DNA from: an uncultured Ilumatobacter sp. | GTDB lineage: Bacteria > Actinomycetota > Acidimicrobiia > Acidimicrobiales > Ilumatobacteraceae | Length of the DNA: 64,000 bases | Reading direction: 5' to 3' | Assembly: GCA_937919625.1 (NCBI GenBank) | Contig: CALFRK010000045.1 | Coordinates: 1-64,000, forward strand | Position numbers and translations under genes: made by a program | The notes under the pieces: model-generated | What the model saw: the letters and a program-made list of their open reading frames with translations, nothing else | The model's database searches: none | Told to the model about the DNA's origin: nothing | In this document: positions 1-64,000 of the stretch, piece after piece | Layout: each line of letters starts with the position of its first letter | Numbering within the stretch: position 1 is the stretch's first letter

Positions 1-938
1 CCCTCGTTGGACGGAAACACGCCGTCGCTGACCAGCATCGTCGACGAGCGAGCGTGCTCGGCCAGGACGCGCATCGCGAAGCTGTCGCGATCGTCGTAGT
101 CGCCGACTCGGTACGACTTGCCGGTCACCGACTGCGCCATGTCGATCAGCGGCTGCATCAGGTCGGTTTCCCACACAGAGTCGACGCCCTGGCGCAACGC
201 CAGGATCCGCTCGAGCCCCGCACCGGTATCGATCGATGGCTTTGGCAGCGGGGTGCGCGTGCCGTCTGGCGCCTGGTTGTACTGCATGAAAACCAGGTTC
301 CAGAACTCCATGAAACGGTCGCCGGCGGGGTCGCCTAGCGGGCCACCATCCGGGCCGAAGTCGGGCCCCCGGTCGATGTGGATCTCGGAGCACGGGCCGC
401 ACGGACCCGTGTCGCCCATCTGCCAAAAGTTGTCTTTGTCGCCAAGCCGCTGGATGCGGTCGATGGGTACGCCGACCTGTTCGTGCCAAATCGCTTCGGC
501 CTCGTCATCGCTGTTGTGCACGGTGATCCACAGACGGTCACCATCAAATCCCCATCCGCCGCTCGAGACGTCGCTCGTGACGAGTTCCCAACTCCACGGA
601 ATGATCGCTTCCTTGAAGTAGTCACCGAAGCTGAAGTTGCCCATCATCTCGAAGAACACCAGATGGCGCTTGGTGCGCCCGACATCATCGAGATCGTTGT
701 GTTTTCCGCCGGCACGGGCGCACTTTTGCGAACTGACGGCGCGGGCGAACGGCGGCACCTCGTCGCCGACGAAGTAGGACTTGAATGGCAACATTCCGGC
801 GACCGTGAACATCACGGTCGGATCGTGAGGGATCAGGCTTGCCGACGGCACGACCGTGTGGTCCTTCGCTGCGAAAAAGTCGAGGAAGGACTGTCGAAGG
901 CCGTCGGCGTTGATCCCGCCCGAATTCCCATGCGTCAT
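1..938 (-). CDS. alaS: Alanyl-tRNA synthetase, N-terminal part (cut by window edge)
   Basis: Charges tRNA-Ala with alanine in the cytoplasm. About 312 residues are present, covering most of the class II aminoacylation domain. Visible family motifs are FTVAGMLPFK at residues 44-53, SQKCARAGGKHNDLDDVG, then EMMGNFSFGDYFKEA, and DGVFPSNEG at the window edge. The editing and C-terminal domains lie outside the window. The ATG at 938 is chosen because the conserved N-terminus (LRQSFLDFF) starts 13 residues later. A TAGGCT hexamer ends 9 bases upstream. It is divergent from the cysteine-rich gene at 1036. The identity is secure. Confidence 0.97.
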   Translation of the reverse strand, partial: MTHGNSGGINADGLRQSFLDFFAAKDHTVVPSASLIPHDPTVMFTVAGMLPFKSYFVGDEVPPFARAVSSQKCARAGGKHNDLDDVGRTKRHLVFFEMMGNFSFGDYFKEAIIPWSWELVTSDVSSGGWGFDGDRLWITVHNSDDEAEAIWHEQVGVPIDRIQRLGDKDNFWQMGDTGPCGPCSEIHIDRGPDFGPDGGPLGDPAGDRFMEFWNLVFMQYNQAPDGTRTPLPKPSIDTGAGLERILALRQGVDSVWETDLMQPLIDMAQSVTGKSYRVGDYDDRDSFAMRVLAEHARSSTMLVSDGVFPSNE

Positions 939-947
939 AGGCCGGCC

Positions 948-953
948 AGCCTA
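948..953 (-). promoter_or_regulatory. Putative -10 element of alaS
   Basis: TAGGCT on the minus strand, 9 bases before the alaS ATG. This would give a leaderless or near-leaderless mRNA. Position and consensus only. Confidence 0.35.
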
Positions 954-1021
954 CCGATGGGTATTGCTTCAAGCGATGCCGGTTCCGCCGCAAACACACC
1001 ATCGATCGTTCAGACGGCGGT

Positions 1022-1027
1022 TAGCCT
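1022..1027 (+). promoter_or_regulatory. Putative -10 element, leaderless start of gene at 1036
   Basis: TAGCCT followed by 8 bases and then GTG at 1036, with no Shine-Dalgarno between them. This spacing fits transcription starting at the start codon. Confidence 0.5.
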
Positions 1028-1035
1028 GCGGCGTC

Positions 1036-1773
1036 GTGACGGCAGCCGACCAGGTGCATGAGTGGGTCTCGTTCGAGGACCCCGACGAGCAGCGCACGTG
1101 GATCTTCGATGCGACTTATCTGCGATCGAACCACAAGTGCATCTACGGCGAGGGCTGCCAGGGAGTACTCGATGCGCCGGCAGCTGAAATGGCGCAGGGC
1201 TGCTGCAGCTACGGTGCCCACTTCGTCGACGACGACGACGTTCAAACGGTGGTGAAGGCATTCGTACGCGTCAAACCGGAGCACATGCAGTTCCACGCCA
1301 AGGCGGTCAAGGGCGGGTTCTTACGACCCGAACCGGGTGATGACGGCGAAACCGGCACAATGACGAGGCTCGTCGACGATGCCTGCATTTTTCTGAATCG
1401 CCCGGGATTCGAGGGCGGCGCTGGTTGTGCGCTCCATATCGCGGCCCTCGACGCCGAACAGCGCCCGCTCGACTGGAAGCCGAACGTGTGCTGGCAGGTG
1501 CCGATCCGGCTCGAGCACTCGACCGACGACAACGGGCACGTCACGTCTCGCCTACGAGAGTGGAAACGACGCGATTGGGGCGACGGTGGCGCCGACTTTC
1601 ATTGGTGGTGTACCGAGGCCCCAGAGGCATTCGCCGCCAATGACCCCGTATATGTGGGCTCACGCGACGAAATTGTGGAATTGGTCGGTAGGCAGATCTA
1701 CGACCTCATGGTGGTTCAACTGGAGCGCACCGACTGGGTGCCGCTTCCTCACCCGACGCTGCGAAAACGCTGA
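1036..1773 (+). CDS. Cysteine-cluster protein of unknown function
   Basis: 245 residues, function unknown. Cysteines cluster near the N-terminus (C35, C41 and the pair C56-C57 before SYGAHF), with further Cys in GAGCALH, PNVCWQV and HWWCTE. The pattern recalls the YkgJ/DUF3109 type of putative metal-chelating proteins, so Zn or Fe binding is inferred, not shown. There is no signal peptide or membrane segment, so it is likely cytoplasmic. A long upstream extension of the frame overlaps alaS antisense and is rejected. GTG 1036 is preferred because TAGCCT lies 8 bases upstream. It is divergent from alaS. Confidence 0.8.
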   Translation: MTAADQVHEWVSFEDPDEQRTWIFDATYLRSNHKCIYGEGCQGVLDAPAAEMAQGCCSYGAHFVDDDDVQTVVKAFVRVKPEHMQFHAKAVKGGFLRPEPGDDGETGTMTRLVDDACIFLNRPGFEGGAGCALHIAALDAEQRPLDWKPNVCWQVPIRLEHSTDDNGHVTSRLREWKRRDWGDGGADFHWWCTEAPEAFAANDPVYVGSRDEIVELVGRQIYDLMVVQLERTDWVPLPHPTLRKR

Positions 1774-1802
1774 ACCGCGGCCGTCGACGGAGTTTCGGGC
1801 GA

Positions 1803-2039
1803 CTATTTGGCGATCGCGTCGTCGTCGTCGGCGTCGTCTTCGAACGTGACGCCGTACTTTTCCGCCAACGCGGCGTATTCATCGTCGTCGTTCGCGTTGG
1901 TACGCGCACGATCTCCAAACCCCAGATCAAACGCTCCGGGACCCGATTGTTTTAACTTTCGCGCTTCTTCGAAGCGGCGATGACGACCCTTCTTCACGAC
2001 AGGGCTCCCACAGACTAGACAGTTGATATTGAAGTGCAA
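1803..2039 (-). CDS. Small acidic protein with CxxC motif, hypothetical
   Basis: 78 residues if read from the TTG at 2039; the open frame continues to an ATG at 2108. It begins with a LVCGSPVVKKGRHRRF segment and ends in a strongly acidic tail containing repeated Asp runs (EDDADDDD). The basic first half followed by an acidic second half suggests a nucleic-acid or protein-binding accessory protein, but I do not recognise the family. The start is uncertain: the extension 2040-2108 runs through a strong hairpin (2064-2093), which makes the shorter form more likely. It is divergent from the ParA gene. Confidence 0.55.
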   Translation of the reverse strand: MHFNINCLVCGSPVVKKGRHRRFEEARKLKQSGPGAFDLGFGDRARTNANDDDEYAALAEKYGVTFEDDADDDDAIAK

Positions 2040-2063
2040 GTCTACCCGCTCACACTTGCGACG

Positions 2064-2093
2064 CGGCGGTTCTTGGCGGAGCGAGAACCGCCG
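2064..2093. repeat. Perfect 10-bp inverted repeat (hairpin)
   Basis: CGGCGGTTCT at 2064-2073 and AGAACCGCCG at 2084-2093 are exact reverse complements with a 10-base loop. The loop edge and right arm (GCGAGAACCG, 2081-2090) recur directly at 2095-2104. It lies between two divergent genes. It could be an operator, an mRNA leader hairpin or a dispersed repeat. No T-run follows, so a simple terminator is unlikely. Confidence 0.7.
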
Positions 2094-2163
2094 AGCGAGA
2101 ACCGTCACAAATTCGGTGCGCTGTCAGATCCGAACTGCAACGAGATGAGGCCAGCGTGGCACG

Positions 2164-2943
2164 ATGGTCTCGATGCAGCGCACACTGGCAGTTCTGAACC
2201 AGAAGGGCGGAGTTGGCAAGACCACGGTCACGCTGGGGCTGGCCTCCGCCGCCGCCGCCGCCGGACGCCGCGTGCTGGTCGTGGATCTCGATCCACAGGC
2301 ATCGAGCACCTGGGTGCTCGGTCTCGACCCTGCGGCACTCGACGCATCGGTCGCCGACGTGCTGACCACCAAAAATGCCCAGCTTGGAGGCATCATCCAG
2401 CGATCTGTGTGGTCCGACCGAATCGATGTGTTACCGAGCACCTCCACCCTGCAAGAACTCGAATCCGGGTCTTCAAAACGACTCAAACGAGCTCTGGCGA
2501 TGCTCGAAACCGACTACGAGGCGATTCTGATCGATTGCCCACCATCGCTCGGCAATCTGACGCGAAGCGCACTCAGCGCGTCGCGGCACGCCCTGATCGT
2601 GGTCGAACCATCAGCGCTGGGCCTGCGCGGGATCGGTGGGGTCGCCGATTTGATCGATGAGGTGTGGGATGCCACGAATCCAGATCTCGAGCTGGCCGGC
2701 GTCGTACTGAACCGTGTGCCTGCGGTGTCTCGCGAGGCAGAGCGCCGCTCCGATGAGCTAGCCCAGATCGTTGGCCGGTCGGCGATCTGGTCGCCACCCA
2801 TACCTCAGCGAGTGGTCTTCAACCAGGCGGTCGGCGAGCGACGCAGTATTCACTCATTCGGTAGTCGAGCCGCCGAGCCGATCGCCGTGTTCGACTCGTT
2901 GTGGCGACGCGTCCGAGGAACGATCCGCTCCGCACAAAGCTGA
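2164..2943 (+). CDS. ParA/Soj-family ATPase (orphan)
   Basis: 259 residues. A deviant Walker A motif (NQKGGVGKTT) sits near residue 12, followed by VVDLDPQASST and the Walker B-like segment LIDCPPSLG. These are hallmarks of ParA/MinD ATPases that position DNA or protein cargo by dynamic binding to the nucleoid. It lacks the N-terminal helix-turn-helix of plasmid-type ParA. No parB or parS-like partner is adjacent, so the cargo is unknown. ATG 2164 and ATG 2173 are both possible starts. It is convergent with rnd, with a 6-base gap. Confidence 0.9.
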   Translation: MVSMQRTLAVLNQKGGVGKTTVTLGLASAAAAAGRRVLVVDLDPQASSTWVLGLDPAALDASVADVLTTKNAQLGGIIQRSVWSDRIDVLPSTSTLQELESGSSKRLKRALAMLETDYEAILIDCPPSLGNLTRSALSASRHALIVVEPSALGLRGIGGVADLIDEVWDATNPDLELAGVVLNRVPAVSREAERRSDELAQIVGRSAIWSPPIPQRVVFNQAVGERRSIHSFGSRAAEPIAVFDSLWRRVRGTIRSAQS

Positions 2944-2949
2944 CCAGAG

Positions 2950-4113
2950 TCAGTCGGCGGGCAACTCGACGAGGCGCAGGCCCGCGCCCCGGTCAAATGT
3001 CAGCGCGGCGGTGCCTCCCAGCAGATGGTTGACACCCTCACCTAGCAACTCGGAACGCCAGCCGTTGGCCAACCTCGCCTCCGGATCGCCGGACAGCAGC
3101 GCCACGAGGTCGGACCTGGTGGCCAGTATCGATGTATCGATCTTCTCGGTCTTGGCGACCTGGCTGACCCATGCTGAAATCAAGGCGACGGCCGGGCGCA
3201 GCTCGCGCGCCAGATCGTCGCTGGTGGCACCGAGCACAGGAGGTTCGGCCTGCTGGCCTTTGGCGACCGCAGCCAGTATATGGGCGGCGACTTTGCCGCG
3301 ACTGAACCGCTCGTCTACGCCGCGCGCCTGTGATAGCTCCTTTTCGTTGCTCGGTTGGCGCTGCGAAATACCCAACACCGCAAGGTCGGGCAAGACCTGC
3401 CGGACAGGGATATTTCGTTCCATCGCCGTGCGTTCGCGCCAGGCCGTGAGCGCCTGCGCAACCGCACGAGGTCGTGGCCGCAATCCGCGAACATCCTTCA
3501 AACGTTTCCACGATTCGTTGGGGTTGAGCCCACTCGTCGGCTTTTCACGTAGTTCGCGGCAGGCCTGTTCCGCCCAACTGACGCGGCCCAGCTCATCGAG
3601 CTTGGCGATCAAGCGGTCCTGAACCTGCAACAAATAGGCGACATCGGCGGCGGCGTAGTCACGTTGTGCGTCGGTGAGCGGACGCCGCAGCCAGTCGGTA
3701 AGACGATCACCTTTGGGCGGGCTGACACCCACCTCGGCACTCAGGAGGGCGACGAGTGACGGTGTGCCATACCCAACGAACCCGCCGGCAATCTGGGTGT
3801 CGAAGAACTCTTTAGGTACCGCGCCGACAGCGTGGGTCAGCACGTCGAGATCTTGTTGAGCGGCGTGAAATACGGCTTGGACGTCGCTTTCGAACAAGCG
3901 CCGTAGGGCCGTGATGTCGACAGCGAGTGGGTCTACCAAGACGAACTGCCCGTCGCCCCACCCGAGCTGCACCAGGGCGAGCGTTGGAAAGTATGTGCGC
4001 TCACGGTGGAACTCAGTGTCGATCGCGTAACGCTGCTCGGTCAGTAACTCGTCGATGATCAGCTCGAGTTGATCCTGTTGATCGACCCAGCGATGGGGAT
4101 GCGTGAGACTCAC
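2950..4113 (-). CDS. rnd: Ribonuclease D (DEDDy 3'-5' exonuclease, HRDC domain)
   Basis: 387 residues. The exonuclease domain shows all three DEDDy motifs: DTEFHRERTY (Exo I) near residue 32, FHAAQQDLDVL (Exo II) and YAAADVAYLL (Exo III with the catalytic Tyr). An HRDC domain follows around residues 205-280. The family trims the 3' ends of tRNA and other structured RNAs. GTG 4113 overlaps the stop of the rhodanese gene as GTGA, so the two are translationally coupled. An upstream in-frame ATG at 4152 would lie inside the rhodanese gene and is rejected. Confidence 0.93.
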   Translation of the reverse strand: MSLTHPHRWVDQQDQLELIIDELLTEQRYAIDTEFHRERTYFPTLALVQLGWGDGQFVLVDPLAVDITALRRLFESDVQAVFHAAQQDLDVLTHAVGAVPKEFFDTQIAGGFVGYGTPSLVALLSAEVGVSPPKGDRLTDWLRRPLTDAQRDYAAADVAYLLQVQDRLIAKLDELGRVSWAEQACRELREKPTSGLNPNESWKRLKDVRGLRPRPRAVAQALTAWRERTAMERNIPVRQVLPDLAVLGISQRQPSNEKELSQARGVDERFSRGKVAAHILAAVAKGQQAEPPVLGATSDDLARELRPAVALISAWVSQVAKTEKIDTSILATRSDLVALLSGDPEARLANGWRSELLGEGVNHLLGGTAALTFDRGAGLRLVELPAD

Positions 4114-4427
4114 GCCGGACCGGAGACATAGTCGCGAGCGGAGCTGATCCACGCCATCAATCCACCCGACACATTGACAACGTCGACGCCCTGCTCGGCC
4201 AGGAATTTGCAGGCCTGCATGCTGCGCCCGCCCGACCGGCAGATCAAATAGGTCGGACCATCGCTTCGAAACTCGTCGATTCGCTGGGGCACAGATCCGA
4301 GCGGAATCAGCTCTGACCCGTCGAGCCGAGCCTGCTCGAATTCGGCAGACTCGCGCACATCGATGACTCGTACACCCTTTGCCAGGAGTTCGGCCAGCTG
4401 GTCGACGGTGATTTCTTCAATTGCCAT
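4110..4427 (-). CDS. Rhodanese-like single-domain sulfurtransferase
   Basis: 105 residues forming one rhodanese domain. DVRESAEFEQARLDGS lies near residue 24, and the active-site loop LICRSGGRSMQAC carries the catalytic Cys. Such proteins transfer persulfide sulfur in the cytoplasm; the acceptor here is unknown. Nearby mobA (molybdenum cofactor) is a possible metabolic link but only by position. The stop overlaps the rnd start (GTGA). A TATCGT hexamer lies 9 bases upstream of the ATG, just after the mobA stop, suggesting its own promoter. Confidence 0.92.
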   Translation of the reverse strand: MAIEEITVDQLAELLAKGVRVIDVRESAEFEQARLDGSELIPLGSVPQRIDEFRSDGPTYLICRSGGRSMQACKFLAEQGVDVVNVSGGLMAWISSARDYVSGPA

Positions 4428-4448
4428 ACCAACACCACGATACCGGCG

Positions 4449-5006
4449 TCAGACCAGGTCCTCGGGACGGTTTATGTTGCGGACGGCCGCCGGATCGACG
4501 GGGACCTCGCTGGCGGCCAAACGCTCGAGCGCAACCCGGTAGCTGGTCACGCCGTCAGCGACCAAAGCGGCCAGGGGAACCAGAGCCGCTCTGCTCCAAT
4601 ACGACAGCAGATGTACGCGGCCATCTGCAGTCGCCACCGACACGAGTGACGACGGATCCGCGGCCCCTGCCTTGGCAACAGCCCGCACCGCCGCTGCATC
4701 AAGGTCGACCAAATCGCAGGCGGCGACCACGATCGGGCCGTCGTGGTGTTCGAGAGCCGTCAAAATCGCCACAACCGGACCCGATCCGGGGATCGAGTCG
4801 AGTAGCACCTCGAGCCCAAACGAGGTCGCCAGATCAGGATTGCCGCCCTGGCATACCACGCGGCTACAGCCGGCTTGCGACATCGCCTCGGCAACCCGAA
4901 CGACCATCGATCGTCCGTCTACGCCCACGAATGCCTTGTCGGTGCCCATCCGTCTGCTGGCGCCGCCGGCGAGAATTACGCCGATCGGGGTGCCGTGCTG
5001 GCTCAC
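4449..5006 (-). CDS. mobA: Molybdenum cofactor guanylyltransferase
   Basis: 185 residues. The nucleotidyltransferase signature LAGGASRRMGTDKA at the N-terminus binds GTP, followed by the segment DSIPGSGPV and the metal-binding ACDLVDLD motif. MobA joins GMP to molybdopterin to make the bis-MGD or MGD cofactor of molybdoenzymes. GTG 5006 overlaps the stop of the DUF3151 gene as GTGA, so the longer upstream frame is rejected. No molybdoenzyme is encoded in this window. Confidence 0.9.
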   Translation of the reverse strand: MSQHGTPIGVILAGGASRRMGTDKAFVGVDGRSMVVRVAEAMSQAGCSRVVCQGGNPDLATSFGLEVLLDSIPGSGPVVAILTALEHHDGPIVVAACDLVDLDAAAVRAVAKAGAADPSSLVSVATADGRVHLLSYWSRAALVPLAALVADGVTSYRVALERLAASEVPVDPAAVRNINRPEDLV

Positions 5007-5455
5007 AACTTGGGAACGGCGCCGATCACGTCGGCCGGCACACCATTCGGATCGAGCTGCAACAGGAACTGGGCGCAACGTTCGGACTCGTCGTCCTCGC
5101 CGATCGCATTGGCCATGAGATGGAGACCGAGCAGGTTGCGAAGAAAGCCGTGGTTGCCCGGCGCTGACCAGCGCACATAGCCCGATCCCCGCCACCCGTT
5201 GGCGCGCAGCGCATCGAGACCACGGTGATAGCCGACACGATAGGCGGCATAGCGACTCATCACGTCGCCACAGTGATCGCCGAACTCGGCCCATGCTTCG
5301 AGTGACCTGGGGTTTGTGGCGACGATCGCGGCGATCGCCAATTTTGGTTCCGCCGAGTCGATCGCCTGGGCGAGAGCGTGGCGTTCGATCGCGTCGGTGT
5401 CGGGCAGAACGGTTGACGGAAGGCCACTTGACATCTGAATCGGGTGATCGGACAT
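5003..5455 (-). CDS. DUF3151 family protein
   Basis: 150 residues. It matches the actinobacterial DUF3151 pattern: SLEAWAEFGDH, then YRVGYHRGLDALRANGW and the NHGFLRNLLGLHLMANAIGE segment with the ESERCAQF tail. The helical, tetratricopeptide-like layout suggests a binding role, but the function is unknown. ATG 5455 is chosen because TAGGGT sits 7 bases upstream on this strand. It is translationally coupled to mobA by GTGA overlap. Its promoter hexamer overlaps that of the divergent leader ORF at 5474. Confidence 0.88.
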   Translation of the reverse strand: MSDHPIQMSSGLPSTVLPDTDAIERHALAQAIDSAEPKLAIAAIVATNPRSLEAWAEFGDHCGDVMSRYAAYRVGYHRGLDALRANGWRGSGYVRWSAPGNHGFLRNLLGLHLMANAIGEDDESERCAQFLLQLDPNGVPADVIGAVPKL

Positions 5456-5461
5456 GACCCG

Positions 5462-5468
5462 TACCCTA
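5462..5468. promoter_or_regulatory. Overlapping divergent -10 elements
   Basis: TACCCT at 5462-5467 on the plus strand ends 6 bases before ATG 5474. TAGGGT on the minus strand (5468-5463) ends 7 bases before ATG 5455. The two hexamers share five base pairs, so one melted region could serve both directions. Confidence 0.55.
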
Positions 5469-5473
5469 GGAGC

Positions 5474-5539
5474 ATGCAACGCACAGATCGACCACCGGAC
5501 GGGCAGGGATCAACCCGAACTGGCCGATCGACAACCTAA
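5474..5539 (+). CDS. Putative 21-residue leader peptide ORF
   Basis: ATG 5474 to TAA 5539, 21 codons. It would be the first ORF of a leaderless transcript from TACCCT (5462-5467). The stop is followed after one base by the GTG of the membrane-protein gene at 5541. The peptide is polar and rich in Thr, Arg and Gly. The role could be translational coupling or regulation, but it may simply be a spurious ORF. There is no homology I can name. Confidence 0.3.
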   Translation: MQRTDRPPDGQGSTRTGRSTT

Positions 5540-5540
5540 G

Positions 5541-5825
5541 GTGAGTTTTGTGCTCGCGCTCTCACTCGGACAAGCCAAGACAATTGCAGTGCTGATCGTC
5601 ATCGTTCTGGTGGCGTTGGCGATCGGCTCGGCGTGGCTGATGAAAACCATCGCTCAGAAGGTTGCACTGATCGTGATCCTCGGTTTGCTGGCGCTACTCG
5701 TGTGGAGCCAGCGTGCCTCGTTGGACGAGTGCTCCGACAAGGTTCGCGAAGGAGGCGTTCAGGTCGACACGACCTGTTCGTTCTTCGGGCGCGATATCAA
5801 CATCTCTACGAAACGTTCCTCGTGA
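5541..5825 (+). CDS. Small membrane protein, hypothetical
   Basis: 94 residues. Two hydrophobic segments (about residues 12-32 and 36-54) are followed by a short polar tail with two cysteines (DECSDK and TTCSFF) that could form a disulfide outside the membrane. The function is unknown. GTG 5541 or GTG 5550 are possible starts. The stop overlaps the MFS gene start as GTGA, so the two are probably co-translated. Confidence 0.7.
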   Translation: MSFVLALSLGQAKTIAVLIVIVLVALAIGSAWLMKTIAQKVALIVILGLLALLVWSQRASLDECSDKVREGGVQVDTTCSFFGRDINISTKRSS

Positions 5826-6979
5826 CAGCGCGCCCGTCAGCGGGCACCCGATCACACTCCGCACAACTCACGGTCCTCACTTCGGCCAAGATCGTCTCCA
5901 ACACGGCGATGCGATGGGTTGCGGCCTTCCTCCCTACCCTCGAACGTGCCTTCTCCAGCACGACTGGCACGCTGACGGGGATCATGGGCCTCAGCGAGCT
6001 CGGTGGGCTGACGACGCTCACCACGGGACGGGCGCTTGACCGCGGACATGAACGCCGGCTGTTCGCGGTCGGGTTGACGGCAGTCAGTGCATCCTCGCTG
6101 ATCGCCTTGTACGGAACTCTCACCACATTTGCGATCTCGTTCGCCGTGCTGGTGATCGGCGTCAGCAATCTCACCGTCGCCGGGCATGCCTGGATCGGTC
6201 ACCGCGTGCCGTTCGCCGCCAGGGGCCGGGCGATCGGCCTGTTCGAAACATCTTGGGCGATCGCCTTGTTGATCGGCGCCCCTCTGATGGCGCTGCTGAT
6301 CCGCTGGTTCGGCTGGCGCGGCCCGTACACAGCCCTGGCGATCGGCGCCGCCATCGCAGCGGTCGTCGTGACGACGCTTGTCTCACCTGGTGTTGAGGGC
6401 CACGACGGAGCGACCACAGGTGCGAGACGATTGCCTCGTTCCGCTTGGCCACCAATGCTGACGGCGGCGTTCACCGCCGCCGCCGGACTCGGCATGTTCG
6501 TTGTTTCCGGCGCTTGGCTCGATGATGCTCACGGCATCTCGACCGTTGGCCTTGGAGTCATCGCCGGCGGATACGGCCTGGTCGAACTCGGAGCGTCGAC
6601 GTCGGTCGCCACCTTCGGCGATCGGATCGGCAGCCGCCGCTCGGTGCTGTTCGGCCTAGCGCTGCTTGGGGTCGGTATCGCAACTCTGCTGCTCTCGCAA
6701 GAATCTCGCGGACTGGCCGTGACGGGGCTGCTCGTGTATCTCGCTGGATTCGAGTTTGCCTTCGTCTCCGCTTTGACGATGGTGACCGAGGCGGCCCCGT
6801 TGGCACGCGGCCGGGCGATCGGCGTCAGCAATGCGGTCGGCACCGTTGCACGGGCAAGCGCCGTGATTGCCTCCGGACAGCTTTACGAGGCATTCGGGAT
6901 GACCGGCTCGCTGGCCCTGACAGGAAGCGCGGCAGTCATCGCGGCGGCGCTGACCATCCGGAGCACCACCGTTTCTTGA
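5822..6979 (+). CDS. MFS transporter
   Basis: 385 residues with about twelve hydrophobic segments in two halves. Loop motifs typical of the major facilitator superfamily are GRALDRGHERRLF after the second helix and GDRIGSRRSVLFG in the second half. The substrate is unknown; the general sequence type fits drug or metabolite export. GTG 5822 is chosen because it overlaps the preceding stop as GTGA, although an in-frame extension upstream exists. It is convergent with the alpha/beta hydrolase at 6991. Confidence 0.85.
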   Translation: MTARPSAGTRSHSAQLTVLTSAKIVSNTAMRWVAAFLPTLERAFSSTTGTLTGIMGLSELGGLTTLTTGRALDRGHERRLFAVGLTAVSASSLIALYGTLTTFAISFAVLVIGVSNLTVAGHAWIGHRVPFAARGRAIGLFETSWAIALLIGAPLMALLIRWFGWRGPYTALAIGAAIAAVVVTTLVSPGVEGHDGATTGARRLPRSAWPPMLTAAFTAAAGLGMFVVSGAWLDDAHGISTVGLGVIAGGYGLVELGASTSVATFGDRIGSRRSVLFGLALLGVGIATLLLSQESRGLAVTGLLVYLAGFEFAFVSALTMVTEAAPLARGRAIGVSNAVGTVARASAVIASGQLYEAFGMTGSLALTGSAAVIAAALTIRSTTVS

Positions 6980-6990
6980 CAGATTTCTCG

Positions 6991-7782
6991 TCAACGCCCC
7001 AAACCGTCGACGAACTCGATCACGATCGAAGCAAGGTCGTCAGGATGCGTGTTCGGTCCAAAATGGTGAGCATCCGGCACTGTCGCGAAGCTGGCGTTCG
7101 GCAGCATCTCCGCCAACATCTCGGTGCCGACCCTGTGATGCTCCTTGCCGTGTTCGCCATGCAGCGCCAGCACCGGAACCGTGATCCTCTCCGCTGCCCA
7201 CGGGGCGTGCTGACGTAGATCCGTGAGTTCGCCGATCATCGCTGGGCCTTCGGCGCGACGATCGGCACGACTGCTCGGTGGCAACCGGTCCCATCGATCG
7301 TCACCGATCAGGCGTCTCATGAAGCGTTCGGCAGCCTCCTCTGGATCATCGCGCCACGCCATCGCGCTGCCACCCGCCCCACCGCCGGGCCACCACGGCA
7401 TCCACGACAGAGGAGACTCGAATGTGATCACACCCGCCACAAGGTTTGGGTACCGGTCGGCAGTCGCCAGAGCGACATTGCCACCGTAGCTGTGACCGAC
7501 GATGACCACACGACGTCGCGCAGCATCGGTCCTGAGTACGATCTGGACAAGGTCTTCGACCTGATGTTCCATGTTGAATGGGCCAGCGTGCGGCCGCGAG
7601 CGGCCGTAGCCGCGACGATCAAAACGGGTCACACAGAATCGGTGATCGAGACGCCGACTGAGCTTCAACAGTCCCGCTGAACGGTCGAGCGAGCCGTGCA
7701 CCAGCACTACATGGGATGCGTCCGATACACCCGTCGTCACGGTCCAGATCGCAGCCGATTGATCGGCAGGGCTGGCGCTCAT
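6991..7782 (-). CDS. Alpha/beta hydrolase
   Basis: 263 residues. Features are VVLVHGSLDRSAG (oxyanion region), the nucleophile elbow VGHSYGGNVAL with Ser, LALHGEHG near the acid residue, and DAHHFG with the catalytic His. The substrate is unknown. ATG 7782 overlaps the pyruvate kinase stop as ATGA, so it is the second gene of a pyk operon. Members of this fold are esterases, lipases or haloperoxidase-like enzymes; the sequence does not decide among them. Confidence 0.88.
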   Translation of the reverse strand: MSASPADQSAAIWTVTTGVSDASHVVLVHGSLDRSAGLLKLSRRLDHRFCVTRFDRRGYGRSRPHAGPFNMEHQVEDLVQIVLRTDAARRRVVIVGHSYGGNVALATADRYPNLVAGVITFESPLSWMPWWPGGGAGGSAMAWRDDPEEAAERFMRRLIGDDRWDRLPPSSRADRRAEGPAMIGELTDLRQHAPWAAERITVPVLALHGEHGKEHHRVGTEMLAEMLPNASFATVPDAHHFGPNTHPDDLASIVIEFVDGLGR

Positions 7783-9212
7783 TGAACGTGAACGATGCGC
7801 AAGACGTCGGCGGCAGTCGAAGCCGACCTGGTTGGCGAGCCGGCAAGCACGACGACCGTGTCCCCCAAGTCGATCCTGCCCTGGCTGACCGCCATCTCGA
7901 TCGCGAACCAGACCATCTCGTCGGTCGTCGAATAGGTGCCGACCTCGAGCGCCTCGACACCCCAAGTCAGCGAGAGCGCATTGACGGTCTTCGGGTTTGG
8001 GGAAAGCGCGATCAGCTCGGCCAGCGGCCGGAATCGAGCCATCGCCTTGGCAGTGCGGCCGCTGCTGGTGCAGCACAGAATCGCGCGGGCGTCGGTGTCG
8101 TCGGCCGCCTGAGAGGCGGCGTGGGTCAGAGCGGCGGTGATCCGGTCACTCATCGAATCCCAGCGTTCGCGCTGGACCCGGCCTAGGCGGGCCGCCCATT
8201 GGCGGTAATGCGCTTCACGCTCGGCACGCTCGGCGATTACGGCCATCGTGGCCACCGTGAGTGCCGGATTGTGACCGATCGCCGTTTCGCCGGACAGCAT
8301 CAGCGCATCGGTTCCGTCGAAGATTGCGTTGGCGACGTCTGTGACCTCGGCTCGCGTCGGCGACGGGGCGGTCACCATCGATTCGAGCATCTGCGTGGCG
8401 GTAATCACCGGTATCCCGTACTCGACACATTGCCGGATAATCGACTTTTGTAGGTGTGGAACGTCCTCAAGCGGGCAATCGATGCCAAGGTCGCTGCGGG
8501 CGACCATGATCGCGTCACTGACTTCAAGGATCTCAGTGAGGTTGACCAGCGCCGAACTCGTCTCGATCTTCGACACCAGCTCGGCACGCTCGCCGACCAC
8601 CTGGCGCACCTGGGCTACGTCGCCCGCTTCGCGAACGAACGACACTGCCACGAACTCGACGCCGGCGGCGGCCATCGTCTCGGCGAGTACCAGATCTTCC
8701 GCGGTCGGAGTGGTGAGGCGCAGCCGCTCGGACGACAGGTGTACCCCGGGACTCCCCTGCGTACGACCGCCTGTCTCGATCACGGCGAGAACCGCTTCGC
8801 CGTCGTTCGACGTGACCCGCATGCTGATCGCGCCATCGCCCAGAATCACACGATCGCCGACCGCCAGGTCGGCGATCAGCGTCTCGTAGTCGACCCATAT
8901 CGTGCCCGCATTGCTGAATCCGTCACCGGACCTCAAGTGCACGAATGCTCCTGGCGACAATGTCACACCACCCGCCGGAAAGTGGCCAGCCCTGATCTTC
9001 GGGCCGGGCAGATCGGCCAGCACCGCCACGTGGCGACCCAGCTTGGCGGCGACCGAACGAACACGCGCGAGGCGATCGAGATGACCCTCGACCGAGCCGT
9101 GACTGAGGTTAAGACGGACGACATCGACCCCCGCCGCGATTAAGCGTTCGAGCGACTCGAGCTCGTCGCTGGCAGGTCCGATTGTGGCCACGATCTTCGT
9201 CCGTCTCGTCAT
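7779..9212 (-). CDS. pyk: Pyruvate kinase
   Basis: 477 residues, the usual family length. It converts phosphoenolpyruvate and ADP to pyruvate and ATP. Motifs are TKIVATIGPAS at the N-terminus, RLNLSHGS, the B domain after LPGPKIRAG, VSKIETSSA with the catalytic Lys and metal-binding Glu, and the TQMLESM and SGETAIG signatures. The normally invariant ARGDLGVE reads ARSDLGID here: the metal-binding Asp is kept but the Gly is replaced by Ser and the Glu by Asp. Upstream GAGGAT could serve as a ribosome site. Confidence 0.95.
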   Translation of the reverse strand: MTRRTKIVATIGPASDELESLERLIAAGVDVVRLNLSHGSVEGHLDRLARVRSVAAKLGRHVAVLADLPGPKIRAGHFPAGGVTLSPGAFVHLRSGDGFSNAGTIWVDYETLIADLAVGDRVILGDGAISMRVTSNDGEAVLAVIETGGRTQGSPGVHLSSERLRLTTPTAEDLVLAETMAAAGVEFVAVSFVREAGDVAQVRQVVGERAELVSKIETSSALVNLTEILEVSDAIMVARSDLGIDCPLEDVPHLQKSIIRQCVEYGIPVITATQMLESMVTAPSPTRAEVTDVANAIFDGTDALMLSGETAIGHNPALTVATMAVIAERAEREAHYRQWAARLGRVQRERWDSMSDRITAALTHAASQAADDTDARAILCCTSSGRTAKAMARFRPLAELIALSPNPKTVNALSLTWGVEALEVGTYSTTDEMVWFAIEMAVSQGRIDLGDTVVVLAGSPTRSASTAADVLRIVHVQ

Positions 9213-9233
9213 TCGTGCATATCCTCGTCACTC

Positions 9234-9371
9234 GTGAAGCGAATTCAACCTGTCTACACCAGCCCACTGCAGCGTGCCCGCCAAACGGCTGCGCCGCTGG
9301 GTCGGCGACTCGGGCTCGATCCCGTGGTCTGGCTTGCTGATCGGCCTGTTTCAGAAGGGCTGACGCCGTGA
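9234..9371 (+). pseudogene. Histidine phosphatase (phosphoglycerate mutase-like) remnant
   Basis: A 45-codon frame opening at GTG 9234. VYTSPLQRARQTAAPLGRRL is the classic core segment of histidine phosphatases, but the N-terminal RHG catalytic motif is missing. The frame upstream, back to a stop at 9141, does not contain it, and the C-terminal half of the domain is absent too. The stop overlaps the start of apeB as GTGA. It is either a decayed gene or a short peptide kept for translational coupling. It is unrelated in position to the intact phosphatase at 17698. Confidence 0.5.
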
Positions 9372-10618
9372 CCGAATCGATCGACGACCTGCGTAAGTTC
9401 CTCGACGAGTCGCCGTCACCATTCCACGCCGCCCGCACGGCCGCCGACCGACTGGTGGCAGCCGGATTTGTCGAGGTCGCCGACACCGGCGACTGGTCGG
9501 AACTGCCAGTCGACGGTTACGTCCTGCGCGACGGCGGTCTGATTGCCTGGCGAACACCCGACCGAGTCGAAGCGGATCTGCCGTTCAGGTTGGCAGGGGC
9601 CCACACCGACTCGCCGTGCCTGCGCATCAAGCCGCGCCCCGACGGCAGCTCCGCAGGGTGGAAACAACTCAACGTCGAGGTGTACGGCGGGATCCTCAAC
9701 AACTCGTGGCTCGATCGTGATCTCGGAATCGCCGGGCGGCTCACCATGCTCGACGGCTCACACGTATTGGTCGACGTGGGGCGCCCGATCGCCAGGGTGC
9801 CCCAGCTGGCCGTACACCTCGACCGGGGCGTCAACGACTGTCTCAAGCTCGACCCACAGCAACACCTCCGACCGGTGTGGGGCATCGGTCAGGGTTCGGT
9901 CGGCGAGTTCGCCGACTGGATCGCCGGCGAGGCGGGATGCGACGTTCCGGCGTTCTGGGAGTTGTGCCTGTACGACGTTCAGCCGGCTGCCGTGCTCGCG
10001 GCCGACGCCTCGCTACTGGCGAGCGGGCGGCTCGACAATCTCCTGTCGTGTTGGGCAGCGGTCGATGCCCTGATCGCCTCCCAACCCGTCGATGCCACGG
10101 CGATGATCGTGCTCAATGACCATGAGGAGGTCGGCTCGTCGTCCACCACGGGTGCCGGCGGTCCGTTGCTCGAACGTGTACTCGAACGACATGTACTCGC
10201 CCGCGGTGGTAGCCGCAACGACCTACTTCGATCGTTGGCGACTTCGAGTTGTGTCTCCGCCGACAACGCGCACGCCGTGCATCCCAACTACACCGACCGC
10301 CACGACTCCGAACACCACCCGATCGTGAACGCCGGCCCGGCGATCAAAATCAACAGCAATCAGCGCTATGCCACTTCGTCGGCAACCGCCGCAATGTTCC
10401 GGCGGGCCTGCGAGACCGCTGGCGTTGCGCACCAGGTGTTCGTATCGCGCAACAATATGCCGTGCGGCTCGACGATCGGCCCGATCACCGCCACGCGTCT
10501 CGGCATCGACACCGTCGACGTCGGAGTTCCCCAACTCTCGATGCACTCCGCCAGAGAACTGTGCGGCACTGCCGACCCGCCCGCTCTCGCAGCAGCCCTG
10601 CGCGCTACCTTCGCGTGA
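9368..10618 (+). CDS. apeB: M18 family aminopeptidase
   Basis: 416 residues. The M18 pattern is clear: PSPFHAARTAADRL at the N-terminus, AGAHTDSPCLRIKP with a zinc-ligand His, QLNVEVYGGILNNSWLDRDL, NDHEEVGSSSTTGAGGP with catalytic and zinc-binding acids, and AHAVHPNYTDRHD. The family removes acidic or neutral N-terminal residues from peptides in the cytoplasm as a large oligomer. GTG 9368 overlaps the remnant ORF stop. It is convergent with an acyltransferase gene through a palindrome that contains both stop codons. Confidence 0.93.
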   Translation: MTESIDDLRKFLDESPSPFHAARTAADRLVAAGFVEVADTGDWSELPVDGYVLRDGGLIAWRTPDRVEADLPFRLAGAHTDSPCLRIKPRPDGSSAGWKQLNVEVYGGILNNSWLDRDLGIAGRLTMLDGSHVLVDVGRPIARVPQLAVHLDRGVNDCLKLDPQQHLRPVWGIGQGSVGEFADWIAGEAGCDVPAFWELCLYDVQPAAVLAADASLLASGRLDNLLSCWAAVDALIASQPVDATAMIVLNDHEEVGSSSTTGAGGPLLERVLERHVLARGGSRNDLLRSLATSSCVSADNAHAVHPNYTDRHDSEHHPIVNAGPAIKINSNQRYATSSATAAMFRRACETAGVAHQVFVSRNNMPCGSTIGPITATRLGIDTVDVGVPQLSMHSARELCGTADPPALAAALRATFA

Positions 10619-10633
10619 CCACGAACGTGGTCA
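10616..10633. terminator. Palindrome spanning both stop codons, likely bidirectional terminator
   Basis: TGACCACG at 10616-10623 and CGTGGTCA at 10626-10633 are exact reverse complements. The first three bases are the stop of apeB and the last three the stop of the acyltransferase gene on the other strand. A 7-bp stem with a GAAC loop is possible. There is no U-run. Confidence 0.45.
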
Positions 10634-11322
10634 GTCGAGCGGATAGTCCCATGGGACACGCTCCATCGCCTTGTCGAACAGGCGCTGCAACTCGGCATGC
10701 AACTGGGCTGAGTGATCTTTGTAGACCGTGCGCGGGAGGCGGCCACCCTCAGGCGCAACCGGTGCAGGGATTGCAGGACCGATCTCGATGTGCACCTTGC
10801 GCGGATAGATGAACCTGGCCTTCTTGGGCATCACCCGCTCCGAGCCGCCGATCCCAACCGGCACGATCGGCACACCGGCCTTGATAGCGATATAGACAGC
10901 GCCGTCGAACAGCGGCTGCACGAGCGGCCCTTGCTTACGTTCCCCCTCGGGGAACAGCACCAGCGGGTCACCACCCTCGAGCACCTGGATCGCCCGCCGC
11001 AACGCCTCCCGGTCAGCCGTGCCGCGGGTCACCGGAAAGGAACCCAGCGCCGATAGCACCCATCCGAACTGGCGGTTCTTCCACATCGTGTCCTTGCCCA
11101 TGAAACGCATCCGCTTGCTGCGCACACAACCGGCAAACGGTGTGTCTAGATACGACCGGTGAACTGGGGCGAGCACGAACGCTCCGTGCTGTGGCAAATG
11201 TTCGCGGCCGTTGATTGTCAGACGCGTGTAGATCCGCACCACCGGGATCAGCAACGACCAGCAGAACCGGTAGAAAACGCGACTCACCAGACCGTTGCCG
11301 GCCAAGAACGTGTCAGGCTTGC

Positions 11323-11326
<4 letters not shown>
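10631..11326 (-). CDS. 1-acyl-glycerol-3-phosphate acyltransferase-type (PlsC family)
   Basis: 231 residues. The acyltransferase motifs appear in order: APVHRSYLDT (HX4D, catalytic His), GSFPVTRGTADREAL, LFPEGERKQG (acyl acceptor binding) and VPIVPVGIGG. It probably acylates lysophosphatidic acid or a related lysophospholipid at the membrane. The ATG at 11326 overlaps the cmk stop as ATGA, and cmk follows guaB1, so it is the last gene of a three-gene operon. Confidence 0.9.
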
Positions 11327-13448
<2,122 letters not shown>

Positions 13449-13467
13449 ACGGCTGTCCGCACCCGCG

Positions 13468-13473
13468 TACGAT
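13468..13473 (+). promoter_or_regulatory. Putative -10 element, leaderless start of gene at 13480
   Basis: TACGAT followed by 6 bases and GTG 13480. No ribosome site lies between them. Confidence 0.5.
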
Positions 13474-13479
13474 GCTGAC

Positions 13480-14196
13480 GTGACCTCAGATCCGCCAGCC
13501 ACCGATCCCGTTCCCGTCATGCTGGTTCACGGGTGGGGCGGCTCATTCACGACCACCTGGGAACGTTCGGGTTTCACGGCACTGCTCGCCGATGTCGACC
13601 GTGAGGTGATCGGTGTCGATCTGCTCGGCCACGGAACGGCACCCAAGCCACACGAACCAGCGGCCTACGCCGATCTGACCGAACGAGTCTTTTCGGCGAT
13701 GCCGGACCAACCGATCGACGCCGTCGGCTTCTCGCTGGGCGCGCTGACCCTGTTGCGGGCCGCAATCGATCAGCCACACAGATTCCGGCGACTGGTATTG
13801 GCGGGTATCGGACAGAATGTGTTCACCCCCGATGATGACGCGACAAGACGAATCATCGAAGCGATCGAGAGCGGCGGCAGCGCCGCCGATCTCGACAATC
13901 CCTCCCGCCTGTTCGCCCAGTACGCGCACCAGACCGGCAACGATCCGATTGCCCTGGCTGCGATCATGAAGCGCGCTCCGAGTGCCGCAATCACCGACGA
14001 GCAGTTTGCGCGGGTCACATGCCCGGTGCTGGTCGCCGTAGGTGATCGCGACTTCGTACTCCCCGCCGATCGTTTGATCGAGGTGCTCCCCGACGCACGA
14101 CTGGTCACGCTGCGGCGTACAGACCACTTCGCCACCCCAGAGTCGTTCGACTTCATCGACGCCACGCTCGAGTTCCTCGATGTCTTCATTGGCTGA
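13480..14196 (+). CDS. Alpha/beta hydrolase
   Basis: 238 residues. PVMLVHGWGGSFTTTW holds the oxyanion loop, VGFSLGALTLL the nucleophile Ser, VAVGDRDFVLP the acid region and TDHFATPE the catalytic His. The substrate is unknown. The GTG start follows TACGAT by 6 bases. The 3' end overlaps tsaC by 17 bases, so the two are co-transcribed. There is no obvious functional link between a hydrolase and tRNA modification beyond co-expression. Confidence 0.87.
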   Translation: MTSDPPATDPVPVMLVHGWGGSFTTTWERSGFTALLADVDREVIGVDLLGHGTAPKPHEPAAYADLTERVFSAMPDQPIDAVGFSLGALTLLRAAIDQPHRFRRLVLAGIGQNVFTPDDDATRRIIEAIESGGSAADLDNPSRLFAQYAHQTGNDPIALAAIMKRAPSAAITDEQFARVTCPVLVAVGDRDFVLPADRLIEVLPDARLVTLRRTDHFATPESFDFIDATLEFLDVFIG

Positions 14197-15124
14197 CAAA
14201 CTGATCTCGACCAATATCGAATTGGCGCTCGAACGACTTCGCCGCGGCGGACTGGTGGCGATCCCGACCGAAACGGTGTACGGGCTGGCTGCCGACGCCG
14301 AGCAATCCGAGGCCGTGGCTCGCGTCTACACCGCCAAGGGTCGACCGACCGACCACCCATTGATCGTGCATCTCGCCGACTTCGAGGGGGCCGCTGGATG
14401 GGTCGCCGAAGTGCCCGAACACGCCACCCGACTGGCGCAAGCGTGCTGGCCGGGGCCGCTGACAATGCTGTTGCGGCGCGGCCCTCGAGTTTCGAACGCC
14501 GTAACCGGTGGGCGCGACACCGTCGGGCTGCGAGTGCCCAGCCACCCGCTGACTCACGCTCTGCTGGCCGCCCACGGCGGCGGACTGGCAGCGCCGTCGG
14601 CGAACCGGTACGGGAGGGTCAGCCCGACCACCGCCCAGCACGTGCTCGACGATCTGGCCGCTCACCTAGATCCAGAGCGTGACCTGATTCTCGATGGCGG
14701 CCCGTGTCAGATCGGTGTCGAAAGCACGATCGTCGATCTCACGGTCGATCCTCCTCAAATCTTGCGGGCCGGAGCGATCTCGATCGATGACGTCGAACGC
14801 CTGCTGGACGGTTTCGTCGCGGGGGCGTCGGGCCCGAGCCGAGCGGCTGGCATGCTGGCATCCCATTACGCCCCCGAATGTCAGGTCGTACTCGCCGAAA
14901 ACGAAATCGAGGCCGAAGCCGTCGCTGCCATCCGCCGATCGGGTGGTCAACGGGTCGGCGTACTCGACCGCACCGACGACCTTGTCGTGGCGGCCCAGCT
15001 GCTGTACTCAGACCTTCGAGCCGCCGACCAGGGCAAGTTGGACGCCCTCGTCGTGGTGCTGCCGGCGGCCGACGGAATCGGGCATGCCCTGAGAGACCGC
15101 CTCGCCAAGGCGGCGGTTCGCTAG
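14180..15124 (+). CDS. tsaC: L-threonylcarbamoyladenylate synthase (Sua5/YrdC)
   Basis: 314 residues: an N-terminal YrdC domain (about 1-200) plus a C-terminal Sua5 domain (SHYAPECQVV onward). Motifs are IPTETVYGLAADA, KGRPTDHPLIVH, LTMLLRRGP, LAAPSANRYGRVSPT and VESTIVDLT. It makes threonylcarbamoyl-AMP from Thr, bicarbonate and ATP, the first step of the t6A37 modification of ANN-decoding tRNAs. The long two-domain form corresponds to Sua5. The start is inside the hydrolase gene. The stop region is shared with a small ORF on the other strand. Confidence 0.95.
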   Translation: MSSLADKLISTNIELALERLRRGGLVAIPTETVYGLAADAEQSEAVARVYTAKGRPTDHPLIVHLADFEGAAGWVAEVPEHATRLAQACWPGPLTMLLRRGPRVSNAVTGGRDTVGLRVPSHPLTHALLAAHGGGLAAPSANRYGRVSPTTAQHVLDDLAAHLDPERDLILDGGPCQIGVESTIVDLTVDPPQILRAGAISIDDVERLLDGFVAGASGPSRAAGMLASHYAPECQVVLAENEIEAEAVAAIRRSGGQRVGVLDRTDDLVVAAQLLYSDLRAADQGKLDALVVVLPAADGIGHALRDRLAKAAVR

Positions 15125-15219
15125 GCGGCTTCGTTGCGGACATACGCGGTCTGGTTGAGCCGGTCGATCCACAGGTCGCGCAGATCACCGAACTTGGCCT
15201 GCAACGGTCGACGAAACAT
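15121..15219 (-). CDS. Putative 32-residue protein overlapping ctaA 3' end
   Basis: An ATG at 15219 preceded 6 bases upstream by a full GGAGG Shine-Dalgarno opens a 32-codon frame that overlaps the last 35 bases of ctaA in another frame and ends at 15121. The peptide is basic then mixed (FGDLRDLWIDRLNQTAYVRN) with no membrane segment. The strong ribosome site is the only support. It may be a real small protein co-transcribed with ctaA, or chance. The function is unknown. Confidence 0.35.
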   Translation of the reverse strand: MFRRPLQAKFGDLRDLWIDRLNQTAYVRNEAA

Positions 15220-16099
15220 CCGGATCCTCCGATCCCGTCGTGTTGAGCACGAGCTGGGTGCTGACCACCATCACCATGGTCGCGCCGGCGACATGGATCC
15301 CGACCAACAACTCGGGCACATCGTTGAAGTACTGGATGTAGCCGATACCGGCTTGAAGCACGCCGACGAAGATCCACGTCGATAACACATTGGTAAGCGC
15401 CGTGCGGTCGTTGGCGTACTTGCGGATCCGCCAGGCGATCAGGATCGCGATCGCGATCGCCGTCAGCACGGATACGGCGTGCACACGGGCGACATCCGAA
15501 ATTGCCAAGTCGAGCCGCTTGGCCTGCTCGTCGCCAGCGTGTGGCCCGGCACCCGTGACCAACGTGCCGGTGAACACGGCGACCCAGGTCAATCCGAACA
15601 ACAGCAACGTCATGCGCTGCGTCGGCTCGGTGACGACCCGTTCGCGTTCAACACCGTCGGGCTCGGCCGAGCGTCGTACCAGCACCGTTGCCGTCACGAT
15701 CAAAAACATCGAGAGCAAAAGGTGCATCTGCACGGCGATCGGGTGCAGATCGACCAGCACAGAGATGCCGCCAAGAACGGCATTGGCGAGTACGCCGCCG
15801 ACCAACAGCATCGACAGCCGCACGAGGTCGCGGCGGCGGTCGCCGACACGCACCAATGAACCCAACACTGCAGCGATCACCACGACGCCGACAACACCGG
15901 TGAACAAACGATTCAGCTGTTCGATGGCAGCATGCTTCGACGACACGTCGACGAACCGTTGATTCGAACAGTTCGGCCAGTCGTCACACCCGAGGCCACT
16001 GTTCGTCAGGCGCACGGCTGCGCCCGTCACAATGATCACTGCAAGCGCGAGCAATGCCCCGACAGCGACGTGACGGTAACGAGCAGGAGAGAGCCGCAT
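15185..16099 (-). CDS. ctaA: Heme A synthase (COX15/CtaA family)
   Basis: 304 residues with eight hydrophobic segments. It oxidises heme O to heme A for cytochrome aa3 oxidase in the membrane. Landmarks are VTGAAVRLTNSGLGCDDWP after helix 1 (the conserved cysteine loop), SSKHAAIEQLNRLFTG, LHPIAVQMHLLLSM, ARVHAVSVLTA and LVGIHVAGATM with the remaining heme-liganding histidines. The usual His in the first helical motif (IExxHR) is Asn here. ATG 16099 follows TAGCCT by 8 bases. A perfect 33-bp palindrome covers the region upstream of that hexamer. Confidence 0.92.
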   Translation of the reverse strand: MRLSPARYRHVAVGALLALAVIIVTGAAVRLTNSGLGCDDWPNCSNQRFVDVSSKHAAIEQLNRLFTGVVGVVVIAAVLGSLVRVGDRRRDLVRLSMLLVGGVLANAVLGGISVLVDLHPIAVQMHLLLSMFLIVTATVLVRRSAEPDGVERERVVTEPTQRMTLLLFGLTWVAVFTGTLVTGAGPHAGDEQAKRLDLAISDVARVHAVSVLTAIAIAILIAWRIRKYANDRTALTNVLSTWIFVGVLQAGIGYIQYFNDVPELLVGIHVAGATMVMVVSTQLVLNTTGSEDPDVSSTVAGQVR

Positions 16100-16107
16100 A
16101 CGCCCCC

Positions 16108-16113
16108 AGGCTA
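16108..16113 (-). promoter_or_regulatory. Putative -10 element of ctaA
   Basis: TAGCCT on the minus strand, 8 bases before ATG 16099. The 16116-16148 palindrome begins three bases upstream and would cover the spacer and -35 region. Confidence 0.5.
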
Positions 16114-16115
16114 AG

Positions 16116-16148
16116 AGTTGGGAGTTGTGCCTGGCACAACTCCCAACT
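16116..16148. repeat. Perfect 33-bp palindrome (16-bp arms, 1-base centre)
   Basis: Left arm AGTTGGGAGTTGTGCC (16116-16131), centre T (16132), and an exactly complementary right arm (16133-16148). It lies between the aldehyde dehydrogenase 3' end (16203) and the ctaA -10 hexamer. Candidate roles are an operator on the ctaA promoter, a terminator for the dehydrogenase transcript, or a dispersed REP-like palindrome with a GTGCCTGGCAC core. There is no T-run on either side. Confidence 0.85.
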
Positions 16149-16202
16149 ATGCGGAATCCAAAGCAGCGCAGCGACCTATCCGCTGTGTTTCCAGAGACAT
16201 CG

Positions 16203-17651
16203 TCAGGAGAGATTGATATAGATCTGCTTCGACTCGAGATAAGTGTCGAGCGCATACGGGCCGAGCTCGCGACCGATGCCGCTCTGCTTGTACCCACCCC
16301 ACATCGATTCTGTTGGCGCCGGCTGGCTGTCGTTGATCCACACCACACCAGCACGGACCGCTTTGGCGGTACGCAACGCAAGCCCGATGTCACGAGTCCA
16401 GATCGCCGCCGCCAGCCCGTATTCGGTGTCGTTCGCGAGGCGTACCACCTCGTCGACGTCGCTGAACGGAATCACCGCAGCAACCGGGCCGAAGATTTCC
16501 TCGCGTGCGAGACGAATATCGTTGGTCGCCTCGAAGATCGCAGGCGGCACAAAATAGCCGTTCGCCAGCGCCGGGTCGTTCGGGCGCTGGCCGCTGAAGA
16601 CCAGGTTGGCACCCTCTCCGGGCCCGGCGTCGATATAGGCCTGCACTCGGTCGCGCTGAGCGGCTGACACCAGCGGCCCCATCGTGGTCTCGGGATCGAG
16701 CCCCGAGCCGAGCTTCATACCTGCTGCAAAGTCGGTCATGCCCTGCAATACGTCGTCGTATACCGACCGGTGTACTAACACCCGGCTGCCAGCCGAACAC
16801 ACCTCGCCTTGATTGCCGAATACCCCCAGCGCCGAACCCACGACCGCCCGTTCGATATCCGCGTCGCCGAAGATGATGTTGGGGCTTTTTCCGCCGAGCT
16901 CGAGTGTGACGCGCTTAAGCTGGTCGGCACAGGTGCGCTGGATCATCATGCCGATTGCCCTCGACCCCGTGAATGAGATCTTGTCGACACCAGGGTGGGT
17001 CAGCAGCGGGGCGCCGGCCTCGACTCCGAATCCGGTGACCACGTTGAACACACCTGCCGGTAACCCGGCTTGCTCGGCGATTGCCGCCATCCGCAACGCC
17101 GTCAGAGGGGTCTGCTCAGCCGGCTTGAGCACCACTGTGCAGCCTGCTGCGAGGGCCGGCGCTACCTTCTGAGCCGCCATCAACATCGGATAGTTCCATG
17201 GCACGATCAGCCCACAAACACCGACCGGTTCTTTGACGACCAGGCTCATCGCGTCCGGCCCGACGGGCGGAATATCACCGGTAATCTTGGTCGCCCACCC
17301 TCCGTAGTACTCGAACATGAACGCAACCTCATCGATATCGGCCAGCGCATCACCAATCGGCTTGCCGCAGTCGCGCACCTCGAGCTCGGCGAGCGACTGG
17401 CGCTGCTCGGCAACCAATTGCGCGATCCGGAACAGGATCCGGGCACGTTCACGTTCTGCTACAGCGCTCCCCCAGGTTCCGCCGTCGAAAGCCCGGCGAG
17501 CTGCCGCTACAGCGAGGTCGACATCGAGCGACGCGCCGCGGGGCACGGTTGCCAGTGCACCTCCCGTCGCCGGATCAATGGAGTCGAATGTGTCGCCGGA
17601 GCGGGCGTCGACCCATGCCCCGCCGATGTACATCTTCAAGTTTTCAGCCAT
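16203..17651 (-). CDS. NAD(P)-dependent aldehyde dehydrogenase (betaine-aldehyde type)
   Basis: 482 residues, a complete ALDH fold. Motifs are MYIGGAWVDARSGDTF at the N-terminus, IVPWNYPMLMAAQKVAPALA, KPAEQTPLTAL, the catalytic Glu in LELGGKSPNI, the catalytic Cys in NQGEVCSAGSR, and EEIFGPVAAV. It oxidises an aldehyde to its acid; the sequence type resembles betaine-aldehyde or aminobutyraldehyde dehydrogenases, but the substrate is not certain. ATG 17651 is chosen: TATCTT ends 8 bases upstream. It is a single gene, followed by the 33-bp palindrome. Confidence 0.9.
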   Translation of the reverse strand: MAENLKMYIGGAWVDARSGDTFDSIDPATGGALATVPRGASLDVDLAVAAARRAFDGGTWGSAVAERERARILFRIAQLVAEQRQSLAELEVRDCGKPIGDALADIDEVAFMFEYYGGWATKITGDIPPVGPDAMSLVVKEPVGVCGLIVPWNYPMLMAAQKVAPALAAGCTVVLKPAEQTPLTALRMAAIAEQAGLPAGVFNVVTGFGVEAGAPLLTHPGVDKISFTGSRAIGMMIQRTCADQLKRVTLELGGKSPNIIFGDADIERAVVGSALGVFGNQGEVCSAGSRVLVHRSVYDDVLQGMTDFAAGMKLGSGLDPETTMGPLVSAAQRDRVQAYIDAGPGEGANLVFSGQRPNDPALANGYFVPPAIFEATNDIRLAREEIFGPVAAVIPFSDVDEVVRLANDTEYGLAAAIWTRDIGLALRTAKAVRAGVVWINDSQPAPTESMWGGYKQSGIGRELGPYALDTYLESKQIYINLS

Positions 17652-17659
17652 CGCCGATG

Positions 17660-17665
17660 AAGATA
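17660..17665 (-). promoter_or_regulatory. Putative -10 element of aldehyde dehydrogenase gene
   Basis: TATCTT on the minus strand, 8 bases before ATG 17651. Confidence 0.45.
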
Positions 17666-17697
17666 GCCGCAAGTCGGCCGACCGCACAGACCGACGG

Positions 17698-18375
17698 TCA
17701 GCGCGTGCGCTGATCGGACCTCAGGTGTTCGAGATTCGACAGTGACGTCAGACTGAACGTGAAGCCGCCATGCACCGGAATCGCCTCCAACCGGCTGACG
17801 GAGGTGTGTCCCAGAACAAAACGATCCCATTCCCAGGGTGTTGGTGGCAAACCGAGCATATGGGCGATCGTGACGGAGTTCGTACCGGCGTGGGCGACCA
17901 ACGCGATTCGGCGTTCCGGCTCCGCGATTGACCACATCGGGAGCTCATGGTCGACGCGTTCGACCCCACGCTCAGACAGAAACTGCGAGGCACCCTCGTG
18001 GATACGGTTTGTGAAATCACGGATCGATTCGCCACCGTCGAGACCATGCCATCGCTCGTCGACGGGCCGCTCGCGGATTTCGCGATACGCCTGTTCTGCC
18101 CTCTCGGCCGAAGAACCATGCCAGCCCGGATCGCGAATCTCCTCCAACCACGGGTCGATCTGCTCGTGCCGATCGGTCGCCGCGTACAGCGGGGCAGCCG
18201 TCTGTCTGGCACGTTCGAGGGGCGACACGAGGATCTCGTCGAACGCCTCGGTCGCCATCCTGCCTGCCATCGCCTCGGCCTGCGCGTGTCCGAGCCGGGT
18301 GAGCGGTGGATTGACGACGCTGAGCCCTTCGCGAATCCATTCTGGTTGGCCATGACGAATCAACACGATCTCCAC
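17698..18375 (-). CDS. Histidine phosphatase family protein
   Basis: 225 residues. VLIRHGQPEWIREG contains the catalytic RHG near residue 8. FDEILVSPLERARQTAAPL is the second conserved segment, and LVAHAGTNSVTIAHMLG has the C-terminal catalytic His. It is a broad-specificity phosphatase or phosphoglycerate mutase-like enzyme; the substrate is unknown. GTG 18375 is preferred over upstream frames because TACCGT ends 7 bases before it and overlaps the divergent promoter of the gene at 18401. Confidence 0.9.
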   Translation of the reverse strand: MEIVLIRHGQPEWIREGLSVVNPPLTRLGHAQAEAMAGRMATEAFDEILVSPLERARQTAAPLYAATDRHEQIDPWLEEIRDPGWHGSSAERAEQAYREIRERPVDERWHGLDGGESIRDFTNRIHEGASQFLSERGVERVDHELPMWSIAEPERRIALVAHAGTNSVTIAHMLGLPPTPWEWDRFVLGHTSVSRLEAIPVHGGFTFSLTSLSNLEHLRSDQRTR

Positions 18376-18382
18376 CCAGGCG

Positions 18383-18392
18383 ACGGTACTCT
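18383..18392. promoter_or_regulatory. Overlapping divergent -10 elements
   Basis: The plus strand has TACTCT (18387-18392), 8 bases before GTG 18401. The minus strand has TACCGT (18388-18383), 7 bases before GTG 18375. The hexamers share two base pairs. Confidence 0.55.
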
Positions 18393-18400
18393 GCGAAGTC

Positions 18401-19141
18401 GTGAGCAACCCGCCTCCTTCGACACCGTCGAACGCGGCGCCGGCAGGCTGGTTTCCCGACCCTCTCGGCCGCTATGAGTACCGCTATTTCAACGGAGTCA
18501 TGTGGACCTCCGATGTCTCGAACGGCGGGCAACGCATGGTCGATCCACTCGGTACGGGGCCAGGCCACTCCGGGCTGGGGCCCCAACAGGGCAACGGCAT
18601 CGCGACGGCTTCCCTGACTTGCGGTCTCATCGGCACACTGGTCGCCTGGATTCCGTTCGTCGTGGTCGTTGGCGTCGTGCTCGGAATCCTGGCGCTGGTG
18701 TTCGGTATCAAAGGTCTGCGCCGATCGGCCAAGGTCGGTTCCGGCCGGGGTCTTGCGATCAGCGGCATCGTCATGGGTGGGCTGACTCTCGTGATCTCAG
18801 TAGTCGGGATCGTGCTCTCGGTATTGTTGTTTCAGGCTCTCGCTGACTTCATCGAGCCCGGTCCTGTCGACACCGACATCACCGCCTGTGTGCTCGACGG
18901 CCGCACCGCCATGGTCGAAGGCACGCTGACCAACGAGAGCCACTCGACGCGTGACTACACGCTGTTCGTCACGATCGACGATGAGGTCGAAATCATCACC
19001 TTCGAGCAGATCGCCCCAGGCCAAATCGCTGAGTGGAAAGCGCGAATCCGAACCAGCACCCTGATCGAAACGTGCCGACCCACGATCGTTGTTCAAGGCG
19101 CGTTCCCGTTCGGAATCGAGATCGACGCGATCGAGAGCTGA
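18401..19141 (+). CDS. DUF2510/DUF4190 membrane protein
   Basis: 246 residues. An N-terminal DUF2510 motif (PAGWFPDPLGRYEYRYFNG, WTSDV) is followed by a two-helix DUF4190-like membrane module (about residues 67-145, containing FGIKGLRRSAKVGSGRGLA) and an extracytoplasmic beta-rich domain of about 95 residues. The function is unknown. DUF2510 is thought to recognise cell-envelope or protein partners in actinobacteria. GTG start after TACTCT. It is probably independent of the gene at 19180, which has its own -10. Confidence 0.82.
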   Translation: MSNPPPSTPSNAAPAGWFPDPLGRYEYRYFNGVMWTSDVSNGGQRMVDPLGTGPGHSGLGPQQGNGIATASLTCGLIGTLVAWIPFVVVVGVVLGILALVFGIKGLRRSAKVGSGRGLAISGIVMGGLTLVISVVGIVLSVLLFQALADFIEPGPVDTDITACVLDGRTAMVEGTLTNESHSTRDYTLFVTIDDEVEIITFEQIAPGQIAEWKARIRTSTLIETCRPTIVVQGAFPFGIEIDAIES

Positions 19142-19165
19142 TCGCCGACCGCCGTCCGCCGCCCG

Positions 19166-19171
19166 TAGGGT
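19166..19171 (+). promoter_or_regulatory. Putative -10 element, leaderless start of gene at 19180
   Basis: TAGGGT followed by 8 bases and ATG 19180. No ribosome site. Confidence 0.5.
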
Positions 19172-19179
19172 TGCAGACG

Positions 19180-19746
19180 ATGCAGACAGTCGATCACAAC
19201 CCGAAGACGGACTCCCCAGACAAAACTGCCAAGCGGCTGATCGTACGCGCACTGCTGGCGCTGTTGGTGGCCGGATTTGCGACGTTCTGGATCTGGGCAT
19301 TGTTCTTCGCCTCCAAAGAAGCGGTCAACCGGATCGACGACCGAGCGTGGGCCGAGCGTGGCGAGCAGATCTGCCTGCAGGCGGCCCAAGACCGGTTCGA
19401 ACTGACCGACCTGCGAACAATCGTAGATGTCGGCCCCGAACTGATCCGAGAGCGAGCCGACATCGTCGACCGCGCCACCGACATCCTCGAGCACATGGTT
19501 GACGACCTGGTCGCCGTCACACCGACCGACGAAAAGGGCCAACAGATCGTGCCCCTCTGGGAGGACGACTACCGCGTCTACCTGCAGGACCGCCGCAACT
19601 TCGCCGACCAGCTACGTGAAACGGGCGAGAACAAGGCCTTCTACGAAACCAAGATCGAGGCGATCCCGATCAGCGAACGGATCGCCACGTTTGCCGGCGA
19701 CAACGAGATGCCGACCTGCTCTCCGCCATACGACCTCAGTCGCTAG
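19180..19746 (+). CDS. Membrane-anchored hypothetical protein
   Basis: 188 residues. A short basic N-terminus is followed by one transmembrane helix (about 23-43) and an outside domain predicted to be mostly helical, rich in charged residues. Two Cys (ICLQAA and PTCSPP) may form a disulfide. I do not recognise a family. ATG 19180 is chosen over in-frame upstream codons because of TAGGGT 8 bases before it. A hairpin overlaps its stop codon. Confidence 0.75.
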   Translation: MQTVDHNPKTDSPDKTAKRLIVRALLALLVAGFATFWIWALFFASKEAVNRIDDRAWAERGEQICLQAAQDRFELTDLRTIVDVGPELIRERADIVDRATDILEHMVDDLVAVTPTDEKGQQIVPLWEDDYRVYLQDRRNFADQLRETGENKAFYETKIEAIPISERIATFAGDNEMPTCSPPYDLSR

Positions 19747-19779
19747 TGCCGCGACCGTGAGCGTTTTTGGTTGCGGCAC
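19746..19779. terminator. Hairpin overlapping stop codon, between convergent genes
   Basis: GTGCCGCGACC (19746-19756) pairs with GGTTGCGGCAC (19769-19779) with one G-U pair. The 12-base loop ends in a T5 run. The first base is the last base of the TAG stop. It is likely a terminator for one or both converging transcripts. Confidence 0.5.
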
Positions 19780-19815
19780 GAGAAGCCGAATCATCGGCAC
19801 GCACTCTGACCACGG

Positions 19816-20472
19816 TCATTCCGGAACGGTCGACAACAGTTTGATCACGCGTGCGGGGGCTCCGACGGCGATCGAGTAGTCGGGAATCGTGCCAGTCACC
19901 ACACTATTGGCACCAATCACGACATTGCGGCCGATCTGGGCACCCGGCAGCACCACCGAGCCATAGCCCAGCCACGAGCCCGAACCGATGCTGACCGGAC
20001 GCTCCGGCTGAACCTGCTGTGAGATCGGCAGATCCGGATTGTCATAGCCATGATTCTGATCGGTGATGTATACGTGATGGCCGGTCCAGACGTCGTCGCC
20101 GATCTCGATCGACAGATGACCGACGATTCCGCTGCCCCTACCGATCAAACAACGATCACCGATTGAAACAACCGGGTCGGTGACGCATGCCTGGCCTGGC
20201 AACATGCCCGCCGACAACGCCACCTGCGGGCCGATCATCGTGCCGTCACCGATGCGGATGTACCGCTCGTTCATGATGGTCACCCACGGGAAGCAGATCA
20301 CGCTCCCCTGCCCGAAGTGCCCGAAGCGCCTGCCGCGCGCCGTGTTCGGGCCGATCGCCGCCCACTGTGCGGCGGTCTCATACCCACGGCTGATCAACTC
20401 ACCGATGCCGCTCTTGGTCGCTCCGGCCACACGGACCCATGCGGTATCACGAGGGATTTCACGGCCGAGCAC
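19816..20472 (-). CDS. Hexapeptide-repeat acyltransferase
   Basis: 218 residues. The C-terminal two thirds is a left-handed beta helix: repeated hexapeptides such as IRIGDG, MIGPQV, VSIGDRCLIG, IEIGDDVW and VVLPGAQIGRNVVIGANSVV. The VYITDQNHGY segment is typical of sugar or antibiotic O-acetyltransferases. The probable role is acetylation of a glycan or small molecule with acetyl-CoA. GTG 20472 is preferred because TAGCGT ends 7 bases upstream; the much longer open frame runs antisense through the P1 peptidase gene and is rejected. Confidence 0.85.
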   Translation of the reverse strand: MLGREIPRDTAWVRVAGATKSGIGELISRGYETAAQWAAIGPNTARGRRFGHFGQGSVICFPWVTIMNERYIRIGDGTMIGPQVALSAGMLPGQACVTDPVVSIGDRCLIGRGSGIVGHLSIEIGDDVWTGHHVYITDQNHGYDNPDLPISQQVQPERPVSIGSGSWLGYGSVVLPGAQIGRNVVIGANSVVTGTIPDYSIAVGAPARVIKLLSTVPE

Positions 20473-20479
20473 GATCCAA

Positions 20480-20485
20480 ACGCTA
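20480..20485 (-). promoter_or_regulatory. Putative -10 element, leaderless start of gene ending 19816
   Basis: TAGCGT on the minus strand, 7 bases before GTG 20472. Confidence 0.5.
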
Positions 20486-20531
20486 CTCGCCGGCCAACCG
20501 TGAGGTGACGGTTTCGCTCGAACCGGTTCGC

Positions 20532-20537
20532 TACGGT
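20532..20537 (+). promoter_or_regulatory. Putative -10 element, leaderless start of gene at 20545
   Basis: TACGGT followed by 7 bases and GTG 20545. Confidence 0.5.
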
Positions 20538-20544
20538 CGGAGCT

Positions 20545-21594
20545 GTGAGTTCGCCTACAGACCCGTTTCGGCATGGATCGTTGACCGACGTCGCTGGCGT
20601 GCGAGTCGGCCACTATCAACGCACCAACCGCGGCTGGCAAACTGGAACGACCGCGGTAATCGTCCCCGGTGGGGCGGTCGCCGGCGTCGATGTTCGAGGC
20701 GGTGGCCCTGGTACACGCGAGACCGATGCACTCGATCCACGCAATCTCGTCGATCGCATCCACGCCGTCTGCCTCAGCGGAGGAAGCGCTTACGGCCTCG
20801 CCGCCGCTGATGGTGTCATGGGGTTTCTCGAAGGCCGACAACTCGGGGTTCCGGTCGGGCCAGAGCCACACCAGGTCGTGCCAGTTGTACCGGCGGCAGT
20901 GATCTTCGATCTCGGACGTGGGGGTGACTTCAGCCGCCGACCAGACCGCGTGTTCGGCGAGCGGGCGGCGCGTGCCGCTCGGCCGACCACCGGCCGCGGA
21001 ACGATCGGCGCAGGAGCAGGCGCCAGAGCAGGCGGCCTGCAAGGTGGAGTCGGAATGGCGTCGGCCACGATCGACATCGCTGGCGTCACGATAACCGTCG
21101 CATCGCTGGCCGTCGTCAACGCGTCCGGATCGCTGTTCGATCTATCGACAGGTCTGCCGTGGTCGCTCCACAACTCGCTGCGACGCCCGACAGCCGCACA
21201 ACGGGCGGCGTTGCGTACCGTCTGTGAGGCCGCCCCGGCTCCCCCGCTGAACACGACCATCGGTATCGTCGCCACCGACGCTTGCCTCGCCAGACCGGAG
21301 GTGGGTCGCCTGGCACAGTCGGCCCACGATGGACTCGCTCGGGCGATCCGACCCGCCCATTCGCTGATCGACGGCGACACGGTTTTTGGGCTCGCGACCG
21401 GAGTACACGATGTGGGCTCGATCGATGCCGGCACCATGCGCGGCGTCGGCTCACGGGCCTCCCAACTGAACCTTCTGTTCGCAATGGCGGCTGAGGTCTT
21501 CGAGACGGCATGCGTCGACGCCGTCCTGACCGCCACCTCGTTCGGATCGGTGCCCTCATATCGAGAGTTGTGCCCCTCCGCGTTTCGAGCCTGA
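20545..21594 (+). CDS. P1 family (DmpA-type) peptidase
   Basis: 349 residues. Characteristic segments are LTDVAGVRVGHYQ at the N-terminus, PGTRETDALDP, VCLSGGSAYGLAAADGVM, GRGTIGAGAGARAG, and VVNASGSLFD (around residue 190) next to the expected autoprocessing and nucleophile region. The family are L-aminopeptidases/D-amidases that self-cleave into two chains and act in the cytoplasm. The GTG start is supported by TACGGT 7 bases upstream. It is followed 28 bases later by panC, which has its own -10. Confidence 0.87.
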   Translation: MSSPTDPFRHGSLTDVAGVRVGHYQRTNRGWQTGTTAVIVPGGAVAGVDVRGGGPGTRETDALDPRNLVDRIHAVCLSGGSAYGLAAADGVMGFLEGRQLGVPVGPEPHQVVPVVPAAVIFDLGRGGDFSRRPDRVFGERAARAARPTTGRGTIGAGAGARAGGLQGGVGMASATIDIAGVTITVASLAVVNASGSLFDLSTGLPWSLHNSLRRPTAAQRAALRTVCEAAPAPPLNTTIGIVATDACLARPEVGRLAQSAHDGLARAIRPAHSLIDGDTVFGLATGVHDVGSIDAGTMRGVGSRASQLNLLFAMAAEVFETACVDAVLTATSFGSVPSYRELCPSAFRA

Positions 21595-21609
21595 CGAGCG
21601 CTGCCCCAC

Positions 21610-21615
21610 TACCCT
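21610..21615 (+). promoter_or_regulatory. Putative -10 element, leaderless start of panC
   Basis: TACCCT followed by 7 bases and ATG 21623. Confidence 0.5.
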
Positions 21616-21622
21616 GCCCGCC

Positions 21623-22480
21623 ATGCGGCTGTTCACCACGCCAGATGCAATGCGGGCGTGGTCTCATGACCAACGTCGCGGTGGGCACCGTGTCGCCGTG
21701 GTGCCGACGATGGGTGCACTCCACGCCGGCCACCTGGCGCTCGTCGAGGCGGCGCTCCAGCGAGCTGACCGCGTGATAGTCACGATCTTCGTCAACTCGT
21801 TGCAGTTCAACCTGTCGAACGACTTCGACAGCTATCCACGGCCGATCGACGACGACCTGTCGGCGTGCGAACGAGCAGGCGTCGACGCGGTCTATGCCCC
21901 GACGGCAGCGGCGATGTACTCATCCGAGTTCCAGACTTATGTAGAACCCGGCGAACTCGCCGACCGCCTCGAGGGCCCCCTCAGACCTGGACACTTCCGA
22001 GGTGTCACCACCGTCGTCACAAAGTTGTTGGGGGCAACCACGCCCGATCTCGCGCTGTTCGGACAGAAAGACTTCCAGCAGCTCGCCATCATCCGCCGGA
22101 TGGTGACCGACCTCGACCTCGGGGTCGAGATCGTCGGTGTCCCGATCATTCGCGAGCCAGACGGTCTCGCATCGTCAAGCCGCAATGTGCGCCTCTCGCC
22201 AGATGATCGAGTTGGTGCAGTGGTGTTGTCACAGGCACTCACAGCTGCCGCGTCGGCATTCTTGGAGGGGGAACGGTCGGCTGATTCGGTGATGGCCACC
22301 GTGGTTTCGTTGATCAAAACCGAACCCCGCGCATCGCTCGAGTACGTCGCCGTGGTCGACGCGACGACGCTACAGCCGGTCACCCGGATCGAATCACCAG
22401 CGGTTGTGCTGTTGGCCGGCTGGTTCGGCGATGTGCGGTTGATCGATAACTGCGTGCTCGGCGACAACGGACACTGCTGA
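21623..22480 (+). CDS. panC: Pantothenate synthetase
   Basis: 285 residues. It joins pantoate and beta-alanine with ATP to make pantothenate for CoA synthesis. Motifs are VVPTMGALHAGHLALVE (HIGH-like nucleotide site), TIFVNSLQFN (usually NPLQF; the Pro is Ser here), RPGHFRGVTTVV, FGQKDFQQLAII, and GLASSSRNVRLSP with the KMSKS-like loop. The last 87 bases overlap the 3' end of the convergent CPBP protease gene. The ATG has TACCCT 7 bases upstream. Confidence 0.95.
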   Translation: MRLFTTPDAMRAWSHDQRRGGHRVAVVPTMGALHAGHLALVEAALQRADRVIVTIFVNSLQFNLSNDFDSYPRPIDDDLSACERAGVDAVYAPTAAAMYSSEFQTYVEPGELADRLEGPLRPGHFRGVTTVVTKLLGATTPDLALFGQKDFQQLAIIRRMVTDLDLGVEIVGVPIIREPDGLASSSRNVRLSPDDRVGAVVLSQALTAAASAFLEGERSADSVMATVVSLIKTEPRASLEYVAVVDATTLQPVTRIESPAVVLLAGWFGDVRLIDNCVLGDNGHC

Positions 22481-23332
22481 CAAGGTTCCGCGACCGAAGT
22501 CCCGGTCGACACCGTCCAACACCCCGGTAAATACGATCGTCAACACCACCCCGTTGAAGATCGCGTGGGCGATCACGGTCGGCCCTAGTCGATGCGTGAG
22601 ATAGGCGGCCGCACCGAACGTCACCCCGACTGCAGAGAGCACCATGGCGAGACCGACATTGCCGCTGCCGCGGACAGGATCGATGTGAGCCACCCCGAAC
22701 AGCACTCCTTGCAGGCTGATCGCAGCGACCGGCCCCATCCGACTCAGGAACCCACGCATCACGAGACCCCGAAATACGATCTCTTCGACGATCGGAGCGG
22801 CGATCACGGCGGCCACCAGCGTGGCGATCAGATACGCCCGATCGGTGTCGAAATCGCCGGCCCCGTCGATATTGCTGCTGAGCGGAATCTCGAAGATCAG
22901 AACCGCCGCCGCAAATACAGACTGGGATAACACGGCCGCCAGCCACGTGAGGGGGCCCCAGCCGAGATCGCTCCACCGAAACTTCCATCCGAGCGAAGCC
23001 AACCGCCCGGCGCCCCACCGGCGGCGAACATAGATTCCCCAGGCCACGGAAGGGCCATACGACAACACCACGGAGATCGCGATGTACACGATCAGCGACC
23101 ATTCGTAGGAGATCAGCGCCTCCAGAATCACCTTGCCGAGCACCAGCGAGACGATCAACACTGCGAGCGCACCGAGCGCCGCCCAGATTGGAAGGCTGGG
23201 GTGCTGCTCGGGCTGCTCGAATCGCGGGTACACCGGCGTCCAAGCGTGACCATCGAAGTAGCGTTGCCCGATACCCTGTGGATCGGGATACCAGCCTGCC
23301 GGCGCGGTGGTGGGTGGTGGGAACTTGGTCAT
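22394..23332 (-). CDS. CPBP intramembrane protease with DUF2510 domain
   Basis: 312 residues. A DUF2510 segment (PAGWYPDPQGIGQRYFDGHAW) opens the protein. Six or more hydrophobic helices follow, including the CPBP motifs EEIVFRGLVMRGFL (catalytic Glu pair), FGVAHIDP and HAIFNGVVL. Such Abi/CAAX-like proteases act within the membrane on unknown substrates. The C-terminal 29 codons lie antisense to panC, which is unusual but not impossible. ATG 23332 is the first ATG. TACGCT at 23374-23369 would give a leader of about 30 bases. Confidence 0.82.
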   Translation of the reverse strand: MTKFPPPTTAPAGWYPDPQGIGQRYFDGHAWTPVYPRFEQPEQHPSLPIWAALGALAVLIVSLVLGKVILEALISYEWSLIVYIAISVVLSYGPSVAWGIYVRRRWGAGRLASLGWKFRWSDLGWGPLTWLAAVLSQSVFAAAVLIFEIPLSSNIDGAGDFDTDRAYLIATLVAAVIAAPIVEEIVFRGLVMRGFLSRMGPVAAISLQGVLFGVAHIDPVRGSGNVGLAMVLSAVGVTFGAAAYLTHRLGPTVIAHAIFNGVVLTIVFTGVLDGVDRDFGRGTLSAVSVVAEHAVIDQPHIAEPAGQQHNRW

Positions 23333-23367
23333 GTGGACTCGACTGCAGGTGACGGCAGGCCGAGCCT

Positions 23368-23374
23368 TAGCGTA
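23368..23374. promoter_or_regulatory. Overlapping divergent -10 elements
   Basis: TAGCGT (23368-23373, plus) lies 6 bases before GTG 23380. TACGCT (23374-23369, minus) points to the CPBP gene. The hexamers share five base pairs. Confidence 0.5.
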
Positions 23375-23379
23375 GGCCC

Positions 23380-24780
23380 GTGACGCAAATTTCGAATCGC
23401 TCGCTCTGGTCGGACACGTTGCCCGAGGCCGAGATCGCGCGTCCCCCGTGTCGATCGACACCCGAGGGAACAAGCGACAGCGCCGACGTTGCGATCGTCG
23501 GCGCCGGCCTGACGGGGTTATGGACGGCGTGGTATCTGCTGCAACGCGACCCTGGTCTACGGGTGGTGTTGCTCGAACGCGAGACGATCGGTTTCGGAGC
23601 GAGCGGGCGCAATGGCGGCTGGTGCTCGGCACTGCTGCCGATGAGTCTCGGCAAGATCGCCGGCCGTAACAGCCAAGCGGTCGCCCGGCGCATGCAGCTA
23701 GCCATGCACGAGACCGTTCACGAAGTGGGCCGGTTCGTCAAGCAGCACGCCACCTCCGAAATCTTCCATCAGGGCGGCTCGATCTCGGTCGCACGCAACG
23801 CTCCGCAACAGCACCGCTTGACTGAAGAACTCGAAGAGCTACGACGGTTCGGGTTCGGTGAGGACGACTACCGGTGGCTCGCCGCCGACGAAGCGACGCC
23901 GATTCTCAACGCCGCGGGCGTGACTGGAGGACTGCACACGCAACATTGTGCGGTCGTGCATCCGCTGCGTCTCACGCATGCCGTGGCACGGGAGGTGATC
24001 GCCGCCGGCGCCGATATCCGTGAGCACACCACTGTTCAGGAAATCCGTCCCGGCCTCGTCGTCACCAGCCACAGCGAGATCCGGGCCAATGTCATCGTGC
24101 GGGCGACCGAGGGATACACCCCGCAACTGGCGGGCGAGCGTCGCTCGCTGCTGCCGATCTATTCGCTGATGGTCGCCACCGAACCACTTCCCGAGTCTGT
24201 GTGGTCTGAAATCGGACTCGCTGATCGCCCGGCATTCGCCGATGGTCGCCGGATGATCATCTACGGACAACGCACGGCCGACGGTCGACTCGCATTCGGT
24301 GGGCGCGGCGCTCCATACCACTTCGGGTCAAGGATCAAGCCTGAGTTCGACACCAACGAGGCGATCCGAAACCTGCTCGAATCCTCGCTCCGTGAATTGT
24401 TTCCGCAGATCGGTGGGGCCGCCATCACCCACCACTGGGGGGGTGTGTTGGCGGCGCCCAGAGACTGGACATGCTCCGTTCGTTTTGACCGCGCGACTGG
24501 CATGGCGAGCGCCGGCGGGTATGTCGGCGATGGTGTCAGCACCACCAACCTCTCAGGGCGAACGCTGGCGGCACTGATCAGCAATGGCGATGATCCGGAG
24601 GGCCTGACCAGGCTGCCATGGGTCGGCCACCGATCGCGCACATGGGAGCCAGAACCGTTTCGATGGGTCGGCGTAAACGCCGCCCGCGCGGCGGCAGCCC
24701 GCGCCGATCGGGCTGAGCAACGAACCGGCACCGAAAGCGCCCTGTGGGGCGGCCTGATCGATCGTCTGCTAGGGCGCTGA
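23380..24780 (+). CDS. FAD-dependent oxidoreductase (DAO family)
   Basis: 466 residues. The dinucleotide-binding motif VAIVGAGLTGLWTAWYL starts near residue 38, then ERETIGFGASGRNGGW, and the C-terminal FAD-contact region AGGYVGDGVSTTNLSGRTLA. The DAO fold oxidises amines or amino acids; relatives include gamma-glutamylputrescine oxidase and glycine oxidase. The substrate cannot be fixed from sequence. GTG 23380 follows TAGCGT by 6 bases. The 3' end overlaps the convergent M1 peptidase gene by 12 bases. Confidence 0.9.
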   Translation: MTQISNRSLWSDTLPEAEIARPPCRSTPEGTSDSADVAIVGAGLTGLWTAWYLLQRDPGLRVVLLERETIGFGASGRNGGWCSALLPMSLGKIAGRNSQAVARRMQLAMHETVHEVGRFVKQHATSEIFHQGGSISVARNAPQQHRLTEELEELRRFGFGEDDYRWLAADEATPILNAAGVTGGLHTQHCAVVHPLRLTHAVAREVIAAGADIREHTTVQEIRPGLVVTSHSEIRANVIVRATEGYTPQLAGERRSLLPIYSLMVATEPLPESVWSEIGLADRPAFADGRRMIIYGQRTADGRLAFGGRGAPYHFGSRIKPEFDTNEAIRNLLESSLRELFPQIGGAAITHHWGGVLAAPRDWTCSVRFDRATGMASAGGYVGDGVSTTNLSGRTLAALISNGDDPEGLTRLPWVGHRSRTWEPEPFRWVGVNAARAAAARADRAEQRTGTESALWGGLIDRLLGR

Positions 24781-26322
24781 ACCGACCGCCGCGCCCGATT
24801 TCGGAAGTTGCGACGGAATCGAGTCGGCGTACACCCATGTGTCGAAGAAGCCATCCAGGTCAGTACCACTCGATTCTTCCATTACAACCTGGAACTCCGC
24901 TGTAGTGGCCGAGTCGTCGAGATAAGTCGCGACCCAGTTGCGTAATCCGGCGAAGAATGTGTCATCGCCGACGGTCAGCCGCAACGCATGCAGGACCGTA
25001 GCGCCACCGTTATACGAGATCAGCCCGAACATCTCTTCGGGTTTCGCCAGCGGCCAGCCGGTCGCCGGCAGCCCTGACAAGTTCGCCTCGGCGACGTGCT
25101 GGACATCGCCGAAGCCGACCTCTTCCATCCATAGCCATTCGGCGTAGGTGGCAAACCCCTCGTTCAACCAGATGTCGTTCCAAGTCGCCGGCGACACGGC
25201 ATCGCCGAACCATTGATGTGCCAGCTCGTGGGAAAGAAACGCTTGTTGCAGCCGACCCAAACTGCCGTCGAGTTCGTCGCTGCTAAACAATGACAAGCCC
25301 TGGGTCTCCATCGCCAACCCAGGTACCGAATCGGTGATCGCAACACCGTAACGATCGAACGGGTACGCGCCGAACAGCGATTCGAAGAAGGCGAGCTGCT
25401 GGCGGGTCACATCGCGATATGCGTCGAGGGTCTTGCTCCGCGAACGCAACACGGCGTGGACCAGATCCACCCCACTCGCGCTCGTACCATCGTCAACAAG
25501 CTCATAGTCGCCGACCAATAGCGTGATCAGGTAAGGCGCCATCGGCTCGGTCTGTTGCCACGACCATGTGACTCCCCCAAGCGTCTCGTGGGTTGCCGAC
25601 AACTCGCCGTTGGCGATCGCCGTGAGGCCTTTGGGCGCCGTGATCTCGAACGCCCACGTGGCCTTGTCGGTGGGGTGATCGTTGAGGGGCAGCCAAGTGC
25701 TTGCTCCATCGGGTTCGTTGACCGACCACAGGCCGCCGGGCGTCGGAAACAATCCGACGTCACCCTGAAAGAAACTTTTCTCGCCGACCGTCACAGAGAA
25801 GTCGACTTCGACACCAAACGCAGATCCCACAGCTTTCACCTCACCCAAGGCGATTAGCAGCTCTCGGCCGGCCTGCACAAAATCGACACTGGCACCACCA
25901 GACCGCACCGCGGTGACATACGGCCCATCGGCATCGAGAGCGATCTGATCGGTCTGATTCAGGAGTGTTCCGGTGACCACCAGCGTGCCATCGATTGTGC
26001 GCTGATCGTGGCGATAGGCGAGCTTCACGAGATAGTGGACAACGTCGATATCGGCTGAGCCAAGCTCGGGAAATCGTTGGTCGCCGGCCGATGTCGACCG
26101 TGACGGTGATGTCGGTGATGTCGGTGACGGCGCCTCCGTCGGCTCGTCGTTGCCGGACCCGCTGGGCTCTGCCGGTGTCGTTTCGACGGGCGGTGGGAGG
26201 TCGAACGCCACCGAGTCCTCGGGTGTGCGAGAGCTCTCGACGACGACCGGGTCGTTCACGAATCCACAGGCAGATGCAACGAAACACAAAACACCTCCCG
26301 CCACCCGTCGCGCCATATTCAC
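24769..26322 (-). CDS. M1 family zinc metallopeptidase, probable lipoprotein
   Basis: 517 residues. The N-terminus has a hydrophobic leader ending in VASAC, a lipobox-like cleavage site, followed by a Pro/Ser/Thr-rich linker to about residue 95. The M1 catalytic signature is complete: HELAHQWFGDAV near residue 360, with the third zinc ligand in NEGFATYAEW. An aminopeptidase N-like exopeptidase is probably anchored outside the membrane. GTG 26322 (then Asn, then ATG 26316) is preferred because TAGCGT ends 7 bases upstream. It is divergent from the CAP protein gene. Confidence 0.9.
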   Translation of the reverse strand: MNMARRVAGGVLCFVASACGFVNDPVVVESSRTPEDSVAFDLPPPVETTPAEPSGSGNDEPTEAPSPTSPTSPSRSTSAGDQRFPELGSADIDVVHYLVKLAYRHDQRTIDGTLVVTGTLLNQTDQIALDADGPYVTAVRSGGASVDFVQAGRELLIALGEVKAVGSAFGVEVDFSVTVGEKSFFQGDVGLFPTPGGLWSVNEPDGASTWLPLNDHPTDKATWAFEITAPKGLTAIANGELSATHETLGGVTWSWQQTEPMAPYLITLLVGDYELVDDGTSASGVDLVHAVLRSRSKTLDAYRDVTRQQLAFFESLFGAYPFDRYGVAITDSVPGLAMETQGLSLFSSDELDGSLGRLQQAFLSHELAHQWFGDAVSPATWNDIWLNEGFATYAEWLWMEEVGFGDVQHVAEANLSGLPATGWPLAKPEEMFGLISYNGGATVLHALRLTVGDDTFFAGLRNWVATYLDDSATTAEFQVVMEESSGTDLDGFFDTWVYADSIPSQLPKSGAAVGSAP

Positions 26323-26329
26323 TAACGGG

Positions 26330-26335
26330 ACGCTA
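26330..26335 (-). promoter_or_regulatory. Putative -10 element, leaderless start of M1 peptidase gene
   Basis: TAGCGT on the minus strand, 7 bases before GTG 26322. Confidence 0.5.
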
Positions 26336-26435
26336 GCCAAGCGGCGACGACCACGGGCGGCGGCGAAAATCCGGCGCCACTCGCAAGCTTCTCTCAAGAA
26401 CGTAAAGGCGTTCCAGTACCGCCCGATAGATAGTC

Positions 26436-28478
26436 GTGAAGACTTTCGCCTCCCCATCGAACCTGGCCAGCACCCGGCCGCGTCGACCGCTTCGCACGGC
26501 GGTGTTGACGACGCTCGCCCTCGTAGGAGCCGCCGTCAGCCTCGGGAGTTCCAGCCCGGTCGCAGCCGTCTCGGACGGCGATTGGCTCGGCGTGGTCAAT
26601 ACGTATCGTGCGATGTCAGGTGTCGCCCCGGTCACGGCCAACTCCGCGTGGTCAGCCGAAGCCGTCGCACATTCGTGCTACATGCTGCAGAACGGCATCA
26701 CCCACGACGAGATTCCAGGAAATCCTGGTTACACCCCTGGTGGCGACACCGCTGGAAACAGTGGCAACGTCGCCGTCAGCAGCTCGGTCAGTGCAACAGC
26801 TCGCAACCACATCGATCTCTGGATGACCGGCCCATTCCACGCGATCGGCATCCTGCGCGCCAACCTGACCTCCACGGGCTTTGGATTGTGTGCCAACAGC
26901 AACACCCCGACGCCTTGGCATTCGGGAGCGACACTCGATGTGATTCGTGGCCTCAATTATGGCGCTCCCCAGGCCACGGCACCAATCCTGTTCCCTGGCG
27001 ATGGGGCAACGGTGCCCTTGCACAGCTTCATCACCGAGTACCCGAATCCGATGACGTTGTGTGGCTGGACCGGCACCGCCGGCCTTCCATTGATCGCAAT
27101 GATGCCGAACGACGTCAGTTCGGCAAACGCCACGATCACCGGCCCCAACGGGCCGGTCCCAACCTGCGTTCTCCACAAGGGCAACACCGGCGGCGACGCC
27201 ACGGCTCGCGCCATCCTCGACGGCGACAACGCGGTGATCGTGATGCCACGTACCGACCTCGCCGACGGCACCTACACCGTCACCGTCAACACCAACGGCG
27301 GCAACGTCACTTGGTCGTTCGCGGTCGATCGCAACGCTCCACTCCAGGCGACGCCGCCCAACATCCCCGACACGTCACCCACAGCGAATGCAGCTACGTT
27401 CGAGCCCGTCGAGCCGTTTCGCCTGGTCGACACCAGGGCCAATCTGGGTGCGGCCCGCTTGCAGGCAGGCAGTGTCACCCGGATCAAGATTGGCGCCGAC
27501 GACATCTCGGCCGTGAGTGCCAACTTGACCGCCGTCAGCGCTTCGGACTACGGCTACATCACCGCCTACAACTGCACCGCTCAGCGGCCGACCGTGAGCA
27601 CGCTCGGATACCGGCCCGGTGAGACAGTCGCCAATCAGGCGATCGTCCCGTTGGTGAATGGAGATATGTGCATCTTCTCGCTCGCCTCCACCGACCTGAT
27701 CATCGACGTCAATGGGTACTACCGCAGTGGAGCCGGTGGCGCCGGTTTCGTTCCGATCACGCCGACCCGGTTGTTGGACTCCCGCCTACCCGGCGAGCAG
27801 TCTCTGCGTGCCGGGGTCGAGGTTCCGCTGCAGGTCGTAGGTGTCCCCGGTGGCGCGCCGGCCGGAGCGGTCGGGTTGGCGATGAATATCACCGTGATCC
27901 AGCCCGACGGATACGGCCATTTGACCGTGTATCCGTGTGGCGCCGTGTCGAGCAATATCTCCAACATCAACTACGTCCCGATGGACGTTCGCCCAAACTC
28001 GGTCGTCACCCCGGTCGATGATCAAGGCCGGGTCTGTCTCCGCTCATTTAGCGACACTGACATAGCCGTCGACCTCAACGGTTACTTCACCAGGAGCGGC
28101 GGGCTCGACTTCTTCCCCCTCGATCCAATCAGAATCTTCGACAGTCGCTCGGTATACCGTCCGCTCAACGAGTCGACGAGCGGTCTCCGGGTCGAGGCCA
28201 ACCAGGTCGTGCGACTCATGGTCGCCGGCGAGCGCGGTATCCCAGCAGCCGCCAAAGCGGTCTCGGTCAATCTGACGGCGACAGAAGCACTGGGCGGTAC
28301 GCATCTCACGGCATATCCGTGCGGCACCAAGCCGAACACCTCGAATGTCAATATCGCGACCTCGCAGTTTGTCACCGCCAACGGAGCGATGGTCAAGCTG
28401 TCTTCCGAGGGTGAGCTGTGTGTATACAGCAAGGACGCGGTACACGTGATCATCGACATCAACGGCGTCTGGGAGTAA
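26436..28478 (+). CDS. Secreted CAP-domain protein with three C-terminal repeats
   Basis: 680 residues. A signal peptide (basic start, hydrophobic 20-35, cleavage near SPVAA) precedes a CAP/SCP-like domain (WLGVVNTYRAMSGV, AHSCYMLQNGITHDE). A linker leads to three tandem repeats at about 321-433, 436-553 and 556-680. Each repeat opens with a P.R..D[TS]R motif (FRLVDTR, TRLLDSR, IRIFDSR) and ends with [VI]D.NG (IDVNGYY, VDLNGYF, IDINGVW), with two conserved Cys. Similar repeats are common in exported Acidimicrobiia proteins, but I know no function. Extracellular adhesion or glycan binding is inferred. Confidence 0.85.
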   Translation: MKTFASPSNLASTRPRRPLRTAVLTTLALVGAAVSLGSSSPVAAVSDGDWLGVVNTYRAMSGVAPVTANSAWSAEAVAHSCYMLQNGITHDEIPGNPGYTPGGDTAGNSGNVAVSSSVSATARNHIDLWMTGPFHAIGILRANLTSTGFGLCANSNTPTPWHSGATLDVIRGLNYGAPQATAPILFPGDGATVPLHSFITEYPNPMTLCGWTGTAGLPLIAMMPNDVSSANATITGPNGPVPTCVLHKGNTGGDATARAILDGDNAVIVMPRTDLADGTYTVTVNTNGGNVTWSFAVDRNAPLQATPPNIPDTSPTANAATFEPVEPFRLVDTRANLGAARLQAGSVTRIKIGADDISAVSANLTAVSASDYGYITAYNCTAQRPTVSTLGYRPGETVANQAIVPLVNGDMCIFSLASTDLIIDVNGYYRSGAGGAGFVPITPTRLLDSRLPGEQSLRAGVEVPLQVVGVPGGAPAGAVGLAMNITVIQPDGYGHLTVYPCGAVSSNISNINYVPMDVRPNSVVTPVDDQGRVCLRSFSDTDIAVDLNGYFTRSGGLDFFPLDPIRIFDSRSVYRPLNESTSGLRVEANQVVRLMVAGERGIPAAAKAVSVNLTATEALGGTHLTAYPCGTKPNTSNVNIATSQFVTANGAMVKLSSEGELCVYSKDAVHVIIDINGVWE

Positions 28479-28492
28479 GAGCGCCAACTGGT

Positions 28493-30034
28493 TCAGCGAT
28501 GCAGGTTCGGATCGGTGACCATCGCCCGGTACCTGACGGTGTAGACCGACTCGCCCGACAGAATGCCGCCCCTTGCGAGCATCCGGCCACCCTCCCAGTT
28601 TGACAAGCCCAGCTCGGGAGCATCGAGCGCGTACTGCCCGTCGACCCATCTGGTGAACCCGCTGCCGACGAACGGAGCATCGATCGCGTCGAAGAACGAA
28701 TCGTGGAGATCCTGCGAGTCGCTGACCAACGAGGCGACGAACCTCGGGCTGTAGGTGTTGCACAGCAAGATCGCCTGGTCGACGTCGTCCACGACATGGA
28801 TAGTCGCCTCCGGCGAGCCCTCCCACTCCCACTCGTGGGCCAGCTCATCGATCGAGATCCGTGAAACAAAGGGCTCATCGTGAATGCCGTCAGCCCGAAC
28901 GACCTGTGACCGCAGGCTCAGGGCAGCATCCGGCACAAACTCCAGCGCCGCCGACGTGGCGTGCACACGGCCATCGGTGCCGCGTTGCCGGCCGGCGGCC
29001 GTGAGCGCATCGAGGAAGACCGGCACCAGTTCAGCCGCCCGTCGGTGCACGATGCAGCACACGTTCAGCGAGTTGCACACCTTTCTGTCCAACGAATTCT
29101 TTACCGTCGCTCGAAATCTCAACGGGTCCGCATCCGCGGCGGCGATGACCCATGCCCCGCCGGTTCCGTGCAGGCTGACCGGAACCCCGGCCTGACGGGC
29201 GACCGCACCGAGCTGGGCGACCGCCGGACCCGATCCTCGGGCGACCGCGAGCGACAGACGCGAATCGGAGAACAGTGCCCACCCGGCCGCGTGCGCAGCC
29301 GACGCCACCAAACCGACCGTTCCGGCGGGGAGACCGGCTTGGTCGAGTGCGGGATCGAGGGCGTGTTCGACAATCGCCCTAGCGGTGCCGAGCGCGTCGG
29401 ACCCGATCCGGAACACGACCGTGTTGCCCGTACGCACGACGCCAGCAGCGTCGGCGAACACATTCGGGCGCCCCTCGAACACGAATCCGACCACGCCGAG
29501 TGGCGCCCGGCGCGCCTCGACCGCCCAACCGTCGTGCTCGATGGTGCGTTCGACCGTGTCGCGAACGCCGACTGACTCGGCCCACCCGCGAAGGCCGGCG
29601 ACCATGCCCGACCGCATCGACTCCGTGAGTTCAAGTCGTGTCGTCGATCGCCCGCTCGCGGCAGCTCGCTCGACGTCGGCAAGATTGGCCGTGGCAATCG
29701 GAGCAAACGCGGAGGGGTCTGACAGTCGTGCAGCGAACGCTTCAAAGAAACGGGTGATTTGATCGTCGGTGCACCGCGCCAGCTCTGAGAACGCCCGCGC
29801 CGCTGAAGTGACTGCGGCCGTCGCCCTATCGTGCTCGCCGAAGGGTACGTACAACAGCTGGCCCGACGACGGGTCGACGATCACTCGGTCGCCGGGCCGA
29901 AAGTCGCGGGCGAGCTGGGCTGAAACCTGTGTGACTCGATCACCTCCGTACACGATCTGTTGACCGGCGACGAGCGACAAGAGCCGTGCTGTCGTCACCG
30001 CTGGATCGTTGTCGGGCACCGATGTGTTCGCCAC
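28493..30034 (-). CDS. Divergent gamma-glutamyl phosphate reductase (ProA)-like dehydrogenase
   Basis: 513 residues, about 90 longer than ProA. After an N-terminal extension of about 75 residues (RPGDRVIVDPSSGQLLYVPF) the ProA/ALDH fold follows: RAPLGVVGFVFEGRPNVFADA, GSDALGTARAIVEHAL, catalytic Cys in RKVCNSLNV, and SGFTRWVDGQYALDAPELGL. The ProA substrate segment around HGTGGAW is unlike canonical ProA, and there is no proB nearby, so the substrate is uncertain. GTG 30034 is chosen since TACGCT ends 8 bases upstream. Convergent with the CAP gene. Confidence 0.8.
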   Translation of the reverse strand: MANTSVPDNDPAVTTARLLSLVAGQQIVYGGDRVTQVSAQLARDFRPGDRVIVDPSSGQLLYVPFGEHDRATAAVTSAARAFSELARCTDDQITRFFEAFAARLSDPSAFAPIATANLADVERAAASGRSTTRLELTESMRSGMVAGLRGWAESVGVRDTVERTIEHDGWAVEARRAPLGVVGFVFEGRPNVFADAAGVVRTGNTVVFRIGSDALGTARAIVEHALDPALDQAGLPAGTVGLVASAAHAAGWALFSDSRLSLAVARGSGPAVAQLGAVARQAGVPVSLHGTGGAWVIAAADADPLRFRATVKNSLDRKVCNSLNVCCIVHRRAAELVPVFLDALTAAGRQRGTDGRVHATSAALEFVPDAALSLRSQVVRADGIHDEPFVSRISIDELAHEWEWEGSPEATIHVVDDVDQAILLCNTYSPRFVASLVSDSQDLHDSFFDAIDAPFVGSGFTRWVDGQYALDAPELGLSNWEGGRMLARGGILSGESVYTVRYRAMVTDPNLHR

Positions 30035-30042
30035 GGAACCGA

Positions 30043-30052
30043 AGCGTACGCT
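30043..30052. promoter_or_regulatory. Perfectly symmetric overlapping -10 elements
   Basis: The 10-bp palindrome AGCGTACGCT contains TACGCT on both strands. On plus it ends 6 bases before ATG 30059. On minus it ends 8 bases before GTG 30034. The symmetry predicts divergent leaderless transcription from one melted site. Confidence 0.6.
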
Positions 30053-30058
30053 CGGGTC

Positions 30059-30757
30059 ATGGCCGACCCCAATGACGACCGCCTGTACTTCCGACAATTG
30101 CTCTCCGGCCGCGACTTCGCCATCGGTGACCAGATGGCGACTCAGATGGTCAACTTCGTGTACGCGATCGGTGACCGTTTGACCGGCGAATGTGTGCTGG
30201 TCGACCCGGCCTACGATCCGGAGGGCCTTGTCGACACGGTCGCAACCGACGAAATGACCATCACCGGCGTGTTGGCCACCCACTATCACGCCGACCACAT
30301 CGGCGGTTCGATCATGGGCTACGAAATCGCCGGCGTCGCCGGGCTACTCGAACTGGTCTCGTGCCCGGTCCACGTGCAACGCGACGAGATCCCCTGGGTG
30401 ACCCGTACGTCGGGCGTGACCGAAGCCAACCTCGTCGGCCATGACTCTGGCGACATCGTCACCGTCGGCGAACTCGAGATCGAGCTCGTTCACACACCCG
30501 GCCACACGCCTGGCAGCCAGTGTTTCCTGGTACACGGCAAGCTGCTTGCCGGAGACACGCTGTTCCTCGACGGATGCGGCCGCACCGACCTTCCCGGCAG
30601 TGACCACACTCAGATGATCCAGAGCCTCAATCGGCTCTCGAAGGTCGATGACGCCATCATCCTCTACCCCGGCCACAAGTACTCAGTCGCTTCGAGCGCC
30701 CGCATGGGTGCCGTCAAACACTCGAACTACGTCTTCGACCAACTGCTCGGCGACTGA
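30059..30757 (+). CDS. MBL-fold hydrolase (glyoxalase II/persulfide dioxygenase-like)
   Basis: 232 residues. The metal-binding motif THYHADHIGG lies at residues 74-83, followed by VHTPGHTPGSQCF, AGDTLFLDGCGRTDLPG and YPGHKYS. The GCGRTDLPG sequence is typical of ETHE1/persulfide dioxygenase and glyoxalase II relatives. It probably cleaves a thioester or oxidises a persulfide in the cytoplasm. ATG 30059 is chosen because of TACGCT 6 bases upstream; the longer frame overlaps the divergent gene. Confidence 0.88.
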   Translation: MADPNDDRLYFRQLLSGRDFAIGDQMATQMVNFVYAIGDRLTGECVLVDPAYDPEGLVDTVATDEMTITGVLATHYHADHIGGSIMGYEIAGVAGLLELVSCPVHVQRDEIPWVTRTSGVTEANLVGHDSGDIVTVGELEIELVHTPGHTPGSQCFLVHGKLLAGDTLFLDGCGRTDLPGSDHTQMIQSLNRLSKVDDAIILYPGHKYSVASSARMGAVKHSNYVFDQLLGD

Positions 30758-30792
30758 CACAGTCGGCGTTACCGCACGTGGGGTGACGCAGG

Positions 30793-32643
30793 TCACCAGG
30801 TGTCGATGTTGGGGCGGGCGACGTGACCGGGGGCCCGAGGAAGCGCTGATTCGAGCAGCATGGTGATCCATCGTCGGGTGTCGGCTGGATCGATCACGTC
30901 ATCGATCTCGAAGAACTCGGCAACTCGCAGTGCCTTGCCCAACTCGTACAGCCGGTCGACCAACTCGCGAAAGAGTGCATCTCGGGCAGCATCGTCGGCG
31001 CACTGCTCGAGTTCCTTGCGGTAGCCGAGGCGTACGGCGCCTTCGAGCCCCATCCCACCAAACTCACCTGTCGGCCACGACACGCACGCCAGCGGCGCTT
31101 TTGTGCTGCCTCCCATCATCGCCTGCGCCCCGAGCCCGTACGACTTGCGCAATACAACCGAAATCATCGGCACCGACACGTTCGCCCCGGTCACGAACAA
31201 ACGGCTGCAGTGCCGCACGAGTGCTGTGGCCTCCACCTCGGGGCCGACCATCATTCCTGGCGTGTCGACTAGCGTGATGATCGGCAAGCCGTGGGCGTCA
31301 CAGAGCTGCATAAATCGCGCCGCCTTGTCGCTGCCGTCGCTGTCGATCGCCCCAGCGAGATGAGCCGGGTTGTTGGCGATCACGCCGACGGGTCGCCCCT
31401 CGACCCGTGCCAAAGCCGTGATCATGCCATCACCGAAATCACACCGCAGCTCGAGTACCGAACCGGTGTCGAACAGCAGAGCAATCGCGTTGTGCACGTC
31501 ATAGCCCCGCATTCGGTCAACCGGCACGACGTCGCGCAGTCTGGCCTGATCGGCGCAAGACCAGCCGGCGGTGGGTCCCTGGAAGTACGACAGGTACCGC
31601 TTGGCGAGGGTCGTCGCGTGCGCCTCGTCGTCGGCGACGATGTCGATGACACCGCTGACCTGCTGCACCTCGGTCGGTCCGACCTCGGTTGGCGCGTAGA
31701 CGCCCAACCCGCCGCCCTCGATCATCGCCGGACCGCCCATGCCGATATTCGAATCCTTCGTCGCGATAACGACATCGCAGCAGCCAAGGATCGCGGCATT
31801 GCCCGCGAAGCAGTATCCGGCGTTGATGCCGATCAACGGCACGGTGCCGGAAAGCTCGGCGAACCACAAGAAGGCCAGGCAGTCGAGGCCGGTCACTCCC
31901 CCGGTATCGGTGTCTCCCGGCCGGCCTCCTCCACCCTCGGTGAAGAACACGATCGGGAGCCGAAGCTGCTCAGCGATCTCGAAGAGTCGATCTTTCTTAC
32001 GATGATTGCGGTGTCCCTGCGTGCCGGCCAGCACCGTGTAGTCGTACGACATCGCGATCGCGCGGGCGGCACGACCTTCGAACAGGTCGCCGTTGATCGT
32101 GCCGATGCCGCCGATCATGCCGTCGGCCGGGGTGCGAGTGATCAGGTCGAGGTGTTCACGCCGTCTCGACTGGGCGGCGATCGTCAACGGCCCGTACTCG
32201 ACGAACGATCCCTCGTCGACCAGGTCGGCGATATTCTCGCGGGCCGTTCTGCGGCCCTTGGCGCGTCGTCGCTCGACTGCGTCCGGGCGGGCCGCGTCGA
32301 GCCCTAGAAGATGACGGTCGAGCACGTCGCGCAGGTCGCCGCGATCGAGCCCTGTGGACACAGCGGTGTCCACACTTGATGCGACCGAGACGTCAGCCCC
32401 AGCCTTGCGAGCGCCGAGCTGGATCAGGCGGTCGCCGGGGTGGACGGTGGTGCCGACCTCGACATCGATCGACGCCACCACTCCGGCGGCATCCGCACAC
32501 ACCTCGTGATGCAACTTCATCGATTCGACCACAGCGAGCACCGTGCCCACCACCACCGACGTGCCGACCGCTACCTCGACGCTGACGATCGTGCCTTGCA
32601 GCGACGAACAAACGGTGTGCGGGAAAGAGGCGGAGTCGGCCAT
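30793..32643 (-). CDS. Acyl-CoA carboxylase: biotin carrier fused to carboxyltransferase
   Basis: 616 residues. Residues 1-77 are a biotinyl domain with the biotinylation motif VVESMKLHHEV (Lys43). A linker of about 25 residues leads to both carboxyltransferase halves (about 100-600), with RARGRRTARENIA-like start (AKGRRTARENIADL), FFTEGGGGRPGDTDTGG, GYCFAGNAAILG, and DTPGMMVGPEVEATALVRH. The carboxyltransferase moves CO2 from biotin to an acyl-CoA. The order biotin carrier then carboxyltransferase in one chain is uncommon, and no biotin carboxylase gene is in the window. The substrate is unknown; propionyl- or geranyl-type CoA are options. Confidence 0.88.
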   Translation of the reverse strand: MADSASFPHTVCSSLQGTIVSVEVAVGTSVVVGTVLAVVESMKLHHEVCADAAGVVASIDVEVGTTVHPGDRLIQLGARKAGADVSVASSVDTAVSTGLDRGDLRDVLDRHLLGLDAARPDAVERRRAKGRRTARENIADLVDEGSFVEYGPLTIAAQSRRREHLDLITRTPADGMIGGIGTINGDLFEGRAARAIAMSYDYTVLAGTQGHRNHRKKDRLFEIAEQLRLPIVFFTEGGGGRPGDTDTGGVTGLDCLAFLWFAELSGTVPLIGINAGYCFAGNAAILGCCDVVIATKDSNIGMGGPAMIEGGGLGVYAPTEVGPTEVQQVSGVIDIVADDEAHATTLAKRYLSYFQGPTAGWSCADQARLRDVVPVDRMRGYDVHNAIALLFDTGSVLELRCDFGDGMITALARVEGRPVGVIANNPAHLAGAIDSDGSDKAARFMQLCDAHGLPIITLVDTPGMMVGPEVEATALVRHCSRLFVTGANVSVPMISVVLRKSYGLGAQAMMGGSTKAPLACVSWPTGEFGGMGLEGAVRLGYRKELEQCADDAARDALFRELVDRLYELGKALRVAEFFEIDDVIDPADTRRWITMLLESALPRAPGHVARPNIDTW

Positions 32644-32690
32644 CGGCCGATTCTGCCGCGAGCGTGCGCCGGCGGGCGAACTGCAACCAG

Positions 32691-33998
32691 TCAGTCGGTG
32701 CCGGGACGACGCTGGAATGCTGTGATCGACTGATCGCCCATTACGAGTTCGGCGGCCACAGCAGCAAATAGCGCAGGCACCACGAAGTTCGGTTTACCCG
32801 TCGTCTCGGCGACGAACATGACAGCAGCCAAGGGAACCCGGTATCCGGCGCCCAGGAAGGCCGCAATTCCGAGCAGCGTGTAGAGCGAGGCCCGATCGGG
32901 ATGGATGACATCGGCGATGCCACGGCCGATCAATCCCCCGCCAACGACCAATGGAATGAAAACTCCGCCGACGCCGCTGCCCGCCATGGTGAGTGCAGAC
33001 GCCAAACAACGGATGAAAAGAACCGCCACCAATAGCCACACCGCGATGTCACGTTCGACGAACAGCCAATCTCGAAACACCTCGTACCCTGCACCGAGAC
33101 TGAGCGGCAGCCCCGTCAGCTCACGGGAGAGGAAAAACAGCCCGACCAACGAGATCGAGGTGACCGCCAGCCGCAACGGAAGCGCCCGCAGTGCAAAACC
33201 CTTGGCGATTCGCATCAGCTTGGCGAACGAACGGGCACCGATCGCACATGCGGTGCCAACCAGGAGTGCGCCGAGCAGGTCGATCAGTTGGAAGTTCGGA
33301 ATCGAGAACTCACCGACGCTCAGCAGCGGGACGGTGTCGCTAAGCGTGACAAACGTCAGGTAGCCGCTGGCGCTGGCTACCAGAGCCGGCAACAGCATGC
33401 GCCGCGCCATGTCGTCGCGATATGGCACCTCGAGCGCGAAGATCGCGCCGGTAGCGGGCGCCTTGAAGATCGCTGCCACACCGGCGGCCGCTCCAGCCAC
33501 CAACAGTGTCCGGTGGTCGCTGCCTCGGAACGGTTTCGGTAACCGTCGCTGAATCATCGTGCCGAGTGCCGAGCCGCCGTACATCGAAGGACCCTCGAGG
33601 CCGAGCGCTCCTCCAGAACCGAGCGTTGCCACCGATGCCATAACTCGGGCGGCAAGGTGTCGCGGTCGTAACCGATAGGCGGGATCGTGGAATGCCCGCA
33701 GGTACTCGTCAGAGGTGGCCGACGAGGCACCCCCACCAATGATCCGCAAGATCAGGGCTGCACACACAAGACCGATCGCCGGCGCTACAGCGCTCCACCA
33801 GAGTGGTGCTTCGAGCACTCTGGTATACAACTCGTCGACCAGGTATTCGAAGCCACGAACCGCCAAACCGGTAACCACGCCCGTCACAGCGGCGAGCAGA
33901 ACGATCTCGCGGGATCGGCGACCCAGCTCTCGCAGTTCGCCTTTGCGCACCTCAAATGACTCGGGCCGCAGGGCCCTCATCAACTGTCGGCGCCTCAC
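32691..33998 (-). CDS. ClC-family chloride channel/transporter
   Basis: 435 residues with about ten hydrophobic segments. The selectivity and gating motifs are present: GSGGALGLEGPSMYGG (GxEGP with the gating Glu), AAIFKAPATGAIFALE, and GSGVGGVFIPLVVGGG. The protein ends soon after the membrane domain, without CBS domains. Whether it is a channel or an H+/Cl- exchanger is not resolved. GTG 33998 follows TACACT by 8 bases; an ATG at 33980 is an alternative. Confidence 0.92.
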   Translation of the reverse strand: MRRRQLMRALRPESFEVRKGELRELGRRSREIVLLAAVTGVVTGLAVRGFEYLVDELYTRVLEAPLWWSAVAPAIGLVCAALILRIIGGGASSATSDEYLRAFHDPAYRLRPRHLAARVMASVATLGSGGALGLEGPSMYGGSALGTMIQRRLPKPFRGSDHRTLLVAGAAAGVAAIFKAPATGAIFALEVPYRDDMARRMLLPALVASASGYLTFVTLSDTVPLLSVGEFSIPNFQLIDLLGALLVGTACAIGARSFAKLMRIAKGFALRALPLRLAVTSISLVGLFFLSRELTGLPLSLGAGYEVFRDWLFVERDIAVWLLVAVLFIRCLASALTMAGSGVGGVFIPLVVGGGLIGRGIADVIHPDRASLYTLLGIAAFLGAGYRVPLAAVMFVAETTGKPNFVVPALFAAVAAELVMGDQSITAFQRRPGTD

Positions 33999-34006
33999 GT
34001 GGGCAA

Positions 34007-34012
34007 AGTGTA
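34007..34012 (-). promoter_or_regulatory. Putative -10 element, leaderless start of ClC gene
   Basis: TACACT on the minus strand, 8 bases before GTG 33998. Confidence 0.45.
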
Positions 34013-34077
34013 CGACGCAGGGGCTCCCTCAGACGCAGCCGGGCGCAAACCGGTGGATCGAACTGATATCAGGTGGG

Positions 34078-35037
34078 TCAGGTCGCCCGGTCGGATTTGT
34101 AGTCATCGATCGTGAGCCGCAAGCCGTCCCGTAGAGCGACCGCCGGATGCCAACCGAGCACTCGTTTGGCGAGAGTGATATCCGGTCGACGAACGAGCGG
34201 GTCGCCGACCGGCGCCGGCTGAAACCCGACCGACGACGACGATCCCGTCAATTCGATGACCAGATCGGCAAAGTCGCGAATTGACACCTCGTGCGGATTG
34301 CCGATGTTGATTGGTCCGACCTCGTGGCTGTCGAGCAACGCCAACAGCCCCGCAACCTCGTCGTCGACATAGCAAAAGCTGCGGGTCTGCGAACCATCGC
34401 CGAAGATCGTCAACGGCTCGCCGGCCAGCGCCTGATAGACGAAGTTGGTGACAACGCGGCCGTCGTCGGCCCGCATCCGCGGGCCGTATGTGTTGAAGAT
34501 TCGTGCGATCCCGATCGCGACACCGTGGGTGCGGGCATATGCCATCGTGAGAGCTTCGGCAAAGCGCTTGGCCTCGTCGTACACCGACCGCGGCGCCACT
34601 GGGTCGACGTTGCCGTTGTACGACTCGTTCTGGGGATGTACGAGCGGATCGCCGTAGACCTCGCTGGTCGACGCCAGCACGAATCGTGCTGAGTCGGCGC
34701 GGGCGATCTCGAGCAGACGGCGTGTACCGATACTGCCAGCGTCAAGCGTTTCGATCGGTCGCGCCAGATACGCCGGCGGCGATGCCGGACTCGCCAGATG
34801 CATCACGGCATCAAATCGACACCCACCGGAACCGCGGGCCAATCGAGGCATTCCTTCTTCGCACACATCGACCTCGACAAACCGATAGCGCTGATCACCA
34901 CTGTGAAGCGCTGTGTGTGCTCTCGTGCCGGTGCTGAGGTTGTCGACACACACCACTGAGTCACCGCGCTCGACCAGCCGGTCGATCAGGTGCGATCCGA
35001 TGAAGCCGGCTCCACCAGCGACCAGCACGTTTGCCAT
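34078..35037 (-). CDS. UDP-glucuronate decarboxylase (UDP-xylose synthase)-like SDR
   Basis: 319 residues. Extended SDR: VLVAGGAGFIGSHLIDRL binds NAD. The STSEVYGDPLVHPQ segment, the catalytic SVYDEAKRFAE (YxxxK) and RIFNTYGPRM are typical of UDP-glucuronate decarboxylases. It converts UDP-glucuronate to UDP-xylose for glycan synthesis. The ATG overlaps the ugd stop by one base (TGATG), so product and substrate enzymes are coupled. Some dTDP-glucose dehydratase-type relatives look similar, but the ugd partner favours this assignment. Confidence 0.88.
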   Translation of the reverse strand: MANVLVAGGAGFIGSHLIDRLVERGDSVVCVDNLSTGTRAHTALHSGDQRYRFVEVDVCEEGMPRLARGSGGCRFDAVMHLASPASPPAYLARPIETLDAGSIGTRRLLEIARADSARFVLASTSEVYGDPLVHPQNESYNGNVDPVAPRSVYDEAKRFAEALTMAYARTHGVAIGIARIFNTYGPRMRADDGRVVTNFVYQALAGEPLTIFGDGSQTRSFCYVDDEVAGLLALLDSHEVGPINIGNPHEVSIRDFADLVIELTGSSSSVGFQPAPVGDPLVRRPDITLAKRVLGWHPAVALRDGLRLTIDDYKSDRAT

Positions 35038-36377
35038 CAGCGACGCCCGACGCCGTCATAGTCGAGGCCCGCTGAGCGAACTGAGCCAGGGTCGAGCATG
35101 TTGCGGGTGTCGACAAGCGAGCAACCGCGCATCACCCTGGCGACCGCGTCGAGATCGAGCTCGGCGAACTCCGGCCACTCGGTCAGGATCACCACCACAT
35201 CGGCACCGTTGGCGGCCCCGAGGGCATCGTTCGCCAGCCGGAGTGTTCCGAGACGGTCGGTTTGAACCCGATCGAGTACCCCGACGGTGGTCGGGTCATA
35301 GGCTGTGATCTCTGCACCTGCCGCAGCCATGTGATCGAGGATCGCCAGGCTCGGCGACTCGCGGAGGTCATCGGTGCCGGCCTTGAAGGTAAGCCCGAGT
35401 GCTCCGATAGCGACACCATCGAGCGGCAGGTCAAGCGCCATGTCGCGACCGGCCGCCCTGGCGATCTTGGCCACCATCCGAAGACGTTGTTCGTCGTTGA
35501 CTTCGATCACGCCGCGCATCATCGAGAAGTCGTAGCCGTGATCGGCGGCAATGCTGACCAACGCACGCGAGTCCTTCGGGAAGCAGCTTCCGCCCCAGCC
35601 GGGCCCTGGTCTGAGAAAAGCGCGTCCAATACGATGGTCGGATCCGATTCCCTCGATGACGTCGGCGACATCGGCACCGACCGCTTCGCACATCGCCGCA
35701 ACAGCATTGATGAACGAGATCTTCATCGCCAGAAATCCGTTGGCGGCGTACTTGATGGTCTCGGCGGAGGCGGCATCGGTGATCAATATTTCGGTGTTGA
35801 GTGGCGAATACAAGTTGGCGACCGCTCGAGCGGCGGCCTCGTCGTCTCCACCGATCACCACACGGTCCGGATGCAGGAAGTCGAACACGGCCGTTCCCTC
35901 GCGCAGGAACTCCGGGTTGGACACCACGCTGACGTCGGATCGTTGGAGCACACGCTCGACCACGCGCGCCGATCCGACCGGAACGGTCGACTTGTTGACC
36001 ACGATCGCGCCGGGCCGCAACACCGGTCCGATCTGGCGGGCAGCCGCCTCGATGTAGGAAAGGTCGGCGCTGCCGTCTTCATCCTGCGGAGTGGGCACAC
36101 ACAGAAACACGATGTCGGCATCGGCGACCGCTGCCGCTGCACCCACTACGAACCGCAACCGATCGGCGGCGACGGCGTGCACGACCACCTCGCCGAGGCC
36201 CGCTTCGACGATCGGGATCTCTCCGTTTCTGAGCCGCTCGATCTTCTCTGGATCGATATCAGCACATGTCACGTCGTGACCCATCGAGGCCAGGCAGGCG
36301 CTCGTCGTCAATCCGACATACCCGGCTCCGACAACGGCGACCGTTGCCGGTTCCCATGGATCTGCGTCAAACTCCAT
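35037..36377 (-). CDS. ugd: UDP-glucose 6-dehydrogenase
   Basis: 446 residues. VAVVGAGYVGLTTSACLA (NAD site), VPTPQDEDGSADLSYI, NPEFLREGTAVFDF, KYAANGFLAMKISFIN, and the catalytic Cys loop GWGGSCFPKDSRAL identify the family. It oxidises UDP-glucose to UDP-glucuronate with two NAD+. The ATG has TAGCCT 8 bases upstream. It forms a two-gene operon with the UDP-glucuronate decarboxylase. Confidence 0.95.
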   Translation of the reverse strand: MEFDADPWEPATVAVVGAGYVGLTTSACLASMGHDVTCADIDPEKIERLRNGEIPIVEAGLGEVVVHAVAADRLRFVVGAAAAVADADIVFLCVPTPQDEDGSADLSYIEAAARQIGPVLRPGAIVVNKSTVPVGSARVVERVLQRSDVSVVSNPEFLREGTAVFDFLHPDRVVIGGDDEAAARAVANLYSPLNTEILITDAASAETIKYAANGFLAMKISFINAVAAMCEAVGADVADVIEGIGSDHRIGRAFLRPGPGWGGSCFPKDSRALVSIAADHGYDFSMMRGVIEVNDEQRLRMVAKIARAAGRDMALDLPLDGVAIGALGLTFKAGTDDLRESPSLAILDHMAAAGAEITAYDPTTVGVLDRVQTDRLGTLRLANDALGAANGADVVVILTEWPEFAELDLDAVARVMRGCSLVDTRNMLDPGSVRSAGLDYDGVGRR

Positions 36378-36385
36378 CGCCCGCG

Positions 36386-36391
36386 AGGCTA
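36386..36391 (-). promoter_or_regulatory. Putative -10 element, leaderless start of ugd
   Basis: TAGCCT on the minus strand, 8 bases before ATG 36377. Confidence 0.5.
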
Positions 36392-36485
36392 ATGGTCTGC
36401 CGGACGGACTCGACGAACATCGCTGACATAGTCCTCACCGCCGAACCCGAACGACACTGTCCCAAATACGAGCGCCGCGTACCGC

Positions 36486-36491
36486 TACCGT
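36486..36491 (+). promoter_or_regulatory. Putative -10 element, leaderless start of MscS gene
   Basis: TACCGT followed by 6 bases and GTG 36498. Confidence 0.5.
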
Positions 36492-36497
36492 CAGTAC

Positions 36498-37511
36498 GTG
36501 TCCCCGGCCTCGACAGACCAACCTTGCTACGAAGCAACCGGCACGTTGTGCCGATGGGTGTACGACCGCACCGATCAGAACGAGAACCTCGCCAATCTTG
36601 CGAGCTGGTTCGTCGACACGCCACTGAAGATCATGCTCGTGCTGGTCATCGCGATGTCACTGACCCGACTGTCCAAGCGCTGGGTACGTCGCCTAGTCAC
36701 CCGGCTCCTGACCCCAAAATCAGACGTCTCTGACCGACTCGGGAAGATTGGGATCGGCCTGCCCGCCGCCCTAACGGTCACCCGCGACCCACGCCGCGAG
36801 GCCCGGGCGGCCTCGGCGTCGGTCGTGCTGACAAGCACCATCATCGTGACGATCTGGGTGATCGCGGCGCTGATGGTGCTCGGCGTCGTCGGAATCCAAC
36901 TCGCTCCGTTGCTCGCCGGTGCGGGCATTGCTGGTGTAGCAATCGGGTTCGGGGCCCAGAGCTTGGTGAAGGACTGCATCGCAGGTCTGTTCATGTTGAT
37001 GGAGGATCAATACGGCATCGGCGACGTCGTCGATCTGGGCGAGGCTGTCGGTGTGGTCGAGGAGGTCTCGTTGCGAACAACCGTGCTGCGTGGTGTCGAT
37101 GGCACCGTCTGGCATGTGCCGAATGGGGTGGTGCAGCGGGTCGGCAACCGCAGCCAGCTGTGGTCGGTCGCATTGATCGACGTCGACGTGGCCTATGACA
37201 CCGAGATTGATCGCGCCCGGCAACTGTTGCAACGCGCCGCGCTAGAAATCTGCACCCGTGATGACATGGCCCCCGACATAGTCGAGCCCCCAACCGTGCT
37301 CGGCGTCGAAGCGCTCGGAGCTGACGGAGTAAAGCTGCGCCTCACGATCAAGGTAAAACCAGGCACGCAGTGGGATATCCAACGCGCCCTGCGCGAGCAC
37401 ATCAAGCTGGTTTTCGACGAGGCAGCGATCGAGATTCCCTTCCCGCAACGCACCGTCTGGATTCGAACCGAGCCGGACGGTCCTGGCACGCCGACGGGGC
37501 GATCAACCTGA
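36498..37511 (+). CDS. Small-conductance mechanosensitive channel (MscS family)
   Basis: 337 residues. Three hydrophobic helices. The pore helix segment GAGIAGVAIGFGAQSLVKDCIAG is the MscS TM3 signature (about residues 137-160), followed by the beta domain with MEDQYGIGDVVDLGEAVGVVEEVSLRTT and the RGVDGTVWHVPNG strand, then the alpha/beta C-terminal domain. It releases solutes during osmotic downshock. The start fits TACCGT 6 bases upstream. It is probably co-transcribed with the DUF2207-like gene 19 bases downstream. Confidence 0.92.
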   Translation: MSPASTDQPCYEATGTLCRWVYDRTDQNENLANLASWFVDTPLKIMLVLVIAMSLTRLSKRWVRRLVTRLLTPKSDVSDRLGKIGIGLPAALTVTRDPRREARAASASVVLTSTIIVTIWVIAALMVLGVVGIQLAPLLAGAGIAGVAIGFGAQSLVKDCIAGLFMLMEDQYGIGDVVDLGEAVGVVEEVSLRTTVLRGVDGTVWHVPNGVVQRVGNRSQLWSVALIDVDVAYDTEIDRARQLLQRAALEICTRDDMAPDIVEPPTVLGVEALGADGVKLRLTIKVKPGTQWDIQRALREHIKLVFDEAAIEIPFPQRTVWIRTEPDGPGTPTGRST

Positions 37512-37530
37512 TGAGCTTCGAACCGCTTCG

Positions 37531-39051
37531 GTGTCGCCTGTCATGATGGACAACATGTTCGTGGCCGAGCATGGCGCGGCGCTTGCCTTCTTGCACCGCC
37601 CGACCACCAACACCCTGGCGATCGCGATCGCCTGCGCCGTCGTCGGCTGGTTGTTGCACCGATACACCGAGTGGAGCACGCGGCCGCGCCCAGAACCGAC
37701 GGGGCCGGCCCGCCGTCCCTCACCACTCGACAACGATCAGCTCGAACCCCCCGCGGTCGTCGCCTTGCTCACCAACGGCTATGAGACCCCTCGCACCGCG
37801 GTCGCCGCGACTGCGCTCGATCTGGCGACGCGCGGTTGGATCCGTTTCACCACGGTCGAGGGCGAGTTGGTCGTGGTGACGCGCGGCAACGCCGCCAGCG
37901 GTGATTCGCTTCGTCCGTTCGAGCAGCAGGTACTCAATCATCTGGCGGCCCGAGCCTTCAATGACGTCACCTCCGCCGGAACACTGGCGTCCTCACACCA
38001 TCGCCTCGATCGGCGCTGGTGGCTTCGATTTCGCCGGTCAGTAGCTACCCACGCCCACCAGCTGGGCCTGTCAAAACGCAGGTACACCGCGATCGAGCTG
38101 GCACCCAGCGCTGTCGCCGCCACCGTCGGACTGCTCGCCTGCTGGTTCGGGGCGCGGGGTGGCGACGAGATCGCTATCTCCGATTCGTGGAAGCCTCGGG
38201 TGATTTGGGTCGCCGTTCTGTTCGCCCTGGCAACGCTGGCGTGGCGCACCGTGGACCGAGCGATCGGATCCGCCCAACGGCCTACCGATCTTGGCGCTGC
38301 CCGGACAGCGGCGTGGCTGGGATACCGACAGCGGCTCCGCGACCGAATTCCCAGCCATGCCACCGTGCTCGCCCCTCCAACACAGCAGATCGCGCTGGCA
38401 CACGCCTGCGTGATGGGAGTCGCCGAGCAGGTACTCTACGAGTTGCCCGCGGCCCCGGAGGACCATCGAATCGCCTGGTCGGAAGCGGGCGGAACACCCC
38501 ACATCGTTCGGGTTCACTACCCCGTGCGTCCGGGATACGGTCAGCATCCATGGAAGGTCGGCACGGCCGGAATCGTGGTGTTCTTCCTGGCCCGCTGGGT
38601 TCGGGGTTTTCTCACTCGCGTGTCCGATGGCGAGGCGCTCAGGTCGCTGTTCGAACGTGTACCGGGCCAGGTCGACCTGCTCCAGAAGATCGCCGAGATC
38701 CTGGCGGTGATCTGCTGGTTGCCAATCATCTGGGGGGCATGGGCGATCATCGCTGGGGCGATCGATTCGATCGCGACCCGCGACCGGTTGGGCGCGGTTG
38801 TCCGGGCCCGTCGCCCAGTTGAGGTATTGCCGCCGGTACTGGTGACAGTCGTAAAGCCATTCGCAGAGCGCGACCGATTCTCGACCTATCTCGCCGTCGA
38901 CGATGGCAAGCGCACGTGGGTCACCGCATGGTTGGCCAACGAGCGCAGTGCCGCCCCGCAGGGCGCCCAAGCCCGTGTGCGGGCTACTCCCCTGCTGGGC
39001 TATGTCCGGTCATCCGAGCCGGTCGGAACTGCGACCAGATCCTCCGACTAG
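37531..39051 (+). CDS. DUF2207-like membrane protein
   Basis: 506 residues. One helix near residue 25-43, a cytoplasmic part with the winged-helix-like pattern PPAVVALLTNGYETPRTAVA, ATALDLATRGWIRFTT and FEQQVLNHLAARAF, then helices at about 186-205, 225-240, 340-360 and 385-410. The ALLTNG...LDLATRGWI pattern recalls the C-terminal part of DUF2207 proteins. The function is unknown. GTG 37531 or ATG 37543/37546 could be the start; none has a clear ribosome site. Operon with the MscS gene. Confidence 0.65.
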   Translation: MSPVMMDNMFVAEHGAALAFLHRPTTNTLAIAIACAVVGWLLHRYTEWSTRPRPEPTGPARRPSPLDNDQLEPPAVVALLTNGYETPRTAVAATALDLATRGWIRFTTVEGELVVVTRGNAASGDSLRPFEQQVLNHLAARAFNDVTSAGTLASSHHRLDRRWWLRFRRSVATHAHQLGLSKRRYTAIELAPSAVAATVGLLACWFGARGGDEIAISDSWKPRVIWVAVLFALATLAWRTVDRAIGSAQRPTDLGAARTAAWLGYRQRLRDRIPSHATVLAPPTQQIALAHACVMGVAEQVLYELPAAPEDHRIAWSEAGGTPHIVRVHYPVRPGYGQHPWKVGTAGIVVFFLARWVRGFLTRVSDGEALRSLFERVPGQVDLLQKIAEILAVICWLPIIWGAWAIIAGAIDSIATRDRLGAVVRARRPVEVLPPVLVTVVKPFAERDRFSTYLAVDDGKRTWVTAWLANERSAAPQGAQARVRATPLLGYVRSSEPVGTATRSSD

Positions 39052-39121
39052 AACCGACTTTCGGTCGGCTGTCGACCCGCAGATATCTTTGTCGTGGTGC
39101 ACATCCGCCAAACTGGTCGAC

Positions 39122-39739
39122 ATGTCGTCAGACTCGCGCCAAACGATTGTAACGCTCGACCTCGAGGGCGTTCTGGTTCCCGAAATATGGATTGCTGTTG
39201 CCGAGCGAACGGGTATCGATGCACTCCGCCGCACCACCCGCGACGAGCCCGACTACGACGTGCTGATGCGGTACCGGCTGTCGGTCTTGGCCAAACATGG
39301 TCTGACGATGTCGTCGATCAGCGAGGTGATCGGCTGCCTTGAACCCCTGCCAGGCGCCCGCTCATTTCTCGATCGACTCCGCTCGCTGACCCAGGTGGTC
39401 CTGCTCTCCGACACATTCGAACAGTTCGCCGGCCCTCTGATGGTTCAGCTCGGCATGCCGACGGTGTTCTGCCACCGTCTGGCCGTCGAAAACGACAGGA
39501 TCACGGACTATCGGCTGCGCCAGCCAGATCAGAAACGGCTCGCCGTCGAGGCCTTCCGCGGGTTGAATTTTCGGGTGATCGCTGCTGGCGACTCGTATAA
39601 CGACACCGCCATGCTAGGTGCCGCCGATGTCGGCTTCCTCTTCAAATCACCTGACAACGTGCGTGCCGAATTCCCACAGTTTTCAGCAGTTGACGAATAC
39701 GACGAGCTGCTCGAGCTGATCACCGCCCGACTCGGTTGA
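39122..39739 (+). CDS. thrH: Phosphoserine phosphatase/homoserine phosphotransferase (ThrH)
   Basis: 205 residues. It matches ThrH closely along its length: DLEGVLVPEIWIAVAERTGI at residues 13-32 (HAD nucleophile Asp13 with the ThrH-type Glu instead of the second Asp), TTRDEPDYDVLM, LSDTFEQFAGPLM, AAGDSYNDTAMLGAADVG and EFPQFSAVDEYDEL. ThrH dephosphorylates phosphoserine and can transfer the phosphate to homoserine. TATCTT at 39084-39089 could start a leader of about 26 bases. There is no serine or threonine gene nearby. Confidence 0.92.
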   Translation: MSSDSRQTIVTLDLEGVLVPEIWIAVAERTGIDALRRTTRDEPDYDVLMRYRLSVLAKHGLTMSSISEVIGCLEPLPGARSFLDRLRSLTQVVLLSDTFEQFAGPLMVQLGMPTVFCHRLAVENDRITDYRLRQPDQKRLAVEAFRGLNFRVIAAGDSYNDTAMLGAADVGFLFKSPDNVRAEFPQFSAVDEYDELLELITARLG

Positions 39740-39781
39740 CGCCGGGCGGCGATTCGTTGTACCAGCTGCGAGACTCGCGAC

Positions 39782-40621
39782 ATGGCACAACACACCGAGG
39801 GCACGCTCACCGCATTCGACGGCATCACCATCTTCCACCAGGCCTGGTTGCCCGACAGTGACCCGATTGCCGTCGTGATGTTGATCCATGGCCTCGGCGA
39901 GCATTCGGGGCGTTATGCGCACGTCGCCGATGCGCTCACAGATGCCGGCATCGCCGTGCACGCCCTCGACCACCGCGGGCACGGAAAGTCCGACGGCAAG
40001 CGCACGTTCGTAAAGTCGTACGACGAATTCATGAAGGACCTTGTCCAGTTCCGGGCTCACGTCGAGGCGCAACATCCGGGTCTGCCCCTGATCTTGCTCG
40101 GACACAGCATGGGCGGCAATCTGGCGGTCGGCCACACACTCGATCACCAGGCCGGCATCACCGGCCTAGCACTGAGCGGAGCCGCGCTGCAGGTCGGAAG
40201 CGACCTGTCGCCGGGCAAGCTCAAGATGTTCCGCCTGATCGCCAAGGTCGCTCCGAGCTTCCGGCCCGAGGGTCTCAGTGCAAAGGCGATCAGCCGCGAC
40301 CCGGCCGTGGTCTCCGCCTATCAGAACGATCCACTCGTGTTCACCGGCAAGATTTCGGCTGGACTCGGGGCCGCCCTGATCGGCGCCATCGAACGATTTC
40401 CGGCCCGATATGGCGAACTCACCCTGCCGATTTTGGTGATGCACGGCACCGACGACCAATTGGCCAGCGTGAAGGGCTCACGGGCACTCGAGGCGGCGGC
40501 CGTCAACGCCGACGTCAACGCCCACTACTACGAGGGCCTGTACCACGAGATCTTCAACGAGCCAGAGCAAGATCGAGTGCTGGCCGATCTCGTGAGCTGG
40601 ATCAGATCGGTCGTTCAGTGA
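39782..40621 (+). CDS. Monoacylglycerol lipase-type alpha/beta hydrolase
   Basis: 279 residues. The family layout is clear: VMLIHGLGEHSGRYAHVADAL, ALDHRGHGKSDG, the nucleophile elbow LLGHSMGGNLAVGH, VMHGTDDQLA with the acid, and YYEGLYHEIFNEPE with the catalytic His. It is a probable monoacylglycerol lipase or lysophospholipase, cytoplasmic. The stop overlaps the next gene (GTGA), so it is coupled to the PIG-L deacetylase. Confidence 0.9.
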   Translation: MAQHTEGTLTAFDGITIFHQAWLPDSDPIAVVMLIHGLGEHSGRYAHVADALTDAGIAVHALDHRGHGKSDGKRTFVKSYDEFMKDLVQFRAHVEAQHPGLPLILLGHSMGGNLAVGHTLDHQAGITGLALSGAALQVGSDLSPGKLKMFRLIAKVAPSFRPEGLSAKAISRDPAVVSAYQNDPLVFTGKISAGLGAALIGAIERFPARYGELTLPILVMHGTDDQLASVKGSRALEAAAVNADVNAHYYEGLYHEIFNEPEQDRVLADLVSWIRSVVQ

Positions 40622-41325
40622 GCGACCTGCTCGCACTTCCCGAAGACTGGTCGTCGGCACTTGCCGTCGTAGCCCACCCCGACGACATGGAGTACGGCGC
40701 TGCCAGCGCAGTGGCGAAATGGACGTCTAGCGGCAAGCGCGTCGCCTATGTTCTCGTCACGCGCGGCGAGGCAGGCATCGCGACGATGGCGCCCAACGAG
40801 GTCGCCACGCTGCGTGCCGTCGAACAACGCCGAAGCTGTGACGTGGTCGGCGTCGAGTCGCTCGAGTATCTCGAGCACGCCGATGGGCTGGTGGTCGAAG
40901 GGCTCGATCTCCGCCGCGACCTCGCCGCCGCGATCCGGCGTCATCGGCCGGACGTCGTGATCTCGATCAATCACCGCGAGTCGTGGGGCGGACCCTCGTG
41001 GAATCACGCCGACCACCGCGCCGTCGGGCGATCGCTGCTGGATGCCACCCGCGATGCCGGCAACCGATGGTTGTTTCCCGACGCCGGCGAGCCATGGAAC
41101 GGAGTCCGGTTCGTTGCCTTCAGCGGGTCTCCACAAAGCACGCACGCGGTCGATGTCACCGACTTCATCGAGCTGGGGATCGCGTCGCTGGCCTGCCACG
41201 AGCTGTATCTCGACGCTCTCGACGAACCCACCGATCCCGGCACCTTCCTGCGCGAAGGTGCCCGCAGCTTCGGCGAGCGTTTCGGATGCGAGTACGCCAC
41301 CGCGTTCGAAATCATCTCACCGTGA
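40618..41325 (+). CDS. PIG-L family deacetylase
   Basis: 235 residues. The zinc motif AHPDDMEYGA is at residues 19-28 and the second zinc segment WNHADHRAVG near residue 125. LmbE/PIG-L enzymes remove N-acetyl groups from GlcNAc-containing substrates such as mycothiol precursors or their conjugates. Specificity cannot be read here. The GTG start overlaps the lipase stop. The DMT transporter starts 7 bases after its stop, so all three are likely one operon. Confidence 0.9.
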   Translation: MSDLLALPEDWSSALAVVAHPDDMEYGAASAVAKWTSSGKRVAYVLVTRGEAGIATMAPNEVATLRAVEQRRSCDVVGVESLEYLEHADGLVVEGLDLRRDLAAAIRRHRPDVVISINHRESWGGPSWNHADHRAVGRSLLDATRDAGNRWLFPDAGEPWNGVRFVAFSGSPQSTHAVDVTDFIELGIASLACHELYLDALDEPTDPGTFLREGARSFGERFGCEYATAFEIISP

Positions 41326-41332
41326 CGCCCAA

Positions 41333-42265
41333 GTGAGCGACACCGCCGCGTCCGTGCGCGCCTCCTCGCACGCCCGTGACGTGCAACTCGGCCTGATCGG
41401 CACCGGTGTCGCGGTCGTGGTCTGGGGCACATCGGGCGTGATCATCAAAGCGATCGACATGGGCGGTCTGGCGATCGGGTTCTGGCGGTTCTGCCTATAC
41501 GCCCTAGCGCTGATCGCCTGGATGGCGGCCCGCGGCAAACGCCTCACGTGGAGAATTCTGGTGGCGAGCCTGCCGGGCGGGATCAGCCTTGGGCTCGACG
41601 TCGTCTTCTTCTTCACGGCGGTCAAGATCACGAACGTCGTCAACGCCACCACGATCGGTTCGTTGCAGCCGTTGATCGTCGCCGGTTTCGCAGCCAAGAT
41701 GTTTGGAGAGCAGATCCGCGTCAAAGACCTCGCCGCCGCGGTCGTGGCGATCGTCGCCGTAGCGGTGATCGTAATCGAGTCATCGGGTACCCCCGAGTGG
41801 AGCGGAGCCGGCGATCTCGCAGCGGTGGGTGCCCTGTTCAGCTGGAGCGGCTACTTCATCTTCTCCAAGCGCTCGAAAGGCGTGCTCACCCCGCAGGAGT
41901 ACACCGCCGGTACGGGTGTCTGGACCGCCGCCATCTGCCTGACCGCGGGAATCGTCTTTAAGCAGGACATGTCCTTCCCCTCGCAGGCCAACTGGCTGCC
42001 CCTGATCGCGCTCACATTCGGAGCCGGCATCCTCGGCCATTCGATCATGAACTGGTCGCTCGTACGGGTGCCGTTGTGGCTGGGGTCGACGCTGACACTG
42101 CTGATCCCGGTCGTCGGCTCGGTGACGGCCTGGATCTTCCTCGACGAGCCGCTCACAGGGGTCCAGTTGGGCGCAATGGCAGTCGTGATGGCGGCGTTGG
42201 CCTCGATCGTAATGACCCAAGGCAAGCCCGAGCCTGTGCGGCCTCCCCAGATCGCCACGACCTGA
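41333..42265 (+). CDS. EamA-family (DMT) transporter
   Basis: 310 residues with ten hydrophobic helices in two EamA repeats (about 20-150 and 160-295). The start region GTGVAVVVWGTSGVIIKAI and the repeat-2 opening LAAVGALFSWSGYFIFSKR are typical. It exports or imports small metabolites; the substrate is unknown. GTG 41333 lies 7 bases after the deacetylase stop; a longer upstream frame overlaps that gene and is rejected. Confidence 0.87.
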   Translation: MSDTAASVRASSHARDVQLGLIGTGVAVVVWGTSGVIIKAIDMGGLAIGFWRFCLYALALIAWMAARGKRLTWRILVASLPGGISLGLDVVFFFTAVKITNVVNATTIGSLQPLIVAGFAAKMFGEQIRVKDLAAAVVAIVAVAVIVIESSGTPEWSGAGDLAAVGALFSWSGYFIFSKRSKGVLTPQEYTAGTGVWTAAICLTAGIVFKQDMSFPSQANWLPLIALTFGAGILGHSIMNWSLVRVPLWLGSTLTLLIPVVGSVTAWIFLDEPLTGVQLGAMAVVMAALASIVMTQGKPEPVRPPQIATT

Positions 42266-42301
42266 AGCAACCGTCATTCGGCGTGTCGAAGACTCGACCG
42301 G

Positions 42302-42307
42302 TACGCT
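42302..42307 (+). promoter_or_regulatory. Putative -10 element, leaderless start of icd
   Basis: TACGCT followed by 6 bases and GTG 42314. Confidence 0.5.
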
Positions 42308-42313
42308 CGCCAC

Positions 42314-44536
<2,223 letters not shown>

Positions 44537-44742
44537 CGCTCGGAGCGAACGCTCGCCGCCGTTTGACCACCGGCCGCCGCAGCGAAAAGTTGGTCTTGGG
44601 CGCGTTGGCTTCGGCGAGAACGTATCCGCTGTCAATGCCAACCGAGAAAATGCCAGGCAGGGTCTTGTCTTCTTCGCTTGTTCTGGCCGCCCTTTCGACT
44701 GGTTTGTAGGGCCCCTGATCCGCCGCGCGACCACGAGGCGTG

Positions 44743-44757
44743 ACGTCGTGACGACGT
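44743..44757. repeat. 15-bp palindrome, possible operator
   Basis: ACGTCGT (44743-44749), G, ACGACGT (44751-44757): perfect 7-bp arms around one base. It lies 23 bases upstream of a second palindrome. Confidence 0.4.
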
Positions 44758-44779
44758 GGCGTGAAAGTAACTCCTGCTC

Positions 44780-44797
44780 GTAGGACCTTTGTCCTAC
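44780..44797. promoter_or_regulatory. DosR/DevR-like palindrome
   Basis: GTAGGAC-CTTT-GTCCTAC: 7-bp arms with a 4-base centre. The GGAC-N4-GTCC core has the same geometry as the DosR/DevR box of mycobacteria. It lies about 48 bases upstream of the candidate -35 at 44845. Regulator identity is inference. Confidence 0.35.
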
Positions 44798-44844
44798 ACC
44801 CCTGGTCAGTGATGCGGACGTTGGGCGGACGACGACTGGTCATC

Positions 44845-44873
44845 TTGCCGGTTCCTTGATGATCCGGTCTACT
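44845..44873 (+). promoter_or_regulatory. Candidate promoter of surface-protein gene
   Basis: TTGCCG (44845-44850), a 17-base spacer and TCTACT (44868-44873). Transcription from about 44880 would give a 40-base leader holding the Shine-Dalgarno GGAAGGA (44907-44913) before ATG 44920. Confidence 0.4.
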
Positions 44874-44919
44874 TGCTGTGGGGTAGTGGAAGACGTCCGC
44901 CACCTCGGAAGGACGGGTC

Positions 44920-47721
44920 ATGAACGGCGAGAACGCACTCATCGATGGTCGGCGACGGGCGTTTGAGGCCTCGCCGGCGGGCGTGGTCGGCGAAGCTCTG
45001 GCACTGCAGCGTGCGCGGATCGATCGGCCAGACGAAATCCATCCGGTGGTTGCATCGATCGAGCGAATCATCACACAGTTGGCGTCGCAGAGCGGCGAAC
45101 GGACCAGGCGTCTCGTACGGCTCGTTGTCGCGTTCGTGCTCCTGCTCGCAACCGGCATTGTCGGGTTCGGTGGCAACCCCGCTTCGGCCGCCACGCCTCC
45201 CGTGTTTCCCGACAACCTCGTCGTGTTCCCAAACCGCGACTTCATCTCGGCGGAGGGCTTCGAGAGCCACATCGGGGAGAACGCACTCGTACAGGTGTTC
45301 CGCGATGGAGGAATCATCGGTGGGGCCGAGGTCACCATGAGCCCGGGCGGAGTCCCGTTCGAGATCAACCACCCTGGTGGCTTCTGCTGGGGCAACGACA
45401 TCCCAGGGTTCCGCGACGGTGAACCTGCGACCACGATCCCGGCGATCACTCCGGAGATCCTCCCAGGCGATCAGATTCTCCTCACGTTCGAGAACCCGGA
45501 TCCGCTCTACGGGGCAACGACCGACATCGAAACGCTGGATGCCTATGTAGCACCACTCAGTCCGGAGGTGCCCGCTGTGAGCGACGTGACCACGGTGCTC
45601 TTCGGCGGTCTCCAGTACAGTCGTTTCACGGTCACCGGCCACATCGGTGACGCCGTCAACCGTGCCAACTTGGAACAACGCATCGTCAATCCCGACCTGA
45701 CCGGCACGACCGTCGCCAAGCGCGACGTTCGGGCGGTGCCGCCGACGGTCGCGGGAGTATTCGAGCCAAACAACACCGGCGCATACCTTTCGATTCTCGA
45801 ATTCGACCTCGACGGCCCCAACACGTTTCGGGCGACCTACCTTTTCGCCGAAGCTGACGTTGCGACGATCGCTGCCACGGGCGGCGGCGAGCGGCTGCTG
45901 AGCTGGCAGTTGACCGACCCTGCCGCCAACCGGCAGGGGATCACGATCGCCGAGTTCGGCGAGGTCGGCGGCCCCGGCATGGGCGGCTGCCCCCTCGGGC
46001 CCAACCAGTCCGGCCCTCCGGCACCCTCGAGTGTCGACACTCGCGTGTCGACGAGCAACGGCAGTCGCAGCATCGCGGTCACCTGGACCGAGGCCGTGTC
46101 GATTCCGGGAGCCCCGCCGATCACCGGCTACCGGGTTCACGCGGTCGAGACCGGCACCGCCACCGGACGCGCCGAGATCGGGCGGCGGATCAGTGATCCA
46201 GCCGCCACCGGCACCACCATCACCGGACTCGACGGCAATGTCAACTACGACGTGCAGGTGGTCTCGGTCAGCGACGTGGGCGAGACATTTCCGGCCGTCC
46301 ACGACACCGTCGCCCCGGACCTGGTCGCCGATCCCATCCCTGGCGTCTTCCCCGACACCCTGAATGTGACACTGTCGTCCAATGATCCGGGCGCCCAGAT
46401 CTGGTACACCATCGACGGCACCGACACTGTCGACAGTGCTGGAGACCTGAACACCGGAATAACCGGAATAACCGGACCACAGCTGTACACCGGCCCGATC
46501 CCGATCGGCGAAACCACCACGGTGAAGGCCGTCGCCTTCGACTCGTCGGGCAACGCGGCCGCCCAGTCAAGCTTCGTCTACATCATCAACGCGGTCCCGA
46601 TGGCGCCTACGGACCTGTCCGCCAGCGCTGGACAAAACTCGGTCACCATCAACTGGACCGAAGCGGACCCAACGGTCACCGGGTACGGCGTGCACCTTTA
46701 TGACACGGCCGTCCCGCCCAACCTGGTGGCCGCGCTGCTACAAACCGGAAGGGCCGCCGGCGCCCAGCAGACACTCACGATCAGCGGGCTGATCGAGGAG
46801 ACGAGTTACGCCGTAACCGTGATGGCGGAGCGAGACCCAGGCACAGGCACTGGCATCGTCTACGGCCCCGAATCGACCCCGCTCGAGTTCACCACGCAAG
46901 GGGTTCCTCCGGTCGTCGTCGCCAACGCAGGCAGCGACAAAACCGTGGTGCGCGGTGACACCGTGTACCTCGACGGCTCGCTCTCGAGCGGCGACACCCT
47001 CAGCTTCGCCTGGACGACGCCGGACCCTGCAGTGGTCCTGACCGGTGCCGACACGGCGACACCGAGCTTCGTCTTCCCGGTTAACCTTCCCGGTCCGGTG
47101 ACGCTCGATCTCACCGTCACTGATGGTGCGCTCATCAGCGCATCAGCGTCGGTGACGATCTCGGCTGAAGCGGTCGTCGGCAACGCCGGTCCGGACCAGA
47201 CCGTGCTGCGCGGATCAAACGTGACCCTCGACGGCACGGGTTCGACTCCGGCCAACCCAAACCTGAGCTTCAGCTGGGCGACGTCGGACCCGGTTGAAAT
47301 CCTGACCGGTGCCGACACGGCGACACCGAGCTTCGTCTTCCCAGTTCTGCAGGCCAGCCCGGTGACCTTGATCCTCACCGTGTTCGACGCCAGTGGCGCC
47401 AGCGCCACGGATACGGTGATCATCGCACCGCTCAATAGCGACCCACTCACACTCACTCGCGCCGAATACCGCAGCACCAAGAACAAGTTGCGGATCGACG
47501 GCGCCACAACGGTGCCCGGGCCGGGTAACGAGATCACGCTCTGGCTGAACAACAAGAATGGGACGACAGCGCTCATCACGGCGCCAGTCGACAACTTGGG
47601 TGTCTGGGCGGTGCGGTTCAGCCCTCCCGGCAATCTGACGCCAGAAGCAGGCGACACGCTCACGATCACCTCCAGCCAGGGAGGGCTGATCGTCGGCCAG
47701 CCGATCGCTATCAGGCGGTAG
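44920..47721 (+). CDS. Large exported surface protein with FN3 and PKD-like domains
   Basis: 933 residues. A 62-residue charged N-terminus precedes a hydrophobic helix (about 64-85) ending near NPASAA, an unusually long signal region. Domains then appear as: a unique region to about 365 with two Cys; FN3-like (RSIAVTWTEAVSI, ITGYRVHAVE); a chitobiase C-terminal-like beta domain (AQIWYTIDGTDT); FN3 (NSVTINWTEADPT); two tandem PKD/Ig-like repeats sharing TGADTATPSFVFPV; and a C-terminal beta domain. There is no LPXTG or anchor. Adhesion or glycan binding is inferred. Start set by GGAAGGA 6 bases before ATG. Confidence 0.82.
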   Translation: MNGENALIDGRRRAFEASPAGVVGEALALQRARIDRPDEIHPVVASIERIITQLASQSGERTRRLVRLVVAFVLLLATGIVGFGGNPASAATPPVFPDNLVVFPNRDFISAEGFESHIGENALVQVFRDGGIIGGAEVTMSPGGVPFEINHPGGFCWGNDIPGFRDGEPATTIPAITPEILPGDQILLTFENPDPLYGATTDIETLDAYVAPLSPEVPAVSDVTTVLFGGLQYSRFTVTGHIGDAVNRANLEQRIVNPDLTGTTVAKRDVRAVPPTVAGVFEPNNTGAYLSILEFDLDGPNTFRATYLFAEADVATIAATGGGERLLSWQLTDPAANRQGITIAEFGEVGGPGMGGCPLGPNQSGPPAPSSVDTRVSTSNGSRSIAVTWTEAVSIPGAPPITGYRVHAVETGTATGRAEIGRRISDPAATGTTITGLDGNVNYDVQVVSVSDVGETFPAVHDTVAPDLVADPIPGVFPDTLNVTLSSNDPGAQIWYTIDGTDTVDSAGDLNTGITGITGPQLYTGPIPIGETTTVKAVAFDSSGNAAAQSSFVYIINAVPMAPTDLSASAGQNSVTINWTEADPTVTGYGVHLYDTAVPPNLVAALLQTGRAAGAQQTLTISGLIEETSYAVTVMAERDPGTGTGIVYGPESTPLEFTTQGVPPVVVANAGSDKTVVRGDTVYLDGSLSSGDTLSFAWTTPDPAVVLTGADTATPSFVFPVNLPGPVTLDLTVTDGALISASASVTISAEAVVGNAGPDQTVLRGSNVTLDGTGSTPANPNLSFSWATSDPVEILTGADTATPSFVFPVLQASPVTLILTVFDASGASATDTVIIAPLNSDPLTLTRAEYRSTKNKLRIDGATTVPGPGNEITLWLNNKNGTTALITAPVDNLGVWAVRFSPPGNLTPEAGDTLTITSSQGGLIVGQPIAIRR
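47036..47078 (+). repeat. 43-bp direct repeat, copy 1
   Basis: Identical to 47300-47342. Both lie at the same place in two tandem PKD-like repeats of the surface protein, encoding LTGADTATPSFVFP. Exact DNA identity in otherwise diverged repeats suggests recent duplication or conversion. Confidence 0.8.
47300..47342 (+). repeat. 43-bp direct repeat, copy 2
   Basis: Second exact copy of 47036-47078, 264 bases downstream, within the second PKD-like repeat. Confidence 0.8.
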
Positions 47722-47769
47722 CCGCGACGAAGCTTCGCGCTTTGGCAACCCAGTCTGATACCAGTGTCT

Positions 47770-47801
47770 CCACCGGCCCGGTTCCGCCACCGGGCCGGTG
47801 G
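47770..47801. terminator. Strong GC-rich hairpin, likely terminator
   Basis: CCACCGGCCCGG (47770-47781) and CCGGGCCGGTGG (47790-47801) are exact complements with an 8-base loop, 49 bases after the surface-protein stop. It has a 12-bp stem but no U-run; hairpins of this kind serve as terminators in high-GC actinobacteria. Confidence 0.55.
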
Positions 47802-47802
47802 A

Positions 47803-48042
47803 ACAATTCTCCACGACAGGCGACACCGTTCGGACGACGTTCGAATCCTGGCCGTAGCTGAACTCGCTAAGCGACGCCTTCAGGACGATACCGATCGCGG
47901 CGAGTTCTTTCTCATCCCACGATTTGATCGGTCAGCTGTGAATCTTGATGGCCGCCTCGACCCGCTTCACCGGTCTGGGATTCTTGCTCACGAGCCGCTC
48001 AGGGGCGACGTCGATCGCCCAGTCGAGATCGGTGATGCAGGT
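47803..48042 (-). pseudogene. Coding-like remnant with in-frame stop, downstream of MDR gene
   Basis: In one minus-strand frame the sequence after the MDR stop reads LDWAIDVAPERLVSKNPRP and on to KIHS, then TGA at 47934-47932, then PIKSWDEKELAAIGIVLKAS. Third-codon GC is high on both sides of the stop, as in real genes here. There is no start codon at the front. It is most simply a truncated, interrupted gene; I do not recognise the family. Confidence 0.35.
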
Positions 48043-49154
48043 CAGATCTCGACCACAATGTTGCCGACGTGCCGCTTGGCCACGAATGCCTGCTGTGCCG
48101 CGACGAGTTCGGCCAGCGGATATGTGGCAGCCAGCACCGGACGCAAGAGGCCCGCCTCGATGTGGCCTACGACACGGGCAAACGTGCCGGGTGGGCACAC
48201 CGTGGCACCTTCGAACCGAAGGTCTCCGTAGATCAGATGCCGAAGGTCGAATTCGACGATCGGCCCTGCGATCGCGCCGGCGGTGACGTAGCTCCCACCT
48301 TGCCGAAGAACCGGGACCAGTTGTTCGAACATCGAACCACCAACGACGTCGACGAGCACATCGATCTGGCCTGTGGGTGACGCTGCTCTGACAGCGGCGC
48401 CCAGGTCAGTGGCCGCACGGTCGACCACTACATCGGCACCGAACCGGCTCAAGGCTGGGCTCTTCGTGTTCGAGGCGATGGCGATGACATGCGCACCCCT
48501 CGCCCGTGCCAGTTGCAGGGCCGCCGTTCCGACCCCACCGGAGGCACCGGTGACGACGACGATGTCGCCAGGGCCGACCCGGCCCTTGGAGAGCATGTTC
48601 TCGGCTGCCACCGACGAACAGGCGAAGGTCGCCAACTCGGCGTCGGTCAGATCGGAGATCACGGGGTGCACGTTCGCGGCCGGGGCGACGCAATACTCGG
48701 CGAATCCACCGTCGAGTTCCGATCCGAAGTATCGGGCTCGCGAGAGATCGTGAGGCGCCTCCCGATCGAGTACCCAGGGATCGATCAGCACACGCCGGCC
48801 GACCAAGTCGGAGCCGACCCCGTCTGGCCCCGCGCCGACGACCACGCCGCACACGTCGGCGCCCTGGATCCGAGGAAAGACAAGACCATCGCTCCAGCCC
48901 CCGCTCGCGACCAATCCGTCTTCGCCCGCAGGCTCGCTTGTGCGCTCGGCCGTCGTTGCTCCGCGGACTTCGCTGGCGTACCAACCGATGCGGGTATTGA
49001 CGTCAGTGTTGTTGAGCCCACAGGCCGACACCCGCACCAACACCTCGCCGGCGGCCGGCTGGGGCACTGCGACGTCGTCGTGATAGCGCAGCTGGTCGTA
49101 GCCGCCGTGTCCCATCAACAAGACAGCTTGCATCGTGGCCGGCAACGTGCTCAT
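48042..49154 (-). CDS. MDR-family zinc-independent oxidoreductase (quinone reductase-like)
   Basis: 370 residues. GroES-like N-terminal domain (VLVRVSACGLNNTDVNTRIG), then the Rossmann domain VVVTGASGGVGTAALQLARA and DVLVDVVGGSMFEQL. The cysteines of the structural zinc site of classical alcohol dehydrogenases are missing, which fits quinone oxidoreductase or enoyl reductase types. NADPH use is likely; the substrate is unknown. ATG 49154 follows the hydroxyacid dehydrogenase stop by 6 bases, so it ends a three-gene operon. Confidence 0.88.
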   Translation of the reverse strand: MSTLPATMQAVLLMGHGGYDQLRYHDDVAVPQPAAGEVLVRVSACGLNNTDVNTRIGWYASEVRGATTAERTSEPAGEDGLVASGGWSDGLVFPRIQGADVCGVVVGAGPDGVGSDLVGRRVLIDPWVLDREAPHDLSRARYFGSELDGGFAEYCVAPAANVHPVISDLTDAELATFACSSVAAENMLSKGRVGPGDIVVVTGASGGVGTAALQLARARGAHVIAIASNTKSPALSRFGADVVVDRAATDLGAAVRAASPTGQIDVLVDVVGGSMFEQLVPVLRQGGSYVTAGAIAGPIVEFDLRHLIYGDLRFEGATVCPPGTFARVVGHIEAGLLRPVLAATYPLAELVAAQQAFVAKRHVGNIVVEI

Positions 49155-49160
49155 CAGGTT

Positions 49161-50129
49161 TCAGGCGGTGACCGGGTTGATCGGGTGACGGCCCGCCAGA
49201 ACCTCGACGACGTTTTGTGCCGCCAATCTGGCCATCGCCGACCGGGTTTCGATCGTCGCCGATCCAAGATGCGGCACCAGCACGACCGTGTCGAGGCCCA
49301 GTAGGCCCGGGTGCACATCGGGCTCGTGCTCGAACACGTCGAGTGCGGCACCCGCGATTTGGCGGTTCAGCAGCGCCTCTGCCAAGGCAGCCTCGTCGAC
49401 GATCGGTCCGCGTGCCGTATTGACCAGGTACGCAGACGACTTCATGCGACCGAGCGCGGCGGCGTCGATCAGATGGTGGGTGATCTCGCTGTACGGGCAG
49501 TTGATCGAGACGACATCGCTGGTCTCGAGCAGCTCGTGCAGGTCGACCTTTTGTGCCCCCAGCCGGGCCTCGGTGTCGGCGTCGATGACCCGACGGTTGT
49601 TGTACACCACGGTCATCCCAAATGCTTTGGCGCGTTGCGCCAGCGCCTCTCCGATTGCGCCCATTCCGATGATGCCGAGCCGTCGGCCTTGCAGGCCGAC
49701 GCCGAGCATCATGAACATCCCCCATTGCCAGGGTGCGCCCGAGCGGATCAGCCGTTCACCCTCGCCGAGGCGGCGAGTGCTCATCAGGATCAGCGCCATC
49801 GCCAGGTCGGCGGTTGCATCGGTGAGCACGCCTGGCGTATTGGTGACGATCACACCGCGTCGTTGGCAGGCAGCGATGTCGATGTTGTTGTAGCCGACCG
49901 CGACGTTGGCGACGATCCGCAGCTTCGGGGCAGCGTCCAAGAACGTGTCGTCGACACGATCCGTCAACAGGGTGACAGCTACATCTGCGTTTGCCAGCTG
50001 TGCATCCCGAATGTCTGCCGGCACCGGTTGAGAACGATCCCATGCCCACACGTCGCCGACTTCCCGAAGCAGCTCGAGGCCTGCGTCGGGGATCTTGCCG
50101 GTCACGACGATCCGGGGTGCAGCGGTCAT
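49161..50129 (-). CDS. D-2-hydroxyacid dehydrogenase (glyoxylate/hydroxypyruvate reductase-like)
   Basis: 322 residues. NAD(P) motif GRRLGIIGMGAIGEALAQRA near residue 150, substrate segment VAVGYNNIDIAACQ, VNTARGPIVDEAAL, catalytic Glu region LDVFEHEPDVHPGLL and His in VLVPHLGSA. It reduces glyoxylate, hydroxypyruvate or a similar 2-oxo acid. ATG 50129 overlaps the aminotransferase stop as ATGA. Together with a transaminase this suggests handling of an amino acid via its 2-oxo acid. Confidence 0.92.
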   Translation of the reverse strand: MTAAPRIVVTGKIPDAGLELLREVGDVWAWDRSQPVPADIRDAQLANADVAVTLLTDRVDDTFLDAAPKLRIVANVAVGYNNIDIAACQRRGVIVTNTPGVLTDATADLAMALILMSTRRLGEGERLIRSGAPWQWGMFMMLGVGLQGRRLGIIGMGAIGEALAQRAKAFGMTVVYNNRRVIDADTEARLGAQKVDLHELLETSDVVSINCPYSEITHHLIDAAALGRMKSSAYLVNTARGPIVDEAALAEALLNRQIAGAALDVFEHEPDVHPGLLGLDTVVLVPHLGSATIETRSAMARLAAQNVVEVLAGRHPINPVTA

Positions 50130-51316
50130 GCCGACTCGATCCAGTTGGCGAGGCGACCGATCCCCTCGGTGATGTCGTCGACGTCGATGCCCGAGTAGGC
50201 GAACCGGATGTAGTGCTGCGTCTCGTCGGGCTGCGCCGAACCGAAGTGATGTCGAGTGCAGAACGAGACGCCGGTGTTGTGCAGCGCGGTCGCTGCGAAG
50301 TCGGTGACCGACTCGAGGCCAAGCCGGGCGACCACCTCGGTAACGTTGGGGAACAGATAGAACGTTGCCTCAGGTGTAGCGCACGTTATGCCAGGTATCG
50401 ACGCCAACCCACCGGCGGCCGCATCACGCCGACGCTTCAGCTCGGCCAACAAGGGCGATGACCCCGAAGGATCGTTGAGCGCAGCGACCCCAGCTGCCTG
50501 CACGAAGTGGGTAGTGCAGCTCTCGTCGTTGGTGTTGATCTTTGCGATCTGTGCGGCGACATGCGCCGGCGCGACTGCACACCCCAACCGCCAGCCGGTC
50601 ATCGCGAACTTCTTCGAGAAGGTGTACAGGATCACGGTTCGGTCTGCCATGCCGGGTAGCGACGCGATCGACGTCGAGGTGCCCGAGTAGCGCATCTCGA
50701 AATAGGCCTCGTCGCTGAGCACGATCAGGTCGTGTTCGATGGCCAAACGTGCGATCTCTGCCATCTCGTCGGGCGAGCTTTCGCAGCCGAGCGGATTCTG
50801 GAGGTTGTTGTAGATCAACAGGCGAGCCTGAGGCGCAAGTTGGCGCAACTGATCGAGGTCGATTCCGAACCCGGTAGGCGTTTCGTGGTAACGGTAGGGC
50901 AGCGCCCTCCCCCCGAAGTAGTCGATCTGGCTCTCATAAATCGGGTAACCAGGGTTGGGGTACAGCACCCCATCGCCTTCGTTCATCATGGCCTGGATGA
51001 ACTTCGTGATCACCGGCTTGCCGCCGGGCTGCACCACGATGTTCGCGCCGGTGAGTTCGAGCCCGCGGTCACCGCCGATGTTGTTCGCCAGCGCCTCCCG
51101 CAACTCTGGGATTCCGGCCGCCGGACAGTACCCGGTGCGACCATCAACAATCGCCCGATTCATGGCGTCGACGATGTTGCCGGGTGTCGGCAGATTGATG
51201 TCACCGAGGTGGAATGGGAACACCCGGTTCCCCTGCGCCGCCCAATCGGCGGCAGCCAACGAAACGGCGAAAGCCGTCTCAGTTCCTAAACGAGCCAAAC
51301 GATCTGCGAGTTTCAC
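50126..51316 (-). CDS. PLP-dependent class I/II aminotransferase
   Basis: 396 residues. Key features are GRTGYCPAAGIPELREAL, IVVQPGGKPVITKFIQAM, YNNLQNPLGCESS, LSDEAYFEM with the PLP-pyridine Asp, the Schiff-base Lys in YTFSKKFAMTGWRLGCAV, and HYIRFAYSGID with the substrate-carboxylate Arg. Fold type I, AspAT-like; the substrate is unknown. GTG 51316 has TAGTCT 6 bases upstream. First gene of the operon with the hydroxyacid dehydrogenase and MDR genes. Confidence 0.92.
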   Translation of the reverse strand: MKLADRLARLGTETAFAVSLAAADWAAQGNRVFPFHLGDINLPTPGNIVDAMNRAIVDGRTGYCPAAGIPELREALANNIGGDRGLELTGANIVVQPGGKPVITKFIQAMMNEGDGVLYPNPGYPIYESQIDYFGGRALPYRYHETPTGFGIDLDQLRQLAPQARLLIYNNLQNPLGCESSPDEMAEIARLAIEHDLIVLSDEAYFEMRYSGTSTSIASLPGMADRTVILYTFSKKFAMTGWRLGCAVAPAHVAAQIAKINTNDESCTTHFVQAAGVAALNDPSGSSPLLAELKRRRDAAAGGLASIPGITCATPEATFYLFPNVTEVVARLGLESVTDFAATALHNTGVSFCTRHHFGSAQPDETQHYIRFAYSGIDVDDITEGIGRLANWIESA

Positions 51317-51322
51317 CTGGCG

Positions 51323-51328
51323 AGACTA
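51323..51328 (-). promoter_or_regulatory. Putative -10 element, leaderless start of aminotransferase operon
   Basis: TAGTCT on the minus strand, 6 bases before GTG 51316. Confidence 0.5.
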
Positions 51329-51358
51329 ACAATTCGTCAAGCAAAAAGCCGCAAGCTG

Positions 51359-51688
51359 CTAACCGGTCGAGGCGATCCTCACCCGACGCAAGACCCGTAC
51401 CTTCGAGGCGGTAACATTGGCCAGCAGCTGAGCCCACGCCTCATCGGCCGTCGAGCCCTCGGCCGTGGCGACGGCGATCTCGCCGTCATACCGTTCGGCT
51501 TCGGCGATCCAGACTGGCTCGACCCGCAACAAGCACCCGTCGAGGCCGCGCACGTGGTTCTCGCGGAACTCGAGCGTGGTCCTCCAACCCAGGCGTTCGA
51601 GATCGCGCCGCTGCAAGGGCTGCAACACCGCGCCGTGGCGCCGGGCCCGCTGACCCGAGTTGGGAAGAGTGGACGACATCTCGTCCAT
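51359..51688 (-). CDS. Hypothetical protein
   Basis: 109 residues from ATG 51688 (a second ATG at 51679). No membrane segment or known motif. The middle reads as a compact alpha/beta protein (LERLGWRTTLEFRENHVRG, GCLLRVEPVWIAEAERYDGE), with a helical EGSTADEAWAQLLANVT segment. The short phrase before the basic C-terminus looks like a real gene by codon use. There is no clear promoter. The function is unknown. Confidence 0.6.
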   Translation of the reverse strand: MDEMSSTLPNSGQRARRHGAVLQPLQRRDLERLGWRTTLEFRENHVRGLDGCLLRVEPVWIAEAERYDGEIAVATAEGSTADEAWAQLLANVTASKVRVLRRVRIASTG

Positions 51689-51798
51689 TGTGAACGAAAT
51701 GCCCTGTGGAACGTCAGCCCCCACAACGTGTGACTTTCCTGGGGAAGAACGGCCCCTGAGCTGTGGGTAAGTCGGCCACCCGCCACTCAGTCCGCGGC

Positions 51799-52242
51799 TC
51801 AGCCCGTGCGCTCGGCCACGAACACAGGGATCACGCGCTCGGTCTTGACCTGGTACTCGGCATAGGTGGGGAACACCGCCACACCGCGATCGAACCACAC
51901 CTGACGCTCGCCACCGGTGACCTCGCGAGTCACATAATCGCGCGGCTCGTGGCCATCCTGAATTGTGATATTCGGATCGGCGATCAGATTGGAGTACCAG
52001 CCCGGATTTGCCGGGCGGCCCGCGTACGACGCCACCAGGGCATAGACACCTTCGTGTTCGACCCGCATCAGGGCTACCTTGCGGACCTTGCCCGAGCTGT
52101 GACCGCGCATCGATACCACGATGACCGGGATCCCAGTGTCACGCAACGTATTGGCGCGCCGGCCACCGGACGCCTCATATTCGGTGATCTGGTCACGCAC
52201 CCAGTCAAGTGTGCTCGGCTCATAGTCCCCATCGATCGGCAT
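51799..52242 (-). CDS. Nitroreductase/DDN-family deazaflavin-dependent protein
   Basis: 147 residues. VVSMRGHSSGKVRKVALMRV, YALVASYAGRPANPGWYSNL and the TREVTGGERQVWFDR segment match the split beta-barrel DDN family of actinobacteria, which bind coenzyme F420 and reduce quinones or nitro compounds. ATG 52242 is preferred over the ATG at 52281 because TACGAT ends 6 bases before it. It is divergent from the ABM gene at 52274, whose -10 is only 7 bases away. Confidence 0.85.
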   Translation of the reverse strand: MPIDGDYEPSTLDWVRDQITEYEASGGRRANTLRDTGIPVIVVSMRGHSSGKVRKVALMRVEHEGVYALVASYAGRPANPGWYSNLIADPNITIQDGHEPRDYVTREVTGGERQVWFDRGVAVFPTYAEYQVKTERVIPVFVAERTG

Positions 52243-52248
52243 CGACGC

Positions 52249-52266
52249 ATCGTATGGCACTACGGT
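52249..52266. promoter_or_regulatory. Closely spaced divergent -10 elements
   Basis: Minus strand TACGAT (52254-52249) lies 6 bases before ATG 52242. Plus strand TACGGT (52261-52266) lies 7 bases before ATG 52274. They are 6 bases apart, so the two promoters should compete. Confidence 0.55.
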
Positions 52267-52273
52267 CGGCACC

Positions 52274-52573
52274 ATGCTCATCGTCGCCGGCGAGATCCGG
52301 GTGCAATCCGGAACTCGCGATCAGTACTTCGAAGCCGTCGCTGCGATGGTCGCAGCGACCGTCGCCGAGGAGGGCTGCCGGGCGTACGCCTTCACGCCCG
52401 ACCCCGGTGACGACGAACTGATCCGGCTGTACGAGCTGTGGGACAGCGAGCAAGCGCTGGCACGCCACATGGCATCGAGCCACATGGCCAAGTGGCGTCA
52501 GCGCAGCAGCTCGCTGCCAGTTATCAGCCGCGATCTCAAGTGCTACACGATCTCAGATGTCCGCCCGCTCTGA
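52274..52573 (+). CDS. Antibiotic biosynthesis monooxygenase (ABM) domain protein
   Basis: 99 residues forming one ABM ferredoxin-like barrel: LIVAGEIRVQSGTRDQYFEA, EEGCRAYAFTPDP, LYELWDSEQALARHMASSHM. Members act as small quinol monooxygenases or as non-enzymatic subunits. The last 17 bases overlap galD, so it belongs to the aromatic-acid operon. It might act on an aromatic or quinone intermediate; that is inference. ATG 52274 has TACGGT 7 bases upstream. Confidence 0.85.
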   Translation: MLIVAGEIRVQSGTRDQYFEAVAAMVAATVAEEGCRAYAFTPDPGDDELIRLYELWDSEQALARHMASSHMAKWRQRSSSLPVISRDLKCYTISDVRPL

Positions 52574-53648
52574 CGGAGTTCGCTGCCTACTGATTCGGGG
52601 AGGCACGTCGAAGGGCGCGTACTTTGTCGCCGACGACCTGCCCGCAGATCCAGTCGACCGCGACGAACTGTTGATGCGCCTGCTGGGCACGCCAGATCCA
52701 CGTCAGATCGATGGTCTGGGTGGAGCCCATCCGCTCACGAGCAAGGTCGCGATCGTTTCCCGTTCTTCGCGATCCGATGTCGATCTCGACTATCTGTTCT
52801 TGCAGATCGGTGTCGAACACGCCACCGTGTCCGACCGCCAGAACTGTGGCAACCTGTTGGCCGGCGTCGGCCAGTTTGCTCTCGAACGCGGACTGATCGC
52901 TGTTTCGGAAGGGCAGTTACATTTTGCCGCGGTACCGATCTACATGGTCAATACCGACAGCATCGCAACCGCCTATTTCCAGATCGTCGATGGCATGCCC
53001 AACTACTCGGGCGGTACCAGAATCGACGGAGTGCCAGGAACTGCGGCCGAGGTACGTCTCGAGTTCGATGACATTGCGGGCGGATCGTGCGGAGCACTGC
53101 TGCCGACCGGCAATGCGGTCGACACGCTCGACGACCTCGAGGTGACATTGATCGACAATGGCATGCCCGTCGTGATCGTACGCGCCAGCGATCTCGGTAA
53201 GTCAGGGTACGAGACCCCTGACGAGCTCGAAACCGACCAGCAACTATGTCAACGGATCGAGTCGATTCGGCGCGCAGCAGGTCCAATGATGAAACTCGGT
53301 GATGTCGCCGACACCACGGTGCCCAAAATCACGCTCGTCTCAGCGCCGATCAACAACGGCACCATCAACACCCGCACGTTCATCCCGCACCGCTGCCACG
53401 AGGCGATCGGCGTGTTCGGCGCTGTCTCGGTTGCCACGGCCGCCTTGCTTCCCAATTCGCCTGCGGCGTCGGTCGCCCGACTCGGCGGGCACCCGTCGCG
53501 GATCGTGTGTGAACACCCGACCGGAACCTTCACGGTTGTGATCGACGCCACCTCACGTTCGGACGGCACGCTCACCGTTCACCATGCCGGCATCATCCGC
53601 ACAGCCCGCAAACTGATGGACGGCATCTGCTTTCCACGCGATACCTGA
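52557..53648 (+). CDS. galD: 4-oxalomesaconate tautomerase (PrpF/GalD family)
   Basis: 363 residues. The PrpF-type N-terminus VRCLLIRGGTSKGAYFVADD, IDGLGGAHPLTSKVAIVS, CGNLLAGVGQFA with the catalytic Cys, PTGNAVDTL, and FIPHRCHEAIGVFGAVSVAT are all present. GalD interconverts the keto and enol forms of 4-oxalomesaconate. The assignment against other PrpF isomerases rests on its place with ligI, ligJ and ligK. The start overlaps the ABM gene by 17 bases, and the stop overlaps ligI by one base. Confidence 0.88.
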   Translation: MSARSDGVRCLLIRGGTSKGAYFVADDLPADPVDRDELLMRLLGTPDPRQIDGLGGAHPLTSKVAIVSRSSRSDVDLDYLFLQIGVEHATVSDRQNCGNLLAGVGQFALERGLIAVSEGQLHFAAVPIYMVNTDSIATAYFQIVDGMPNYSGGTRIDGVPGTAAEVRLEFDDIAGGSCGALLPTGNAVDTLDDLEVTLIDNGMPVVIVRASDLGKSGYETPDELETDQQLCQRIESIRRAAGPMMKLGDVADTTVPKITLVSAPINNGTINTRTFIPHRCHEAIGVFGAVSVATAALLPNSPAASVARLGGHPSRIVCEHPTGTFTVVIDATSRSDGTLTVHHAGIIRTARKLMDGICFPRDT

Positions 53649-54523
53649 TGCTCGAACGCACGATTCCCGCCCCGATCTCGTCGCCCCACCCGCCAACCGC
53701 GTTCAGCCCTCCCCGTGGCGCATGCGATGCGCATTGCCACGTATTCGGCCCGGCGGCCCGTTTCCCGTTCGCCACTGGACGCGCATACACGCCACCCGAC
53801 TCGGGGATCGGTCTGTTCGAACGTTTGCAGAACAGGCTCGGTCTGTCACGGGCGGTGTTCGTACAGGCCAGTTGTCACGGCACCGACAACCTGGCGATGG
53901 TCGACGCGCTCCGGCGCGGACGCGGCCGTTACGCCGGCGTCGCCATGATCGACGAGAGCATCTCGACGTCCGAGATCGCCAAGCTTCATGACGTCGGCGT
54001 ACGTGGCACCCGATTCAACTTCGTCGCCCATTTGGGCGGGGCACCCGACCTTGACGTGTTCTGGCGACTGGTCGACCGTGTACGGCCCTTCGGGTGGCAC
54101 ATCGTGTTGCACTTCGACGCCAAGGATCTTTCCCGCTACACCGAGCTGTTCGATCGGATGCCGTGCCCTTACATCATCGACCATATGGCCCGTGTGCCAG
54201 TCGCCGAAGGCTTGCATCAGGAGCCGTTCCAGCAGCTGCTGGGGCTGATCGCCGACGAGCGTTGCTGGGTGAAGATATCCGGTGCCGAGCGGTTGACCGC
54301 CCACGGCCCTCCCCCATACGACGACGTCGTTCCCTACGCCCGAGCGTTGATCGCGGCAGCACCCGACCGTGTTCTGTGGGGAACCGACTGGCCGCACCCC
54401 AACGTGCGTCACATGCCCGATGAAGGCGACCTGCTCGACCTGCTGACACAGTTTGCCCCAGACGCTGCGATCCGCAATCGGATTCTCGTCAGTAATCCCG
54501 AGACTCTGTACGACTTCAGCTAG
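53648..54523 (+). CDS. ligI: 2-pyrone-4,6-dicarboxylate hydrolase (LigI-like amidohydrolase)
   Basis: 291 residues. ACDAHCHVFGPAARFPF near residue 26 (HxH), RAVFVQASCHGTDN, GVRGTRFNFV, WHIVLHFDAKDL, YIIDHMARVPV, and WGTDWPHPNVRH with the catalytic Asp form the pattern of PDC hydrolase in the amidohydrolase family. It opens the lactone of 2-pyrone-4,6-dicarboxylate to 4-oxalomesaconate. ATG overlaps the galD stop (TGATG). It is the last gene of the ABM-galD-ligI operon. Confidence 0.87.
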   Translation: MLERTIPAPISSPHPPTAFSPPRGACDAHCHVFGPAARFPFATGRAYTPPDSGIGLFERLQNRLGLSRAVFVQASCHGTDNLAMVDALRRGRGRYAGVAMIDESISTSEIAKLHDVGVRGTRFNFVAHLGGAPDLDVFWRLVDRVRPFGWHIVLHFDAKDLSRYTELFDRMPCPYIIDHMARVPVAEGLHQEPFQQLLGLIADERCWVKISGAERLTAHGPPPYDDVVPYARALIAAAPDRVLWGTDWPHPNVRHMPDEGDLLDLLTQFAPDAAIRNRILVSNPETLYDFS

Positions 54524-54807
54524 ACAGTTGGCTGCAAGGGGTCAGTGTCCGGAGGCGATCAGTGGTCGGGCTGGCTCGGGTCGAAGGGTGGTTTCGTTGT
54601 GCTGGTTCCGTGACCGGTCAACGTTGGTGGTGTTGACGCCGAGTCAGGTGGGCTGCTCGCATGGCGCTGTGGCGATGCAACGCGTTGCCCCAAGTTGAAG
54701 AGCAGAGCTGCCTGCGCATCGCATCACATCGAGATGTGCGGGCAGGATCTGCAACTCGACCCACCCAACGGGCATCCTTTACCCACTACCACCATTCGAG
54801 GAGACCC
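54524..54807. other. Intergenic region before SDR gene
   Basis: 284 bases with no supported gene. It contains an operator-like inverted repeat at 54617-54637 and ends with the ribosome site GAGGAG (54798-54803) 4 bases before ATG 54808. I see no clear -10. Confidence 0.5.
54617..54637. promoter_or_regulatory. Operator-like inverted repeat
   Basis: GTCAAC (54617-54622), 9 bases, GTTGAC (54632-54637). Half-site spacing is compatible with a dimeric repressor such as GntR or TetR type. It is unique as far as I could see. Confidence 0.25.
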
Positions 54808-55581
54808 ATGGACACCAACTACGCCTCGTATCCCTCGCTCGTCGATCGAACCGCATTCGTTACCGGCGGCGCCGACGGGATCGGATCTGCCGTTGTTCAG
54901 CACCTGGCACGGCAGGGATGCAAAGTTGCCTTTGTCGACAAGAACGTCGAGTACGCCCACAACACGATCGAGCGCTGTGTTGGCGAGGGTTTCACCCACA
55001 CCCCGATCTTCTATGAGGTCGACCTGCTCGACATCGACGCCCTCCAGAACGCCTGCCAAATGGCGATCGACGAACTCGAAGGGGTCACCGTGCTGGTCAA
55101 CAACGCCGCCAACGACGACCGACACGACTGGCGCGACATGAGTGTCGAGTACTGGAACGAGCGCATGAACGTGAACCTGCGCCACTACTTCTTCGCGATC
55201 CAGTCGTTGGCACCGCAGATGATCGAGGCCAAGCTCGGGTCGATCGTAAATGTCGGATCGAGTAGTTACATGATGCAGGAAGATTTCTTCCCCGGCTATG
55301 CGATTGCCAAGAGTGCCGTCGAGGGCATCACGCGCACGATGGCGCGGACCCTTGGGCAGCACAATGTGCGCGTCAACACCGTGCTTCCAGGATGGGTAGC
55401 TACCGAGCGCCAGATCGACAAATGGTGGTCGCCAGAGGGAGAAGAGGGCACGATGCGCGACCAGGCGTTGAAGAAGCGAATTACCCCCGACGAGTTCGTG
55501 CAGATGGTGCTGTTCCTCGCGGCCGACGACGGCGGCGGCTGCACGGCGCAACAGTTCATGGTAGACGGCGGTCGGTTCTGA
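54808..55581 (+). CDS. Short-chain dehydrogenase/reductase
   Basis: 257 residues. Classical [22 protein letters not shown] (NAD site), [14 protein letters not shown], catalytic Ser in NVGSSSYMM and YxxxK in [10 protein letters not shown], and DGGRF at the end. The closing segment QFMVDGGRF is common in sugar dehydrogenases such as galactose or arabinose 1-dehydrogenase. The substrate is unknown. It lies inside the aromatic cluster and might serve it or be unrelated. GGAG lies 4 bases before ATG 54808. Udp follows with its own -10. Confidence 0.88.
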
Positions 55582-55582
55582 G

Positions 55583-55588
55583 TACGGT
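55583..55588 (+). promoter_or_regulatory. Putative -10 element, leaderless start of udp
   Basis: TACGGT, directly after the SDR stop, followed by 7 bases and GTG 55596. Confidence 0.5.
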
Positions 55589-55595
55589 GGTTGCC

Positions 55596-56354
55596 GTGTC
55601 GGACGTATTTCACCTCGGAATTGCCCGTGAACAACTGTTGCGAGCGACTGTGGCAATCCTTCCAGGCGATCCTGGAAGAGTTCCAAAGATCGCCAGCCTG
55701 CTCGACAATCCTGTCGCCCTGGCATCAAACCGCGAATTCAACAGCTTCCTGGGGTTCTCAGGCGACACCCCGATCGTCGTGTGTTCGACCGGGATCGGCG
55801 GTCCGTCCACATCGATCGCCGTCGAAGAGCTCGCCCAGCTCGGCATTCGCACATTCCTGCGGGTCGGCACGACCGGCGCGATTCAGCCCGACATCGCCGT
55901 GGCAGATCTGATCGTCACCACAGGATCGGTGCGAATGGACGGTGCCAGCCTCCACTTCGCCCCGCTTGAATACCCCGCTGTGGCCGACTTCAACTGCGTG
56001 ACGGCGCTCGTCGAATCGGCCCGTGACCTGGGCTATCAGAGCCATGTCGGCATCACCGTTGCCTCCGACACGTTCTACCCCGGACAAGAACGGTACGACA
56101 CGGTGTCCGGCTATGTGCGCCGGTCGCTCCGGGGCAGCTCCGACGAGTGGGCGGCGCTGCATGTGCTCAACTATGAGATGGAGAGTGCCGCGCTGTTCAC
56201 CATGTGCTCGGCCAACGGATGGCGGGCCGGAATGGTGGCAGGCGTGCTGGTCAATCGCACCCAACACGAGATCCCCGACGCCGCTGTACACGACCGGGTC
56301 GAGGCCAACGCCGTCGCCGTCGTGGTCGAAGCTGCACGGCGGCTCGCCGGCTAG
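55596..56354 (+). CDS. udp: Uridine phosphorylase
   Basis: 252 residues. Nucleoside phosphorylase I family: [51 protein letters not shown], and [20 protein letters not shown] followed by [10 protein letters not shown]. The last two segments resemble E. coli Udp very closely. It cleaves uridine with phosphate to uracil and ribose 1-phosphate. GTG 55596 is chosen for TACGGT 7 bases upstream. It sits in an aromatic catabolic cluster, with no other pyrimidine salvage gene nearby. Confidence 0.92.
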
Positions 56355-56360
56355 TTCGAC

Positions 56361-56612
56361 ATGATCCCCACGATGCTGCTGTTCGGCACGTTCTGTGGGT
56401 TGTTTCGGATCGGCGGTCTTTCACCGCCCACCGTGGCGTCGATCGTTGCGGCGGGTTCGGTCGCATGGGGCGTGCTGGTCGCGGTCATATCGACGTCGTG
56501 GGCCGTGTTCTTCGGGGGCGCTGCCTTGGGTCTGGCGAATGCCTCGGTCGGCGTCGCCGTCGTGTCGGCGATCAGCTGGCCTGTTAGACGACATCGATCA
56601 ACACCAGGGTGA
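56361..56612 (+). CDS. Small membrane protein, hypothetical
   Basis: 83 residues, mostly hydrophobic. Three helices are possible (about 2-18, 24-45, 48-72). It ends with a basic tail (RRHRS). The start is 6 bases after the udp stop, so it is likely co-transcribed. It ends one base from the convergent ligK stop. The function is unknown; a transport helper is one option. Confidence 0.55.
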   Translation: MIPTMLLFGTFCGLFRIGGLSPPTVASIVAAGSVAWGVLVAVISTSWAVFFGGAALGLANASVGVAVVSAISWPVRRHRSTPG

Positions 56613-56613
56613 C

Positions 56614-57300
56614 TCAGAGACGATCGACGTACTCGATGCCCAACTCGGCCAGCTTGGGCCGCAGGCCGTAGAAGTCGAGCCCGAGCTCACCGGCCTCGAG
56701 CAGCTTTCGTGTAGCGGCTTCGTTGTCGAGACGCTGCTGCGACCGCTCGAGTGCCGCCTCGGCCTGCAGCCGCGGAACGACCACGACGCCGTCGTCGTCG
56801 GCACACACGACGTCGCCGGGGTGGACCGTGATGCCACCCAAAACGACGGGAACATTGACCGAGCCCGGCGTGTTCTTCACGGTTCCCTGACACGAGACGT
56901 ATTGGCTCCACACCGGAAAGGCCATCGATCGCAGATCGGCTGTATCGCGCACGCCGGCGTCGATCACCAGCCCGACCACGCCTCGTGCCACCAGCGAGGT
57001 GGCCAACAGGTCACCGAACATGCCGTGTGTCGATGGCGCTGTGTTGACGACGACCAAAATGTCGCCTGCACGGCACACCTCGATCGCGGCGTGGATCATG
57101 ATGTTGTCGCCGGGGTGGCTGAGCACCGTGACCGCCGACCCGGCGACCTTCACGTCGCGCTGGATCGGACGAATGTGGGGGCCCACAAAACCGACGCGCC
57201 CGATCGCCTCGTGCACGGTGGCAGATCCTGCATTGCCCAGCGCCCTGATCGTCGCCGATTCGGCACGGTCGACCTGGCGCACTACTACGTGTCGGTTCAT
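56614..57300 (-). CDS. ligK: 4-carboxy-4-hydroxy-2-oxoadipate aldolase (LigK/GalC, RraA-like fold)
   Basis: 228 residues. AGSATVHEAIGRVGFVGPHI, VAGSAVTVLSHPGDNIMIH, STHGMFGDLLATSLVARGV, LVIDAGVRDTADLR (catalytic Arg-Asp), VVCADDDGVVVVP and the C-terminal helix are typical of the divalent-metal class II pyruvate aldolase. It splits 4-carboxy-4-hydroxy-2-oxoadipate to pyruvate and oxaloacetate. ATG 57300 overlaps the ligJ stop by one base (TGATG). An in-frame GTG at 57303 is also possible. Confidence 0.9.
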   Translation of the reverse strand: MNRHVVVRQVDRAESATIRALGNAGSATVHEAIGRVGFVGPHIRPIQRDVKVAGSAVTVLSHPGDNIMIHAAIEVCRAGDILVVVNTAPSTHGMFGDLLATSLVARGVVGLVIDAGVRDTADLRSMAFPVWSQYVSCQGTVKNTPGSVNVPVVLGGITVHPGDVVCADDDGVVVVPRLQAEAALERSQQRLDNEAATRKLLEAGELGLDFYGLRPKLAELGIEYVDRL

Positions 57301-58319
57301 CACGATGCTCCTGTGGAGATCTGCAGCCGTGGATACACCCGCTGCACGTTGGTTTCGAAGATCTGGGTGCGCTGTAGGTCGGTCAGATCGGCCCTGTCGA
57401 TGTAGCGACGTGTGTCGTCGTAGTACTCGCCGGTGTCGGGGTTGCGGCCCTTCACGGCGCCAACCATCTCAGAGGCAAACAGGATGTTGGCGGTTGGCAC
57501 AACATCGACCAACAGGTCGATTCCCGGCTGGTGATAAACGCAGGTATCAAAAAAGATGTTGACCATCAGTTCGTCGAGCTTCTGCCACGACTGCTCCTCG
57601 GCCATGCCCTTGAACCGGCCCCAGTGGTATGGCACGGCGCCGCCACCATGCGGGATTATCCAGTGCATGTCTGGGAAATCGATAAAGAGACCCGATGTCA
57701 GGGCCTGCATGAAAGCCGTCGTGTCGGCGCCTAGATAGTGCGATCCGGTGGAGTGGAAATGTGGGTTGCACGTGGCACTGACATGAATCATCGCCGGCAC
57801 GTCCAGCTCGCACATCGCCTCGTACAACGGCCAGAAGGCACGATCGTCGAGGGTCGGCCCTGTCCAGTTGCCGCCGGATGGGTCGGGGTTCAGGTTGCAT
57901 CCGACAAACCCCATCTCCTCGACACACCGCCGCAGTTCGGCGACCGAACTTTCGATACCGGCGCCGGGCGACTGCGGTAACTGGCACACCGGGGCGAAGT
58001 TGGTCGGATACAGATCGCAGATCCGTCGGATCAAGTCGTTGCAGTGTTCTGTCCAGAACCTCGACGTGTGCTGATTGCCAATGTGGTGCCCCATCCACGA
58101 CGCCCGCGGCGAGAAAAGCGTCAGATCGATGCCCCGCTGGCGTTGGAGTCGGAGCTGGTTCAGTTCGAGGCTGTCGCGCAGTTCGTCGTCGGAGATTGAG
58201 ATCGTGCCCTTCTCACCCACCTGCGAGGGATCGATTTCGAGCGCCGTACGTTGGGCCTCACGGTACTCACCCAGCTGTGGTGGCGCCGTGGTGTAGTGAC
58301 CGTGACAGTCGATGATCAA
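57300..58319 (-). CDS. ligJ: 4-oxalomesaconate hydratase (LigJ)
   Basis: 339 residues. The match to LigJ is extensive: IIDCHGHYTTAPP at the start, DLTLFSPRASWMGHHIGN, LPQSPGAG, NLNPDPSGGNWTGP, IPHGGGAVPYHWGRFKG, FFDTCVYHQPGIDLL and LFASEMVGAVKGRNPDTGEY. It hydrates 4-oxalomesaconate to 4-carboxy-4-hydroxy-2-oxoadipate. The start codon is TTG at 58319, overlapping as TTGA the stop of a 19-codon ORF that has a strong ribosome site. It is coupled to ligK downstream. Confidence 0.93.
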   Translation of the reverse strand: MIIDCHGHYTTAPPQLGEYREAQRTALEIDPSQVGEKGTISISDDELRDSLELNQLRLQRQRGIDLTLFSPRASWMGHHIGNQHTSRFWTEHCNDLIRRICDLYPTNFAPVCQLPQSPGAGIESSVAELRRCVEEMGFVGCNLNPDPSGGNWTGPTLDDRAFWPLYEAMCELDVPAMIHVSATCNPHFHSTGSHYLGADTTAFMQALTSGLFIDFPDMHWIIPHGGGAVPYHWGRFKGMAEEQSWQKLDELMVNIFFDTCVYHQPGIDLLVDVVPTANILFASEMVGAVKGRNPDTGEYYDDTRRYIDRADLTDLQRTQIFETNVQRVYPRLQISTGAS

Positions 58320-58375
58320 GGGCTGACCCGGCGGGCGTCGAGCACGCGCCCGTGGTCAGCGGTGATTTGGATCAT
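58316..58375 (-). CDS. Putative 19-residue leader ORF of ligJ-ligK operon
   Basis: ATG 58375, preceded by a GGAGG Shine-Dalgarno about 8 bases upstream, opens a 19-codon frame (MIQITADHGRVLDARRVSP) whose TGA overlaps the ligJ TTG start (TTGA). ligJ itself has no ribosome site, so its translation probably depends on this ORF. No homologue is known to me. It may be a coupling ORF or a regulatory leader peptide. Confidence 0.5.
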   Translation of the reverse strand: MIQITADHGRVLDARRVSP

Positions 58376-58392
58376 TGCACTCCCTCCCGACA

Positions 58393-58407
58393 CTGGTTCC
58401 GAGCCAG
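58393..58407. promoter_or_regulatory. Operator-like palindrome between ligJ and pobA
   Basis: CTGGTTCCGAGCCAG is a 15-bp palindrome with one mismatched pair, 22 bases upstream of the pobA start, covering its -35 region. The hexamer CATACT (58417-58422) lies 6 bases before ATG 58429. It is a good site for a regulator of the divergent operons. Confidence 0.4.
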
Positions 58408-58428
58408 ACAGCTTGTCATACTGGATCG

Positions 58429-59604
58429 ATGCTGACGCAGGTTGCGATCGTGGGTGCCGGCCCAGCCGGCTCGCTGTTGGCCCTGCTACTCCACAATGCG
58501 GGCATCGAAAGTATCGTCGTCGAGCGTCAGACACGGCAACACGTATTGTCACGCGTCCGTGCCGGCGTGCTCGAATGGGGGGCCGTCGAGGTGTTTCGGC
58601 GAGCCGGTGTGGGCGCTCGGCTCGATGCCGAAGGACACGTACACAGCGGCACCGGCATTGCCTTCGGCGGCGAGCACGTGTTCTTCGTTGATATCGAGCG
58701 TCACGCCAACTCTCGGTTCATGGCATACGGGCAGACGATGCTCCAAGAGGACCTCTACCTCGCGATCGACCAGGCCAACGTTCAGATCGAGTTCGAGGTC
58801 GATCACGTTGCGATCCACGACATCACCACGGCAGCACCATCGGTCGCGTTCACACAACATGGCGAGTCGAAGCGAATCGACTGCCAGTTCGTCGTCGGAT
58901 GCGACGGCTTTCATGGCCCCGCCAAATCCGCAATGCCCGCAGGCGTACTGCGCACCTACGAGAAGACTTACCCCTTCGGCTGGCTGGGCATCTTGTCGGA
59001 AACCCCGCCGCTCGAACAGTTGGTGTATTGCAACAGCGAACGTGGCTTTGCGTTGGCGTCGCAGCGCAATCCGATGCTCAGCCGGTACTACGTGCAGTGC
59101 CCGCTCGAAGATTCCGTCGACGACTGGAGCGACGATCGGTTCTGGCACGAGTTGGTCCTGCGGTTCCCCGACCGGATCGCCAAACAGATCATCACCGGCC
59201 CATCGATCGATAAGTCGATCGCGCCGCTGCGCAGCTTTGTCGCCGAGCCAATGCGGTTCGGCACCTTGTTTCTGGCCGGCGACGCCGCTCACATCGTGCC
59301 GCCGACCGGCGCCAAAGGGCTCAATCTTGCTGTGTCCGACGTTCACTACCTGTCGAGGGCACTGATCCAGCACTACCACGACCGCCATGACCACTACCTC
59401 GACCGCTACTCGGAGATGGCCCTGCGGCGTGTCTGGGGATCGGTCAGGTTCTCGTGGTGGATGACATCGCTCCTACACCGCTTTCCCGACCACACCGAGA
59501 TCGACCAGCGTCTGCAGGAGGCCGAACTGGCGTACCTGCAATCATCCGACAGCGCCCAGGCGGCGATGTGCGAGCAATACGCCGGCCTACCGTTCGAGGA
59601 TTGA
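58429..59604 (+). CDS. pobA: 4-hydroxybenzoate 3-monooxygenase
   Basis: 391 residues, the usual PobA length. FAD motif VAIVGAGPAGSLLALLL at residues 5-21, HVLSRVRAGVLEWGAVEVFR, FVVGCDGFHGPAK (DG motif), and GDAAHIVPPTGAKGLNLAVSD near residue 285 (GD motif) are diagnostic. It hydroxylates 4-hydroxybenzoate to protocatechuate with NAD(P)H and O2. It is divergent from ligJ. The upstream hexamer is CATACT, 6 bases before ATG. Confidence 0.95.
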   Translation: MLTQVAIVGAGPAGSLLALLLHNAGIESIVVERQTRQHVLSRVRAGVLEWGAVEVFRRAGVGARLDAEGHVHSGTGIAFGGEHVFFVDIERHANSRFMAYGQTMLQEDLYLAIDQANVQIEFEVDHVAIHDITTAAPSVAFTQHGESKRIDCQFVVGCDGFHGPAKSAMPAGVLRTYEKTYPFGWLGILSETPPLEQLVYCNSERGFALASQRNPMLSRYYVQCPLEDSVDDWSDDRFWHELVLRFPDRIAKQIITGPSIDKSIAPLRSFVAEPMRFGTLFLAGDAAHIVPPTGAKGLNLAVSDVHYLSRALIQHYHDRHDHYLDRYSEMALRRVWGSVRFSWWMTSLLHRFPDHTEIDQRLQEAELAYLQSSDSAQAAMCEQYAGLPFED

Positions 59605-59906
59605 ACAACCCGTTCTCACGATCAACCCGGGCATGCGGCAGGGCGCCCGTTGAACGCGGAAACGACCCCGACGATCTACAACTGATATACACATCGAAGT
59701 TTCGCGAACTCGAACCCGTCAGCGAGCGGCGCTCGCGGATTGACAAGGCGTCACGATCTTCCGCTCGAGCAGCTGTGTAAGAGTCCACAGTGCGGCTTCG
59801 CTTCGACTATCGATGGCAACGTGACGACCCAGCAGGAACAGTGGGCCAAGCTTCGACACGTCGTGGTCATCGCCGACGACGTTTGGCGCTGGCCGACGTC
59901 GCCCGC
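59605..59906. other. Intergenic region between pobA and DUF3048 gene
   Basis: 302 bases between two converging genes. No supported gene. A minus-strand frame from GTG 59859 to 59719 (46 codons, LGRHVAIDSRSEAALWTLTQ) has moderate coding-like base use but no promoter, ribosome site or recognisable family. I see no strong hairpin. Confidence 0.5.
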
Positions 59907-61022
59907 TCACTCGCTCCAGTCGAGGACACCCTCGCGATTGCGGGGGATCTCGACCCAGGTACGCCCAGGTTGAAGGCCGAGTTGATTGAGATCTTCGACG
60001 TTGTCGAAAAGGCTGAAAACATCGGTAGGCGCGAACCGCAGCCAGATGCCCGTCCTGACAGTGCCGCCGGTGAAGATGAACACCGGATTCGAACCGAGCA
60101 CCTGCGCATCGGGGTTGCCGTCGAACGTGTTGATTCCGTAGTCGGCCATCATCACGACGACATTGCGAGTCCATACTTGCTCGACATCGGCGCTGGTTTC
60201 GGTGTTGTGTGCACTTCCATTCTGCGAGCGGTAGTACCCGTTGGTGTCGGCGTCGTACCGCCATCGTGAGGTGGTGAGGTCGAGCTGGATCGTGATGTCG
60301 GTCGCCGGTGAACCAGTGAGGGCCTCGCCTTCGCGGAGATAAGCGAACAACTGCGGCGGCCCCTGTGCACCGTCCGGGGTATGGCCCCACAAAACTTCGG
60401 TGCTGGAGTACAGGTCGTTGGGGCCATTACGACTGGAACGCCGGTAGTAGCCGCTGGTGCGCTGAAAGCTGAGGTCGATCAGGTCGGAAGCCTCGATCGC
60501 CCGCGTCACGGCCGGGTTGCCGCCGCTCCAGGCAAACAGCGGCCGGTTCAGCGACAGCATCAGATTGATGTCCTGCGCGCGACCCGACCGAATCGGGCCA
60601 ACAGGATCGCTGCCTTGCGAGTGAAACACGGCAGCCAACCGTGTTGCGTTGTCGTTGATGACTTCGTGAAACACGATGTCGGCACTGTTCAAACCGGCCT
60701 GCGGCAAGACGCTCGACGGAAAGTTCGACATCTTGACAACCAGCGCCGGACGGTCGGGAATCGCCGACTCGTCCTCGACCGGGTCGCCCGTGAGAGGCAT
60801 CCTGGTGACGTCGGGGATTGTCGTCGGAATCACCACAACGCTGGTGGTTGTCGTGCTGCTGGTGGTGGTGGTCGTCGCCGGCACGGTGGTGGTGGCTGCT
60901 GCGGCGCCGATCGTCGTGCTCACAGCGGTGGTGCCGGCGCCGGCGTCGTCACCTCCGGAGCAGGCGGCGACCAGCATTGCGGCTGAGACGAGCAGGCTGG
61001 TCGTCCATGTAGTTTGATTCAC
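59907..61022 (-). CDS. DUF3048 (YerB-like) lipoprotein
   Basis: 371 residues. Signal peptide with lipobox LVAAC near residue 20, then a Thr-rich linker to about residue 75, then the DUF3048 domain: RPALVVKMSNFPSSVLPQAGL, ADIVFHEVINDNATRLAAVFH, PVGPIRSGRAQDI, and the VVVMMADYGIN segment. It is lipid-anchored outside the membrane and of unknown function. GTG 61022 overlaps the htpX stop as GTGA, so it is the last gene of a lemA-htpX operon. Confidence 0.88.
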   Translation of the reverse strand: MNQTTWTTSLLVSAAMLVAACSGGDDAGAGTTAVSTTIGAAAATTTVPATTTTTSSTTTTSVVVIPTTIPDVTRMPLTGDPVEDESAIPDRPALVVKMSNFPSSVLPQAGLNSADIVFHEVINDNATRLAAVFHSQGSDPVGPIRSGRAQDINLMLSLNRPLFAWSGGNPAVTRAIEASDLIDLSFQRTSGYYRRSSRNGPNDLYSSTEVLWGHTPDGAQGPPQLFAYLREGEALTGSPATDITIQLDLTTSRWRYDADTNGYYRSQNGSAHNTETSADVEQVWTRNVVVMMADYGINTFDGNPDAQVLGSNPVFIFTGGTVRTGIWLRFAPTDVFSLFDNVEDLNQLGLQPGRTWVEIPRNREGVLDWSE

Positions 61023-61924
61023 AGTTCCCTCAACAATGCGATGCGCTCTTCGAGCGGTGGATGCGTGTTGAACCACCGGTGAGGGCCGCCCAGTCGACCA
61101 TCGTCGCCCACACCGCTCATCGGTTGTTCAATCCACAAGTGTGCCGTAGCCGTGGAGGCAGAATGCGTCACCGTGGTGTCGGCCTGCAGTTTCTCTAGCG
61201 CCGAGATGAGACCGGGCGGGTAGCGCGTCATCTGACAGGCGCTGACATCGGCGAGCGTCTCGCGCTGGCGCGAGATCGATGCCTGCATCACCTTGGCGAT
61301 CAGCGGCGCCAGAATCAGCAGCACAAAACCGACCAGCGCCAGTGGGTTGTTACGGTTGTTGTGGTCACCGGAACGGCGGACCCGACCACCGTTCCACCAC
61401 ATCGTGCGAATGGCGACATCGCTGAGCAGGGCGACGGCACCGACCATCGTGACAGCCAATGTCGAGATCAGGATGTCGTAGTTGCGGATATGGCTGAGCT
61501 CGTGGGCGACGACGCCTTCGAGTTCGACCCGATTCATCTTGTCGAGCAAACCGGTGGTGACGGCGATCGAGGCGTGTTTCGGATTGCGGCCGGTTGCAAA
61601 GGCGTTCGGAGCCGGGTCATCGACGATGTACACACCTGGTTTGGGTAGTCCGGAGGCGATACAGAGGCCATCGACGAGATTGTGAAGGCGTGCGTACTCG
61701 TCGAGGTCGGCCGGCTTGGCGCGGCTGACGGCGAGGGCGATGGTGTCGGCCTTCCAGTAGCTGGCAAAGGCGATCGTTGCGCCGATAACGACGGCAACCG
61801 GTGTGACGATCAGGCCACCGCCGAACACCAACCCGAAGGCGGCCCCGACGAGACCGACCACGATCACGAAGGAGGCTACGAGCAGCACACTGCGACGCTT
61901 GTTCGACTGAATCAGTTCGTACAT
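61019..61924 (-). CDS. htpX: M48 family membrane protease HtpX
   Basis: 301 residues. Two N-terminal helices (about 13-60), then the zinc motif VVAHELSHIRNYD near residue 150 and further helices, RQRETLADVSACQMTRYP with the third zinc ligand, and the closing FNTHPPLEERIALL. A membrane endopeptidase for quality control of membrane proteins. Start at ATG 61924; no obvious ribosome site. It follows lemA by 28 bases, the usual lemA-htpX pairing. Confidence 0.93.
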   Translation of the reverse strand: MYELIQSNKRRSVLLVASFVIVVGLVGAAFGLVFGGGLIVTPVAVVIGATIAFASYWKADTIALAVSRAKPADLDEYARLHNLVDGLCIASGLPKPGVYIVDDPAPNAFATGRNPKHASIAVTTGLLDKMNRVELEGVVAHELSHIRNYDILISTLAVTMVGAVALLSDVAIRTMWWNGGRVRRSGDHNNRNNPLALVGFVLLILAPLIAKVMQASISRQRETLADVSACQMTRYPPGLISALEKLQADTTVTHSASTATAHLWIEQPMSGVGDDGRLGGPHRWFNTHPPLEERIALLREL

Positions 61925-61952
61925 GTTGGGGGTGGCGACGATCTGTTTCGGT

Positions 61953-62507
61953 TCAGAACTCGACCGAGGGGGTCGCCCGGGCGGCCTCGTCGGCCTCGAA
62001 GTATTGACGACGCTCAAACTTGAGCATCTTGGCGAAATACATTGTCGGGAACTGCTGAAGCTTGTTGTTGTAGCCCAATACCGAGTCGTTATAGAACTGG
62101 CGTGCGTAGGCCACGCGACCTTCGGTAGCACTGAGTTCTTCTTGGAGCGCCAGGAAGTTCGTGTTGGCCTTCAGATCGGGGTACGCCTCGCCCAACGCGA
62201 ACAACTGCCGCAGGGTGCCCGTCAGGGCGTTCTCGGCTTGCGCCTGAGCGCCCGGCGTATCAGGGGCTGCGACGGCGGCATTGCGAGCTTGAATGACCGC
62301 GTTGAGCGTGTCTTTCTCGTGGGCGGCATAGCCCTTCACCGTCTCGACCAGGTTGGGAATTAGATCGAGTCGCCGTTTGAGCTGAACGTCGATCTGTGAC
62401 CAGGCATTCTCGATCTGATTCCGCCGCCGAATGAGCCCGTTGTAGGCGCTGATCAGGTATGCCGCGAGGGCTACCACGATGATCAACACGATGATGAAGA
62501 ACCACAT
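61953..62507 (-). CDS. lemA: LemA family protein
   Basis: 184 residues. An N-terminal membrane helix (about 2-21) is followed by the LemA helical bundle: YNGLIRRRNQIENAWSQIDV, LKRRLDLIPNLVETVKGYA, RQLFALGEAYPDLKAN, and LQEELSATEGRVAYARQFYN. LemA is membrane-anchored with an outside helical domain, of uncertain role, often paired with HtpX. ATG 62507 has TAGACT 6 bases upstream, a leaderless arrangement. Confidence 0.95.
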   Translation of the reverse strand: MWFFIIVLIIVVALAAYLISAYNGLIRRRNQIENAWSQIDVQLKRRLDLIPNLVETVKGYAAHEKDTLNAVIQARNAAVAAPDTPGAQAQAENALTGTLRQLFALGEAYPDLKANTNFLALQEELSATEGRVAYARQFYNDSVLGYNNKLQQFPTMYFAKMLKFERRQYFEADEAARATPSVEF

Positions 62508-62513
62508 GGCTTC

Positions 62514-62519
62514 AGTCTA
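62514..62519 (-). promoter_or_regulatory. Putative -10 element, leaderless start of lemA
   Basis: TAGACT on the minus strand, 6 bases before ATG 62507. It overlaps the last codons of the PimA-like gene. Confidence 0.5.
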
Positions 62520-63593
62520 CGTGGCGATGCGGTGGTAGATGTCTACGTATGCGGACGCCAGAGTCGACATCGCGAAGTCGTCTGCGCGCAGCCCTCCGCT
62601 TTCGACCAGCGCGGCTGACAGCACTGGATCTGCGAGTACCCGTCGCAGTGCGGCGCCCAGCGCGTCGACATCGCCTGCCGGCACGAGCACGGCGTCGACG
62701 CCATCGGTGGCAACATTTCGGTAGCCGTCGAGGGCGCTCGCAACGACGGGTGTGCCTGCAGCCATCGCCTCGATCAACACCACGCCGAACGACTCGCCAT
62801 GCAGCGAAGGGGCGCAAAACACCGATGCCCCTCGGAGGCGGGCGAGTTTGTCGGCGTCGTTGATTCGGCCGAGCCACTCCAGCCGATCATCTCCGCCGTA
62901 CTCGAGTCGAAGCCGGTTCGTGTCGGGTCCGTCGCCGGCGATCCAGCAGCTGACGTCAAGATCGGTGCGGCGCAGTGCCTCGAGCAATACCTCGAGACCC
63001 TTGCGTTGCTCGTGGCGGCCGACAAAAAAGATCGCCGGCCGATGGTGTTGGTGAGGCGGCGTGGCGCGAATCTCGTTCGTGGCCACGCCGTTGAACATCA
63101 CCTCGTACTCGCCTCCGAGATAGCCCTGCACCAGCGCCAGTGCATCCTTGGAGACGACGACCTTGTGGTCGATGCGTTCGAGCAACCGCTTCAAGGCAGG
63201 TCGGAAGGCGCGGTACATCGACGATCGCCCGGCAGCGTGAAACGTGCCGACCATCGGGGCGGTGTGCAGTGTGACCGTCGTGATCGCCGGCCCGGGCGCC
63301 AACGGTTCGTGCACATGGATCACATCGAATGCCTCGTCGCGCAGGGCCCGCAACGTGCGTAAGGTCGCCGACGGGTCGGGTGCAAGCGGCGCGACCGAAC
63401 CGTTGGCGGCCGTTGGCAGACTGTCGCCGAGCGGTGTCACGAACGACTCGGGTGGTGGTCCGTCGCAAGGCCCGAGCACCCTGACCTCATGGCCATTTCG
63501 GCGCAGCTCGCGCGCCAACCCCAACACCTGAGCCTGGACCCCTCCGGGAATCGACAGGCTGTACGGACACACCATGCCGACACGCAAAGTCAC
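62517..63593 (-). CDS. pimA: GT4 glycosyltransferase, PimA-like mannosyltransferase
   Basis: 358 residues. The opening RVGMVCPYSLSIPGGVQAQV, VIHVHEPLAPGP, VGTFHAAGRS and the C-terminal GT-B signature LHGESFGVVLIEAMAAGTPV (E-x7-E) match the PimA branch of GT4. PimA adds the first mannose to phosphatidylinositol at the inner face of the membrane. The specific symbol is by similarity; other GT4 roles are possible. GTG 63593 has TACGGT 6 bases upstream. The 3' end runs 10 bases upstream of the lemA start. Confidence 0.82.
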   Translation of the reverse strand: MTLRVGMVCPYSLSIPGGVQAQVLGLARELRRNGHEVRVLGPCDGPPPESFVTPLGDSLPTAANGSVAPLAPDPSATLRTLRALRDEAFDVIHVHEPLAPGPAITTVTLHTAPMVGTFHAAGRSSMYRAFRPALKRLLERIDHKVVVSKDALALVQGYLGGEYEVMFNGVATNEIRATPPHQHHRPAIFFVGRHEQRKGLEVLLEALRRTDLDVSCWIAGDGPDTNRLRLEYGGDDRLEWLGRINDADKLARLRGASVFCAPSLHGESFGVVLIEAMAAGTPVVASALDGYRNVATDGVDAVLVPAGDVDALGAALRRVLADPVLSAALVESGGLRADDFAMSTLASAYVDIYHRIAT

Positions 63594-63599
63594 GGCAGA

Positions 63600-63605
63600 A
63601 CCGTA
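63600..63605 (-). promoter_or_regulatory. Putative -10 element, leaderless start of PimA-like gene
   Basis: TACGGT on the minus strand, 6 bases before GTG 63593. Confidence 0.5.
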
Positions 63606-63631
63606 ACGCCTCCGGCAGCGGTGCGGCCCGC

Positions 63632-64000
63632 TCAGCTAACGCCGAGAGCCTCGACCGGCCCGAATCGGTGGGCCAATACTTCTGCCTCGAGCGGTTGCGA
63701 CAACAGGTATCCCTGACCAAGGTCGCATCCATTGCGACGCAATTCGCGGAGTTGACCGGTGGTCTCGATGCCTTCTGCGACTGTTTGTAGGTTCAACGAG
63801 TCTGCCATCTGCAGGATCGCCCTGGTCAGGGTATTGCCGCTCGGGTCGCGACCGAAGTCAGCGATCGCGTCACGATCGATCTTCAACAGATCGACCGGGT
63901 GTCGTTGCAGGTGGGTCAGTGAGCAGTGCCCGGACCCAAAGTCGTCGATCGCAAACCGGATGCCCTCGGCCCGCAACCGTTCGACGGTCTGGACGGCGCG
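63632..64000 (-). CDS. EAL-domain protein, C-terminal part (cut by window edge)
   Basis: 122 residues of the C-terminal half of an EAL domain. FAIDDFGSGHCSLTHLQRHP contains the DDFG(T/S)G metal site, followed by VDLLKIDRDAI, LNLQTVAEGIET (loop 6 Glu) and GCDLGQGYLLSQPLEAE. All active-site residues in this half are conserved, so cyclic-di-GMP phosphodiesterase activity is possible. The N-terminal part, including the EAL motif, is outside the window. Stop at 63632, 27 bases upstream of the PimA-like promoter. Confidence 0.93.
   Translation of the reverse strand, partial: RAVQTVERLRAEGIRFAIDDFGSGHCSLTHLQRHPVDLLKIDRDAIADFGRDPSGNTLTRAILQMADSLNLQTVAEGIETTGQLRELRRNGCDLGQGYLLSQPLEAEVLAHRFGPVEALGVS

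Follow-up and report, generated by a model that had tools for sequence, protein, structure and literature searches.

The protocatechuate 4,5-cleavage genes of an uncultured Ilumatobacter sp. are split between two contigs

Introduction

Between positions 52274 and 59604 of the DNA analysed here (the window, a stretch of 64,000 nucleotides from contig C45 of an uncultured Ilumatobacter sp.), a gene cluster encodes both ends of an aromatic-acid pathway but not its middle, which raises the question of how the ring is opened and the resulting semialdehyde oxidized. A sequence-only reading of the window had proposed either that genes for the missing steps lie elsewhere or that an unrecognised enzyme, an ABM or SDR protein, takes part. 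According to a passage of PMC8431788, the 4,5-cleavage pathway is nearly confined to Proteobacteria and actinobacterial cases are rare. We searched the entire genome, a draft of 185 contigs with an estimated contamination of 3.05%, and compared it with 60 relatives (61 genomes including its own). Judged by LigI, the closest named relatives of the pathway-bearing genomes are Acidimicrobiia.

Pathway genes in the window

Profile and structure matches bore out all five enzymes that had been named from the sequence. The 4-hydroxybenzoate 3-monooxygenase PobA (58429-59604, + strand) scored 581.5 bits against TIGR02360, above the equivalog cut-off of 538.7, matched structure 1d7l with an E-value of 8.2e-138 and shows no notable difference from the known enzyme. 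The first-start rule gives 58375-59604 for this gene, and 58429 is probably the true start. The alignment with 1d7l showed that the Ser, Arg and Tyr residues of the substrate site are retained, which we take to be positions 212, 214, 201 and 385 of the Pseudomonas enzyme.

The 4-oxalomesaconate tautomerase (GalD/LigU; 52557-53648, + strand) reached 484.6 bits with NF033377 (cut-off 440) and matched the oxalomesaconate isomerase structure 6p3j (E 5.3e-115). It is followed by the 2-pyrone-4,6-dicarboxylate hydrolase LigI (53648-54523, + strand), which matched the LigI structure 4d8l (E 1.8e-70) and retains both the DAHCHVFGP and the WGTDWPHPN block; among the NCBIfam models it reached no equivalog cut-off, the top model being 4-sulfomuconolactone hydrolase (268.5 bits, cut-off 500). 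On the minus strand lie the 4-carboxy-4-hydroxy-2-oxoadipate aldolase LigK (56614-57303; NF006731, 329.5 bits, cut-off 179; 3noj, E 9.8e-73), which at 292 bits fell 12.5 short of the TIGR02798 cut-off of 304.5, and the 4-oxalomesaconate hydratase LigJ (57300-58319), which matched 6dxq (E 5.5e-136) and Amidohydro_2 (163 bits) and had no NCBIfam match at E 0.001. The uridine phosphorylase gene at 55590-56354 (+ strand; NF008383, 418 bits, cut-off 262) has no relation to the aromatic pathway.

Genes for the middle steps

The genome-wide search returned one match for LigA, two for the LigB family and one for LigC (taken at E up to 1e-40), all of them on contigs other than C45, in agreement with the reported absence of a 4,5-dioxygenase and a semialdehyde dehydrogenase from the window. 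Contig C113 of this genome carries a complete ligABC set, and the steps that had been suggested to lie elsewhere do so. The LigA subunit of protocatechuate 4,5-dioxygenase, whose gene ends at position 21852 of C113, scored 211.9 bits with TIGR02792 (cut-off 108.6) and 235.9 with NF009917 (cut-off 173) and matched chain A of 1b4u (E 9.2e-43). The LigB subunit (C113, 21852-22700) scored 545.3 bits with NF009903, the class III extradiol dioxygenase subunit beta (cut-off 317), and matched chain B of 1b4u (E 7e-120); the residues read from this alignment, presumably numbered H12, H61 and E242, are retained.

The LigC-type CHMS dehydrogenase (C113, 15899-16849) reached no NCBIfam model cut-off, scored 301.8 bits with PF19858 and has PmdC (9azo, E 5.3e-162) as its nearest solved relative. 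From residue 166 it carries the entire motif RSWTDHLLWHHxxHxxDxF, including HHxxH; according to a passage of PMC11489326, this stretch binds the substrate and contains the catalytic histidines.

By gene content the enzyme set is thus complete and split across two contigs. We are highly confident that these genes encode the standard protocatechuate 4,5-cleavage pathway via 2-pyrone-4,6-dicarboxylate (PDC), the catalytic activity of each enzyme being predicted from family membership and retained residues. PobA would convert 4-hydroxybenzoate to protocatechuate, the C113-encoded LigAB would open its ring, the LigC encoded on the same contig would oxidize the semialdehyde to 2-pyrone-4,6-dicarboxylate, and LigI, the tautomerase, LigJ and LigK of the window would lead from there to pyruvate and oxaloacetate. 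Because the genes for the middle are on C113, the gap in the window needs no invented enzyme; in gene content this is an ordinary split pathway, and the puzzle is closed.

Distribution in related genomes

LigB, LigC, LigJ, the tautomerase and a close LigI occur in the identical nine of the 61 genomes, with identities of at least 62% for the tautomerase and at least 69% for LigI; every genome with a close LigI (9/9) also carries LigB and LigC. The gene order of the pathway is fluid and varies between genomes. All eight pathway genes lie inside one 20 kb stretch in two of the nine (G006 and G016), and in the other seven the mapped genes occupy two or more places, separated by 1.8 Mb between pathway blocks in one single-contig genome. 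The single-contig genome G009 has all eight pathway genes.

Alternative explanations

The gallate pathway uses the same tautomerase, LigJ and LigK, and the window genes could serve another input such as gallate, which would yield 4-oxalomesaconate directly and leave LigI unused for protocatechuate. We consider this improbable, because the product of PobA is protocatechuate rather than gallate, the substrate of LigI is PDC, and LigAB is a distinct dioxygenase made of two subunits. Against the gallate dioxygenase model NF009904 LigB scored 296.6 bits and LigA 44.3, at a cut-off of 412 that a separate LigB can hardly reach because the model describes a fused protein of 426 residues. LigAB may accept gallate as well. 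The second LigB-family protein, encoded on contig C27, matched a single model, 4,5-DOPA dioxygenase, at 142.1 bits (cut-off 233), which speaks against both a gallate dioxygenase and, probably, any membership in the pathway.

Protocatechuate 3,4-cleavage (the beta-ketoadipate route) was rejected as well, since the intradiol dioxygenase family PF00775 had no match in the genome in a search that was positive in 4 of 14 named genomes as a control. For the intradiol and LigAB-type dioxygenases that our searches covered, as distinct from type I extradiol (glyoxalase-fold) enzymes, this agrees with the earlier statement that no other type of ring-cleavage enzyme is seen in the window.

Because the assembly is a draft with some estimated contamination, C113 could in principle be of foreign origin, in which case it would be a binning error and the pathway would truly lack its middle here. 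The G+C content of C113 (0.639) and the window (0.637) is nearly the same, and the tetranucleotide usage of the two correlates with r of 0.81-0.88, which at least equals the value between the halves of the window (0.81). Base composition is alike in related genomes, and the stretches of pathway-bearing relatives from the same family gave r of 0.57-0.80, so that the test lends no support to contamination but is blind to a closely related contaminant. The constant company of a close LigI with LigB and LigC and the full gene set of single-contig G009 also argue against a binning error, which we regard as very improbable.

The ABM-domain protein (antibiotic biosynthesis monooxygenase fold, approximately 99 aa; 52274-52573, + strand; PF03992, 64.3 bits) is encoded by an ORF that overlaps the start of the tautomerase gene and whose first base is the start that the sequence-only reading gave for the cluster. 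The SDR-family dehydrogenase (54661-55581, + strand) had D-xylose 1-dehydrogenase (NF053674) as its top model, at 273.4 bits and below the cut-off of 400. Both genes are situated among the lig genes of the window, and in G002 an ABM relative (66% identity) likewise lies upstream of galD and a close SDR relative (79% identity) approximately 5 kb past ligI. In the stretches around lig genes that we examined, an ABM gene adjoins the cluster in two of the nine pathway genomes and in none of the other seven, and the close SDR relative is found in G002 only. That one of these two proteins performs ring cleavage or semialdehyde oxidation is hardly credible: the canonical LigAB and LigC leave no step unfilled, which rules out the need for an unrecognised enzyme, the SDR resembles a sugar dehydrogenase, and we know of no ABM or SDR protein that acts as a ring-cleavage enzyme. 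The ABM protein is probably not a pathway enzyme, and the SDR is probably unconnected with the pathway.

Comparison with known systems

The enzymes are the same as in the lig systems of Sphingobium SYK-6 and Novosphingobium (LigAB, LigC, LigI, LigU, LigJ and LigK), whose several transcription units come with a LysR-type LigR; the distribution of the genes over more than one transcription unit, described in passages of PMC12710314 and PMC8431788, is likewise shared. In Novosphingobium two lig units flank ligR on either side (a passage of PMC12710314), whereas the window's genome has its two sets on separate contigs. The enzyme steps also match those of Comamonas pmd, of Arthrobacter pcm and of Pseudarthrobacter pca, which are described as single transcription units, in contrast to the split set here. 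Pseudarthrobacter, a fellow actinobacterium (a passage of PMC8431788), has a divergent LysR-type gene and a one-subunit dioxygenase, whereas ligA and ligB are separate genes here.

A literature search, judged by the titles of the best matches, found no report of the pathway in Acidimicrobiia. The marker genes in nine of 61 genomes of this Acidimicrobiia-related group are a modest extension of its range. Because gene order shifts between them, these genomes form a small natural set in which to study how a pathway holds together as its genes disperse.

Regulation

A GntR/FCD regulator and the palindrome ATTGTNNACAAT at lig promoters are common to seven of the nine pathway genomes.

This candidate regulator differs from the LysR-type LigR, and the literature search returned no title naming protocatechuate for GntR/FCD control of such genes. 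In the window's genome neither the relatives' regulator nor any match to the strict palindrome was found, so that its two gene sets may or may not be co-induced. Tentatively, a GntR/FCD regulator that putatively binds ATTGTNNACAAT at promoters may link the scattered genes in the Acidimicrobiia group, and the window's species and G002 may have lost regulator and sites and kept the enzymes, so that their regulon would have been rewired to other control; we rate this reading as possible, though below an even chance. A common 14-mer (at most three mismatches) among four of the genome's own promoter regions extended to 1 other region, which is no better than the 1 or 2 reached in 20 shuffles, so that this search revealed no shared promoter element. 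The looser site.TTGTNNACAA. was absent from the lig promoters of the two own stretches checked (window 48000-60000 and L005 2500-12000) and from L005 2500-12000 altogether; its single occurrence in window 48000-60000 is at position 54931, within the SDR ORF.

Protocatechuate 4,5-cleavage genes in the window and on contig C113

The cluster at 52274-59604 had been read from sequence alone as containing pobA, ligI, galD, ligJ and ligK, and this gene set was borne out by family matches and by comparison of the five enzymes with solved structures. The top structures agreed with the assignment in 5/5 cases: 1d7l for the 4-hydroxybenzoate 3-monooxygenase PobA, 4d8l for the 2-pyrone-4,6-dicarboxylate hydrolase LigI, 6p3j for the 4-oxalomesaconate (OMA) tautomerase, 6dxq for the OMA hydratase LigJ, and 3noj for the 4-carboxy-4-hydroxy-2-oxoadipate aldolase LigK. 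Genes for an ABM-domain protein, an SDR and a uridine phosphorylase lie among them. ligJ and ligK share 4 bases and point away from pobA, and the tautomerase gene and ligI touch as well.

The sequence-only reading had also proposed that the missing dioxygenase and semialdehyde dehydrogenase steps were encoded elsewhere, and it had named a complete ligABC set elsewhere in the genome, co-induced with this cluster, as the finding that would make this an ordinary split pathway. By gene content, we found a complete ligABC set on contig C113 of the same genome (G000), a draft of 4.10 Mb in 185 contigs with 98.7% completeness and 3.05% contamination, with the window on contig C45. The LigA family search of this genome returned one protein, on C113, and the LigB search returned two, on C113 and C27. 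On C113, ligB (21852-22700) adjoins ligA. LigA scores above the NCBIfam thresholds for the alpha subunit of protocatechuate 4,5-dioxygenase, and LigB above the one for the beta subunit of class III extradiol dioxygenase. Among solved structures, LigA and LigB are closest to the two chains of the protocatechuate 4,5-dioxygenase 1b4u. The dehydrogenase LigC (C113:15899-16849) has as its top solved relative the CHMS dehydrogenase PmdC (9azo, E 5.3e-162) and retains intact the motif RSWTDHLLWHHxxHxxDxF, which is described in PMC11489326. The C27 protein matched a single model, 4,5-DOPA-dioxygenase, with a score under the cut-off, and probably lies outside this pathway. No intradiol dioxygenase was found in G000.

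By gene content, G000 has every step of the predicted pathway that leads from 4-hydroxybenzoate to pyruvate and oxaloacetate. Because ligA, ligB and ligC lie at least 15.9 kb from either end of C113 (70,695 bases), the split does not represent one operon cut at ligABC by an assembly edge. ligC is itself separated from ligAB by Rrf2-type genes and genes that we named by eye as sulfate-assimilation-type.

C113 groups with the window by composition. Its G+C content is 0.639 compared with 0.637 for the window, and tetranucleotide usage in two pieces of C113 correlates with that in either half of the window at 0.81-0.88, compared with 0.81 between the window halves, 0.41-0.71 for four proteobacterial lig contigs against the C113 and window pieces, and 0.41-0.54 for G052, one of the relatives carrying the pathway. 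Stretches of five same-family pathway-bearing relatives reach 0.57-0.80, so that C113 could in principle, though improbably, stem from contamination by a closely related genome, which composition alone would not reveal.

The sequence-only reading had alternatively suggested that the ABM or SDR protein takes part, a proposal for which we found no support, canonical ligABC being on C113. Within the fetched stretches, an ABM gene occurs 5′ of the tautomerase gene only in G000 and the relative G002, and a close relative of the SDR (79%) only in G002, approximately 5 kb past ligI; neither behaves as a pathway member. The window ABM gene (52274-52573) overlaps the start of a divergent F420H2-dependent quinone reductase gene (51799-52281, minus strand) at one end and the tautomerase gene at the other, and G002 has the same layout.

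Distribution and gene order in relatives

Among 61 genomes (G000 and 60 relatives), LigB, LigC, LigJ, the tautomerase and LigI (at least 69% identity) each occur in 9, always the same set: G000, G002, G004, G005, G006, G008, G009, G016 and G052. At the common E-value cut-off LigI reached 11 genomes, the two extra ones having only 35-36% identical proteins. PobA is present in 9/9 pathway genomes, the scope of that search, and LigK and LigA were mapped in 6/9 and 8/9, respectively, in the fetched stretches, the window and C113. The matches were in two pieces for LigB in G004 and G005 and for LigC in G005; the G004 ligB pieces (C32:6718-7562) lie in different frames, reflecting a draft frameshift or a broken gene. 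A second LigB-family protein (42-46% identity) occurs in G008 and G016, and a second tautomerase-like protein (38-40%) in G000 and G008, that of G000 (C171:22384-23469) being 38% identical to the window tautomerase. Among the matches listed, the closest named relatives of LigI were MAGs labelled Acidimicrobiia, Acidimicrobiales, Acidimicrobiaceae, Ilumatobacter and, once, actinobacterium, which makes the source of G000 most likely an actinobacterium of the Acidimicrobiia.

G006 and G016 have all eight genes inside a single 20 kb stretch. In G009, a single contig, pobA, ligJ, ligK, ligA, ligB and ligC are grouped and the tautomerase gene and ligI lie 1.8 Mb off. In G004 and G008, ligABC is on a separate contig, the same division as in G000. 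The mapped genes are spread over four contigs in G002 (galD-ligI, pobA with ligJ, ligAB, and ligC) and in G052, and over at least four in G005, where contig ends truncate ligB and ligC; most of the nine are drafts, in which separate contigs do not prove distance. In three of ten named actinobacterial MAG loci (L047, L053, L057), ligA, ligB and ligC lie close to ligI and the tautomerase gene. Splitting is therefore frequent in this group and signals no missing or replaced step.

G000 has the enzyme set known from the lig, pmd and pcm systems, for which PMC8431788 and PMC12710314 describe several transcription units (Sphingobium type) or a single one (Comamonas type). The pathway type is already known; for this lineage, a literature search judged by the listed titles found no description of it.

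A candidate lig regulon

In G004, G006, G008, G009 and G016, the interval between ligJ and pobA contains the palindrome GATTGTNNACAATC (two copies in G004), and a further copy lies 5′ of the tautomerase gene of G004, G005 and G008. This strict form is present in 6/9 pathway genomes versus 2/52 others (Fisher p 3.8e-5, a value that overstates the association, since these are related genomes and the pattern was derived from these same promoters); its reversed control pattern occurs in 1/61. The six pathway genomes with the strict form (G004, G005, G006, G008, G009, G016) have 14 sites in all, nine of them being those listed above. Two more are in G005: C160:2935 in the ligJ-pobA interval, and C227:4019 approximately 415 bases 5′ of ligB, roughly at the inferred ligA start. 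Three of the 14 (in G005 C93, G008 C11:21217 and G016 C67:14545) are away from any mapped lig gene start. The looser form ATTGTNNACAAT adds sites before ligA (G008), before pobA (G052) and between ligC and a regulator gene (G052). G000 and G002 have no strict site, and no looser one at the lig promoters checked; G000 yielded no further element common to its promoters.

That candidate regulator is a GntR/FCD protein (PF00392, PF07729; G004 copy L135:5574-6206). Proteins at least 57% identical to the G004 copy occur in 7/9 pathway genomes (G004, G005, G006, G008, G009, G016, G052) and in 0/52 others, G014 having a 30% identical protein. The gene lies beside lig genes in 5/7, between ligK and ligI (G004, G006, G016) or beside ligC (G008, G052), and at another location in G005 and G009. 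None of the 21/21 candidates scored in G000 passed E 1e-20, and none was found among the 50/57 scored in G002, where absence is slightly less firm. Regulator and ATTGTNNACAAT track the pathway in 7/9 genomes, the exceptions being G000 and G002, and point indirectly to shared control of the lig genes in the relatives through a putative palindromic site. Among the ten named actinobacterial MAG loci, the strict palindrome occurs in one (L046) and the regulator, within the fetched stretch, in two (L051, L053), which argues against a general rule; one of 70 other loci, the proteobacterial L055, has the strict palindrome.

A major-facilitator transporter gene lies directly 5′ of ligA in G008 (L131:4891-7876) and G016 (L126:15248-16498), preceded in G008 by a thiamine-pyrophosphate enzyme gene. 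The strict sites G008:C11:21217 and G016:C67:14545 are several kb upstream. The transporter may serve for uptake, and the enzyme for a peripheral step, within this candidate regulon.
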